Below, one piece after another: positions 1 through 43,315 of a DNA stretch of 43,315 bases (within the stretch, counting starts at the first letter, position 1; each line of letters starts with the position of its first letter). Position numbers and translations under genes: made by a program. Source of the DNA: Methylocapsa sp. S129 (GTDB lineage Bacteria > Pseudomonadota > Alphaproteobacteria > Rhizobiales > Beijerinckiaceae); assembly GCF_009765995.1 (NCBI RefSeq), contig NZ_LMUI01000012.1, positions 1-43,315 of the forward strand, written 5' to 3'. The notes below the pieces were generated by a model that saw only the letters and a program-made list of their open reading frames with translations, searched no databases and was not told the DNA's origin.

Positions 1-18
1 AGCCATGACCCATCGCGC

Positions 19-84
19 CCCGCAACAAAAGGCGCTTGAATCACACATCGACCCTAATGGGAATCACTCGTGTGAATGCCGTAG
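19..84. repeat. Left copy of the 66-bp terminal inverted repeat
   Basis: These 66 bases are identical, in reverse complement, to the last 66 bases of the window (43250-43315). The unit contains a possible nested stem: TCACAC pairs with GTGTGA around a smaller CCC-taat-GGG hairpin. After base 84 the two copies differ but both continue into related GC-rich sequence ending in GGAGAAGG. No open frame crosses the unit convincingly. Confidence 0.9.
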
Positions 85-135
85 GCGTAGCGGGGAGAAG
101 GTGTCATGCGCAGCATGACGGATGAGGGGCGGCGC
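85..135 (+). repeat. Intergenic palindromic element (hairpin family 2)
   Basis: The sequence reads GCGTAGCGGGGAGAAGG, then a perfect stem GTCATGC-gca-GCATGAC at 103-119, then GGATGAGGGGCGGCGC. The minus strand of 3957-4010 has the same frame but a different stem in the middle (GGCGC-gaa-GCGCC), so the stem changes while the pairing is kept. RIME/REP-like elements of this kind are common between genes in Hyphomicrobiales. Confidence 0.75.
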
Positions 136-161
136 AATCCCGAGACGAAGTTCCGCCAATG

Positions 162-545
162 TCAGTCGCGGATCGTCAAGCCCGGAACCGGCGCGTCCGG
201 CGTCTCTTTCACAGCGCCCCAGAAATCGTGCTTGCCGTCGAAAAAAGTCTGGACCGCTTTGCAGAAGTCGCTCGTCGAGCCTTGGCCGATCCACTCCGTG
301 CCAATGGCATAGCCGCGATCGAAGGCGGCGCGATGGCTGCGCCGCACGGCTTCAGGGCTGCCGCCCGGCAGCTTCATCGCTTTCACGAATATCGCGGGAT
401 CGAACGACATCGACGGACAAACAGGCTCCCGCAGCCGCCAAAGCATCCCCATCATCGCGGCGTAATCGTCAGTGTTGAGGGCGAGCGCCGGCGTCGACGC
501 CCAAGCGCCGAGCAGAAGGATGAAAATTGTGAGCCGGCGGCGCAT
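162..545 (-). CDS. Hypothetical secreted protein
   Basis: The 127-residue protein begins with a positively charged stretch (MRRR), a hydrophobic core (about residues 6-16) and an Ala-x-Ala type cleavage region near ALALN, a standard Sec signal peptide. The mature part has two Cys (in EPVCPSM and SDFCKAV) that could form a disulfide, and several aromatic residues. It is expected in the periplasm or outside the cell. The family is not recognised. The gene stands alone, and the next gene upstream on its strand is not in the window. Coding is supported by the signal peptide and by third-position GC, not by homology. Confidence 0.6.
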   Translation of the reverse strand: MRRRLTIFILLLGAWASTPALALNTDDYAAMMGMLWRLREPVCPSMSFDPAIFVKAMKLPGGSPEAVRRSHRAAFDRGYAIGTEWIGQGSTSDFCKAVQTFFDGKHDFWGAVKETPDAPVPGLTIRD

Positions 546-1035
546 GGCGCTGGGTCCTTCCCGATGAGGTTACGATCGGCTTACGGGATTGCAGCGGCAG
601 TGGACGAGCCCATCTCCTGACCAAATTCGAATTGTCGCCAGTCCGGTCGGTTCTCACCAACCCCATGTTGACCGCCGCAGCTCGGCAAATCAGATCATAA
701 TGCATTGATATCATTCAGTAAAATATTGACTCCATCGACAATTTCTCGACAATCCCGGATTTCCCCGATATCATTGTCGGCGTTACATGTTGCGTCGTTC
801 AGCCCCACCCTCGCGATCGGTCATCCGTCCTTGCGAGGCAGCGAAGCGACGAAGCAATCCAGACTTTGGCTCTGGCAGCCCTCGTCTGGATTGCTTCGCT
901 GCCGCTCGCAATGACGGTCAGGTGTTTTCGCTGCAAGGAATCCCGAACAAGCGCGAAACTAAACCGTCTCGCATCCCTTTGATATTCCTCGTTCCGCGGG
1001 ACTAAACTCGCCGCGCCCCGTAGACGGAGCCCACC
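546..1035. other. Intergenic region with an AT-richer patch and a palindromic repeat
   Basis: This 490-bp gap separates the divergent secreted-protein and dehydratase genes. An AT-richer stretch around 690-790 could hold promoters for either side. The palindromic element at 825-917 fills much of the rest. No convincing short gene was found on either strand. Confidence 0.6.
825..917. repeat. Palindromic element, hairpin family 1, short form
   Basis: The left arm (825-863) and right arm (885-917) are inverted copies. Each carries the family ends GTCATTGCGAG (GTCCTTGCGAG on the left) and GAAGCAATCCAGA. The left arm has a few extra bases (GCGACGAA) next to GCGAAGC. The same ends are seen in the larger elements at 20961-21114 and 21474-21659. 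It could fold as a long RNA hairpin upstream of the dehydratase gene. Confidence 0.85.
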
Positions 1036-2766
1036 ATGAGCCGCCCGCGCAAACGACCCGAGGATTTCCGCAGCTACCGCTGGTTCGGGCCGCAGGATCT
1101 GCGCTCGTTCGGCCATCGCTCGCGGCTGTTGCAGATGGGCTATGACCGCGCCGATTTCGCCGGCAAGCCGGTCATTGCGATCATCAACACTTGGAGCGAC
1201 ATCAATCCGTGCCACGCCCATTTCAGGACGCGGGCCGAAGAGGTCAGGCGCGGCGTGCTGCAGGCGGGCGGGTTTCCGATCGAGCTTCCCGCCATGTCGC
1301 TGTCGGAAACCTTCGTCAAACCCTCCACCATGCTCTATCGCAACTTCCTGGCGATGGAGGCCGAAGAGCTGATCCGCTCGCATCCGGTCGATGGCGTCGT
1401 GCTGATGGGCGGCTGCGACAAGACCACCCCTGCCCTGCTGATGGGCGCGATCAGCGCCGACCTTCCCGCCATCTTCATGCCCGCCGGGCCGATGCTGCGC
1501 GGCGCCTATCGCGGCCAGACGCTCGGCAGCGGTTCGGACGTCTGGAAATATTGGGACGAGAAACGCGCCGGCAAGATTAGCGAGGCCGACTGGAGCGAGA
1601 TGGAGGCGGGCATCGCGCGCTCCTATGGCGTGTGCATGACGATGGGCACGGCCTCGACCATGACCGCGCTGGCCGAGGCGCTCGGGATGACGTTGCCCAA
1701 TGCTTCCTCGATCCCCGCCGCCGATTCCGCCCATGCGCGCATGGCGGCCGAGACCGGGCGGCGCGCCGTCGAAATGGTGTTCGAGGATGTGCGTCCCTCC
1801 GCGATCCTGACTGCCGCCTCGTTCGACAATGCGGTCGCCGTTCTGATGGCGCTTGGCGGCTCGACCAATGCGATCATCCATCTCATCGCGATGGCGCGGC
1901 GGGCCGGCGTCGCGCTCGATCTCAAGCGCTTCGACGAGATCGCGCGGCGCACGCCGGTGATCGCCAATCTGCGGCCGACCGGGCAATTCCTGATGGAGGA
2001 TTTCTTCTACGCCGGCGGCCTAGGCGCCTTGCTCGCACAAATGGCCGGGTTGCTCGACCTCGGTCAGCAGACGGTCAATGGCCGTACGCTGGCCGAGAAT
2101 ATCGCGGAAAGCAAAGTCTGGCTGCCCGACGTCATCCGCTCGCTCGACAATCCCGTCGCCGGCCGCGACGGCCTCGCCATCCTCTATGGCAATCTCGCGC
2201 CGCGCGGCGCAGTGATGAAGCCGGCCGCGGCCGATCCGCGGCTGCGCGCCCATCGCGGCCCGGCTCTGGTCTTCTCAAGCTATGACGAGATGGCGGAAAG
2301 CGTCGAGCGCGACGATCTCGACGTAACGCCCGACCATGTGCTGGTGCTGCAAAACGCCGGTCCGCAAGGCGCGCCCGGCATGCCCGAATGGGGCATGTTG
2401 CCGATCCCCAAGAAACTGGTGCGCGCCGGCGTGCGCGACATGCTGCGCATTTCCGATGCGCGGATGAGCGGCACGAGCTATGGCGCCTGCATTCTGCATG
2501 TGACGCCCGAAGCCTATATCGGCGGCCCGCTAGCTTTGGCGCGCACCGGCGATATCATCGCCGTCAATGTCGAAAACCGCAGTCTCGATCTCGAAGTCGG
2601 CGAGGCGGAACTTGGCCGCCGAAGCGCGGCGTTCAAACCGCCGCCGCCACGCCTGTCGCGCGGCTATGGCGCTCTATTCGCCCGCTCGATCCGGCAGGCC
2701 GACGAGGGCTGCGATTTCGACTTCCTCGAGCGCGGCGAGACGCTGGCGGAGCCGGATATCCATTGA
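1036..2766 (+). CDS. IlvD/Edd family sugar-acid dehydratase (L-arabinonate dehydratase-like)
   Basis: The 576-residue protein aligns along its length with the Rhizobium L-arabinonate/D-fuconate dehydratase type, which removes water from a sugar acid to give a 2-keto-3-deoxy acid with a [2Fe-2S] cluster and Mg2+. The likely cluster ligands are Cys59 (SDINPC), Cys127 (GGCDKTT) and Cys200 (YGVCMTMGTAST), the same numbering as I recall for the rhizobial enzyme. The catalytic Ser/Thr motif is SGTSYG near residue 478. The start follows GGAG. The gene is alone on its strand, but a KDG-type sugar kinase at 16522-17436 could act on its product. The exact substrate (arabinonate, fuconate, xylonate, gluconate) cannot be read from sequence. 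Dihydroxyacid dehydratase IlvD is less likely because of the SDINPC and GGCDKTTPA signatures. Confidence 0.88.
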   Translation: MSRPRKRPEDFRSYRWFGPQDLRSFGHRSRLLQMGYDRADFAGKPVIAIINTWSDINPCHAHFRTRAEEVRRGVLQAGGFPIELPAMSLSETFVKPSTMLYRNFLAMEAEELIRSHPVDGVVLMGGCDKTTPALLMGAISADLPAIFMPAGPMLRGAYRGQTLGSGSDVWKYWDEKRAGKISEADWSEMEAGIARSYGVCMTMGTASTMTALAEALGMTLPNASSIPAADSAHARMAAETGRRAVEMVFEDVRPSAILTAASFDNAVAVLMALGGSTNAIIHLIAMARRAGVALDLKRFDEIARRTPVIANLRPTGQFLMEDFFYAGGLGALLAQMAGLLDLGQQTVNGRTLAENIAESKVWLPDVIRSLDNPVAGRDGLAILYGNLAPRGAVMKPAAADPRLRAHRGPALVFSSYDEMAESVERDDLDVTPDHVLVLQNAGPQGAPGMPEWGMLPIPKKLVRAGVRDMLRISDARMSGTSYGACILHVTPEAYIGGPLALARTGDIIAVNVENRSLDLEVGEAELGRRSAAFKPPPPRLSRGYGALFARSIRQADEGCDFDFLERGETLAEPDIH

Positions 2767-2834
2767 ACGCGCGGGGCCGGCGGCCGCATGGGCGCCATCT
2801 TGTCGCGCCCGGCGCCGCTTCCCATATCTCGCCT

Positions 2835-3902
2835 ATGTTCGATTCATCCCCCACCCCATCCAACGTCGTTTTCGCGCTCGATTCAGGCTCGCAATCCTCC
2901 GGCTCCGGCGCCCCCTCGGCCGTCAGCGACGCCGAGGCGCTCGACGCCTATTCGCGCGCGGTCAGCGATGTCGTCGATCGCGTCGGCCCCAGCGTCGTGC
3001 GCATCGACATCAAGCGCAACGGCGCTAATGGCGGTTCGGGCTCCGGCGTGATCGTTTCGCCCGACGGGCTGGTGCTGACCAACAGCCATGTCGTGCAGGG
3101 CGCGCGCGGCGCCGAAGTCTTGACGCTCGAAGGGCGCCAATTCCACGCGCGCGTGCTTGGCGACGACCCCGATTGCGATCTCGCGCTGCTGCGCATCGAC
3201 GACAGCGTCACGCTGCCGGCCGCCAAGCTTGGCGACAGTTCGAAACTGCGGCGCGGCCAGATCGCGATCGCGATCGGCAATCCGCTCGGCTTCGACGCGA
3301 CCGTCACCGCGGGCGTCGTCTCGGCGCTGGGGCGTTCGCTGCGCTCCAAGAGCGGGCGCATGATCGAGGACGTCGTGCAAACCGACGCGGCGCTCAATCC
3401 CGGCAATTCGGGCGGGCCGCTGGTCTCGTCCGCGGGCGAAGTGATCGGCATCAACACCGCGATCATCATGGGCGCGCAGGGCATCTGTTTTGCGGTGGCG
3501 TCCAACACCGCCAATTTCGTGCTCGGCGAAATCGCGCGGCACGGCCGGGTGCGCCGCGCCTATATCGGCCTTGGCGGCGGCACGGCGCCGATTCCGCGGC
3601 GCATCGCGCTGCGCCTTGGCCTGACGCAGACAACCGGCGCACGCATCCTGAGCATCGAGCAATCGGGACCCGCCGACCACGCTGGCTTGCTGACCGGGGA
3701 CATGATCATCGCACTCGACGGGCGCCCGGTGAACGGCGTGGAGGATCTGCTGCGCCTGCTCGACGCCGACAAGATCAACCGCACGATCTCGGTCGACATC
3801 TTGCGCCGTTCGGAACAAAAGCGGGTATGGATCGGCCCGACCGAGCGCGGCGTCGCGCTGCCCGCCCCCTCGCCCCGCGTAGCGGGGAGAGGGCTGGGGT
3901 GA
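2835..3902 (+). CDS. Trypsin-like serine protease with PDZ domain (DegP/HtrA family, S1C)
   Basis: The protein has 355 residues. The protease domain covers about residues 40-215, with the triad His85 (TNSHVV), Asp115 (DCDLALL) and Ser192 (GNSGGPL). One PDZ domain follows (about 235-335). No clear signal peptide is seen at the chosen ATG, so it may be cytoplasmic or have an unusual export signal. The frame stays open upstream as far as 2388, but that part overlaps the dehydratase gene and its translation is Arg-rich and shadow-like, so it is excluded. The last residues (PSPRVAGRGLG) are encoded by the palindromic repeat at 3866-4010, so the original C-terminus has probably been replaced or lengthened. 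Confidence 0.88.
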   Translation: MFDSSPTPSNVVFALDSGSQSSGSGAPSAVSDAEALDAYSRAVSDVVDRVGPSVVRIDIKRNGANGGSGSGVIVSPDGLVLTNSHVVQGARGAEVLTLEGRQFHARVLGDDPDCDLALLRIDDSVTLPAAKLGDSSKLRRGQIAIAIGNPLGFDATVTAGVVSALGRSLRSKSGRMIEDVVQTDAALNPGNSGGPLVSSAGEVIGINTAIIMGAQGICFAVASNTANFVLGEIARHGRVRRAYIGLGGGTAPIPRRIALRLGLTQTTGARILSIEQSGPADHAGLLTGDMIIALDGRPVNGVEDLLRLLDADKINRTISVDILRRSEQKRVWIGPTERGVALPAPSPRVAGRGLG

Positions 3903-4010
3903 GGCGCGGCGCTGTCCGTGCCGTTTGTCCGCCACGCTAATTTTCGGCGACGCGCTGCCCCTCATCCGGCGCTTCGCGCCACCTTCTCCCCGCTACGCGG
4001 GGCGAAGGGA
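3866..4010. repeat. Paired intergenic palindromes (hairpin family 2) between convergent genes
   Basis: The left half (3866-3906) holds CCCCGCGTAGCGGGG followed by GAGGGCTGGGGTGAGG. The right half (3957-4010) is its inverted partner and adds the stem GGCGC-ttc-GCGCC (complement strand gaa). The element fills the gap between the protease gene and the convergent DedA gene, overlaps the protease 3' end by 37 bases and stops next to the DedA stop codon. As RNA it would form strong hairpins in both directions and may end transcription. Confidence 0.85.
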
Positions 4011-4667
4011 TTAGGCGCCGCTGTGATCGCGCGGCGCGACCAGCGGGCCGGGCAAGGCGGCTTCCGCTTCGGCTATCAATCTCTGCTCGTGATGGCTGAT
4101 GAAGCGGCTCGCCGCCACGGCGCCGATGACGGCGCAGATCAAGGCCGCGATCCCCACCGGCTTGGCGTAATGCTCAAAGGCATGGCCGAGGAAAAAGCCG
4201 CCGAAGCCGAAAATGCTTGCCCAGACAATGCCGCCTGCCGCGTTGAACGCAAAGAACCGCGGCCATTCCAACCGGTTGATGCCCGCCAACAATGCCGCGA
4301 AAGCGCGCAGGACGGCGACGAAGCGGCCGAAAAACACGATCTTGCCGCCGTGGCGCTGAAACAGATATTGCCCAAGCTTCAGCCGCGCCTCGTCGAGACG
4401 AATGTAGCGGCCGTATTTCAGAACGATCGGGAAGCCGAATTCGCGCCCAACCCAATAGCCGGCATTGTCGCCGATGATCGCCGCCAAAGCAGCGCTGGCG
4501 ATCACCCATTTGATGTCGAGCGTGCCCTGACCGGCGAAAATCGCGGCGGTGACCAAGGCCGTTTCGCCCGGCATCGGCACGCCAGCGCTCTCAAGGCAAA
4601 CGACGACGAAAACCGCGAGATAGCCATAGGTCGCGATGAAATCATGGAGATGCTGGACAAAGGGCAT
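4011..4667 (-). CDS. DedA family (VTT domain) inner-membrane protein
   Basis: The protein has 218 residues. DedA/SNARE-associated features run in order: an N-terminal hydrophobic hairpin with ESAGVPMPGET, then GDNAGYWVGREFG, then the F-[GR]-R-F-V-A-V-x-R-A-F segment (about residues 113-123) with the conserved membrane-embedded Arg, and C-terminal membrane spans. The family is linked to phospholipid (polyprenyl-phosphate/PE) scrambling and membrane potential in other bacteria. The phasin-like gene lies 43 bp upstream on the same strand, so the two may be co-transcribed. The stop codon directly abuts a palindromic repeat. Confidence 0.9.
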   Translation of the reverse strand: MPFVQHLHDFIATYGYLAVFVVVCLESAGVPMPGETALVTAAIFAGQGTLDIKWVIASAALAAIIGDNAGYWVGREFGFPIVLKYGRYIRLDEARLKLGQYLFQRHGGKIVFFGRFVAVLRAFAALLAGINRLEWPRFFAFNAAGGIVWASIFGFGGFFLGHAFEHYAKPVGIAALICAVIGAVAASRFISHHEQRLIAEAEAALPGPLVAPRDHSGA

Positions 4668-4710
4668 GGGCGATTCCCGACGCGGCGATGCTTTCGCTTA
4701 CGGGACTGCT

Positions 4711-5076
4711 TTAACCGATCTTCGGCAGGCCGGTAAGCCGCTTGGCGTTGGCGCGCACTTTGCGCCGCGCCGGCCTGATCGCGGCTTCCGCGACGTCGGC
4801 GAGGCCAAGCGACAGATCGCTGGCGTTGCGAATGCCGCCGAACGAGGCTTTCAAAAAGAAAGAGGCCCAGGCGAATTGCGCGGCGGCCGCGCCTTCATAG
4901 ACGGCGTCGACCTTCTCCTGGAACATGCGTTGGGTTTCGCGCACGCTTTCGGCGGTCGGATTGAAGCTCTGATTCAAGAGGCCGGGGGTGCGGGCGGCGA
5001 TGGTGACCGCCGCGTCGATGCCCGTCTGCATCGCCGAGGCCGCCATAATCGCGGTGCGTTTGCTCAGCCGGCTCAT
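4711..5076 (-). CDS. Phasin-like small helical protein
   Basis: The protein has 121 residues, is Ala-rich and mostly helical, with no signal peptide and no Cys. The segment RMFQEKVDAVYEGAAAAQFAWASFFLKAS resembles phasin-type proteins that coat polyhydroxyalkanoate granules (an amphipathic helix rich in Ala, Phe and Trp), and the C-terminus is basic (RPARRKVRANAKR). The assignment rests on composition and pattern only, and another small coiled protein is possible. It lies directly upstream of dedA on the same strand, and its divergent neighbour is the DUF423 gene. Confidence 0.6.
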   Translation of the reverse strand: MSRLSKRTAIMAASAMQTGIDAAVTIAARTPGLLNQSFNPTAESVRETQRMFQEKVDAVYEGAAAAQFAWASFFLKASFGGIRNASDLSLGLADVAEAAIRPARRKVRANAKRLTGLPKIG

Positions 5077-5303
5077 ATCCTATCCGTTCTTGAAACGAGA
5101 AATGACGAGCATGAGCCGCCGCAGGCTCTGGAAGAAGATGTTGCGTCGCACAAAAGATATATGCGCCGCCCGTTTCCTTCCTTCAAGGGCAAATTGTTAT
5201 GAGCGATTACAATTCCGCCGTCTTGCCATAAGAGCTAAATGCTTGACGAAACAACGCCTTCGGGCGCTCGTGGTTCCCTAGGCGCCGCCAGAAGAGGTCT
5301 TCC

Positions 5304-5693
5304 ATGCAACGATTTATCCCGGCGCTCGGCGCCTTATCCGCCGTGATGGGCGCTGGCGGCGTGGCCTTGGCGGCGGCCGCCACGCATACGGGCGGCGGCG
5401 AAATGGGGCAGACGGCCGCCTATTTTCTCGTCCTGCACGCGGCGGCGCTGCTCGGCCTGACCGCCTGCGCCCGCGCCTATGCCGCCGACGCCGCTTTCGC
5501 GCGCGCCCTCCTTATCGACGGCGCAGGCCTTGGATTGGGGACGATCGTCTTCAGCGCCGATCTTGCGACAAGGGCTTTTACCGGCGCGCGCCTGTTTCCC
5601 ATGGCGGCGCCGATCGGCGGTTCGCTGATGATCCTTGGCTGGCTGGCGCTTGCCTTGGTTTTCGTTTGGGGCGCGGCGCGCCGAACCGGCTAA
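5304..5693 (+). CDS. DUF423 family small membrane protein
   Basis: The 129-residue protein has four predicted membrane spans: [57 protein letters not shown] and [17 protein letters not shown]. The pattern, with the conserved GSLMILGWL end, fits the DUF423/YgdD family of inner-membrane proteins of unknown function. The start follows GAGG at a normal distance. The stop codon overlaps the stop of the convergent adenine deaminase gene. Confidence 0.85.
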
Positions 5694-7399
5694 TCGCGCA
5701 CCAATTCGAACCGGTCGACGTCGACCAGCCCCTTATCGGTGATCTTCAGATGCGGGATCACCGGCAGCGGCAGGAAGGCGACCTGCAGGAACGGCTCGGC
5801 GAGAACGACGCCGAGACTCTTGGCCGCCGCGCGCAAGGGCACCAGCGCCTCGCGAACCTCCTCGAAGCTGAGCAGGCTCATCAGGCCCGCCACGGGCAGC
5901 GCAAGTTCCGCGAGCACGCGGCCGCCCTCGGCGACGGCGAAGCCCCCTTCGATTTCGATCAGCCGATTGACCGCAATCGCCATATCCTCTTCATTGGCGC
6001 CGACCACCGTGATGTTATGACAATCATGGCCGACCGACGAGGCGATGGCGCCGCGCTTCATGCCAAAGCCATGCACGAAAGCCGTGGCGATATTATCGTT
6101 GATTCCATGCCGCGCGACGACCGCGACCTTGACCATGTCCTGGTCGAGGTCGACCTGCCGTTCGCCATTGACATAGGGCAAGGTCACGGGCACGCGCTGC
6201 GTGATGATCTTGCCGGGCGTGACGCCGATCGCCTGCGTCGAGGGACCCGCCCCTTTGGCGACGAAATCGCGCGCCGAAACGCGGCGCGCCTTGACGCTGC
6301 GGCGGCCGACGGGTGCGAGCGTCCCGCGCGTCGCAAACAGGGCTTCGCCAACCAGCCGGCCGGCGGTGAACACCTTGGAAACCGCGCAAGTCTCGAGATC
6401 GTCGATCACGACGAGATCGGCGCGCCAGCCCGGCGCGACGAGGCCGCGATCCATCAAGCCGAAAATGCGCGCGCCCGAAATGCTCGCGGCGCGATAGGCG
6501 GCGATCGGCGGCGCGCCAAGGCGGATCGCGGTGCGGATCATGAAATCGAGATGGCCTTCCTCGGCGATGTCGAGCGGATTGCGATCGTCGGTGCAGAGCG
6601 CGATGAAGGGCGAGTTGCGCTCGGTGATGATGGGCGCCAGCGCGTGCAAATCCTTCGAGACCGAGCCTTCGCGCACCAGGATCTGCATGCCTTTGGCAAG
6701 CTTCTCCAGGGCTTCGGGCACATTGGTGACTTCATGGTCGGTGCGGATGCCCGCGCTGAGATAGCCGTTAAGGTCGAGGCCGCGCAGCAATGGACTGTGG
6801 CCGTCGATGCGCCGGTCGTGGAAGGCGGCGAGTTTGGCGAGGCACGCTGGATCGCGCGCGAGCACGCCGGGGAAATTCATGAATTCGGCGAGACCCAGCA
6901 CTTTGGGATGGCGGCTGAGCGGAAACAGATCGTCGACTTCGAGCCGCGCGCCCGAAGTCTCCAGATGGGTCGCCGGCACGCAGCTCGACAATTGCACGCG
7001 CAAATCCATCGCCGTCGCCATCGAGGCGTCGAGGAAATATTGCAGGCCCGTCACGCCCAGCACATTGGCGATCTCATGCGGATCGCAGATCGCGGTGGTG
7101 ACGCCATGGGCCAACACGCAACGATCGAATTCCAGCGGCGTGATGAGCGAGGATTCCACATGCAGATGCGTGTCGATGAAGCCCGGGACAATCACCTTGC
7201 CCGAAACATCGATTTCGACCGCGCCGCGGTAATCGCCATAAGTCCCGACGATCCGGTCGTTGCAGATCGCGACATCGCTTTTCTCCAGCGAACCCGTGAC
7301 GAGATCGAAGATGCGTCCGCCCTTGAGGACAATGTCGGCTTGAGAGAGGCCCCGCCCCTGCTCGATGGCGCGTGCGAGATAAGCGATGGCGTCGCTCAT
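5690..7399 (-). CDS. ade: Adenine deaminase
   Basis: The 569-residue protein is full length for the bacterial Ade family of the amidohydrolase superfamily, which converts adenine to hypoxanthine and ammonia with two metal ions. Metal-binding motifs are visible: [13 protein letters not shown] (His78, His80), [10 protein letters not shown] and [10 protein letters not shown]. It overlaps the stop of the DUF423 gene. The purine permease gene lies upstream on the same strand after a 254-bp gap that shows no gene, so co-transcription is possible but not certain. A strong ribosome-binding site was not seen before the chosen ATG. Confidence 0.93.
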
Positions 7400-7653
7400 G
7401 CGTCAGCGCGGCGCGGTTGATGGTGCGCGGAAATATGGGGCATGACGAATTCTCCGTGGCGCGCAGCGCAGGCTGCCGGCGCAGTGTCTCAGGATTTCGA
7501 GTCCGCCTCAAGGCCGAGGCCGTCGCTCATGCCGCGGCTGCTTTAGCGAGGAGATGTCGCTCGTCTTCGATTCGCCTGAGGCGCGACGCCGACCTTTGCC
7601 CCGGTGGTGAGAGCGCAGCGTTCCCTCATCGAAGCCCGTCTGAACGATCAGAA

Positions 7654-9006
7654 TCAGATGTGCTCGGCGGCCTGCGCCGCCAGCAATGTGTCCGCCTCGG
7701 CCTGCGCTTGGCTCGTGCGATTGAAGAAGGCGTTCAGCAGCACCGCTGATATCGACGTCAGGATGATGCCGTCGCCGAAGATCGGTTTGAGCGCGTCGGG
7801 AAATATCCGGAAGAAATTCGGCGATACGATCGGGATGAGGCCAAAGCCGATCGAGATCGCGACGACAAGAACGCTGTTGCGCTGGCTGGCGAAGTCGACC
7901 GTTGAGAGGATCTTGATACCCGTCGCCGCCACCATGCCAAACATGATGAAGCCGGCGCCGCCCAAGACGCATGGCGGCACGGAGGCGACGATGAAGGCGA
8001 GTTTCGGCAGGAGGCCGAGCGCCAGCATGATGATTCCGCCGGCGACGCAGACCCAGCGGCTGTAGACGCCGGTGACGCTGACGAGGCCAATATTCTGCGA
8101 GTAGGAGACATAGGGAAAAGTGTTGAATAGCGCGCCGATGATCGTGCCGATCGCATCGGCGCGAAGACCGCGCTTGACGTCGTCGGCGCCGATCTGCCGG
8201 CCCGTCATGGACCCGAGCGCGAGGAACATGCCCGTCGCCTCGATAAAGACGATGGTCATGACCAGGCACATGGTGAGGCAAGGGACGAGGGTGAATTCCG
8301 GCAAGCCGAACTGCAGGGGCAGCACGATCCGAAGCAGCGGCTCGCTCTGGATGCCGGAAAAATCCGTCCAGCCCAGTGCGATGGTGGCGACATATCCCGC
8401 GGCGATGCCGATCAGGACGGCCATGTTCTGCACAAAGCCTTTGGCGAATCGGATGACGAGCAGGATGACCGCCAGCACGAGCGCGGCGATCGACAGATAG
8501 CCCGCAGCGCCAAAATCCGACGCGGCCGCCCCCCCGCCGGCCCAGGCGACGCCGACGCGCATCAGCACGACGCCGATCATCGTGATGATCGTCCCCGTCA
8601 CCACCGCCGGGAAGAATCGCAGCACATATTTGATGAACGGCGCGGCGCAGAGCCCGAACACGCCGCCAACGAGCACCGCGCCATAGATTCCGGGGAGCCC
8701 GACGCCGGGCATGGCGGCCATGGCGAGCATCGGAGAAATCGCGACCGCCGTCACGCCCATGATGATCGGCAGCCGGATGCCGACCGGGCCGATTCCGATG
8801 GTCTGGATGAGCGTCGCGATGCCGCAGGCGAAGAGGTCGGCATTGATCAGCAGAGCGATCTGATCCTTCGGCAGATGGAGCGCGCCGCCCAGAATCAGCG
8901 GCACGGCGACCGCATTCGCATACATGACAAGAACGTGCTGGAGGCCCAGGGCGACCAGCTTGGGCAGCGGCAACACCTCATCGACAGGGTGTACGGACGG
9001 AGGCAT
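7654..9006 (-). CDS. NCS2 family nucleobase:cation symporter (xanthine/uracil permease)
   Basis: This is a membrane transporter of about 450 residues with 12-14 hydrophobic spans. The family features are an N-terminal LVALGLQHVLVMYANAVAVP and the SYSQNIGLVSVTGVYSRW segment of the NAT/NCS2 signature region. Substrates in the family are uracil, xanthine, uric acid or hypoxanthine; the nearby adenine deaminase favours a purine. The start at 9006 was preferred over 9030 because GCGAGGG lies 7 bases before it, while the upstream ATG has no ribosome-binding site and lies inside the operator array. It is probably controlled by the divergent GntR regulator. Confidence 0.88.
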   Translation of the reverse strand: MPPSVHPVDEVLPLPKLVALGLQHVLVMYANAVAVPLILGGALHLPKDQIALLINADLFACGIATLIQTIGIGPVGIRLPIIMGVTAVAISPMLAMAAMPGVGLPGIYGAVLVGGVFGLCAAPFIKYVLRFFPAVVTGTIITMIGVVLMRVGVAWAGGGAAASDFGAAGYLSIAALVLAVILLVIRFAKGFVQNMAVLIGIAAGYVATIALGWTDFSGIQSEPLLRIVLPLQFGLPEFTLVPCLTMCLVMTIVFIEATGMFLALGSMTGRQIGADDVKRGLRADAIGTIIGALFNTFPYVSYSQNIGLVSVTGVYSRWVCVAGGIIMLALGLLPKLAFIVASVPPCVLGGAGFIMFGMVAATGIKILSTVDFASQRNSVLVVAISIGFGLIPIVSPNFFRIFPDALKPIFGDGIILTSISAVLLNAFFNRTSQAQAEADTLLAAQAAEHI

Positions 9007-9025
9007 CGAAAGCCCTCGCAATATC

Positions 9026-9106
9026 TGCATGCACGATTGCCATTATGTATGCAAAATCGTATATTTGTATGCTTAAATTATGGTTTTGCATGCTGATATT
9101 CTATGC
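9026..9106. promoter_or_regulatory. Operator array of TGyATGC words between permease and GntR genes
   Basis: TGCATGCA (9026), TGTATGCA (9046), TGTATGCT (9066) and TGCATGCT (9087) start 20, 20 and 21 bases apart, and a weaker TCTATGCT follows at 9100. The spacing puts the sites on the same face of the helix. The array covers the only intergenic promoter region of the divergent pair and is a likely binding site for the adjacent GntR-type protein. Confidence 0.65.
9037..9065 (+). promoter_or_regulatory. Candidate sigma-70 promoter for the GntR gene
   Basis: TTGCCA (9037-9042) and TATATT (9060-9065) are separated by 17 bases. One TGTATGCA operator word lies in the spacer and another just after the -10, so a bound regulator would block the polymerase. 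No transcript data are available. Confidence 0.5.
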
Positions 9107-9152
9107 TAACCCTGCACAAAGACCGGGCTTTGGAGCAGATCGGAATGCGTCG

Positions 9153-9824
9153 TTGAGGCAGGCTAAGTTCGAAGGTTCGACGCAGTCCGATCGGCTTGCC
9201 GAAGCCATTGCCGAGACCGTGCTGTCCGGCGAATTCCAGCCTGGGCTTCGGCTCGACGAAGGCATGCTGGCCGAGCGCTACGGCGTATCAAGGACGCCGG
9301 TGCGCGAGGCCCTGCGACAGCTCGCCTCGACGGGCCTGATCGATGTCAAACCCCGGCGCGGCGCCACGGTCGCAAACGTCACCTCGTCTCAACTCGAAAT
9401 GATGTTCGGCGCCATGGCGGAGATCGAGGCGACATGCGCTCGGCTGGCGGCGATGGGCATGACGCCGATCGAACGGCGCCGTTTGCAGGGTCTTCAGGAG
9501 ACGATGGAGGCGATCGTGCTGCGCGATGATCGCGACGCCTACGCCGCGGCCAATATCAACTTCCACACCCAGATCTATCTCGGCGCGCATAACGAAATCC
9601 TGTCCGATTTCGCCACGGCGCTGCGGCGGCGACTGGCGCCGTTTCGACGCGCACAGTTTCGAACCGAGGGGCGCAGCTCGCGCTCGCATGCCGAACATGC
9701 CGCCGTCGTCAAAGCCATCGTCGCATGCGACGCGTCGGCGGCGCATGCCGCGATGTTTCATCATATGAGTCTGGTGGAGGACTCGTTCGGCCAGCTCGGC
9801 GCGCCATCGCGGGCGACCGCTTAA
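9153..9824 (+). CDS. GntR family transcriptional regulator, FadR/FCD subfamily
   Basis: The N-terminal winged helix is clear (TQSDRLAEAIAETVLSG, RLDEGMLAERYGVSRTPVREALRQL, GLIDVKPRRGATVA). An all-helical FCD ligand domain follows, with His residues typical of its metal site (NFHTQIYLGAHN, EHAAVV, HHMSLV). The frame stays open back to 9045, but the three upstream ATGs (9045, 9069, 9090) are part of the operator words and encode an unlikely Cys/Phe/Tyr-rich leader. The TTG at 9153, giving MRQAKFEG, is therefore preferred with modest confidence; 9090 is the main alternative. It diverges from the purine permease and probably controls it. Confidence 0.85.
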   Translation: MRQAKFEGSTQSDRLAEAIAETVLSGEFQPGLRLDEGMLAERYGVSRTPVREALRQLASTGLIDVKPRRGATVANVTSSQLEMMFGAMAEIEATCARLAAMGMTPIERRRLQGLQETMEAIVLRDDRDAYAAANINFHTQIYLGAHNEILSDFATALRRRLAPFRRAQFRTEGRSSRSHAEHAAVVKAIVACDASAAHAAMFHHMSLVEDSFGQLGAPSRATA

Positions 9825-9898
9825 CCGCGCCTTCAAAAGTCGAAGTTTGGGCGCGCCTGATCCTCATCACACCGCCCGCTAAAGCCTCATCGGACCCC

Positions 9899-10765
9899 AT
9901 GCCCCATTCCCCTCCTGTCTCCATCCTGTCGATCCAGTCCCACGTCGTCTATGGCCACGTCGGCAATTCGGCGGCGGCGTTTCCATTGCAGAGGATCGGC
10001 TGCGAGGTCTGGCCGATCAACACGGTGCAGTTTTCCAATCACACCGGCTATCCCGATTTTCGCGGCCAGGTTTTCGACGCCGCGATGATCGACGATTGCG
10101 TGACGGGCGTCGCCGCGCGTGGCGCCCTCGCCCGCTGCAATGGCGTTCTGTCCGGCTATATGGGCTCGCCGGAAATTGGCGCGGCGATCTTGCGCGGCGT
10201 CGGCGCCGTCCGCGATCAAAACGCCGAAGCGGTCTATTGCTGCGATCCTGTACTCGGCGATGTCGGGCGCGGCATTTTTGTGCGCGAGGGCGTTGTCGAA
10301 TTCATGCGCGAGCGCGCCCTGCCCGCCGCCACGATCCTGACGCCGAACCATTTCGAACTCGATCTGCTTTCGAATCTGCCTTCGACCGACATGAGCGGCG
10401 CGCGCGCGGCGCTGGGCGCCCTGCACGAGCGCGGACCGCGCGTGATCCTCGTCACCTCGCTCGCCCTCGACGACACGCCCGCTGATGCGATCGACATGGT
10501 GGTTTCCGAGAATGGCGCGCTTTGGCGATTGCGCACGCCCAAGGCGCCGATCAAGGTGAATGGCGCGGGCGACGTCATCGCCGCGCTTTTCCTCGCCCAT
10601 TGGCTGCGAACGCATAGCGCGTCCGAAGCCATCGCGCTCGCGGCCTCTTCCGTCTATGGTCTCGTCGCGGCGACCGCGAAAGCGGGATCGCAAGAGCTTG
10701 AGATCATCGCCGCGCAGGAAGAATTCATTCGTCCCTCGCGCCTGTTTGTCGCGGAAAGAATCTAG
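9899..10765 (+). CDS. pdxY: Pyridoxal kinase (ribokinase family)
   Basis: The 288-residue protein has the PdxY/PdxK pattern: an N-terminal ILSIQSHVVYGHVGNSAA, then INTVQFSNHTGY, the DPVLGDVGRGIFV segment, TPNHFELDLL, and the anion-hole and catalytic motif NGAGDVIAALF near the end. It phosphorylates pyridoxal (and possibly related B6 vitamers) with ATP in the cytoplasm. The chosen ATG matches the usual start of the family; the frame is open further upstream, but that part overlaps the end of the GntR gene. The PhzF-like gene begins 9 bases after the stop, so the two are likely one transcript. Confidence 0.9.
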   Translation: MPHSPPVSILSIQSHVVYGHVGNSAAAFPLQRIGCEVWPINTVQFSNHTGYPDFRGQVFDAAMIDDCVTGVAARGALARCNGVLSGYMGSPEIGAAILRGVGAVRDQNAEAVYCCDPVLGDVGRGIFVREGVVEFMRERALPAATILTPNHFELDLLSNLPSTDMSGARAALGALHERGPRVILVTSLALDDTPADAIDMVVSENGALWRLRTPKAPIKVNGAGDVIAALFLAHWLRTHSASEAIALAASSVYGLVAATAKAGSQELEIIAAQEEFIRPSRLFVAERI

Positions 10766-10774
10766 GAACGCGTA

Positions 10775-11674
10775 ATGCGCCGCCAATTCTACACGCTCGA
10801 TGTTTTCACGGATGTGGCGCTCGCGGGAAATCCCCTCGCTGTCGTTCTCGACAGCGAGGGGCTCGACGACGCCAGAATGCAGGCGATTGCGGGCGAATTC
10901 AATCTGGCGGAGACGGTTTTCGTCAAGGAGCCGCGCAACCCGATCAATACCGCGCGCCTGCGGATTTTCACGCCCGTCCAGGAATTGCCGTTCGCCGGCC
11001 ATCCGACGGTGGGGGCCGCCGTTCTGCTCGCCCATTTGCGCGCGCCCGAACTGCTCGCGCGCGAGGATTTGCGCATCGTCGTCGAGGAGCAGGTCGGCGA
11101 TGTCGTCTGCATCGCGCGCCATCGCAAAGGTCAGGCGATGGCCGCCTATTTCACGCTGCCCCGCCTTCCCGAAAAGACCGGCGAGGCGCCGTCCGACGAA
11201 GCGCTGGCCGCCGGCCTCGGCCTCAGCGCCGCCGATATCGGCTTTGGGTCCCATCGACCCACAATGTATGGCGCGGGCAAGCCCAATCTGTTCATCCCCA
11301 TCGCCAGCCTCACGGCAATGGCCAAAGTGCGGCCCAATCTCAAACTCTGGGGCGAGAGCGGCGGCCCGGCCGTTTATCTCTACACCAATGAGGTCGTGAG
11401 CAACGGCTCGACCTGGCATGCGCGCATGTTCTGGTCGGGTTTGGGCATTGTCGAAGATCCCGCGACCGGCAGCGCCGCGGCCGCCTTCGCCGGCGTCATC
11501 ATGCAGTTCGAGCGCCCTGGCGACGGCGAGCATATGTTCGTCATCGAACAGGGCCTCGAAATGGGCCGGCCGAGCTTCATTTCGCTTGGAATCGACGTCG
11601 AACATGGCGCGCTTCTATCGGCCACCATCGGCGGATCGGCGATCGTCGTCTCACAGGGCGCGATCGACCTATGA
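10775..11674 (+). CDS. PhzF family isomerase/epimerase-like protein
   Basis: The 299-residue protein starts with QFYTLDVFTDVALAGNPLAVV, the hallmark of the PhzF fold. The conserved Glu46 is in FNLAETVFV, and LPFAGHPTVGAA and VEDPATGSAAAAFAG are also present. Members are diaminopimelate-epimerase-like enzymes, and most outside phenazine clusters have unknown substrates; no phenazine genes are nearby. The start follows AGGAA. The stop overlaps the start of the Nudix-like gene by 4 bases (ATGA), which implies translational coupling. Confidence 0.9.
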   Translation: MRRQFYTLDVFTDVALAGNPLAVVLDSEGLDDARMQAIAGEFNLAETVFVKEPRNPINTARLRIFTPVQELPFAGHPTVGAAVLLAHLRAPELLAREDLRIVVEEQVGDVVCIARHRKGQAMAAYFTLPRLPEKTGEAPSDEALAAGLGLSAADIGFGSHRPTMYGAGKPNLFIPIASLTAMAKVRPNLKLWGESGGPAVYLYTNEVVSNGSTWHARMFWSGLGIVEDPATGSAAAAFAGVIMQFERPGDGEHMFVIEQGLEMGRPSFISLGIDVEHGALLSATIGGSAIVVSQGAIDL

Positions 11675-12399
11675 GCGAGGCGGACGCGCGCATTTTCGAA
11701 GTTACGGAACTTGATCTGGCCTATGAGCCTGCCCCTTGGGCGTTCGCCCAAAGCCAGGCCGATCAAATCGCCGCGCATTGGGCCCAGCGCAAGGCGGCCC
11801 TGCCGCTTATGTTCGACGGCCGCGTCTTGCTGTTGGGGCGCCACGAATTTGCGAAGCGGAACGATGGCGCGACGATTTTGCGCGGCGCCTATTTCGAGAC
11901 GGATTTCAAAGCCTTTCTCGCCTGGCGCGATTTTGGATTTCCGGACGCAGCCGTGTGCAATTGTTTCTCGATGGCCGCGCTGCAATCGTCCGACGGCGCT
12001 TTTCTGCTTGGTGAAATGGCCGCTCATACGGCCAATGCGGGGTCGGTTTATTTCGCCGCCGGCACGCCCGACCCAAGCGACATTTTCGGCGACCGCGTCG
12101 ATCTCGCCGCGAGCGTTCGGCGCGAATTGCAGGAGGAGACCGGCATTTCGCCCGATGAAGTCGCGATGGGGCCGGAATGGACGATCGTCTATGCGCCGCC
12201 GCGCATCGCCTGCATGAAGATCATGCGCGTCGCCGCGACCGCGCAAAGCATCAAGACTCGCGTCGATTCCTTCCTCGCTGATGACCTGAATGCGGAGCTG
12301 CGGCGGATGCATATCGTACGCCGCGCGCCGGACATCGAAACAATCAACTGCCCGCGCTTTATCGCCGATTTCCTGCGCTACGCGCTGGCCGGCGCTTAA
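11671..12399 (+). CDS. Nudix hydrolase-like protein with an atypical Nudix box
   Basis: The protein has 242 residues. The second half carries AAGTPDPSDIFGDRVDLAAS and then RRELQEETGI, which fits the REUxEExGU end of a Nudix box. The first conserved Glu of the box (GX5E) is not in place. The catalytic helix is intact, so a pyrophosphohydrolase is the best guess, with substrate unknown. It is the last gene of the pdxY-phzF-like operon, and its start overlaps the preceding stop. Its own stop overlaps the stop of the convergent lipoprotein gene by 4 bases. Confidence 0.75.
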   Translation: MSEADARIFEVTELDLAYEPAPWAFAQSQADQIAAHWAQRKAALPLMFDGRVLLLGRHEFAKRNDGATILRGAYFETDFKAFLAWRDFGFPDAAVCNCFSMAALQSSDGAFLLGEMAAHTANAGSVYFAAGTPDPSDIFGDRVDLAASVRRELQEETGISPDEVAMGPEWTIVYAPPRIACMKIMRVAATAQSIKTRVDSFLADDLNAELRRMHIVRRAPDIETINCPRFIADFLRYALAGA

Positions 12400-12737
12400 A
12401 GCGCCGTCGGATAGCCGTGGCGCTTGCGCGAGGCGAGGATCATCGCGCGCGCTTCCTCATCATGGCCCGCCGAACAGGTCTGCTCGGCCGCCGCGATCTC
12501 GGCATGGATTTGATTGTAGACCGATTTGGCGATCTGACCCATCGCCAGATCGTCGTCCTGAACGGCCCGGTAGCGAGCGACCTCGCCCGCGCAGCCGCTC
12601 CCTTGCGGCATCTGGAAATTGGACGGCGCCACGACGATCGAATTGGGCGCCGGCGGCGCGGCGGCCGGCATGGGGCCGGGGGAATTGCAGCCTGCCAAAG
12701 TCAGCGCGGCAAAAGCCGCCAGAAGCGCCGGTTTCAT
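12396..12737 (-). CDS. Small lipoprotein
   Basis: The 113-residue protein begins MKPALLAAFAALTLAGC, a type II signal peptide with lipobox LAGC, so Cys17 should be lipidated. A Pro/Ala-rich linker follows, then a helical domain with two Cys (SGCAGEV and EQTCSAG). The start at 12737 is supported by AGGAG 7 bases upstream; the frame is open upstream to 12833, but that part would bury the signal peptide. It lies 92 bp downstream of lpxK on the same strand. The family is not recognised. Confidence 0.8.
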   Translation of the reverse strand: MKPALLAAFAALTLAGCNSPGPMPAAAPPAPNSIVVAPSNFQMPQGSGCAGEVARYRAVQDDDLAMGQIAKSVYNQIHAEIAAAEQTCSAGHDEEARAMILASRKRHGYPTAL

Positions 12738-12829
12738 ATCAAATCTCCTCTTTCGAATCGATCCCGCTGGGGATCGTGAGCCTCGCCATAGCGAGCGCCC
12801 GGTCAAGCCTTTTCCGGAACGATCGTCCT

Positions 12830-13831
12830 TCAAGGCGTCGCCCGTCGCTTGGCCAGCGCCTCGGTCAGCAGAGCCGCGACCTGACCGGCCTCATCGAAGC
12901 GCAAGGCCACGGGCAAAACTACGACTTTCTCCGCATAGGCCGGCGCCAGGCGCACAACATCCTTCTGCGTCGTCACCGGGGTCAACCGGAGATTGGCGGC
13001 CTCCGCAAGAAGCCCGTCCAGTTGCGCCGACGAATAAAGCTGGTGATCGGCAAAGCCGCGCGCGACGACCACGCGCGCGCCCAGCGCCCTGAGGGTGGCG
13101 AAAAACTTATCCGGCCGCCCGATGCCGGCGAAAGCCAGAACATTCTGGTTGCGCAAATTCGCCGCGACGAGAGGATCAGGCTCAAGACGCGCGTTCAGGA
13201 TCATCTTCTCCGAGACGGCCTCATGCGCCGCTACGCTGGCGTCCGAGACGCCATCAACGAAGACCACGGCCGAAACATAGGGCAGTTGCATGGCCGGCGC
13301 CGCGCGCAAAGGACCGGCAGGCAGGCAGAGGCCATTGCCAAAGCCGGCCCCGCCATCGATGAGAGCGAAGCTGCAATCCTTGGCGAGCGCCGGGCTCTGC
13401 AGGCCGTCATCGAGGACCAGGACGCTGGCGCCGGCGTCGATCGCGGCTTGCGCGGCAAGGCGTCGATCGCGTGCGACGAAACATGGCGCGACGCGGGCGA
13501 GCAACAAAGGCTCGTCGCCCACGTCCTCGGCGCGGTGAATGTTCGGGTCGACCGCGACAGCGCCGGATCGCGCCGCGCCGCGATAGCCGCGCGACAAGAA
13601 CGCGACCTTCTCGCCCCTATCGCGCAGCAGATGCGCGATGGCGATGGCGGCGGGCGTCTTGCCCGCGCCGCCAGCGACAAAATTCCCGACGCAAATGACC
13701 GGGACGCCGACCCGCAAGCCCGGCCGCGCCATGCGCCTCGCGGTGAAGGCGCCGTAGAGCGCGCCCAAAGGCGCCAGGCCGAGAGCGAGGACGCCCGGCT
13801 CGCGTCGCGCCCAAAAGCCTGGCGCCCTCAA
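12830..13831 (-). CDS. lpxK: Tetraacyldisaccharide 4'-kinase
   Basis: The 333-residue protein is the usual LpxK length. An N-terminal membrane-associated segment (LALGLAPLGALYGAFTARR) is followed by the P-loop GGAGKTP (residues 54-60), FLSRGYRG and the LDDGLQ motif with the catalytic Asp pair. It phosphorylates the 4' position of the lipid A disaccharide on the inner side of the inner membrane. Its ATG overlaps the stop of waaA (ATGA), so the two are coupled. A full lipid A pathway is implied, but the other lpx genes are not in the window. Confidence 0.94.
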   Translation of the reverse strand: MRAPGFWARREPGVLALGLAPLGALYGAFTARRMARPGLRVGVPVICVGNFVAGGAGKTPAAIAIAHLLRDRGEKVAFLSRGYRGAARSGAVAVDPNIHRAEDVGDEPLLLARVAPCFVARDRRLAAQAAIDAGASVLVLDDGLQSPALAKDCSFALIDGGAGFGNGLCLPAGPLRAAPAMQLPYVSAVVFVDGVSDASVAAHEAVSEKMILNARLEPDPLVAANLRNQNVLAFAGIGRPDKFFATLRALGARVVVARGFADHQLYSSAQLDGLLAEAANLRLTPVTTQKDVVRLAPAYAEKVVVLPVALRFDEAGQVAALLTEALAKRRATP

Positions 13832-15117
13832 GACGCCGGCTCCAGCGCCGCCCGCGCCAAATAGGGCTCGACCGCCTCGACAGTGCGATCGACCGCGCCG
13901 GTTTGGCCCTCCACGATCTGGGCGGCGGCGCGCGCCATCGCACGCAAGCGTCCGCCATCGATAAAAAGCGCCGCGAGCGTCTGCGCCAACTCCTCAGCAT
14001 CACGCACCAATGCGGCGCCGCCGGCCGAATCGAGCAAGGCGTAGACATCGGCGAAATTGGCGACCTGCGGTCCATGCAGGATGGCGCTGGCGAGCCTGGC
14101 GGGCTCGATCGGATTCTGGCCGCCGCCAGGAACGAGCGATTTGCCGACGAAAACCACGCCGGCCAATCGATAGAACAGGCCGAGTTCTCCAATCGTGTCG
14201 CAAATATAGACCGCTGTTTCGGCGCTGGGTTGCGCGCCCGCCGAGCGAAGCGCGCAATTGAGGTCGAGCTCTTGCAACTGCGCGGCGATCCTGGCGCCGC
14301 GCTGAGGATGGCGCGGCGCGATCAGGGTGAGCAGATCGGGGAAAGTGCGCGCCAGAATGCGATGCGCCTCGCCGATCAGAATTTCCTCGCCCGCATGGGT
14401 CGAGGCGGCGATCCAGACCTGGCGGCCCGATATTCGGCCCGACAGGGATGCGAGTTCTTGTCGATCGGCGGGCGGCGCCGGCGCGTCATATTTCAAATTG
14501 CCGACAAGCCGCACATTAGGCGCGCCGAGCGCGGCGAAGCGCTCGCCGTCGCCTTCGCTCTGCGCAAGGCACAGATCGACGCGCGCCAGCAGCGCGCCGA
14601 TAAAGGCGCTCAGCCCGCTCCAGCGGCGGAACGAACGCTCGCTAAGGCGCGCATTGACGAGAACGATGGGCGTGCCCGCCTTTTCCGCCTCGACGATGAA
14701 ATTCGGCCAGAGCTCGGATTCGGCGATCAGCGCGATATCGGGCCGCCAATGCGCGATGAAACGGCGCATGAATTGAGGGGCGTCGAGCGGCACGAATTGA
14801 TGAAAAGCGCCGGCGGGCAGACGGTCCGCGAGTATCGCGGCCGAAGTGACCGTTCCCGTCGTAATCAGCACATGGCGTCCGCGCTGCGTCAGCCTCTCGA
14901 TCAGCGGCAGCAGAGACAGCGCCTCGCCGACGCTCGCGCCATGCAGCCAGACCAGCACGCCGGCCGGCCGATCAAGACCTGGCTCGCCGCGCCGCTCGCC
15001 TATTCTCGCGCCATCCTCCTTGCCGCGCGACAGCCGCCAGGACAGCAAAGGCCCGCTCAAAGGGGCGAAGGCGCCGGTCGCGAGACGATAGGCGACGAGC
15101 GAAAGCGGCAATTTCAT
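13828..15117 (-). CDS. waaA: 3-deoxy-D-manno-octulosonic acid (Kdo) transferase
   Basis: The 429-residue protein has the WaaA/KdtA pattern: an N-terminal membrane anchor, LVWLHGASVGE with the catalytic Glu, ESELWPNF, LVNARLSERSFRRW, and the GT-B C-terminal motif (VGKSLVPGGGQNPIEPA) that binds CMP-Kdo. It adds Kdo to lipid IVA. In many relatives a lysophospholipid acyltransferase gene (DUF374) lies between waaA and the DUF4170 gene; here only 98 bp separate them. Confidence 0.95.
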   Translation of the reverse strand: MKLPLSLVAYRLATGAFAPLSGPLLSWRLSRGKEDGARIGERRGEPGLDRPAGVLVWLHGASVGEALSLLPLIERLTQRGRHVLITTGTVTSAAILADRLPAGAFHQFVPLDAPQFMRRFIAHWRPDIALIAESELWPNFIVEAEKAGTPIVLVNARLSERSFRRWSGLSAFIGALLARVDLCLAQSEGDGERFAALGAPNVRLVGNLKYDAPAPPADRQELASLSGRISGRQVWIAASTHAGEEILIGEAHRILARTFPDLLTLIAPRHPQRGARIAAQLQELDLNCALRSAGAQPSAETAVYICDTIGELGLFYRLAGVVFVGKSLVPGGGQNPIEPARLASAILHGPQVANFADVYALLDSAGGAALVRDAEELAQTLAALFIDGGRLRAMARAAAQIVEGQTGAVDRTVEAVEPYLARAALEPAS

Positions 15118-15124
15118 GCGCCCC

Positions 15125-15208
15125 TCAAGCCGACGCCGGGTCAGTAGCCGCCAGCGGAAATCCCGGCGCCTCCCCCACCAATCCCACCCGGCTGCGGCGC
15201 TTCAGCAT
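15125..15208 (-). other. 27-codon open frame between DUF4170 and waaA
   Basis: The frame encodes 27 residues starting MLKRRSRVG and has no clear ribosome-binding site. Its basic N-terminus resembles the start of the DUF374 acyltransferase usually found at this place in related genomes, but nothing further matches. It may be a deletion scar of that gene or chance. Confidence 0.2.
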
Positions 15209-15215
15209 TTTGAAA

Positions 15216-15500
15216 TCAGGACGTTTTTCGCGCGAGCCCCGCAGGATCGAGGAAGCGATGGAGGTGTACGATGAAATAACGCGTCTGCGCGCTATCGACG
15301 GAAGCTTGCGCCTTGCCGCGCCAGGCGCGCGCGGCGCTCGCGTAATCGGGAAAAATGCCGACCACGTCGATCTTCGACGGGTCGCGAAACTCATTCGAGT
15401 CGAGGCTTTTCAATTCGCCGCCGAAAACCAGATGCAGGAGTTGCTTGGATTCCTCGGTTGTCGATGGGTTGGTTTGCGTAGGGTCCGCAGCTTGCGTCAT
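15216..15500 (-). CDS. DUF4170 family protein
   Basis: The 94-residue protein has the core LLHLVFGGELKSLDSNEFRDPSKIDVVGIFPDYASAARAWRGKAQASVDSAQTRYFIVHLHRFLDP in summary form: a ferredoxin-like pattern ending in the conserved RYFIVHLH. DUF4170 genes sit next to waaA and cysQ in most Hyphomicrobiales, as here. The molecular role is unknown. There is no signal peptide or Cys, so it should be cytoplasmic. It lies 88 bp downstream of the cysQ-like gene on the same strand. Confidence 0.85.
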   Translation of the reverse strand: MTQAADPTQTNPSTTEESKQLLHLVFGGELKSLDSNEFRDPSKIDVVGIFPDYASAARAWRGKAQASVDSAQTRYFIVHLHRFLDPAGLARKTS

Positions 15501-15588
15501 GGCGATTTCCTATCACGATGCGAAAGATTCGTCATCCTTCTCGCGCCCGTCGCCGATTGCGGCGGAGCGCTGTCGCGGCCTGCATTCC

Positions 15589-16428
15589 TCATGCCAAGGG
15601 ACTGCCGATCGCAAGGCGGCCCGCGGCGACGAACGAGCCGATCATCCCCGCCGAGGCGCCGAAGAGGACGCCATGGCGCGTCTCCGCCTTATTATAGTGC
15701 AAGGGCTCGCCCGCGGCTTCGACGAGCCGGCCGCCGGCCTCCGTCAGAATAAGATCGACGGCGGCGATGTCCCAATCATGGGATTTTTCCGAGGCGAGGG
15801 CGAGATCGAGCGCGCCGCTGGCGACCAGCGCCATCCGATAGGCGAGCGAAGGGATTTTTGACTGCGGATCGAATGAAACTCCCGCTGCGCGCCCGATCGC
15901 CTCCACCATCGGCTTTGGGCCGGCGATGCGCGCTTCCGCAAGCGTTTGACGAGGGGAGATCGCGATCGTCGCGCCGTTCAGGGTCGACCCATGCCCCCGC
16001 GCCGCCGCATAAGTCTCAGCGAGCGCCGGCGCGTGAACCACGCCGGCGACGGGACGGCCGGCGACGACAAGCGCGATCGAAACGGCCCAGCGCGGATCGC
16101 CCGCCAGGAACCCGCGCGTCCCATCGATCGGATCGACGATGAGCACGCTCGCGCAGGCCAGGCGCGCCGGATCGTCCTCGGTCTCCTCCGACAGCCAGCC
16201 GGCGCCGGCGAAAGCCGCGCTGAGGCGCGTGCGCAAGAACGCGTCCACGGCGTGATCAGCTTCGGTGACGGGCGAACCGCCGGCCTTGTATTCGATGCGC
16301 GCACTGGTGCGCTCTCCCGGACGGAAGAACTGCAACGCGATCGCACCCGCCTCGCGGGCTGCCTCGATCAAGCGATCGCGCACGGCCGCTGTGTCGAGGC
16401 GCGGGCCCATCTCTTCGCCCAAAGCCAT
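15589..16428 (-). CDS. cysQ: 3'(2'),5'-bisphosphate nucleotidase / inositol monophosphatase family
   Basis: The 279-residue protein has the metal-site motifs of the Li+-sensitive phosphatase family: GSPVTEADHAVD, LSEET (Glu81), VDPIDGTRGF (Asp99, Asp102) and HDWDIAAVDLIL. The usual CysQ reaction removes the 3'-phosphate from PAP, a by-product of sulfate assimilation. An inositol-phosphate phosphatase cannot be excluded, but the location beside DUF4170-waaA-lpxK is the classic alphaproteobacterial cysQ position. The start at 16428 has a weak AGG upstream; Met7 is an alternative. Confidence 0.85.
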   Translation of the reverse strand: MALGEEMGPRLDTAAVRDRLIEAAREAGAIALQFFRPGERTSARIEYKAGGSPVTEADHAVDAFLRTRLSAAFAGAGWLSEETEDDPARLACASVLIVDPIDGTRGFLAGDPRWAVSIALVVAGRPVAGVVHAPALAETYAAARGHGSTLNGATIAISPRQTLAEARIAGPKPMVEAIGRAAGVSFDPQSKIPSLAYRMALVASGALDLALASEKSHDWDIAAVDLILTEAGGRLVEAAGEPLHYNKAETRHGVLFGASAGMIGSFVAAGRLAIGSPLA

Positions 16429-16521
16429 AATCCTGAAAGGGAAACTATCGAGAAACGCTCGATTATGCCTTAGCGGCGCCGGACCGGCTGCGCAACCTCG
16501 ACCACAGCTTTGTATCGCTTC

Positions 16522-17436
16522 TCACGTTTTGGCGAGCGCCGTCAGCGTTTGTGCGCGCGTCGGCAGCGGCGGCACGGCGCCATAGCCGCGCGTCGAAAGG
16601 GCCGCCGCGACATTGGCGAAACGGGCGGCCTGAAACGGGTCGCCGGCGCGCAAATATTCGGCGAGAAAAGCGCCGTCGAAGGCGTCGCCGGCGCCCGTCG
16701 CATCGACAGCGTCGACTTTGATAGAGGCGATCTTTTCGCGCCGCTGCGGCGTCGCCACCAGCGCGCCTTCCTTGCCCAGCGTCAGCGCCACGATCTTCGC
16801 GCCGAGCCGGAGATAGAAATCGACGATCGCATCGGGCTGATCGAGGCCGGTCAGTTTCTGCGCGTCGTCGAGGCCGGGCAATGCGATGTCGACGCTTTTC
16901 ATCGCTTCATGGATCACCGCACGCGCCCGCGTCAGCGGCCAGAGCTTGAGGCGCAGATTGGTGTCGTAGGAGACGAAAACCCCACGCCCCCTGGCGATTT
17001 CGATGGCGGCGAAGACAGCGTCCGCCGCCGAGGAGGAGATCGCCTGGCTGATGCCCGAGACATGCAGCAGGCGCGCCGCGCCGATGTAATCGGCGGGGAT
17101 ATCGGCCTCCGTCATGCGGCTGGCGGCCGAACCGGCGCGCAGATAGGAAAATTCGTGGCCGTCCGGGCCATGCGTGACGAAATAGATGCCGGTATGGGCG
17201 CCGTTATTGACGATCACCCGGCTCGCGTCGACCCCCTCGGCCTTCCACAATTCGACCAGCGATCGGCCGAAACGATCGGCTCCGACCGCGGTGAAATAGC
17301 CGGTCGAGGCGCCCGACCGGGCGGCGGCGATGACGGCGTTGGACGTGTCGCCGCCATAGCCAGGCTGGAAAGGGGCGTCGTCGCCCGGTTGGTTGAGTTC
17401 GAACAGAGGTTCGCCAATAGCGATCAGGTCAGCCAT
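16522..17436 (-). CDS. kdgK: PfkB family sugar kinase, 2-keto-3-deoxygluconate kinase type
   Basis: The protein has 304 residues. The ribokinase-fold motifs are GYGGDTSNAVIAAARSGA near the N-terminus, SYDTNLRLKLW in the middle, and DATGAGDAFDGAF with the catalytic base Asp251. The YGGDTSN and YDTNLR motifs are typical of KDG kinases, which phosphorylate 2-keto-3-deoxygluconate in the Entner-Doudoroff/pectin route. The kinase could use products of dehydratases like the one at 1036-2766, but the two are 14 kb apart. It lies 35 bp downstream of the LysE gene and is probably co-transcribed with it. Confidence 0.85.
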   Translation of the reverse strand: MADLIAIGEPLFELNQPGDDAPFQPGYGGDTSNAVIAAARSGASTGYFTAVGADRFGRSLVELWKAEGVDASRVIVNNGAHTGIYFVTHGPDGHEFSYLRAGSAASRMTEADIPADYIGAARLLHVSGISQAISSSAADAVFAAIEIARGRGVFVSYDTNLRLKLWPLTRARAVIHEAMKSVDIALPGLDDAQKLTGLDQPDAIVDFYLRLGAKIVALTLGKEGALVATPQRREKIASIKVDAVDATGAGDAFDGAFLAEYLRAGDPFQAARFANVAAALSTRGYGAVPPLPTRAQTLTALAKT

Positions 17437-17471
17437 ATTGTCCTATTTGCGCATGAATAGAAGCGCGTATT

Positions 17472-18083
17472 TCAGCGCGCCGCGATCGCCAGCGCCGCGC
17501 CCGCCATCACGCCCGCCGCGCCGCGGTTGATCATCTTCATCGCGCGCGAGGAGCGAAACAATTTGCGCGCCCGGTTGGCGGCGAGGGCGTAAGTCAGCAG
17601 CACCGAACTCAGCACGCCCATCATCGTCGCCGCCAGCGTGATCGCCGTCTTCGCATTGATCGCATCGAGGTCGACGACGAGCGGCATGATCGACAGAAAG
17701 AACACGATCACCTTGGGATTGCCCAGCGTCAGCGACAGCGCGCCCAGGAACGACCGCGCGCCGCTGGCGCTTTGCACGGGCCCAACATCGGCGGGACGCG
17801 CGGGCGCCCGCCACATCGTCCAGGCGAGATAGAGGAGATAGGCGACGCCGGCCAGCCGGATCGCCGTGAAGACTCCCGCAAATTCATGCGCGAGCACAGC
17901 GAGCCCGGTCGCCGCGACGGAAAACCAGATGAGGTCGCCGACCAAAAAGCCGGCGATGAACGGCGCGATGCCGGCAAGGCCCTGCCCGAGGACGCGCGCG
18001 ACAAGCGCGGCGACGCCGGGCCCTGGCGTAGCGACGGCGGCGAGATAGACGCCAATGAACACAAGCAGCGACGAAAAAGACAA
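17472..18083 (-). CDS. LysE/RhtB family amino-acid or small-metabolite exporter
   Basis: The 203-residue protein has about six hydrophobic spans and the family opening GVYLAAVATPGPGVAALVARVLGQG. The P-G-P region and the GFLVGDLIWF segment are typical. Members export amino acids or related metabolites. The start is a TTG at 18083, preceded by GGAGG 8 bases upstream, which is a better fit than any ATG. The 38 bases around this start are repeated at 19496-19533, beyond the kinase gene. Confidence 0.88.
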   Translation of the reverse strand: MSFSSLLVFIGVYLAAVATPGPGVAALVARVLGQGLAGIAPFIAGFLVGDLIWFSVAATGLAVLAHEFAGVFTAIRLAGVAYLLYLAWTMWRAPARPADVGPVQSASGARSFLGALSLTLGNPKVIVFFLSIMPLVVDLDAINAKTAITLAATMMGVLSSVLLTYALAANRARKLFRSSRAMKMINRGAAGVMAGAALAIAAR

Positions 18084-18113
18084 GGCGCGATCCTCCGGGC
18101 GTTGTTAAAACGC
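18076..18113. repeat. 38-bp direct repeat, copy A (start region of the LysE gene)
   Basis: This copy includes the GGAGG ribosome-binding site and TTG start of the LysE gene (minus strand). It matches 19496-19533 at 34 of 38 bases, and weaker similarity runs for about 40 bases further right. The two copies flank the HWE kinase gene in the same orientation. Confidence 0.8.
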
Positions 18114-18223
18114 AATTGGGCCGGGAAGGCTAGCCCGGCGCTGCCGGCCGGACGCGATTTTGGATTTCAATGCTTCTCCCTGGGAAGTTCCCGGGCGGGA
18201 GTCTTCAGCACGAAGCGCCTCGC

Positions 18224-19393
18224 CTACAGGATGTCGCTAAGCCCCGAAAGCGGCGCGTCCAGGCGGCATTCAAGCCCCGTGCTGAGATAGTCCAGCGCGA
18301 CGACGCCGCGCACCTGGCTTGCGAGCGCCTGTTCGATCAGCCGCGTGCCAAAGCCCTGATGTTTTGGCGGTGCGACGGCCGGGCCGCCGCTTTCGCGCCA
18401 GAGGAGCGACAATTGCTGCTCCTGACCGGCGGCCGTCACCTTCCAGCCGACGGCGACATTGCCGTTCGAAGTCGATAGCGCGCCATATTTCGCCGCGTTC
18501 GTCGCCAGCTCGTGCATCATCAGCGTCAGCGCGAGAGCTGCTTTCGGCGCGACCTCGATCGCCGGTCCGCGGATATGGAATCGCCGCTCCCCCTCGTCGC
18601 CGTGCAACTGGGCGGCGCTTTGGATGATCGACGCAAGACCGGCGCTTTCGGTCGAGCCGGCGAACAATATTTCCTGAGCCCTTCCCAACGCGAGAATTCT
18701 ATTCGACAGCGTCTCGCGCGCATCTTCGATATTCCTAGCGTTCCGGAATGTCTGGGAAATGACCGCCTGCACCATCGTCAGAATGTTCTTGAGTCGATGG
18801 CTCATCTCGTTCTTGAGCATCTCCTGATGCTGCTTGATCCGACGCAACTCCATCTGGCCCATCACCTGCCGCGCCAGCGCCTGCAGGCTGTCGGTCTGAG
18901 CCGGCGTCAGCCCTTCCGGACGCGGCTTGGTGTCGATGACGCAAAGCGTGCCCAGCGGGACGCCGTCGGGCGTTTCAAGAAGGGCGCCGGCGTAGAACCG
19001 GATAAACGGCTCGCCCGTGACGAGCGTGTTGGCCCAGGTGCGCGCGTCCAGCGTCAGGTCGGGGATCATCAAAACGCCTTTTTGGCGCAAGGCATGGGCG
19101 CATACGGATTGGCCGAGCGGCGTTTCGCATGGCGGGAACCCGATGCGCGCCTTGAACCATTGGCGGCTCTCCGCGACCAGACTGACGAGCGCGACGGGCG
19201 TTTCACAGATCCGCGTCGCAAGAAGCACGATATCGTCAAAGCCGGGCTCTGGCTCCGTATCCAGAACGCCATAGCGGGCGAGCGCCGCGAGCCGCTCGGA
19301 TTCTGTGTACGGAGCGCCCAAGTCCTCGTCCATCGAAACACATGAAAGGGGTCGATGCAGCCGGATGCCGATTGTCGGCTGCGCGTTCTTCAT
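18224..19393 (-). CDS. GAF-domain HWE-family sensor histidine kinase
   Basis: The protein has 389 residues and no membrane span, so it is cytoplasmic. A GAF domain covers about residues 40-180 (LVSLVAESRQWFKARIG, CAHALRQKGVLMIPD, FYAGALLETPDGVPLGTLCVID). Phospho-acceptor His199 lies in NEMSHRLKNILTMVQAV. The HWE-type ATPase part has MMHELATNAAKYGALS with the family His and LLWRESGG with the W-x-E motif, then GFGTRLIE. The ligand is unknown; related kinases sense light, redox or cyclic nucleotides. No response regulator is adjacent. It diverges from the membrane cyclase at 19612 and lies between 38-bp direct repeats. Confidence 0.9.
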   Translation of the reverse strand: MKNAQPTIGIRLHRPLSCVSMDEDLGAPYTESERLAALARYGVLDTEPEPGFDDIVLLATRICETPVALVSLVAESRQWFKARIGFPPCETPLGQSVCAHALRQKGVLMIPDLTLDARTWANTLVTGEPFIRFYAGALLETPDGVPLGTLCVIDTKPRPEGLTPAQTDSLQALARQVMGQMELRRIKQHQEMLKNEMSHRLKNILTMVQAVISQTFRNARNIEDARETLSNRILALGRAQEILFAGSTESAGLASIIQSAAQLHGDEGERRFHIRGPAIEVAPKAALALTLMMHELATNAAKYGALSTSNGNVAVGWKVTAAGQEQQLSLLWRESGGPAVAPPKHQGFGTRLIEQALASQVRGVVALDYLSTGLECRLDAPLSGLSDIL

Positions 19394-19457
19394 GACTGTC
19401 TCAAAGCGATTGATATGTCAAAGACGTCGAATGTCGCGAGACGCGCTCGGCCACGTG

Positions 19458-19475
19458 ATTAAATTAAAATTTAAT
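19458..19475. promoter_or_regulatory. AT-rich inverted repeat in a divergent promoter region
   Basis: ATTAAATT-aa-AATTTAAT is a near-perfect 18-bp palindrome just after a CACGTG hexamer (19453-19458). It lies between the HWE kinase (minus) and the cyclase gene (plus), in otherwise GC-rich DNA. A protein-binding site is plausible; the protein is unknown. Confidence 0.35.
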
Positions 19476-19495
19476 ATCCAAAGCGGCAGACAAAT

Positions 19496-19533
19496 AAAGA
19501 CAAGGCGCGTTTCTCCCGGCGCTGTTAAAACGC
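19496..19533. repeat. 38-bp direct repeat, copy B
   Basis: This copy matches 18076-18113 at 34 of 38 bases. Read on the minus strand it keeps the ribosome-binding region and the TTG start of the LysE gene but hits a stop after ten codons. It therefore looks like a 5' remnant of a duplicated exporter gene or the edge of an inserted segment. Confidence 0.75.
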
Positions 19534-19611
19534 CATGGCGCCAAGGGTTGGCCTGGCGCCTACGGCTTTTGCCCGTCGCCGGACTTTTATTGGAAGGCTG
19601 GATCGTTTCGG

Positions 19612-20940
19612 ATGGAGATCGCCCAAAAAGACCAAGACCTGGCGCGCGCGCCATCGATGCATCCCGTGACGCTGCGCTTTGGCGATCGGCAATTGGAGCG
19701 CCGCTACCACGAAGCCCGCCTCCCCTATCGCATCCTCGCCAACCGGATCAGCGCTCTGGCCGGATCGCTCGCCTATCTCGCGTTCCTGACGTTGGACCGC
19801 TTCACGATCCAGGATCCCTCCGCCGCGTTGTTTACGGTGAGTCTGGCGGGAATCATCGGCTTCGCGCTCATCTTTCTAGCGACAATCCTGGTCAGGCCCG
19901 GGCGCTGGATCGAACCGATGGGCCTCGTGGTCATCGCCGGCAACGCGCTCTTCCTGGCGCTGTATCTGATGAGTTTGAGCGCAACGTCGCACGCCTATGA
20001 CCCGCCGTCGGCGGTCTATACGATGGCCGCGGTGACATGTTTTGCGCTCTGCGGCGTCACCTTCATCGAAGGCGCCTTGCTGGCGCTCTATACGATCGGC
20101 ATCTTCCTCCTGGTGGTCACGGTCCTTCTGCCCGAACCGCCTCTCGTCATCGAATATCAATGGGCCTGGATGGCGCTGGTCGTCGCCTTTTCCGCCATCG
20201 GCTCCTATCTGCTCGATCGCACGCAGCGCATTTCCTGGCTGCAGCGGCTCGACCTCGCCGAGGCGCGCACGCAGATCACCATCCTGCTCCACAATGTGCT
20301 GCCGCCGTCGATCGCGGCGCGCAAGCTCAACGGCGAAAACCCGATCGCCGACGATTTCCCCGAAGCGAGCCTGCTCTTCGCCGACGTCGTCGACTTCACC
20401 CGTCTGTCGTCGCGGCTGAGCTCGACGCAGGTCGTCTCGATGCTCGGCGCGCTGTTCGGACGCTTCGACCAGATTGCGCAGCGCTATGGCCTCGAGAAGA
20501 TCAAGACGATCGGCGATTGCTACATGCTGGCCGGCGGCATTCCCTTTTCCGATCCCGCCCATCTCGACAAGCTCGCCGCCGCCGCCCTCGACATGCTCGC
20601 GGCGACCCGAAGCGTCACCACCCCCGACGGCGCCGCGCTGACGGTGCGCATCGGCATGAACGCCGGCCCGGTGACGGCCGGCGTCATCGGCGAGTCGAAA
20701 TTCATCTTCGACGTCTGGGGCGACACGGTGAATGTGGCGAGCCGGATGGAGAGCCAGGGCGTCGAAGGCCAGATCCGCGTCACGAAATTCGTCCGCGACG
20801 CCCTCGCCCGCGCCTATGATTTCGAAGGCCCCTTCCGCGTCGACCTGAAAGGCAAGGGTCAGCTCGACGTCTGGCGGCTCGTTGCGGCAAGGACGGTGGG
20901 AGAAGCGGGTTGGGAGGCGACGAGAGGCAATCTCGCTTGA
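19612..20940 (+). CDS. Membrane-bound class III adenylate cyclase
   Basis: The protein has 442 residues. Six hydrophobic spans (about residues 45-205) are followed by a short linker helix (RISWLQRLDLAEARTQITILLHNVLPPSIA), as in mammalian-type cyclases, and one catalytic domain. Catalytic residues are visible: metal Asp in LLFADVVDFT and KTIGDCYM, purine-selecting Lys in EKIKTIGD and Asp in FDVWGD, and Asn/Arg in VNVASRM. Lys and Asp at the selector positions favour ATP, so the product should be cAMP. It acts as a homodimer. A later ATG at 19657 is an alternative start. Divergent from the HWE kinase. Confidence 0.93.
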   Translation: MEIAQKDQDLARAPSMHPVTLRFGDRQLERRYHEARLPYRILANRISALAGSLAYLAFLTLDRFTIQDPSAALFTVSLAGIIGFALIFLATILVRPGRWIEPMGLVVIAGNALFLALYLMSLSATSHAYDPPSAVYTMAAVTCFALCGVTFIEGALLALYTIGIFLLVVTVLLPEPPLVIEYQWAWMALVVAFSAIGSYLLDRTQRISWLQRLDLAEARTQITILLHNVLPPSIAARKLNGENPIADDFPEASLLFADVVDFTRLSSRLSSTQVVSMLGALFGRFDQIAQRYGLEKIKTIGDCYMLAGGIPFSDPAHLDKLAAAALDMLAATRSVTTPDGAALTVRIGMNAGPVTAGVIGESKFIFDVWGDTVNVASRMESQGVEGQIRVTKFVRDALARAYDFEGPFRVDLKGKGQLDVWRLVAARTVGEAGWEATRGNLA

Positions 20941-20960
20941 ATATCGCGACCCCAGGCCGC

Positions 20961-21114
20961 TCGTCATTGCGAGCGGAGCGAAGCAACCCAGGCGTCGTGG
21001 CGGTTGCTGTTTCAGGCCGCAGCGGAGTGATCAGCGTCTTGCTGAATCGTCTGACACGAACAAATAGGCAAAGGTCACGACGCCCGGGTTGCTTCGCTCC
21101 GCTCGCAATGACGA
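20961..21114. repeat. Palindromic element, hairpin family 1 (154 bp)
   Basis: Arms of about 39 bases (20961-20999 and 21075-21114) are inverted copies with one or two mismatches. Each starts at the outside with TCGTCATTGCGAGCGGAGCG and continues AAGCAACCC. The inner part shares words with the element at 21474-21659 (TTGCTG, GGCCGC, GGCAAAGGTC), so both belong to one family over their full length. It ends 21 bases before the stop codon of the GIY-YIG gene. Confidence 0.9.
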
Positions 21115-21135
21115 CCAGTCGGCGTTTTGCGCTAC

Positions 21136-21423
21136 TCAGGCGAGGTCCAGATAGAGGTCTCGCCATTCCGGATTGAACCTGTCGATCAGCATCAGCTTCT
21201 TCAGCCGCGAGCGGCCCTTGATTTGTTTCTCGCGCGCAATCGCCGTGGCCATATCTTCGTAGAGCTCGTAATAGACCAGCATCTTGCAACCGTATTTCGT
21301 TGTGAACCCGGGCGTCAGCCCTTCCTTATGTTGGAACACGCGCTGGGAGAGATTCGACGTCACGCCAGCGTACAACGTGCCGTTACGCTTGCTCGCCATG
21401 ATAAAGATCGCCGGCTGTTTCAT
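21136..21423 (-). CDS. Small GIY-YIG nuclease domain protein
   Basis: The 95-residue protein is a single GIY-YIG domain. The two-strand motif appears as FIMASKRNGTLYAGVT, the catalytic Arg lies in NLSQRVFQHK, and the catalytic Glu lies in TAIAREKQIKG. Family members are single-domain nucleases (YhbQ/UPF0213-like, SLX1-like) of unclear role. The gene is bracketed by two large palindromes of the same family, 21 bp from its 3' end and 51 bp from its 5' end, with nothing else between. This arrangement suggests a mobile or repeat-associated unit. Confidence 0.88.
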   Translation of the reverse strand: MKQPAIFIMASKRNGTLYAGVTSNLSQRVFQHKEGLTPGFTTKYGCKMLVYYELYEDMATAIAREKQIKGRSRLKKLMLIDRFNPEWRDLYLDLA

Positions 21424-21473
21424 TGAGCGATGCTCTCTATCGCCGAAGCCATTGCGATGACCGCGGTGAATCT

Positions 21474-21659
21474 GTCATTGCGAGCGGAGCCCGGACGAAT
21501 GCTACGCATTCGCCTTGAGAACCAATCCAGATGTCGTGCGGCTTGCTGATGAGGGCCGCGCATTCGCAAGCGTTGCGAACAATTGGGCAGAGGTCGCGAT
21601 AGCTGGACTGGTTCTCAAGGCGAATGCGTAGCATTCGTCCGGGCTCCGCTCCCAATGAC
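21474..21659. repeat. Palindromic element, hairpin family 1 (186 bp, long-arm form)
   Basis: The 57-base arms (21474-21530 and 21603-21659) are inverted copies with two mismatches. Compared with the element at 20961-21114, each arm carries the same outer GTCATTGCGAGCGGAGC and inner CAATCCAG, but about 30 extra bases lie between them, and these include CGAATGCTACGCATTCG, itself a palindrome. The extra block is present on both arms, so the hairpin is kept. Confidence 0.9.
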
Positions 21660-21787
21660 GATGAAGGAAACTGCCCCGTCACTAAGTCCCGTATCTGATG
21701 ACCCAGGGCGGGCGCTTTCGCGCCGCCTGAAAAACCCTTATCTTGTCGTCATGGCCCAACGACCTGTCAACACGGTCGGATTCGTGA

Positions 21788-22017
21788 CCCGGATGCCTGC
21801 CCGCGCCGCGCGCCGGCGCGCCGAGCCACCGCATCGACAATCGGCCCCCGGAGACGATCTCGCCTGAGCACTGCGAAGCCGTGCAGGAGGGCGTCGACCA
21901 GGCGGACCGCGGCGAGTTCGCGACGGACGCCGAGATGAAAGCGGTCTTTCGACGTTTCGGCTCGTGAGGGTTCGATATGCGCCGCATGCCGCCTTTGCCT
22001 TTTTGATTGGCGCCTAG
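21788..22017 (+). pseudogene. Remnant of an antitoxin-toxin pair
   Basis: The frame ending at 21967 has no usable start. It encodes a tail containing RIDNRPPETISPEHCEAV, EGVDQADRGEF and MKAVFRRFGS, which has the look of small CopG/RelB-type antitoxins of alphaproteobacteria. A GTG overlaps its stop and opens a short frame VRVRYAPHAAF..., like the first strand of ParE/RelE-type toxins, which ends at a TAG at 22017. The overlap is typical of such pairs. Both partners seem truncated. The family match is from memory of such proteins. Confidence 0.4.
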
Positions 22018-22229
22018 CGATTTCGATTGGCCGCCGGACCGCGAAAACAACGCTACGCGATAGCAAACCGTAAAGACCAACATGTCATCTTCATCTGTCA
22101 ACGCGGGGGAGCAGTCTCCCGGCAAGATCGAACGCTCCCGCTATAGGAGCCGCTTGACGACTTAGAGGCTTTGCGTGGCGAGCAGGTCGGTAGAATTCTC
22201 ATCCTTCGTCTCAAGCGGACCATAGCGCG

Positions 22230-22586
22230 ATGATGAATTTCATGCGCCGCTATGGATGGTATATTTTTTTGGCGCCGTCCGTCATTTTCATCATCGATGA
22301 TTACGCAACAAACTGGCACGATCACGGGCATGAAAGGACATTGTACATCGTCCTCGAAAACCTGGGCGAGGATATTGCGACGTTGTTATTCTGGGCCGTC
22401 ATCCGGGCCTGGGAAAACCGCCCCATTCCGCACATGCATGCGGAATGTCCGAACTGCCATTTCAAATGGGTCATGCACCCCAGGCAGAAAATACCCTTCT
22501 GCCCGCATTGCGGCGCCCCGGAGCCGCTTCCAGGCCCCATGCCCGGGAATGACGCCAGCGCGCCAAACGCGCATTCGGCGCCTTGA
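22230..22586 (+). CDS. Small membrane protein with C-terminal zinc ribbon
   Basis: The 118-residue protein has an N-terminal hydrophobic segment (WYIFLAPSVIFII), a second moderately hydrophobic stretch (DIATLLFWAVIRAW) and a C-terminal pair CPNC...CPHC, the four ligands of a zinc ribbon. The tail is Pro-rich. The family is not recognised. The ribbon probably faces the cytoplasm. The ATGs at 22230, 22233 and 22242 are all possible starts, with no strong ribosome-binding site. It lies downstream of the decayed toxin-antitoxin stretch. Confidence 0.6.
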   Translation: MMNFMRRYGWYIFLAPSVIFIIDDYATNWHDHGHERTLYIVLENLGEDIATLLFWAVIRAWENRPIPHMHAECPNCHFKWVMHPRQKIPFCPHCGAPEPLPGPMPGNDASAPNAHSAP

Positions 22587-22746
22587 TAGAAGGCCAAACG
22601 CCGGGCGGATTTGTAGGCGCGCGCGCTGAGCGCGCATCTTGCGCCGCCGCGACGATTGAGAATAAAGCGCTTACGCGCTGGACACTGCCGGCTGACGTGA
22701 TAACGCCCTTCGGGCGGCGAGCCGCTGCGACTTATAGGATCAGATC

Positions 22747-24024
22747 ATGCCGAGCGAGTTATTGGGCCAGTCCGCGGCGCGGCCGACGATCGACCCTAAA
22801 AACCTCGTGACCGTGGAGTCGTTCCAGCGCCCGGCGACCGAACGTCCTGGCTCCGAGACGATCGAGGGGATTGCCGAATGGCTGATTGGCGGCGCGCGCC
22901 GGAATCCTTCCTTCACGCAGACATTCGATGAGCTGGCGTGGCGGCTGGTCGCGACGGGCATGCCTCTGCTTCGCGCCAGCCTTCATAGCAACACGCTGCA
23001 TCCGCAGTTTCTCGGCGCCACCTATGTGTGGTGGCGCGACGAGGCGCAGACGCAGAAGATCATGATTAAGCATGAAATAGCAGATTTCATCCCCTATCAG
23101 GAGAATCCGATACGGCGGGTGCGCGAGGGCGGCGAGACCCTGCGGCGCCGGATGGACGGGCCCGAAGCCCCGTTCGATTTTCCTGTGTTGCACGATCTGA
23201 AGGCGCGCGGCGCCACCGAGTTTTTCGCGCTGCCGATCGCCAGTCAGTTCGGCTTTGGCGTTCATGTTGCGATCTACGTCGCCGACAGGCCAAGCGGCTT
23301 CACCGAGCGCGAAATTCGCGATCTCTCGTCTTTGTCCGAACGGCTGTCGGTGATCGCCGACATGAACAGTCAGCGACAAATCGCAGAAAACGTCCTCAAG
23401 ACCTATCTTGGGCCGCTGACCGGTCCCAGAGTGCTGGCTGGGCAAATGCGGCGGGGCAGCGGCGAGGCAATCTCCGCGGTGCTGTGGTCGTCAGACCTGC
23501 GCGGCTTCACGCAACTCTCCGATCGTCTGCCGGGCGAGCGCGTGATCGCCATGCTCAACGACATTTTCGATTTGCAGGCGCGCGCGATCGCGGACCATGG
23601 CGGCGAGATCTTGAAATTTATCGGCGATGGATTGTTGGCGATATTTCCTGTCGCTGATCCCGCCGACGCCCAACGGGCGGCCGCGAATGCGCTCGCCGCC
23701 GCGCAAGAGGCGCAGACAAAGCTGAGCGCGCTTCGCACTCGGCAGTCCGAGGACGGCCATCCGGAATTGGAAATTGTCGTGGCGCTGCATTACGGCATGG
23801 TCATCTACGGCAATGTCGGATCAGCCGACCGTCTCGATTTCACCGTCATCGGGCCCGCGGTCAATCTCGTCACCCGAATAGAAGCAATCGCCAAGTCGCT
23901 CGACCTGCCCGTCGTGATGAGCGACGATTTCGCGGGAGCCTATGGGCGACGCCTGACGTCGCTTGGTCTGCACAATCTGCGAGGCCTCGATCAACCGCAC
24001 GAGCTCTATACGGCGGCGATCTAG
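22747..24024 (+). CDS. Class III nucleotidyl cyclase with N-terminal sensory region
   Basis: The 425-residue protein is soluble. An N-terminal region of about 200 residues (FDELAWRLVATGMPLLRASLH...) is of the type common in rhizobial cyclases. The catalytic domain starts near residue 235: metal Asp in SSDLRGFTQLSDRL and in FIGDGLLAIF, selector Lys in ILKFIGDG and Thr in DFTVIG, transition-state Asn/Arg in AVNLVTRIE. All catalytic positions are present, so it should be active, probably making cAMP. The start follows AGGATC. The gene stands alone; a hairpin at 24091-24116 may end the transcript. Confidence 0.88.
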   Translation: MPSELLGQSAARPTIDPKNLVTVESFQRPATERPGSETIEGIAEWLIGGARRNPSFTQTFDELAWRLVATGMPLLRASLHSNTLHPQFLGATYVWWRDEAQTQKIMIKHEIADFIPYQENPIRRVREGGETLRRRMDGPEAPFDFPVLHDLKARGATEFFALPIASQFGFGVHVAIYVADRPSGFTEREIRDLSSLSERLSVIADMNSQRQIAENVLKTYLGPLTGPRVLAGQMRRGSGEAISAVLWSSDLRGFTQLSDRLPGERVIAMLNDIFDLQARAIADHGGEILKFIGDGLLAIFPVADPADAQRAAANALAAAQEAQTKLSALRTRQSEDGHPELEIVVALHYGMVIYGNVGSADRLDFTVIGPAVNLVTRIEAIAKSLDLPVVMSDDFAGAYGRRLTSLGLHNLRGLDQPHELYTAAI

Positions 24025-24090
24025 GATCGGCGGCGGTCAATTCATCTGAATAGCTCGTCGCGCCTGTGCCGCCGAGGAGGAAAGCGAGTC

Positions 24091-24116
24091 GGAAGCGTCA
24101 TTCGCGGGACGCTTTC
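24091..24116. terminator. Candidate hairpin terminator between convergent genes
   Basis: GGAAGCGTC (24091-24099) pairs with GACGCTTTC (24108-24116, one G-T pair) around an 8-base loop. It lies in the 239-bp gap between the cyclase and the convergent acyl-CoA synthetase. There is no T tract, so strength is uncertain. Confidence 0.35.
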
Positions 24117-24263
24117 TGCGTCGACCTTCGCGGCGCCAAGGGCCCGCAATTGTGGCTCGGCATGAAATCATTATCCAGAGCAGATTCAGGCCGGCCCCAA
24201 CGATCGTGAAACTGGGCCGCCGGCGGAGCGGAGCGTCGGCGCATGCGGCGAGATTGCCCGCGC

Positions 24264-25820
24264 TCAATTCACCCGCCTCTCCTTCTCTTCCCAAAATGGC
24301 TTGCGCAATTCGCGCTTGAGGATTTTGCCGGCGCCGGACATCGGCAGCGGGACGTCGCGGATATCGACCGAGCGCGGGCATTTGTAATTGGCTATCCGCG
24401 CCTTGCAGAACGCGATGATCTCCTCGCCATTCACCTGCGCGTCGGGCCGCCTGACGACGACGGCATGGACCTCTTCACCCCATTCGTCGCTCGGCACGCC
24501 GACCACCGCGCATTGCACGACGGCCGGATGCTGCGCCACGACATTCTCGACCTCGATCGAATAGACATTCTCGCCGCCCGAAATGATCATGTCCTTGACG
24601 CGGTCGACGACATAGACAAAGCCGTCCGCGTCCATATAGCCGCCGTCGCCGGTATGCATCCAGCCGCCGACAAGAGCGCGCGCGGTCTCTTCCGGGCGCT
24701 CCCAATAGCCCATCATGACATTATCGCCGCGCGCGACGATTTCGCCAACGATTCCTGGCGCCACCGGCTGATCGCTGGGATCGACGATCCGCACCTCGCA
24801 GCCCAGCGTCGCGCGGCCGCCGGCGCGATGGCGCCCCTTGGCGCGGCCCTCGCCGATATGCTCCTTCCAGTGCAGAATCGTCGCGATCGGCGACAGCTCC
24901 GTCATGCCATAGGCCTGGCAGAATTGCGTATCGGGCAGCGCCGCCATCGCCCGATCGAGCACGGCCTCGCTGATCGGCGAGGCGCCATAGACGATGCGCG
25001 TCAGGGACGACAGGTCATGCGATGGGAGCGCGGGATGATCGACCGTCATCTGGATCATGGTCGGCACGAGCAACACTTCCGTCACCTTCTCGCGCTCGAT
25101 CGAGGCCATCGCCGCCTCCGGGCTGAAGGCTTTGATGATGACATTGGCGCCGCCGCTGAGCAGCAGCGCGAACATCGCCGCGCCATTGGCGAGGTGGAAC
25201 ATCGGCGCGGCGTGCAGATAAATGGCCTCGCTCGGGAAAAGCCCCTCGCTGAGAGCGTTCAGCGCATTGGCCATCAGATTGTCGTGGCTCAGCATCACGC
25301 CTTTGGAGCGCCCGGTCGTGCCGCCGGTATAGAAGATGCCGGCGAGGTCCTCGCGCTGGCGCATCGCATCGGGCATCGGCGCGCTGCGCGCCAGCAGCGC
25401 CTCGTAATGCTGGGCGCCGGCGGGCGCATCGTCGTCGTCGGCATAGACGAGGCGAAGCCCAGGCAGCGCCGCCGCCAGGCTCTCGCCGACGCCTGAGAAC
25501 ATTTTGTCGACGATCAGGATCGCCGCGCGGCAATCGCGCAGCGCATCCTCGTTCTCTTGCCGCGACCAGCGGATGTTGAGCGGCACGATCACCGCACCCG
25601 CCCAGGCGACGGCGAGATAGGTCTCGAGATAGCGGTCGGAATTCAGTGACAGGATCGCGACCCGTTCGCCGGGGCCGGCGCCGAGCGAGGCAAGACCGGC
25701 GGCGAGGCGCGGCGCGCGTTCGCCGAGATCGCGCCACTTTCTGCGTCGATCGCCAAAGACGGTCGCGAGACCATCCGCATTGACCTGCAATGCGCGCTTG
25801 AATCCATGCGTAATGTTCAT
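24264..25820 (-). CDS. Acyl-CoA synthetase (AMP-forming)
   Basis: The 518-residue protein belongs to the ANL superfamily. Motifs in order: the ATP loop FYTGGTTGRSKGVMLSH, YGMTELSP, GWMHTGDGGYMD, DRVKDMIISGGENVYSIEVE and the catalytic Lys in MSGAGKILKREL. It activates a carboxylic acid to its CoA thioester through an acyl-adenylate. It lies 39 bp downstream of the TetR gene's stop codon on the same strand, so regulator and synthetase are likely one transcript. It would feed the divergent beta-oxidation operon. A second synthetase is encoded in that operon, so the two may use different substrates. Confidence 0.92.
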   Translation of the reverse strand: MNITHGFKRALQVNADGLATVFGDRRRKWRDLGERAPRLAAGLASLGAGPGERVAILSLNSDRYLETYLAVAWAGAVIVPLNIRWSRQENEDALRDCRAAILIVDKMFSGVGESLAAALPGLRLVYADDDDAPAGAQHYEALLARSAPMPDAMRQREDLAGIFYTGGTTGRSKGVMLSHDNLMANALNALSEGLFPSEAIYLHAAPMFHLANGAAMFALLLSGGANVIIKAFSPEAAMASIEREKVTEVLLVPTMIQMTVDHPALPSHDLSSLTRIVYGASPISEAVLDRAMAALPDTQFCQAYGMTELSPIATILHWKEHIGEGRAKGRHRAGGRATLGCEVRIVDPSDQPVAPGIVGEIVARGDNVMMGYWERPEETARALVGGWMHTGDGGYMDADGFVYVVDRVKDMIISGGENVYSIEVENVVAQHPAVVQCAVVGVPSDEWGEEVHAVVVRRPDAQVNGEEIIAFCKARIANYKCPRSVDIRDVPLPMSGAGKILKRELRKPFWEEKERRVN

Positions 25821-25859
25821 GGTCGCCCTCCCCCGAGAATAGTTTTTGGCGGCAAGCGT

Positions 25860-26528
25860 CTACCGCGCCCCGCGTTCCGCGTTTCTTGATCTGGATTTTC
25901 TGGCCGCGAGCCCCTCAGTCAATCTGAGCGCGAACTCATCGGCAAGAGCCGCAGCCGAGAGTTCGCCGTCCGGTCTGTACCATTGGCCGATCCAGTTCAG
26001 CGATCCGGTGATGACAAGCGTGGCGAGCTTGGGATCGCGCGGCGCGATCGAACCATCGGCGACGCCCTGCGCGATCGCGGTCCGGAAGGCCGCGTCATAG
26101 GTTCGCTTGGCCTTGCGGACCCCGGCGCGCGCTTCGGTCGACAATTCGCGATCGTCGAGGCGGACGAGGCACATGCCAAAATCCGTCATCATCACTTGCG
26201 CATAGGCGCGGATCAGCCGGCGCAGCTTGTCGAGGCCATCGCCGCTCTCGCGCTCGATGGCGGCGATATTCGCCTCGAACATGTCCTGGCCCAGCCGATA
26301 GCACTCGATGAGGATGTCTTCCTTGCTGCGGAAATAATTGTAGAGCGCGGGCTTGGTGATGTTCAGCCGCGCCGCGACCTCGTTCAGCGTGGTGCGGTGA
26401 TAGCCTTCGTCGAGGAACATCTGCACCGCCATGCGCAGCACCGCGTCGCGCTTCTCGTCGCGCGCACGCCGGCGATCCTCGAACGGCGCCCAGGGCGGCG
26501 CTTCAGCTTTTTTGGTTAGCCCATGCAT
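25860..26528 (-). CDS. TetR family regulator of the acyl-CoA operon
   Basis: The protein has 222 residues. The N-terminal helix-turn-helix is clear (VLRMAVQMFLDEGYHRTTLNEVAARLNIT, then KPALYNYFRSKEDIL). The ligand domain includes a conserved tail of the FadR/KstR2-like sort (ITGSLNWIGQWYRPDG, seen in TetR_C_33-type proteins). The start at 26528 is supported by AAGGA 7 bases upstream; an ATG at 26567 in the same frame lacks one. It diverges from the thiolase operon, with a palindrome on the operon promoter in the gap. Repression relieved by an acyl-CoA is the likely mode. Confidence 0.9.
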   Translation of the reverse strand: MHGLTKKAEAPPWAPFEDRRRARDEKRDAVLRMAVQMFLDEGYHRTTLNEVAARLNITKPALYNYFRSKEDILIECYRLGQDMFEANIAAIERESGDGLDKLRRLIRAYAQVMMTDFGMCLVRLDDRELSTEARAGVRKAKRTYDAAFRTAIAQGVADGSIAPRDPKLATLVITGSLNWIGQWYRPDGELSAAALADEFALRLTEGLAARKSRSRNAERGAR

Positions 26529-26545
26529 GGCTGCGTCCTTTTTTG

Positions 26546-26574
26546 TTGACGGCGCGTTCGCGTTCATATATTAC
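26546..26574 (+). promoter_or_regulatory. Candidate sigma-70 promoter of the SCP-x thiolase operon
   Basis: TTGACG (26546-26551) and TATTAC (26569-26574) are 17 bases apart. Transcription would start near 26581, inside the palindrome at 26571-26603. The ribosome-binding site GGGAGGA precedes the ATG at 26620. Confidence 0.55.
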
Positions 26575-26603
26575 CCATTGGTCATAAAATGTCCAGAAGG
26601 TAA
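26571..26603. promoter_or_regulatory. 33-bp palindromic operator, probably for the TetR protein
   Basis: The site is centred at 26587. Matching positions are TTACC (26571-26575) with GGTAA (26599-26603), TGG (26579-26581) with CCA (26593-26595), and CAT (26583-26585) with ATG (26589-26591): eleven of sixteen pairs. It overlaps the -10 and the likely transcription start of the operon. No second copy was noticed elsewhere in the window. Confidence 0.65.
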
Positions 26604-26619
26604 TTTTTGGGAGGAAGAC

Positions 26620-27804
26620 ATGACTTCTCGAGTTGTCGTCGCGGGCGTGGGCATGATCCCTTTCGCCAAGCCCGGCGCCAGCGCGCCCTATTATGAGATG
26701 GGCGCAGAGGCCGGCCGCAGGGCGCTGGCGGACGCAGGCGTTGGTTATGAATCCATCCAGCAGGCCTATGCCGGCTATGTCTATGGCGACTCGACCTCCG
26801 GCCAGAAGGCGATCTATCCGCTCGGGATGACCGGCATCCCGGTCATCAACGTCAACAACAATTGCTCGACCGGTTCGACCGCCTTGTTCCTGGCGCGCCA
26901 GGCGATCGCCTCGGGCGCCGCCGATTGCGTGCTGGCGCTTGGCTTCGAGCAGATGAAGCCGGGCGCTCTGGGCGCCATATTTGCCGATCGGCCGAGCCCG
27001 TTCGAGGATTTCGACAAGGCGGCTGACGAACTTGTCGGAATGCCTGAAATCCCGCTGGCTTTGCGCTATTTCGGCGGCGCCGGCCTCAGCCATATGAAGA
27101 AATACGGCACGAAGCTCGAAACCTTCGCCAAAGTGCGCGCCAAGGCGAGCCGCCATGCCAAGAACAATCCGCTCGCCATCTTCCGCAAGGAGCTCTCGGC
27201 CGACGATGTGATGAACGATCAGGTCATCTGGCCGGGCGTCATGACGCGATCGATGGCCTGTCCGCCGACCTGCGGCGCCGCCGCCGCCGTGCTGGTTTCC
27301 GAAGAATTCGCCAAGCGCAAGGGATTGAAGACTGATGTCCGCATCGCCGCCCAGGCGATGACCACCGACACGGCTTCCACCTTCGATACCGCCGATATGA
27401 TGCGGGTGGTCGGTTTCGACATGTCGCGCGCCGCCGCGGCCAGTGTCTACGAGCAGGCCGGAATCGGGCCGGGCGATCTCGACGTCGTCGAACTGCATGA
27501 TTGTTTCGCCCAGAACGAACTGATCACCTATGAGGCGCTCGGCCTCTGCCCCGACGGCGGCGCCGAACGTTTCATCGAAAGCGGCGACAACAGCTATGGC
27601 GGCAAGGTGGTGACCAATCCGTCGGGCGGCCTTCTGTCGAAGGGCCACCCGCTCGGCGCGACGGGGCTCGCCCAATGCTACGAACTGACGCGCCAGTTGC
27701 GCGGCTCGGCCGAGGCGACCCAGGTCGAAGGCGCGCGGCGCGCTTTGCAGCATAATCTTGGTCTTGGCGGCGCCTGCGTCGTCACCCTCTACGAACGCGC
27801 ATGA
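26620..27804 (+). CDS. SCP-x type 3-ketoacyl-CoA thiolase
   Basis: The 394-residue protein closely follows the thiolase part of animal SCPx. The nucleophile Cys82 is in NNNCSTGS, and FARQAI-type, LALGFEQM, ELHDCF and GGLLSKGHPLGATGLAQ segments are all present. SCPx thiolases cleave 3-oxo-2-methylacyl-CoAs (from pristanic acid and bile-acid side chains) as well as straight chains. There is no C-terminal sterol carrier domain. The start follows GGGAGGA; the frame is open upstream but runs through the promoter. It is the first gene of the operon, and the next gene starts on its stop codon (ATGA). Confidence 0.9.
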   Translation: MTSRVVVAGVGMIPFAKPGASAPYYEMGAEAGRRALADAGVGYESIQQAYAGYVYGDSTSGQKAIYPLGMTGIPVINVNNNCSTGSTALFLARQAIASGAADCVLALGFEQMKPGALGAIFADRPSPFEDFDKAADELVGMPEIPLALRYFGGAGLSHMKKYGTKLETFAKVRAKASRHAKNNPLAIFRKELSADDVMNDQVIWPGVMTRSMACPPTCGAAAAVLVSEEFAKRKGLKTDVRIAAQAMTTDTASTFDTADMMRVVGFDMSRAAAASVYEQAGIGPGDLDVVELHDCFAQNELITYEALGLCPDGGAERFIESGDNSYGGKVVTNPSGGLLSKGHPLGATGLAQCYELTRQLRGSAEATQVEGARRALQHNLGLGGACVVTLYERA

Positions 27805-28259
27805 GGTCCGCCATGGTCGATCAATCCGCCGTCGGACGTAGTTTTGCGCCGGTCATTGCGCATGTCGAGCTGGGCCGCCTGCGCTATTTCTTCAACACGA
27901 TCGGCGAGCGCAATCCGCTCTATCGCGACGCCAAGACGGCGGAAGCGGCCGGCTATGCCGGGCAGCCGATCCCGCCGACCTATCTCTTCTGCCTGGAAAT
28001 GATGGACGCGGAACGGCCCTTCGAAATTCTCGAGGCGCTGAACATCGATCTCGCCCGCGTGCTGCATGGCGAGCAGCGCTTCGCCTATCACGCGCCCGCG
28101 ATCGTCGGCGACACGCTGACGTTTCAATCGCGCGTCAGCGGCGTGACCGAAAAGAAAAACGGCGCGCTGACCTTCGTCGCCGTCGAAACGAAAGTCACCA
28201 ACCAGACCGGCCTGCATGTCGCCGACGCCGCACGCACCATCGTCGTGCGGAACTCGTGA
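27801..28259 (+). CDS. MaoC-type N-terminal half hydratase, probably non-catalytic subunit
   Basis: The 152-residue hot-dog protein resembles the MaoC_dehydrat_N/FAS1-like domain (VELGRLRYFFNTIGERNPLY, PIPPTYLFCLEM, HGEQRFAYHAPAIVGD). The usual hydratase motif D-x-N-P-x-H is replaced by ERNPLY, so the catalytic Asp and His are missing. In actinobacterial systems such as ChsH1-ChsH2 and HtdX-HtdY, one such subunit pairs with a catalytic one. The partner here is probably the product of 28476-28892. The start overlaps the thiolase stop, and a second ATG at 27813 is possible. Confidence 0.85.
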   Translation: MRSAMVDQSAVGRSFAPVIAHVELGRLRYFFNTIGERNPLYRDAKTAEAAGYAGQPIPPTYLFCLEMMDAERPFEILEALNIDLARVLHGEQRFAYHAPAIVGDTLTFQSRVSGVTEKKNGALTFVAVETKVTNQTGLHVADAARTIVVRNS

Positions 28260-28294
28260 CGTGCGTCCGTCAGATCGAAAGATTGGCGCCCGCC

Positions 28295-28425
28295 TTCCCC
28301 TTCCCCCCTTGTGGGGGAAGGCCGGGATGGGGGGTCGCACCGAACTATCCAAGAAGTAGAGCGCCTTGATTTCATAGTGCATCGCGACCCTCCTCCCTTA
28401 CCCTCCCCCACAAGGGGGGAGGGAA
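28295..28425. repeat. Palindromic element inside the operon (hairpin family 2)
   Basis: Arms at 28295-28338 and 28384-28425 are inverted copies, each with the inner hairpin CCCCCTTGTGGGGG. The element fills most of the 216-bp gap between the two hydratase genes. As RNA it would form a long stem between two genes whose products probably form one enzyme, and it could act as a partial terminator or a stability element. Confidence 0.88.
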
Positions 28426-28475
28426 TGAACGAGGCTCCCGTCAACTTCGTTGACGCACGCCGTTAGGAGACGCCC

Positions 28476-28892
28476 ATGACCACCTCACCAGATCATTCGC
28501 CCGCGATCGGCGAGCGGCTTGTTCACAAGACCTTCGCGCCGATCACCCGGCACACGCTCGCGCTCTATTGCGGCGCTTCGGGCGACCATAATCCGATGCA
28601 TGTCGACATCGACTTCGCGAGACAAGCCGGATTTCCCGACGTGTTCGCCCATGGCATGCTGGTCATGGCCTATCTCGGCCAGGCGCTGACCGACGCGGTC
28701 GCGCCCGGCGCCGTCCGTTCGTTCTCGACGCGCTTTTCCGCCATCACCCAGCTTGGCGCCCGTCTCACTTGCGAGGGCGCGGTCGCCGAATTGTTCGATC
28801 ATCTCTCTGAAAAGCGCGCCAGGCTCGCGCTGACCGTCAAGGACGAACATGGCGAGACCAAGCTCGCCGGCGAAGCCATTATCGCTCTCTGA
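28476..28892 (+). CDS. MaoC-type (R)-enoyl-CoA hydratase, catalytic subunit
   Basis: The 138-residue single hot-dog protein keeps the hydratase 2 motif YCGASGDHNPMHVD with Asp37, Asn39 and His42, and the FAHGMLVMAYLGQAL helix. It hydrates trans-2-enoyl-CoA to the (R)-3-hydroxyacyl-CoA. Being a single domain, it needs a partner half, most likely the 27801-28259 product. The start follows AGGAG. The dehydrogenase gene begins 17 bp after the stop. Confidence 0.9.
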   Translation: MTTSPDHSPAIGERLVHKTFAPITRHTLALYCGASGDHNPMHVDIDFARQAGFPDVFAHGMLVMAYLGQALTDAVAPGAVRSFSTRFSAITQLGARLTCEGAVAELFDHLSEKRARLALTVKDEHGETKLAGEAIIAL

Positions 28893-28909
28893 TTGCAAGG
28901 AAACCTCTC

Positions 28910-29737
28910 ATGACCAAACTCACCGGAAAGGTCGCGCTCGTCTCGGGCTCCGGCCGCGGCATCGGCCGCTCGATCGCGCTCAAACTCGCGCGCGAAGGCG
29001 CGAAAGTGGTCGTCAACGATCTCGACGCCGAGCCCGGCGATGCCGTGGTCGCTGAAATCAGGGCGGCCGGCGGCGAGGCGGTCGCGGTCAACGGCAGCGT
29101 CGTCGAGTCTGGCTTTGCCGACCGTTTCGTCGGCGCGGCGATGGAAACATTCGGCGGCCTCGACATCATCGTCAACAATGCCGGCTACACCTGGGATTCG
29201 ACGATCCAGAAGATGACCGACGAGCAGTTCCAGGCGATGCTCGACGTGCATCTCGTCGCGCCCTTCCGCATCCTGCGCGCGGCCTCCGAGCCGATCCGGA
29301 TTCTCGCCAAGAAGGAAGCCGAGGCGGGCCAGGAAATATTCCGCAAGGTCGTCAACATCTCGTCGATCGCCGGCCTCTACGGCAATGCCGGACAGGCGAG
29401 CTATTCCTCCGCCAAAGCGTCTTTGATCGGGTTGACGCGCACGATGTGCAAGGAATGGGGGCGCTACAAGGTCAATGTCAATTGCGTCGCCTTCGGCCTG
29501 ATCAACACCCGCCTGACCCAGCCGATCGAAGCCCAGCAGAAGACCATCGACGTCGCCGGCCGCGACATCAAGGTCGGCGTGCAGCCCCAGTTGCTCGACG
29601 CGATGGCCAGAATGATTCCGCTCGGCCGCGGCGGCACACCCGAAGAAGCGGCCGACGCCGTCTATCTCTTCTGCAGCCCGGAATCGAACTATATCAGCGG
29701 CCAGGTGGTCGTCTGCGGCGGCGGCATCCTGATGTGA
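28910..29737 (+). CDS. Short-chain dehydrogenase, MFE-2-like 3-hydroxyacyl-CoA dehydrogenase
   Basis: The 275-residue classical SDR has the cofactor motif GSGRGIG, NNAGYTWD, and active-site Ser in NISSIAG with YSSAK (Tyr/Lys). The segment SIAGLYGNAGQASYSSAK resembles the SGIYGNFGQANYSAAK stretch of peroxisomal multifunctional enzyme 2, which oxidises (R)-3-hydroxyacyl-CoA with NAD+. Together with the MaoC pair it would provide the two activities that MFE-2 holds in one chain. FabG-like reduction is a possible alternative. It lies 17 bp after the hydratase gene and 10 bp before the crotonase gene. Confidence 0.9.
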   Translation: MTKLTGKVALVSGSGRGIGRSIALKLAREGAKVVVNDLDAEPGDAVVAEIRAAGGEAVAVNGSVVESGFADRFVGAAMETFGGLDIIVNNAGYTWDSTIQKMTDEQFQAMLDVHLVAPFRILRAASEPIRILAKKEAEAGQEIFRKVVNISSIAGLYGNAGQASYSSAKASLIGLTRTMCKEWGRYKVNVNCVAFGLINTRLTQPIEAQQKTIDVAGRDIKVGVQPQLLDAMARMIPLGRGGTPEEAADAVYLFCSPESNYISGQVVVCGGGILM

Positions 29738-29747
29738 GAGGCGCGCC

Positions 29748-30539
29748 ATGACCGAAGCCGCCTATCTCGCCTATGACGGGCCGATTGCGACGATCATTCT
29801 CAATCGTCCCGAGCGCTTCAACGCGCTTGACGAGGCGGCGGCGGTCACGCTCGCGGCCCTCGGGCGCGAACTTGCGGCGCGCGGCGATATCCGCGTCGTC
29901 GTGATCCGCGGCGCCGGTTCGGCCTTCTGCGCGGGCGGCGACATCAACCATATGGCCGCCCATCTCGACGACCCCGCGCCGATGGTGAAAGGCATATTGA
30001 ACGCCCACCATGAATTCCTGACCATCCTCAACGCACTTCCCGCCATCGTCGTCACCAGCGTCCATGGCGCGGCGGCGGGCGGCGGCTTCTCGCTCGCCTT
30101 CATGGGCGATCTTTGCATCGCGGCCGACAATGCGCGCTTCACGCCGGCCTATGCGCGTCTCGGCCTCTCGCCTGACGGCGGCGGCACGATCGGCCTCGTG
30201 CGCGCCGTCGGCGCCCGGCGCGCGCTGCAGATATTCCTGATGGAAGACAGTTTCGGCGCGGCTCAGGCCGAGACCTGGGGCCTCGTCAACAAAGTGGTTC
30301 CAGAAAGCGAGCTTCCCGCCACAACACAGGCGTTGGCCAGGCGGCTCGCCTCGCTCGGATCCGGCGCGGTCGCGGCGACCAAACGGCTCATCGCCGCATT
30401 CCCTGGCAAATCGATGGCGGAACAACTCGACGCCGAGATGAATGAGCTGATCGGCTGCATGCGGATGGAGCCGTTCCGCGACGCGGTGCGGCGTTTTATG
30501 GATAGAAGCAAGGATTCCAAGAGGGCCAGCGGCGCGTAA
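29748..30539 (+). CDS. Enoyl-CoA hydratase/isomerase (crotonase) family
   Basis: The 263-residue protein has the crotonase oxyanion loops GAGSAFCAGGDI and GAAAGGGFSLAFMGD. The second catalytic Glu of true hydratases is replaced in ARLGLSPDGGGT by Asp, as in PaaG-like isomerases, so it may shift double bonds (delta3-delta2) rather than hydrate. That would suit a pathway that already has a MaoC hydratase. It begins 10 bp after the dehydrogenase gene. Confidence 0.9.
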   Translation: MTEAAYLAYDGPIATIILNRPERFNALDEAAAVTLAALGRELAARGDIRVVVIRGAGSAFCAGGDINHMAAHLDDPAPMVKGILNAHHEFLTILNALPAIVVTSVHGAAAGGGFSLAFMGDLCIAADNARFTPAYARLGLSPDGGGTIGLVRAVGARRALQIFLMEDSFGAAQAETWGLVNKVVPESELPATTQALARRLASLGSGAVAATKRLIAAFPGKSMAEQLDAEMNELIGCMRMEPFRDAVRRFMDRSKDSKRASGA

Positions 30540-30618
30540 GCCAGCCAATAGCCTCAGCCAGAAAAAGCGCAACGAGCAATAAGCGCGCAATAGCGCGCCG
30601 CAAGGGAGATGTCCGCCG

Positions 30619-32148
30619 ATGAAACGATCCCTGGGAAAAATGCTGGTTGGCAATATTCTGGCCACCGCCGCGATCCGTTTCCGCGATGCTCCCGCGATCT
30701 ATTGCGCAAGCACAGGCCGGCGCTTCAGCTTCCGCGCGATCGACGATCGCGCCAATCGCCTCGCGCGGGCGCTGCTCAGCGCGGGCTATAAGAAAGGCGA
30801 CGTCGTCGCCTTTCTCTCATCCAACCGCGCCGAGATCGTCGAAATCTATTTCGCGCTGGCGCGCACTGGCATCGTCGGCCTGCCGCTGAACTATCGGCTC
30901 GCGGCGAGAGAAATGTTCGAACTGATGCGTGCAATGGGCGCCAGCGGCCTGATCGTCGAGAGCAAGTTCGCCGCGGTCGCCGAACAGGCGCGTGGGCTGA
31001 GACACATCATTCAATTTGGCGGCGAGAAGATCGGCTTTGCGCTCGACTATGAGACCCTGCTCGCGGCGGCGACGCCTGCGGCGCCCGATATCGAGATCGA
31101 CGAAGCCGATCCCTATTATTTCAACCTCACTTCCGGCACCACCGGCCTGCCGAAATCCTATGTGCTGACCCAGTATAACAACAGCACCCTCAGCCCATTG
31201 TTCCAGGCTTTCGACATGACGAGCCGCGATGTGGCGATGACGGTGTTCCCCGCCTTCGGGCGCGTCGGCTTCGCCTGGATCGCCGGCTCGCTGCTCTATG
31301 GCGTTCCGCATGTGCTGGCCAATTTCGAGCCGAACGAAGTGCTGCGCCTCATTGCCGCCGAACGCGTGACGATCTTCAACCTCGTTCCGACCATGGCGGC
31401 GATGCTGTTGCCGGCGCAGGCGGCCGCGCCGCGCGATCTCAACTCGGTTCGCGCGATCGTCTTCGCCGGGTCCAGCCTGCCCGCCAGCATCCGCGACGAG
31501 ACAATCGCAAAACTTTGCCCCCAACTCTACGAATATTACGGCATGCAGGAGACCGGCGCGCTGGTCGTCAGCACGCCCGAGGATCGCAGGCGACGGCCGG
31601 AGTCGGTCGGCAAGCAACTGGCGTTCGCCGAAGTCAGGATCGCTGGCGACGACGGCCGGACGCTGGAGCCGAACCAGCTTGGCGAGATTCTGGGTCGCTC
31701 GCCCAATGCCGTCGCCGAATATTTCGACAATCCCGAGAAATCGGCTGAGACATTTCGCGACGGCTGGGTTCATACCGGCGATCTCGGCAGCCTGGACGAG
31801 GAAGGCTATCTGACCATCCGCGGCCGCAAGAAAGATATGATCGTCACCGGTGGACAGAACGTCCATGCCGCGGAGGTCGAGGAAATCATCCTGCAATGTC
31901 CCGGCGTCGCCGAATGCGCGGTGTTCGGCCTCCCCGACGATCTATGGGGCGAGCGCGTCACCGGCCTCGTTGTCGCGCAGAAAGATGCCGATATCACGCC
32001 TGAGCGCCTCGAAGAATTTTGCCGGCGCCATCTCGCCGGATTCAAGACGCCAAAGAAATTCATTGTCGAAGAGACCCCGCTGCCGCGCACGCCGACCGGC
32101 AAAGTGCAAAAATTCCTGCTGGTCGCGCGATTCACGCGTCGAGCTTGA
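30619..32148 (+). CDS. Acyl-CoA synthetase (AMP-forming), operon copy
   Basis: The protein has 509 residues. ANL motifs are FNLTSGTTGLPKSYVLTQ, YYGMQETG, GWVHTGDLG, GRKKDMIVTGGQNVHAAEVE and the catalytic Lys in PTGKVQKF. It would activate the free acid for the pathway. It differs clearly from the divergent synthetase at 24264-25820 (for example TSGTTGLPKSY against TGGTTGRSKGV). It lies 79 bp after the crotonase gene, with AAGGGAGA before the start. Confidence 0.92.
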   Translation: MKRSLGKMLVGNILATAAIRFRDAPAIYCASTGRRFSFRAIDDRANRLARALLSAGYKKGDVVAFLSSNRAEIVEIYFALARTGIVGLPLNYRLAAREMFELMRAMGASGLIVESKFAAVAEQARGLRHIIQFGGEKIGFALDYETLLAAATPAAPDIEIDEADPYYFNLTSGTTGLPKSYVLTQYNNSTLSPLFQAFDMTSRDVAMTVFPAFGRVGFAWIAGSLLYGVPHVLANFEPNEVLRLIAAERVTIFNLVPTMAAMLLPAQAAAPRDLNSVRAIVFAGSSLPASIRDETIAKLCPQLYEYYGMQETGALVVSTPEDRRRRPESVGKQLAFAEVRIAGDDGRTLEPNQLGEILGRSPNAVAEYFDNPEKSAETFRDGWVHTGDLGSLDEEGYLTIRGRKKDMIVTGGQNVHAAEVEEIILQCPGVAECAVFGLPDDLWGERVTGLVVAQKDADITPERLEEFCRRHLAGFKTPKKFIVEETPLPRTPTGKVQKFLLVARFTRRA

Positions 32149-32193
32149 TCGAATCGGCCGGCGGCGATTTCGCCTCATAGGAAAGCATTCAAG

Positions 32194-33300
32194 ATGGCCG
32201 CCAAATCCGGACCTCTGCATGGGCTGCGCGTGATCGAAATGGCGGCCATCGGGCCCGGGCCGTTCTGCGGCATGATGCTCGCCGATCTCGGCGCCGATGT
32301 CGTGCGCATCGATCGTCCCGGCGCGTCGAGGCTCGGCGCCAATGCGACGCTCGACCGCGGCCGACAGGCTTTAACCCTCGATCTCAAGGACCCGCGCAAT
32401 GTCGAGACTTTGCTCGGCCTGGTGGAGAGGGCCGACGTGATCTTCGAGGGCTTTCGCCCCCGCGTGATGGAGCGGATCGGGCTCGGACCCGAAGTCTGCC
32501 TGGCGCGCAATCCGCGGCTGATCTTCGGCCGCATCACCGGTTGGGGACAGGAGGGCCCTCTCGCCCAGGCGGCGGGACACGATATCAATTATCTCGCTTT
32601 GTCGGGCATGCTTTGGCCGCTGGGTTCGGCCGATCGTCCGCCGGCGCCGCCGCTCAATCTTGTCGCCGATTTTGGCGGCGGCGGCATGCTGCTGGTCGTG
32701 GGCATTCTCGCGGCGCTGTTCGAAGCCAGGCGCTCAGGCCGCGGCCAGGTGGTGGACGCCGCGATGGTCGACGGCGCCGCGACGCTCGGAGCGATGATCT
32801 TCGGCATGATCGGCGAAGGCTCCTGGCGCGTCGAGCGCGAAGCGAACATGCTCGACGGCGGCGCGCCTTTCTACAGCGTCTATGAAACCAGCGACGGAAA
32901 ATGGGTGTCGATCGGTTCGATCGAGCCGCAATTCTACGCGCAATTGCTGACGCGTCTCAATCTTGATGGGCAGGGTTTCGAAGCGCAATGGGATCGGAGC
33001 CGATGGCCGGCCCTGCGCCAAGCGATCGCCGCCGCCTTTCGCGCGAAGTCGCGCGACGCGTGGAGCGCGGCGTTGGAGGGAACCGATGTCTGCTTTGCGC
33101 CGGTGCTCAGTCCGCTGGAGGTCGGCGCCCATCCGCACAATCGCCTGCGCAGCACATTCGCCGATGGCGCAGGCGCGCCTCAGCCGCAGCCTTCGCCGCG
33201 CTTCAGCCGCACGCCCGCCGCGGCCGGTTCTGCGACCGAAGCTGGCGACGCGGACGCGGCGACGATTCTCGATCGATGGAAAAGCGAGTCGTCCGCATAA
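32194..33300 (+). CDS. Alpha-methylacyl-CoA racemase (CaiB/BaiF fold)
   Basis: The protein has 368 residues. The racemase residues line up with Mycobacterium MCR at a constant offset of +3: His129 (AGHDINY), Asp159 (LVADFGGGG) and Glu244 (SIEPQFY). DGGAPFYSVYETSDGKWVSIG is typical of AMACR rather than of formyl- or succinyl-CoA transferases. It interconverts (2R)- and (2S)-2-methylacyl-CoA, which branched-chain beta-oxidation needs because the dehydrogenase is specific for one isomer. This gene is the strongest pointer to a 2-methyl-branched substrate. It lies 45 bp after the synthetase gene. Confidence 0.9.
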   Translation: MAAKSGPLHGLRVIEMAAIGPGPFCGMMLADLGADVVRIDRPGASRLGANATLDRGRQALTLDLKDPRNVETLLGLVERADVIFEGFRPRVMERIGLGPEVCLARNPRLIFGRITGWGQEGPLAQAAGHDINYLALSGMLWPLGSADRPPAPPLNLVADFGGGGMLLVVGILAALFEARRSGRGQVVDAAMVDGAATLGAMIFGMIGEGSWRVEREANMLDGGAPFYSVYETSDGKWVSIGSIEPQFYAQLLTRLNLDGQGFEAQWDRSRWPALRQAIAAAFRAKSRDAWSAALEGTDVCFAPVLSPLEVGAHPHNRLRSTFADGAGAPQPQPSPRFSRTPAAAGSATEAGDADAATILDRWKSESSA

Positions 33301-33359
33301 GGTCCACCGCCGTTGACGCCTCTTTGAACCCGTTCTTTCTCTCGTAAGGCCATATCGAC

Positions 33360-34505
33360 ATGACCTACCGCTCGTCCTGGATGACCGAAGAACTCGACGC
33401 CTTTCGCGACCCGTTCCGGAAATTTCTCGCCAAGGAATTGGCGCCGAACGCCGAAAAATGGCGCAAGCAGAAAATGGTCGATCGCTCCGCCTGGCGCGCG
33501 CTCGGCGAGATGGGCGCTCTTCTGCCGAGCGTGCCCGAAGCCTATGGCGGCCTCGGCGCGACTTTCGCTTACGACGCCGCCGTGTTCGAGGATATGGCGG
33601 ATGTTGCGCCCGACGCGCTCGGCGGCGTCACCGTCAGCAGCGGCATCGTCGCCCATTACATCCTGAATTACGGTTCCGAAGAGCAGAAGCGCCGCTGGCT
33701 GCCCGGCATGGCGCGCGGCGAATTGATCGGCGCCATCGCGATGACCGAGCCTGGCGCCGGTTCCGATCTGCAAGGCGTGCGCACCCATGCGCGTCGGCAA
33801 GGCAATGCCTATGTCGTCAACGGCCAGAAGACCTTCATCACCAACGGCCAGACCGCCGACCTGATCATCGTCGTCGCCCGGACGGGCGAGCCCGGCGCCA
33901 AGGGCCTGTCGCTGATCGTCGTCGAGACATCAGGCAATGACGGTTTCCGGCGAGGGCGCAACCTCGACAAGATCGGTCTGCACGCCTCCGACACGTCCGA
34001 ACTGTTCTTCGAAGACGCGATAGCGCCGCCGGAAAACCTGCTCGGCGGCGAAGAGGGCCAGGGCTTCACGCAATTGATGCAGCAATTGCCGCAGGAACGG
34101 CTGATCATCGCCGTCTGCGCCGTCGCCGCGATGGAGCGCGCGATCCGTTTGACTGTCGACTATACGAAGGAGCGCAAGGCTTTCGGCAAGCCGATCATCG
34201 ACTTCCAGAATACCGCCTTCAAGCTTGCCGAACGCAAGACCGAGGCGACGATCGCGCGGGTGTTCGTCGACTGGTGCGTCGGACGGCTGATCGCCGGCGA
34301 CCTCGATGCGGTGACAGCCTCGATGGCCAAATATTGGTGTGCGCAAAAACAGGTCGAGACCGTCGACGAGTGCCTGCAACTGCATGGCGGCTATGGCTAT
34401 ATGCAGGAATATCCGATCTCCGGCATGTTCGTCGACGCGCGCATTCAGAAAATCTACGGCGGGACCAACGAAATCATGAAACTGCTCATCGCCCGCTCGC
34501 TCTGA
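33360..34505 (+). CDS. Acyl-CoA dehydrogenase, LCAD type
   Basis: The protein has 381 residues. FAD/substrate motifs are AMTEPGAGSDLQG and FITNGQTADLIIVVART, followed by ERKAFGKPI and QLHGGYGYMQEYPI. The C-terminal motif is IYGGTNEIMKLLIAR, so the position of the usual base in MCAD (YEGT) is Gly. As in LCAD and isovaleryl-CoA dehydrogenase, the base is probably the Glu in LPQERLIIA (Glu246). LCAD acts on branched acyl-CoAs, which fits the neighbouring racemase. It is the last gene of the operon, 59 bp after the racemase gene. Confidence 0.92.
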   Translation: MTYRSSWMTEELDAFRDPFRKFLAKELAPNAEKWRKQKMVDRSAWRALGEMGALLPSVPEAYGGLGATFAYDAAVFEDMADVAPDALGGVTVSSGIVAHYILNYGSEEQKRRWLPGMARGELIGAIAMTEPGAGSDLQGVRTHARRQGNAYVVNGQKTFITNGQTADLIIVVARTGEPGAKGLSLIVVETSGNDGFRRGRNLDKIGLHASDTSELFFEDAIAPPENLLGGEEGQGFTQLMQQLPQERLIIAVCAVAAMERAIRLTVDYTKERKAFGKPIIDFQNTAFKLAERKTEATIARVFVDWCVGRLIAGDLDAVTASMAKYWCAQKQVETVDECLQLHGGYGYMQEYPISGMFVDARIQKIYGGTNEIMKLLIARSL

Positions 34506-34631
34506 CGCGCGCGAATGGCGCTACGGAGCCCGTCGCGATGAGATGCGCCATATTTTCGACACCGACGGCGACTGAGGTCGCCTGTTCCAGATGTTCGCTG
34601 CTCGCGCCGCGGCGACTGAGTCGGGGATCGC

Positions 34632-34940
34632 ATGTCCGACATCCGGCAGGCACGCAAAGCGCTCGTCGCCCGGATCCTCGAAGGAGAGGGCGTGGCCTCG
34701 CACGCCCAGCGCCGCGCCGCGTTCGACAATGCGGCGATCGCCGAGTCGCTAAGCACGCTGATCGAAAAGGTCGCCAGTCACGCCCACACAGTCACCGACG
34801 CGGATATTGCCGCGACGCGGGCGTCGGGCCTCAGCGAGGACCAGATATTCGAAATCGTGGTCTGCGCCGCGCTTGGCCAGGCTACGCGGCAATACGACAC
34901 GGCGCTCGCGGCTCTCGACGCCGCGATCGGGAAAGGATGA
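34632..34940 (+). CDS. Small CMD-like helical protein without the Cys pair
   Basis: The 102-residue protein is all-helical. The C-terminal half (SEDQIFEIVVCAALGQATRQYDTALAAL) resembles the end of carboxymuconolactone decarboxylase/AhpD domains, but the CxxC motif is absent. Its stop overlaps the start of the next gene (ATGA), which does have a CxxC, so the two products probably form a complex. The substrate is unknown. It follows the acyl-CoA operon after 126 bp and may or may not be part of it. Confidence 0.7.
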   Translation: MSDIRQARKALVARILEGEGVASHAQRRAAFDNAAIAESLSTLIEKVASHAHTVTDADIAATRASGLSEDQIFEIVVCAALGQATRQYDTALAALDAAIGKG

Positions 34941-35524
34941 CCATGCGCCTTGCGATCCTCGATAGCGGCCACGGTTTCGGCGCCAAGGTTCTGTTTGCGA
35001 TCATTCGCGCAGTGTCGCGTCAGCCGACGCCTGAGGTCGTCAAGTTGATCATGTATCGTCCGGATTTCTTTGGCGCGCATATGAAAGCGGTCACCCACGA
35101 AGCGATGCGCGGACCCTCCGCGTGGTCTGTTGGCGACCGCGAGCTGATGGCGGCGTTCGTGTCGAAGATCAACGCGTGCGAGTTTTGCGTCAAGACGCAC
35201 AGTGCGGTCTCGGCGAGGGCGTATCGCGATCAAGCGAAGGTCTCGGCGGCGCTCTCCGATCCTGATACAGCGGCCATCGAGGAGCCGCTGCGAGCCACGT
35301 TGGGCCTATTGGGCAAACTGACGCGCGAAAACGCCGTGAGCGCAGATGACATGCGCGCGGCGCTCGCTGCCGGCGCCTCGCGCCAGCAAATCGAAGATGC
35401 GCTCGCGGTCTGCTTTGCGTTCAATACGATGAACCGGCTGGCCGATGCCTTCGGGTTCTTCGTGCCGGGACCCGAAGCCTTCGAGGCCGGCGCGAAGTTC
35501 CTGCTCGCGCGAGGCTACCGTTGA
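34937..35524 (+). CDS. AhpD/CMD family protein with redox CxxC
   Basis: The 195-residue protein carries NACEFCVKTHS (Cys81, Cys84, His88), the active-site pattern of AhpD-like peroxidase/alkylhydroperoxidase proteins. The following helices are of the CMD fold. The start overlaps the previous stop; a second ATG two codons later is possible. It may act in peroxide or thiol redox chemistry with its smaller partner. Confidence 0.85.
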   Translation: MTMRLAILDSGHGFGAKVLFAIIRAVSRQPTPEVVKLIMYRPDFFGAHMKAVTHEAMRGPSAWSVGDRELMAAFVSKINACEFCVKTHSAVSARAYRDQAKVSAALSDPDTAAIEEPLRATLGLLGKLTRENAVSADDMRAALAAGASRQQIEDALAVCFAFNTMNRLADAFGFFVPGPEAFEAGAKFLLARGYR

Positions 35525-35661
35525 ATAGTTCACGGCCTGGAATTCACTTGGTCGTGATCCAGTATAAAATAAATTTTAGCGCCCTCATCTAAGTGTACAG
35601 GAACCATCGCGCTCTCCTCGTGATTATATCGTCATGACTATCTCGCGAAAGGAGAGAGAAA

Positions 35662-35973
35662 ATGTTCACATCATTGACCAAGACAGCCGCTGTTGCGGCG
35701 CTTGCCATCGGCCTTGCGCTCGCAGGGCCCGCAACCTCCGCCGACGCGGCGTTCCGTAGCGGCGGCGGCCACGGCGGGGGATTCCATGGCGGCGGCTTCC
35801 ATGGCGGCGGCTTTCGCAGTGGCGCCTTTCATGGCGGCGGCTTCCGCGGCGGCCGCTTTCACCATGGCTATGCCGGCGGTTATGGCGGCTATGGCGGCGG
35901 CTATTATGGCTACGGCTACGGATATGGCTGTCCGTTGTCGCCCCTCGCGGTCATCACGGGCTATTGCTACTGA
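35662..35973 (+). CDS. Glycine/histidine-rich secreted protein
   Basis: The protein has 103 residues. A Sec signal peptide (TAAVAALAIGLALAGPATSADA) is followed by short repeats of GGGFHGG and GGYGG type, with a Cys near the end (YGCPLSP and TGYCY). Such Gly-rich proteins may coat the cell surface or bind metal through His. The start follows GGAGAG. The 137-bp upstream gap is AT-rich and likely holds a promoter. A second small secreted protein follows. Confidence 0.75.
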   Translation: MFTSLTKTAAVAALAIGLALAGPATSADAAFRSGGGHGGGFHGGGFHGGGFRSGAFHGGGFRGGRFHHGYAGGYGGYGGGYYGYGYGYGCPLSPLAVITGYCY

Positions 35974-36050
35974 GCAAGACCTCGGATGAGGCGCGATGAT
36001 TTGCGGCGCCGGAGCCAAAGTGGCTTCGGCGCGATCATAGGAGGCTCACC

Positions 36051-36332
36051 ATGGCCCGTCCTTCAAGAAGCTTCATTATTTGCGCGTCGGCATTCGTGAT
36101 CGCGGCGACGCTCGCCGCGAGCGCTCAGGCGCAAGATCGTTATCAGGCCCATCGCGGCGGCGACGTCGTCGTGCATACCGGGCGCTCGTATCTTGATCCT
36201 GGCGCCAGCGCGCCGGTCGGCTCAGAGAACCATTATTTCAGCGACTCGACGCATTACAGCCAGGAGGGCCCCGATTTCACGCAGAACACCGCGGGATCAG
36301 AGCTGTTGCCGGGCCGCTTCGGCCCGAACTGA
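36051..36332 (+). CDS. Small secreted hypothetical protein
   Basis: The 93-residue protein has a signal peptide (SFIICASAFVIAATLAASAQAQ) with cleavage after AQA. The mature part is polar and rich in Ser, Gly and His, without Cys. Strong ribosome-binding site AGGAGG is present. The 3' end includes a GC-rich hairpin (36311-36325). The family is not recognised. Confidence 0.7.
   Translation: MARPSRSFIICASAFVIAATLAASAQAQDRYQAHRGGDVVVHTGRSYLDPGASAPVGSENHYFSDSTHYSQEGPDFTQNTAGSELLPGRFGPN
36311..36325. terminator. GC hairpin at the end of the secreted-protein gene
   Basis: GGGCCG-ctt-CGGCCC forms a perfect 6-bp stem with a tight loop, a few bases before the stop codon and close to the convergent kinase gene. 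There is no T tract. Confidence 0.35.
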
Positions 36333-36354
36333 CGCAAGCACTGGCCTCTTGGCG

Positions 36355-37494
36355 TCAAGCGGCTTGAGGCAATAGAGAATTGAGGCTCGCCCGCGTGATC
36401 GAAACCTTCAGTCCGTTCGGACTGCTAATGGCCTCGACTCTGGCTTCAAGCTGTTGGGCAAGCGCGCTCACGAGGCTGGTGCCCAGACCGTTCTTTCTGG
36501 GGGGAACGCTCTCGGCCGGTTTGCCCACGCCATTATCCGAAACGACAAGCCGCCAATCGTCGCCAGAAGCCTCGTAGCTGATCAGCACTTCGGCATTGGG
36601 ATGATCTTTGGGAAACGCGTGTTTTAAAACGTTGATGACGAGCTCGGTCACAATCAGGCCGAGGCTCACGGCATAAGCTGAAAGAACCGTGCTGTCGTCG
36701 GAATGCACTTTGAGCGCGATCGCGGCCCGGTCGCCGATCATCGACGCGGCGAGGCTCTCGCACAGGCTCACCAGATAGGGACGAATTTCGATCATATGGG
36801 CGCGCCCGGCCGCCGAAATATGCTCCTGCACCGTCGCGACTGACATCACCCGCCGGTGGGCGTCCTCCAGATGTTCGCGGATTTCGGCTGATGTCACCAG
36901 ACGCGCCTTCATCATCAGAATGCTGGCGATGATCTGCAGACTATTGGCGACCCGATGCTGGATTTCCTGCAGCAGAACGTCCTTTTGCAGCAGCAGGTCT
37001 TCCGTCTGTTTGAGCAGCGCCGCTTTTTCATCCTCGATCGCGCGGCGGTCGGTGACGTCTTCAAACGCCAGCAAAATGGTCTTGCGCCCTTCCCCTTCGT
37101 CAAAGACCTCGCGTGCGTCGAGGATCAGCGTGCGGTTCCCGATGGTCGGAAAGATCGCTTCGATTTCAAACCGATCCATGACCGCATGCGTCGTCACGAC
37201 CGCTTTCAGCCGCGGTCGCAAGGTCGGAATGTTGAACTGGGCGTCGACAAGATCGAAAATTGACCGCCCGAGCACGTCCCCGGCGCCAACATGAAAGTTG
37301 AGATAAAAGGACCGGCTGGCGGCAAGGACGCTAAGATCGCCATCAAGCACAAGGAGCGGTTCGCGGACCGTGTCCACAATCGCTTGCGCCAGCAAAGATG
37401 CTGATTTCAGATCGCTGAACGGATCACTTGTAATTCCCGTAATCCCTTCGAGTAGCCACAACCCTATTCCCTTATCTTGGCCCGCGCAAATCAC
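36355..37494 (-). CDS. PAS-domain HisKA_2 sensor histidine kinase with HRXXN motif
   Basis: The protein has 379 residues. A PAS domain covers about residues 40-150 (VREPLLVLDGDLSVLAASRSFYLNF, ending in AFEDVTDR). The His-box LLQEIQHRVANSLQIIAS carries phospho-acceptor His180 in an HRXXN motif. The ATPase part has VTELVINVLKHAFP, VSDNGVG and NGLGTSLV. HRXXN kinases feed the PhyR/EcfG general stress response in alphaproteobacteria, but no phyR, nepR or ecfG gene is near. The GTG at 37494 lacks a ribosome-binding site, and a TTG at 37461 after AAGGGA may be the real start. Confidence 0.88.
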   Translation of the reverse strand: MICAGQDKGIGLWLLEGITGITSDPFSDLKSASLLAQAIVDTVREPLLVLDGDLSVLAASRSFYLNFHVGAGDVLGRSIFDLVDAQFNIPTLRPRLKAVVTTHAVMDRFEIEAIFPTIGNRTLILDAREVFDEGEGRKTILLAFEDVTDRRAIEDEKAALLKQTEDLLLQKDVLLQEIQHRVANSLQIIASILMMKARLVTSAEIREHLEDAHRRVMSVATVQEHISAAGRAHMIEIRPYLVSLCESLAASMIGDRAAIALKVHSDDSTVLSAYAVSLGLIVTELVINVLKHAFPKDHPNAEVLISYEASGDDWRLVVSDNGVGKPAESVPPRKNGLGTSLVSALAQQLEARVEAISSPNGLKVSITRASLNSLLPQAA

Positions 37495-37642
37495 GATGGC
37501 GCCATCGAAGCGGCGATGAAGTCCGCCAGATACGCCTCAAACTGTCGAAGCGGCCGCGGCGAGTGCGCCTGGCGGCCGCCTGCTTGAGGGTTCGGTTGAT
37601 GCGCCCGGCCCGACGATCGAGCCGACGAGCGCGTGGCCTTCG

Positions 37643-37936
37643 TCAGCCGCCATTGGAGACCGCGCATCCCTTATTGCAATCCTCGGGATTGCCGCTCAGG
37701 CCGACGCTCTTGTAGTCGACATAGCCGTTGGCGGCGCCCATGGGGCTGACATTCTCGTCCGCCGCGCGACGCTCGATCATCGGCCGCGGCGCTGTTGCCC
37801 GAGGCGCGGCGCTATCTCCCATAATCGCATAGGGCGACCACGACGGAACATTGGAATTGACAGCGTTGGCTGTATCGCTGACCGCGCCAAACGCAAGTGC
37901 AGCGGCCGCTGTTGCAAGCATAAGCATGGTACGCAC
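37643..37936 (-). CDS. Small secreted hypothetical protein
   Basis: The 97-residue protein has a signal peptide (TMLMLATAAAALAFGAVSDTANA). The mature part has two Cys (PEDCNKGCAV) near the C-terminus. The GTG start has GGAGG 8 bases upstream. Its family is not recognised. A 148-bp gap separates it from the HRXXN kinase gene downstream on the same strand. Confidence 0.7.
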   Translation of the reverse strand: MRTMLMLATAAAALAFGAVSDTANAVNSNVPSWSPYAIMGDSAAPRATAPRPMIERRAADENVSPMGAANGYVDYKSVGLSGNPEDCNKGCAVSNGG

Positions 37937-38277
37937 GATTCATTCCTCCTTGTTGCCGATCCGCCAGGCGCATGAGGCGCCTCGACATTGGAAGTCATGG
38001 CGTTCCGCGCAGCCGGATCATGGTTTATAAGTCTAGTTGTAAGCACAATAGAATATTTATGCGACTCTAGTCTTTCCATTGCCTCTAGCATTAAAGTGTA
38101 TCTCTCGTTATGCAAGAAAATCACTCCGCTAATAACAAATCAACTAATCATTATTTTAGTGTTCAACGCAAAGGCGAGTTCGTCAGGCCGGCGCTGATGG
38201 GCGACGGATGACGATTGCCAGGCATGCCGCTCGCGCGCCCTCGCTATCAGGAGCGTCCCCTTGCCAATAGAAGGATC
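37937..38277. other. AT-richer intergenic region
   Basis: This gap between the divergent secreted-protein and XRE genes has a marked AT-rich part (about 38030-38170) against the GC-rich background. It probably holds the promoters of both genes. No convincing coding region was found. Confidence 0.5.
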
Positions 38278-38313
38278 GTCTACTAAACAAGACGTATGGC
38301 TATTTTAATAGAC
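38278..38313. promoter_or_regulatory. Palindrome centred on the start codon of the XRE gene
   Basis: GTCTAcTAAA (38278-38287) and TTTAaTAGAC (38304-38313) are inverted with nine of ten matching bases, 16 bases apart. The ATG at 38296 sits at the centre. A site here would block transcription elongation or translation start, as expected for an autoregulated HTH protein. Confidence 0.55.
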
Positions 38314-38862
38314 GACGCAGGCGCCCGGATCGCGCGCCGCCTTCGGCTTGAGCGGGAGGCGCGCGGCTGGTCGCTGGCCGATCTCGCCGAACGTTCCGGC
38401 GTCGCCAAGGCGACGATCAGCAAGATCGAACGCGAGGAAACGAGCCCGACCGCCGTGATCCTGGTGCGGCTGGCGGGCGCCTTCGACCTCACCTTCGCAG
38501 GCCTGTTGCTGAGGGCCGAAGGCGAGGGCGAGCGGCTGTCGCGGGCCGCGGAACAGCCGGTCTGGCGCGACCCCGTCACCGGCTATTTGCGCAAGCAGGT
38601 GTTCAGCCGGCCCGACCATCCGCTGGAGATCGTCGAGGTCGAACTGCCCGTCGGACAAAAAGTAGAGCTGCCGGCCTCCTCCTACGCGCATATCCGCCAG
38701 GCCGTCTGGGTGCGGACGGGCGTTCTCGTCATCCTGGAAGGCGGCGAGCGGCGGCATCTCAGCGCCGGCGATTGCCTCGGATTTGGCGCGCCCTCCGAAG
38801 TGACGTTCGCCAACGAAAGCGCCGCGCCCTGCACCTATCTCGTCGTCCTCGCCCGGAGCTAA
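38296..38862 (+). CDS. XRE-family regulator with C-terminal cupin domain
   Basis: The 188-residue protein has an N-terminal helix-turn-helix (RIARRLRLEREARGWSLADLAERSGVAKATISKIEREETSPTAVIL in outline) and a C-terminal cupin barrel (about residues 100-188; LEGGERRHLSAGDCLGFG). Such regulators control amino-acid or small-metabolite genes and often precede a GNAT gene, as here: the next gene starts 5 bases after the stop. It may repress itself through the palindrome on its start codon. Confidence 0.9.
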   Translation: MAILIDDAGARIARRLRLEREARGWSLADLAERSGVAKATISKIEREETSPTAVILVRLAGAFDLTFAGLLLRAEGEGERLSRAAEQPVWRDPVTGYLRKQVFSRPDHPLEIVEVELPVGQKVELPASSYAHIRQAVWVRTGVLVILEGGERRHLSAGDCLGFGAPSEVTFANESAAPCTYLVVLARS

Positions 38863-38867
38863 ACGCC

Positions 38868-39395
38868 GTGTCCGCGATCGCTATCAAGGCCCTGACCGCC
38901 GCGCCCGAGACACGCGCGATGCTGAGTGAAATCCTCGTCGAAGTCGTCGCCCATGGCGGATCGGTCAGTTTCATGCATCCGCTGGCGCCGCGCGCAGCGG
39001 ACGCGTTCTGGGAAAATGCGCTGGCGGCGGCGGGCCGGGGCGAGCGGATCGTTCTGGGCGCCTGGGACGGCGACGCGCTGGTCGGCACAGTGAGTCTGCT
39101 GCTCGATTGTCCGCCGAACCAGCCGCATCGGGCCGAGATCGCCAAAATGATGACGCGGCTGAACCATCGCGGCCGAGGCGTCGCGACAGCCTTGATGTGG
39201 GCCGCCGAAGGCCTGGCGGCGGAGCGGGGGCGCACGCTGCTGACGCTCGACACCGCGGCCGAGGACGGCGCGTCGGGACTTTACGAGAAACTGGGCTTCG
39301 TCCTGGCGGGAACCATCCCTGACTATGCGCTGAAACCGCATGGCGGGCTGACGGGAACCATGGTCTATTGGAAGCGGATCGGCAGGGAAGGCTGA
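38868..39395 (+). CDS. GNAT family N-acetyltransferase
   Basis: The 175-residue protein has acetyl-CoA-binding motif A in KMMTRLNHRGRGVATALMWAAE and the C-terminal LYEKLGFVLAGTIPDYALKPHGGLTGTMVYWK. The start is GTG at 38868 with GGAG 9 bases upstream (inside the previous gene's end). The frame is open further upstream but overlaps the XRE gene. The substrate is unknown; the link to the XRE-cupin regulator suggests an amino acid or antimetabolite. Confidence 0.9.
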   Translation: MSAIAIKALTAAPETRAMLSEILVEVVAHGGSVSFMHPLAPRAADAFWENALAAAGRGERIVLGAWDGDALVGTVSLLLDCPPNQPHRAEIAKMMTRLNHRGRGVATALMWAAEGLAAERGRTLLTLDTAAEDGASGLYEKLGFVLAGTIPDYALKPHGGLTGTMVYWKRIGREG

Positions 39396-39443
39396 TAGCC
39401 CACGATCGGCCCGACGATCCGAGGAGCGGACTTGAGAGGTTCA

Positions 39444-39460
39444 GGCGGCGTCACGCCGCC
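39444..39460. terminator. Hairpin at the convergent ends of the GNAT and cyclase genes
   Basis: GGCGGCG-tca-CGCCGCC is a perfect 7-bp stem that includes the stop codon of the minus-strand cyclase in its loop. It could end transcription in both directions. There is no T tract. Confidence 0.4.
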
Positions 39461-40503
39461 CACGATCCGATCGGCGCCGTCGCCTGCAGCGCGAAGAGTT
39501 CGGCCGGGCTCTTTTTGCCGCGCAGTTGGATCGGTCCCAGGGCGCGCGCGGCGATGCCTGGCGGGATCGTCAGTTGGCTCAGCAGCGCCGCCGAGGCGAG
39601 GACCGGCTCGGCGGCGTCGCGACAGGCGTCGACGATGCGCGCCGCCGTATTCAGAGTGTCGCCGAGTAAAGCGATCTCCTTCTTGATCGTGCCCATCTCG
39701 CCCACGACCACCGGCCCGCAATGCAGGCCGGCGCGGAAATCCACCCGCAGGCCGAATTCGCGCTCGTAAGACGGACCAAGGTCGGCCAGTTTCTGGATCG
39801 CGCCGAAGCAGGCGCGCAGACAGCGCGCGTCCTTGACGCCGGCGGCTAGCGGCCAGGTCACGATGAGTTCGTCGCCGACATATTTGTGGATCTGGCCCTT
39901 CTGCGTCACGAGAGGGCCGGTGAGATCGCTGACGAAGCGATTGAGCAGGCGATGAAAATCGACCTCGCCGAGACGTTCGGCGGCGGCGGTCGAATTCTTC
40001 ATGTCGATGATGAGAAAGACGCGCTGCTCGACGCGCGGCCTGAAGTAACGGCCGGTGACGAAGCTCAGCAAGACGTTCTGTCCGAGCAGGCTGTTCACAT
40101 CGAGCAGGAAGTTGATCACAAAGCTGACGGCGACGAAGAACAATATGTCGCCAAGCCCGATACGCACGCCAGGCGCGGACGGGATGGGCACGAGCCACTG
40201 ACCGGCCGCGAGGCTGAACAAGAAGACCGCAAGATAGACCAGCGATTTCAGGCCGAGATGCAAGAGAAACGGCGCCCGGCGGAGAGGCTCGCCGATCGGC
40301 GCTTGCAGGGCGAAAACATTGAACGAGGTGAGAACGGCGCTGACGAAACCGCCGATCAGCGCCCCGCGCTCGACGCCATAAGAGCCGGCAGCTCCAGCCG
40401 CCGTCGTGGTCAAATAACCATATGCCGCGCCCACGACGGCGCCGACCAGGGCGAGCCTGAGAATCAGCGGGACGAGGATGCGTGTCCGGTCGTCGATGGC
40501 CAT
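39451..40503 (-). CDS. Membrane-bound class III nucleotidyl cyclase
   Basis: The protein has 350 residues. Four hydrophobic spans (about residues 8-140) precede the catalytic domain. Catalytic residues are visible: metal Asp in FLIIDMKNST and KYVGDELIV, Lys in HKYVGD, and Asn/Arg in GDTLNTAARI. The ring is rather divergent (IDMKNS instead of the usual ADxxGF), as in several alphaproteobacterial cyclases. It is the third cyclase in the window. Confidence 0.88.
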   Translation of the reverse strand: MAIDDRTRILVPLILRLALVGAVVGAAYGYLTTTAAGAAGSYGVERGALIGGFVSAVLTSFNVFALQAPIGEPLRRAPFLLHLGLKSLVYLAVFLFSLAAGQWLVPIPSAPGVRIGLGDILFFVAVSFVINFLLDVNSLLGQNVLLSFVTGRYFRPRVEQRVFLIIDMKNSTAAAERLGEVDFHRLLNRFVSDLTGPLVTQKGQIHKYVGDELIVTWPLAAGVKDARCLRACFGAIQKLADLGPSYEREFGLRVDFRAGLHCGPVVVGEMGTIKKEIALLGDTLNTAARIVDACRDAAEPVLASAALLSQLTIPPGIAARALGPIQLRGKKSPAELFALQATAPIGSWAA

Positions 40504-40602
40504 GGCGGCGGCGCGAGCTTTCGGCGGCGGTTCCGCCGGTATCGACGGTTTGGAAAGGGGGCGGTAGATTATCGCAGATCGCGGATGGCGCCCAGCGCGC
40601 TT

Positions 40603-40848
40603 CTAGGGCGTATGGGCGCTCCAATCCCTCAGCCTGTTGATCAGAACGAACCCGCTTGCCTCTTCGGGATTAGCAGCCACATATTCCGCCGCCGCGGAGG
40701 CAAGACGGTCGACCATCTTTTTCTTGTATTGCTTGCTTTTAGGGTCCAGCGCGAGGGTTGTGACAATAATGAGCGTCCGCTGCATTTTCTCATATTGAGG
40801 TCCAGCCCAAGCCTTCGCTGCTCGAGCGAGAGGATGAGAGAAAGTCAT
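40603..40848 (-). CDS. Small hypothetical protein
   Basis: The 81-residue protein is mostly helical, basic in the middle (DPKSKQYKKKMVDRLASAA) and lacks a signal peptide. The start has AGGAA 7-8 bases upstream. The family is not recognised. Confidence 0.55.
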   Translation of the reverse strand: MTFSHPLARAAKAWAGPQYEKMQRTLIIVTTLALDPKSKQYKKKMVDRLASAAAEYVAANPEEASGFVLINRLRDWSAHTP

Positions 40849-40919
40849 TCAATGGTTCCTGTGCCTTAGCCGCTTTGGATCGATAGCAGGAAATCTGTTG
40901 CAGCGCGACCTCGCTGTCA

Positions 40920-41066
40920 TCACACCCGAGAAACCTCCTCGAGCACTTTGCCGCCCTGGGTTTTGACCAGGCAAACGTCTACTTTCTTGTCGTCAATGGT
41001 CGTATGCCGCACGCTCGCCATCGCATATTTCACCGCATCACAATCGTTCAAGCCGGAACAGAGGAC
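40920..41066 (-). pseudogene. Possible gene remnant encoding a Cys-containing tail
   Basis: A 48-codon open stretch begins just after a stop codon and has no good start. It reads SGLNDCDAVKYAMASVRH, TTIDDKKVDVCLV, GGKVLEEVSRV: clean, protein-like composition unlike the surrounding frames. It may be the 3' end of a gene broken by a frameshift or deletion. The family is not recognised. Confidence 0.3.
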
Positions 41067-41104
41067 TCAGTGTACAGCGATGCGTCCTCGCGCACCCTAT
41101 GAAA

Positions 41105-41452
41105 TCAACTTCGGCGAATTGCCGGCTGTTCGAAAATGTAGATTCCGATCTCCTGATCGGCGCGCCATTTCACCTCGGCTCGTGCGGACGCTTTGAATTC
41201 GGCGTCATAGAACCAGATCTGATCAGGCACCGAAACATTCCTCGGCAATACCAGCCGCGCGCCTCTTATCGAACGATCGCGGATCACACAATCGCAGATA
41301 AAGCGATGCAGTTGATCGGCGACTTCGCCGCTGCGCAAATGCAGGCGCTGCCGAGGCTCGGCGCGGCGCACTTCTGGCCGACGATAGGGCGACAAATTGC
41401 TGCGCCGGATGTTCGTGGAATCGTCGCCTTTGACTTCGATCAATCGTCCCAT
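41105..41452 (-). CDS. PilZ domain protein
   Basis: The 115-residue protein carries the PilZ pattern: RRAEPRQR with the R-x3-R region, then the DxSxxG motif in IRDRSIRGARLVLP, then VKWRADQEIGIYIF. PilZ proteins bind cyclic di-GMP and change motility, polysaccharide or gene output. The start is supported by GAGGGAG upstream; the frame is open further upstream but the extra N-terminus is non-conserved-looking. No cyclic di-GMP enzyme is nearby. Confidence 0.8.
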   Translation of the reverse strand: MGRLIEVKGDDSTNIRRSNLSPYRRPEVRRAEPRQRLHLRSGEVADQLHRFICDCVIRDRSIRGARLVLPRNVSVPDQIWFYDAEFKASARAEVKWRADQEIGIYIFEQPAIRRS

Positions 41453-41890
41453 CGATGACTCCCTCGTCTGGGATGCCGCCCCGTGAGGTTCGTTTCTATT
41501 GGGATTTCTGGCGTCACGATCCAAGTCGTCGTTTAGAGATTCATGCCAATACATCGCTCCCGATCGATTAATAACTCGAATGGAATCTGACGTAACGGCG
41601 CTGACGCAAGTAACCAAACGATATATAGCACGACCAGAGCTTAGCTTCTTGGATATTGTTAGCGTTGGTGAATTTCGAGTAACGACACTATTTGCAAAGA
41701 ATTTCCATACTTTCTTCCAGGCGGCGCGCCGCCGATATATTGGGTTGCCCCTACGGCAACCGGGAAAATCCGCCAGGACATCGCTGGAATTATTCGTTCA
41801 GCGGCGCCGCCATTCCGTCCGCCAATATTCGCGACCCGCTTCTTGTCATGCAAAAGCGGCCCGGAAGAGCGCGAACGCGTGCAGATAAGT
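41453..41890. other. AT-richer intergenic region with two hairpins
   Basis: No convincing gene is seen. Two palindromes lie close together: GGCGGCGCGCCGCC (41720-41733) and GGTTGCC-ccTAC-GGCAACC (41743-41761). They lie beyond the stop of the minus-strand DUF2189 gene and could end its transcript. The sequence before them (about 41560-41700) is lower in GC than the rest of the window. Confidence 0.5.
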
Positions 41891-42784
41891 TCACCGCTCC
41901 GGAAACAAGAACGAATGCGGCTCGACCCGCGCCTTCGCCGCCTTCTCCGTATCGTCCGGCGGCAGTTCGGTCGGGTGTTCCTGCGCGGGGTCGCGCACGA
42001 TCGTCTTGCGGTAGAGATGCCAGGTCGCATGGCCGAGGATCGGCATGACAATCGCGAGGCCGACGAACAAAGGCAGCGCGCCCACGAACAGAGCGGCCGC
42101 CACAATGAGGCCCCACAGCGCCATCGTCACGGGATTTTCCCGCACCGCCGCGAGGGAGGCGGCGACAGCCGCGACCGCTCCGACGTCTCGGTCGAGCAGC
42201 AGCGGGAACGACACGACGCTGATGGCGAGCGCGACAATTGCGAAGCAGAAGCCGATGAAGCCGCCAAAGCCGATCAGCATCCAGCCGCGCTCGGTCGAGA
42301 CGACCTCTTTGAGGAAATCGAGATAGGAGGCAGGCGCCACAGGGCCGAATAGCGCGGTATAGAGCCCCTGGGCCGCCATCAGCCAGGCGACGAAGATCGC
42401 CACCAGCAGCAAGCCGAGCGCGGCGATCGCCGGGATCGAGGGCGAACGGAGCACGTTGAAGGCGTATTTCCAGGATGTATCCTGCCCCAGCTCTCGCCGC
42501 CGGCTCATTTCATAGAGGCCGATCGCCGCGAAAGGGCCGATCAGCGCAAAGCCCGAGGCCAGCGGAAACAGCAATTGCAGCGCATTCTGCTGCGAAGTGG
42601 CGTAGGCGAGGACGAGGCCGCAGAGCGGATAGATCAGGCAGAGAAAGGCGAGATGCGAGGGCATCGCGCGAAAATCATCGGCGCCCTGCACGAGGGCTTG
42701 CCAGAGATCCCCTGGTCCAATCTTGCGAATAACAGGCGCGGCCGCGACCGCGTCGTGGCCGGCATAGACGTGCAGATTCGTCAT
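41891..42784 (-). CDS. DUF2189 family membrane protein
   Basis: The protein has 297 residues. The N-terminal cytosolic segment (IRKIGPGDLWQALVQGADDF) is followed by about six hydrophobic spans, including the conserved GFALIGPFAAIGLYEMSRRRELG. This fits the DUF2189 family of inner-membrane proteins, often near cytochrome genes; the role is unknown. Start at 42784 fits GGGAGG 7 bases upstream, while the ATGs at 42790 and 42814 are too close or unsupported. Confidence 0.85.
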   Translation of the reverse strand: MTNLHVYAGHDAVAAAPVIRKIGPGDLWQALVQGADDFRAMPSHLAFLCLIYPLCGLVLAYATSQQNALQLLFPLASGFALIGPFAAIGLYEMSRRRELGQDTSWKYAFNVLRSPSIPAIAALGLLLVAIFVAWLMAAQGLYTALFGPVAPASYLDFLKEVVSTERGWMLIGFGGFIGFCFAIVALAISVVSFPLLLDRDVGAVAAVAASLAAVRENPVTMALWGLIVAAALFVGALPLFVGLAIVMPILGHATWHLYRKTIVRDPAQEHPTELPPDDTEKAAKARVEPHSFLFPER

Positions 42785-43070
42785 GACCATTCCTCCCGAA
42801 GCGAACAGAAGCAAATCGCGAGATCAAGCGTCTGGTCCGGAAGAGCAGTTCAGAAACGCGAAATCTCGATCTCGCTCTGCTTTCTCTGAAGGAGAGTCTA
42901 CGCCTGTTGCGGGGGATTGTCATTTGGGGCCGCATTGCGGCGACTGATGACGAGAGGCCATCGCGTGGGCGTGCCTGCGAACGCTAGCGGCCGACCCCAG
43001 TGCAGACCGTAAGCTCCCGATGCGATCTGCGCTGGCCCGAGGGGGGCGGCGCCTGACCTGGGAGGTTAGC

Positions 43071-43217
43071 GTGTTCAAGACATCTTTTCGCGCTGTGCTC
43101 TTCGTTCTCTTTGCGTCATTGGCCGTGTGCGGCGCCGCCATTCCCGCGGGCGCCCTTCAAACGGGCAAGGACATGGTGACGGTGGCGCTCATCCTCACCG
43201 TCAACAGCCTTTCCTGA
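43071..43217 (+). CDS. Small exported peptide
   Basis: The 48-residue protein has a signal peptide-like start (KTSFRAVLFVLFASLAVCGAAIPAGA) and a short hydrophobic tail. The GTG start has GGAGG 5 bases upstream, a better fit than the earlier ATG. The function is unknown. Confidence 0.5.
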   Translation: MFKTSFRAVLFVLFASLAVCGAAIPAGALQTGKDMVTVALILTVNSLS

Positions 43218-43249
43218 TCGGGCGCGCGTATCCCTTCTCCCGCTTCGCG

Positions 43250-43315
43250 CTACGGCATTCACACGAGTGATTCCCATTAGGGTCGATGTGTGATTCAAGC
43301 GCCTTTTGTTGCGGG
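43250..43315. repeat. Right copy of the 66-bp terminal inverted repeat
   Basis: These bases are the exact reverse complement of 19-84. The GC-rich sequence just inside (43230-43249) is a shortened, diverged relative of the element at 85-135 without its stem. Confidence 0.9.

Follow-up and report, generated by a model that had tools for sequence, protein, structure and literature searches.

An operon of eight genes in Methylocapsa sp. S129, located within a stretch of 43,315 nucleotides (the window; contig NZ_LMUI01000012.1), is probably a regulated catabolic unit which would encode a complete (R)-specific beta-oxidation turn accepting 2-methyl-branched acyl-CoAs. Its predicted substrates are likely acids with methyl branches, isoprenoid-like or otherwise, or comparable side chains on larger molecules. 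Enzyme families, catalytic residues, conservation of an operator and recurrence of the gene set were obtained as data, and from these we infer the reactions, the substrate and the ligand of the TetR-type regulator. The features are listed below.

24264-25820, minus strand: acyl-CoA ligase 1 (facl1), AMP-binding family; PF00501/PF13193, NF004837 498 bits
25860-26567, minus strand: TetR-type regulator (TetR_C_24); PF00440, PF17932; divergent from the thiolase also in relatives
26546-26584, plus strand: divergent promoter region; TTGACG 26546-26551, TATATT 26567-26572 (spacer 15), putative TetR operator TTACCCATTGGTCA 26571-26584
26620-27804, plus strand: type-1 SCP2-thiolase without SCP2 domain; Cys82, HDCF with Cys295, His343
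27801-28259, plus strand: maoN, HadA-like and non-catalytic, one half of a split MaoC hydratase; PF13452 137 bits; Asp/His motif missing
28262-28470, no strand assigned: dispersed REP-like repeat between maoN and maoC
28476-28892, plus strand: maoC, catalytic half of the hydratase, HadB-like; PF01575 68 bits, HadB 60 bits; Asp37/His42
28910-29737, plus strand: SDR, FabG-like, probable 3-hydroxyacyl-CoA dehydrogenase; Ser151/Tyr165/Lys169
29748-30539, plus strand: crotonase; best solved match PaaG 4fzw_C, 134 bits; Ser115, Ala134, Asp143
30619-32148, plus strand: acyl-CoA ligase 2 (facl2); PF00501 224 bits
32194-33300, plus strand: alpha-methylacyl-CoA racemase (AMACR); His129/Asp159/Glu244; MCR 1x74 393 bits
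33360-34505, plus strand: LCAD-type acyl-CoA dehydrogenase; Glu246 base; 2pg0 380 bits

The initial annotation had placed an operon of eight genes at 26620-34505, and all eight were recovered at the same places as intact open reading frames on one strand, with the TetR gene and a further ligase gene, facl1, running divergently from them (24264-26567). From the thiolase to the dehydrogenase the intergenic spacings are -4, 216, 17, 10, 79, 45 and 59 bases; the 216 bases between maoN and maoC contain the REP-like repeat (85 match rows in the own genome, many of them being both strands of one place). The claim of a single regulated promoter stood as well. Where a TetR gene is adjacent, 51 of the 52 upstream regions carry a TTAC-N6-GTMA motif, corresponding to the putative operator in the divergent promoter; the motif was found in 1 of the 28 regions lacking such a neighbour and in 0.23% of shuffles. 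The promoter hexamers were taken from conserved alignment columns; the pair is not among the predictions of a sigma-70 scan, because its spacer of 15 falls outside the rule of 16-18 used there. Since the promoter falls within the longest frame of the regulator, translation of TetR may actually begin with the ATG at 26525. The best NCBIfam match of this protein is the fatty-acid regulator FadR, below its cut-off, and TetR would occupy the divergent promoter and leave it on binding a ligand, which is probably an acyl-CoA.

The likeness of the thiolase to animal SCPx, proposed earlier, was confirmed. The protein matches NF006102 with 693 bits and the solved structure 6hsj, which we take to be the zebrafish peroxisomal SCP2-thiolase, with 472 bits and 57.8% identity over 389 columns. 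Cys82 lies in NNNCSTGS, the HDCF motif begins at 293 and His343 stands in GHP; these four residues are kept in 97 of 97 rows of homologues with at least 60% identity in the fetched loci. The phylogeny run for the thiolase (38 rows thinned from 111 sequences) placed it with 6hsj in a group that excludes BbsB and the other thiolases, with support of 96/98, its exact place being unsure because there is one animal row and the outgroup branches are long. In the domain scan the 394 residues hold thiolase domains alone, the C-terminal SCP2 domain of SCPx being missing. Excerpts of two sources give HDCF as the mark of SCP2-thiolases (PMC12329534) and SCPx as the sole enzyme in man cleaving pristanic and bile-acid intermediates (PMC8919083).

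The racemase assignment is supported in the same manner, and the protein is a member of the AMACR/MCR family with predicted 2-methylacyl-CoA racemase activity. Among solved structures MCR 1x74 scores 393 bits and the first non-racemase 125 bits. The earlier residues His129/Asp159/Glu244 correspond to His126/Asp156/Glu241, the catalytic triad of MCR (PMC12246613, in excerpt). In the fetched loci the triad is kept in 24 of 24 rows with at least 45% identity (own gene included; 19 different genes, as five stand twice) against 0 of 10 rows at 26-31%.

The dehydrogenase was rightly named LCAD-type with Glu246 as its base: 2pg0 (380 bits) and human LCAD 8w0t (361 bits) stand above the next match (241 bits), Glu246 aligns with the position occupied by Gln in 8w0z, and Gly367 occupies the place of the MCAD-type base. 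Glu246 is kept in 56 of 56 rows with at least 53% identity in the fetched loci. At Pro132 of LCAD, which opens the pocket for bulky substrates, the aligned residue is Gly, with Pro84 four residues earlier (alignment counted by eye). LCAD is mitochondrial, with its base on helix G and none at the MCAD place, according to excerpts of PMC11153573.

The MaoC hydratase pair was recovered as the two predicted halves of one enzyme, the hydratase 2 Asp/His motif being present in maoC, where it is kept in 71 of 71 homologue rows, and missing in maoN, whose best solved match is Rv0504c (38 bits) and whose HadA match in NCBIfam (55 bits) is below cut-off. The description of the SDR as MFE-2-like was not sustained. 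Yeast MFE-2 (2et6) comes first among solved proteins by total score (226 bits) because its two domains add up; per domain it scores 117 and 110 bits against 146 bits for FabG. The catalytic Ser151/Tyr165/Lys169 is kept in 69 of 69 homologue rows, and dehydrogenase and hydratase-2, fused in MFE-2, are encoded by separate genes here. The crotonase family is present as claimed, whereas the residues and the best match point away from a hydratase: Ser115 and Ala134 occupy the presumed places of the hydratase Glu residues, and Asp143 is as in PaaG. The protein is probably a PaaG-like enoyl-CoA isomerase and seemingly no hydratase. The acyl-CoA synthetase of the operon was recovered as facl2. Peroxisomal beta-oxidation opens with an oxidase (PMC8919083, in excerpt), LCAD belongs to mitochondria, and the hydratase and SDR are nearer to HadA/HadB and FabG than to MFE-2.

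In the proposed pathway a ligase would form the CoA ester of the acid and AMACR would interconvert its (2R)- and (2S)-methyl forms, and therefore both epimers could enter. The LCAD-type dehydrogenase would produce the 2-enoyl-CoA, a maoN/maoC heteromer would hydrate it to the (3R)-hydroxyacyl-CoA, the SDR would oxidise this product, and the thiolase would split the 3-oxoacyl-CoA to propionyl-CoA from a methyl-branched unit or acetyl-CoA from an unbranched one; the crotonase would shift misplaced double bonds. Methylmalonyl-CoA mutase genes in the genome lend weak support, since such genes are common. Phytanate alpha-oxidation is unlikely because PhyH (PF05721) gave no match in the own genome (98.8% complete). 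Carboxylation of acyclic terpenes here was rejected: the domain scan of the operon proteins found neither AtuA nor the carboxylases of the Atu pathway, and the one AtuA match of the genome adjoins a tannase gene, in a tannase and ABC-transporter context.

Similar enzyme sets occur in other bacteria. Bradyrhizobium and Rhodopseudomonas retain the core, in which ligase and TetR run divergently from thiolase-maoN-maoC-SDR-dehydrogenase; all six other core partners stand near the thiolase in 43 of 80 loci, with the dehydrogenase at most 450 bases 3' of the SDR in 43/43. Near the thiolase, facl1 was found in 54/80 loci, facl2 in 5/80 (adjoining facl1 in L005, L023 and L026) and AMACR with at least 45% identity in 3/80 named loci. 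Among 60 relatives five carry the thiolase, and AMACR is linked to it only in the own genome, although in G001 and G005 a distant linkage could be hidden because the thiolase contigs are short (30 and 41 kb); linkage as a rule in close relatives was rejected. The closest relative, G060, has the same place without facl2 and AMACR and is the only close relative that shares the crotonase there. AMACR and facl2 are additions, absent at this place from the close relatives. Farther away, another alphaproteobacterial family and Actinobacteria (Rhodococcus) have the genes of the set, AMACR included, side by side. G128 has the row thiolase-maoN-maoC-dehydrogenase-SDR-AMACR, and G123 has thiolase-maoN-maoC-SDR-dehydrogenase with AMACR 3.7 kb away on the same strand. 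A Rhodococcus qingshengii plasmid holds thiolase-maoN-maoC-SDR-dehydrogenase-AMACR in one row, an R. pyridinivorans plasmid an extended row that includes two ligases and crotonases, loci L047 and L066 a TetR gene divergent from thiolase-dehydrogenase-AMACR, and a Pseudosulfitobacter plasmid thiolase and AMACR beside a dehydrogenase not of LCAD type. The dedicated 2-methyl-branched pathway which the initial annotation drew from gene order is favoured by recurrence elsewhere and weakened by the close relatives and by the Pseudosulfitobacter arrangement. No clue to the substrate came from the neighbours scanned in L112, L114, L047, L066 and L060, among them heme genes, a GMC oxidoreductase, regulators and transport genes.

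The most serious alternative, which we regard as possible but doubtful, is that the operon serves the beta-oxidation of straight-chain, dicarboxylic or aryl-alkanoic acids, with racemase and facl2 as passengers in one genome and a thiolase not serving branched substrates. The core without AMACR is indeed its usual form, as in the 43 loci above and in G060, and among solved structures benzoylsuccinyl-CoA thiolase follows SCP2-thiolase as the next closest to the operon thiolase. Against it stand the AMACR-containing sets of the other family and of Actinobacteria, the grouping of thiolase and dehydrogenase with types known for branched substrates (excerpts of PMC11153573 and PMC8919083), and the enrichment of AMACR in thiolase genomes: 8/13 against 50/285 others in a sample of one phylum and 4/4 against 18/55 among the relatives, own genome excluded and kinship and genome size ignored in both. 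AMACR is somewhere in the genome in 50 of 54 searched thiolase genomes, which does not prove joint use with the thiolase.

A part in steroid or bile-acid side-chain breakdown is improbable: in animals AMACR, LCAD and SCPx have links with bile-acid intermediates (PMC11153573 and PMC8919083, in excerpt) and each ligase gives a weak match to steroid-24-oyl-CoA synthetase (304 and 237 bits against a cut-off of 750), but no steroid-specific family was found among 25 window proteins scanned and no DUF35-type domain among the operon proteins in the domain scan. A biosynthetic role of the set, in which it would build a branched or hydroxylated acyl chain, is very improbable. The resemblance of hydratase and SDR to FAS-II HadA/HadB and FabG speaks for it; against it are the presence of two ligases, of an acyl-CoA dehydrogenase and of an SCP2-thiolase, and the FadR match of the regulator, which is below cut-off.

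Beyond the catabolic 2-methyl-branched reading for this operon, we tentatively suggest, while holding it rather unlikely, that an old module of Proteobacteria and Actinobacteria, dedicated to 2-methyl-branched acyl-CoAs, consists of type-1 SCP2-thiolase, split hydratase, SDR, LCAD-type dehydrogenase and AMACR, and that animal SCPx (and LCAD) would descend from its bacterial members. The operon itself would be a small bacterial system under regulation that carries out the chemistry lost when AMACR or SCPx is deficient in humans. It would allow the function of type-1 SCP2-thiolases of bacteria to be studied in common laboratory strains of Rhodopseudomonas and Bradyrhizobium, and would bear on the origin of the peroxisomal enzyme. 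The conserved operator offers a direct route to the inducing acid. No paper on the operon was found in a literature search that left most subscription journals outside.

The operon is like animal branched-chain and bile-acid beta-oxidation (AMACR, acyl-CoA oxidase, MFE-2, SCPx) in its SCPx-type thiolase, its AMACR and its probable (R)-specific hydration and dehydrogenation; it differs in replacing the oxidase by an LCAD-type dehydrogenase, in dividing the functions of the fused MFE-2 among HadA/HadB-like and FabG-like proteins, in having a thiolase without SCP2 domain and in being one operon with TetR. Mycobacterial MCR shares the AMACR triad; compared with the mycobacterial cholesterol side-chain genes, which we presume to include a DUF35 partner and an Ltp2-type aldolase, the operon shows neither in the domain scan and possesses one dehydrogenase gene. 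The Bbs pathway has a related thiolase, and BbsD is among the SDR matches, but the operon thiolase is 35% identical to BbsB, which has HDAF instead of HDCF. In Roseovarius and Roseibium plasmids the type-1 thiolase and SDR stand in a row with AtuA (acyclic terpene utilization family) and biotin-dependent carboxylases, both lacking in the operon; an AtuA gene lies 3.8-7.5 kb from the thiolase on the same strand in 14 records among the matches listed, which are marine alphaproteobacterial plasmids and mostly near-copies, and this neighbourhood favours the branched-acid reading. The R. qingshengii cluster (D6M20_RS01625-RS01600), annotated by family names alone, lacks the crotonase in its row and places TetR otherwise, but it likewise unites thiolase, maoN, maoC, SDR, dehydrogenase and AMACR, followed by TetR and a ligase.

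The operon is real. The eight genes named in the initial annotation were all found intact and in place, and profile searches confirmed the families assigned to them. The window falls within contig 18 of the host assembly, which measures 6.87 Mb. The thiolase starts at 26620, preceded by GGGAGGA, and the farther upstream beginning of its longest open frame is a mechanical extension. No account of the operon was found in the one literature collection searched. A regulator and a second ligase, read in the opposite direction from a common promoter region, belong to the operon system:

24264-25820, opposite direction to the operon, second acyl-CoA ligase (facl1)
25860-26567, opposite direction to the operon, TetR regulator
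26571-26584, candidate TetR operator TTACCCATTGGTCA, a match to TTAC-N6-GTMA

In a comparison of upstream regions across 80 loci, TTAC-N6-GTMA was found in 51 of the 52 regions having an adjacent divergent TetR gene (the exception is L035), in 1 of the 28 having none (L021, whose TetR gene lies about 4.5 kb off) and, after shuffling, in 0.23% of sequences. Around the operator, the hexamers TTGACG and TATATT were taken from conserved alignment columns; the spacer of this pair is 15, outside the rule of the sigma-70 scan, which did not list it.

Elsewhere in the window, ARAGORN called a tRNA-Ala (cgc) at 3303-3395, overlapping a long open frame on the opposite strand (2883-3965), and the call is possibly false. 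Three adenylate/guanylate cyclase domain genes lie within the 43 kb (19612-20940, 22747-24024 and 39451-40503). A frame with a carboxymuconolactone decarboxylase domain (34937-35524) lies shortly downstream of the operon, and a short frame at 35662-35973 encodes a protein of glycine/histidine-rich repeats whose start is hydrophobic.

The likeness to SCPx proposed for the thiolase was borne out, as its nearest solved chains are the type-1 SCP2-thiolases 6hrv and 6hsj (472 bits), the latter of which we take to be the zebrafish peroxisomal enzyme; benzoylsuccinyl-CoA thiolase is far behind at 189 bits. Identity to 6hsj is 57.8% over 389 columns. In a phylogeny of 38 rows, reduced from 111 sequences by thinning, 6hsj groups with 31 bacterial rows (support 96/98) and sits just outside them (98/91), its exact place being unsure because long branches meet there, as the tree program warned. 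The zebrafish structure is cited in an excerpt of PMC8919083 under a title containing 'SCP2-thiolase (type-1)'.

The racemase (AMACR) reaches 375-394 bits with racemase chains and 125 bits with the first non-racemase chain, and its proposed triad His129/Asp159/Glu244 corresponds to His126/Asp156/Glu241 of the mycobacterial enzyme MCR, which are described as catalytic in an excerpt of PMC12246613. Among the fetched loci all 24 rows with 45% identity or more keep the triad (a count that includes the own gene and enters five genes twice), and none of the 10 rows at 26-31% does. The dehydrogenase is of LCAD type (2pg0 380 bits, human LCAD 361, all others at most 241); Glu246, proposed as its base, is aligned to the position where the inactive LCAD mutant 8w0z has Gln, and Gly367 occupies the MCAD place. 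The part of PMC11153573 seen gives Glu291 as the LCAD base and argues that LCAD accepts branched and bulky substrates; the proline highlighted in that part is absent from the aligned place here, the alignment being counted by eye.

The nearest solved chain of the hydratase gene maoC is HadB (60 bits) and that of its partner maoN, weakly, Rv0504c (38 bits); the Asp/His motif is found in maoC only. The short-chain dehydrogenase (SDR) was annotated as MFE-2-like, and yeast MFE-2 is its top chain by total score (226 bits, summed from two domains). Taken singly, those domains score 117 and 110 bits, below the 146 of a FabG, and in this comparison the label is not supported. The crotonase is nearest to PaaG (134 bits), shares its Asp143, and matches the NCBIfam oxepin-CoA hydrolase and PaaG models below their cut-offs. 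It carries Ser115 and Ala134 at positions that are presumably Glu in hydratases; judged by sequence, an isomerase role is the likelier. Between maoN and maoC lies a dispersed palindromic REP-like repeat (28262-28470), which has 85 match rows in its own genome, many of them pairing the two strands of a single site, and might affect read-through into maoC.

At least 581 stretches with thiolase relatives were found in named genomes and the best 80 were kept, fetched with up to 10 kb on each side, some of them truncated where a contig stops; 60 reach 3 kb upstream and 8 kb downstream. Anywhere in these loci, maoN occurs in 63, maoC in 62, SDR in 59, the dehydrogenase in 47, TetR in 53 and facl1 in 54, and all six together in 43. 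The operon's own ligase (facl2) occurs in 5, and three loci (L047, L060, L066) have an AMACR with 45% identity or more; none of the 80 has a crotonase that reaches 60%. Among 60 relatives' genomes, own included, 5 have the thiolase (in G005, of the same genus, at 36426 of contig 52) and 23 AMACR, and the two are linked in the window's genome only. In G060, the nearest relative, the corresponding place carries SDR-crotonase-dehydrogenase, facl2 adjoins facl1 (the locus spans two contigs, read separately) and two AMACR genes lie elsewhere. Hence facl2 and AMACR were either gained between crotonase and dehydrogenase here or lost in the other lineage.

The association of racemase and thiolase was analyzed in a phylum sample of 299 genomes, own included (E 1e-120 for thiolase, 1e-70 for racemase), both counts being taken as coming from the same sample. 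Thiolase was found in 14 and racemase in 59, which may be low since at most six candidates were scored per genome. Without the own genome, racemase occurs in 8 of 13 thiolase genomes versus 50 of the remaining 285 (p 0.0008, Fisher test), and among the relatives in 4/4 versus 18/55 (p 0.016), kinship and genome size being ignored in both. AMACR is present in 50 of 54 searched genomes from the best 80 loci. Thiolase and racemase lie at most 5 kb apart in two of the eight sample genomes that have both, where a rough estimate, with a limit picked after seeing the data, expects 0.03. One of these, G128, has thiolase-maoN-maoC-dehydrogenase-SDR-AMACR on one strand (maoN just 32% identical); the other, G123, has AMACR, a GMC oxidoreductase, facl1, thiolase, maoN, maoC, SDR, dehydrogenase and crotonase, also on one strand. 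G345, another of the eight, has a thiolase paralogue (63%) at a distance of 13 kb from a racemase gene. In L047 and L066 TetR faces thiolase-dehydrogenase-AMACR. Beyond the phylum, a plasmid of Rhodococcus qingshengii carries one row of thiolase-maoN-maoC-SDR-dehydrogenase-AMACR, then TetR and a ligase, with the checked residues retained, and an R. pyridinivorans plasmid carries thiolase-maoN-maoC-SDR-dehydrogenase-ligase-crotonase-ligase-crotonase-AMACR, its dehydrogenase matching as two overlapping pieces and perhaps broken; both were selected for close AMACR and thiolase coordinates and show that the arrangement exists, not its frequency. AMACR with the triad is found in 4 of 8 examined plasmid regions (L094-L098, L123-L125), two of the four chosen for AMACR.

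For the substrate, an isoprenoid-type or comparable methyl-branched acid is favoured. Among the matches listed, which cover part of the 88 thiolase and 64 AtuA records, at least 14 marine alphaproteobacterial plasmid records, most of them near-copies, have an AtuA gene 3.8-7.5 kb away from the type-1 thiolase and on its strand; the two genes are about 17 kb apart on 290 kb Pseudosulfitobacter plasmids. Biotin-dependent carboxylase genes were also present in both such regions examined. In some lineages this proximity connects the thiolase family with isoprenoid-like acids. Other thiolase-bearing plasmids of 37-41 kb were among the matches listed, as was L096, a 37.7 kb Pseudosulfitobacter pseudonitzschiae plasmid from a diatom sample with two AMP-binding ligases, the type-1 thiolase and an SDR. 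The window's genome has methylmalonyl-CoA mutase, which is not specific, and PhyH was not found in it; its AtuA match lies away from the operon, with tannase. There, on contig 30 (L122, 9041-12464), an AtuA-family gene, a tannase/feruloyl esterase and an AtuA ferredoxin-like gene stand in one row ahead of ABC transporter genes, surroundings that are unexpected for AtuA.

Taken together, we lean towards the branched-chain reading of the operon. The initial claim of a bacterial operon with the enzyme types of animal branched-chain beta-oxidation stands in its main points, but the operon does not replicate the peroxisomal set, since its middle steps are assigned to bacterial enzymes like those of fatty acid synthesis and its first step to a dehydrogenase.
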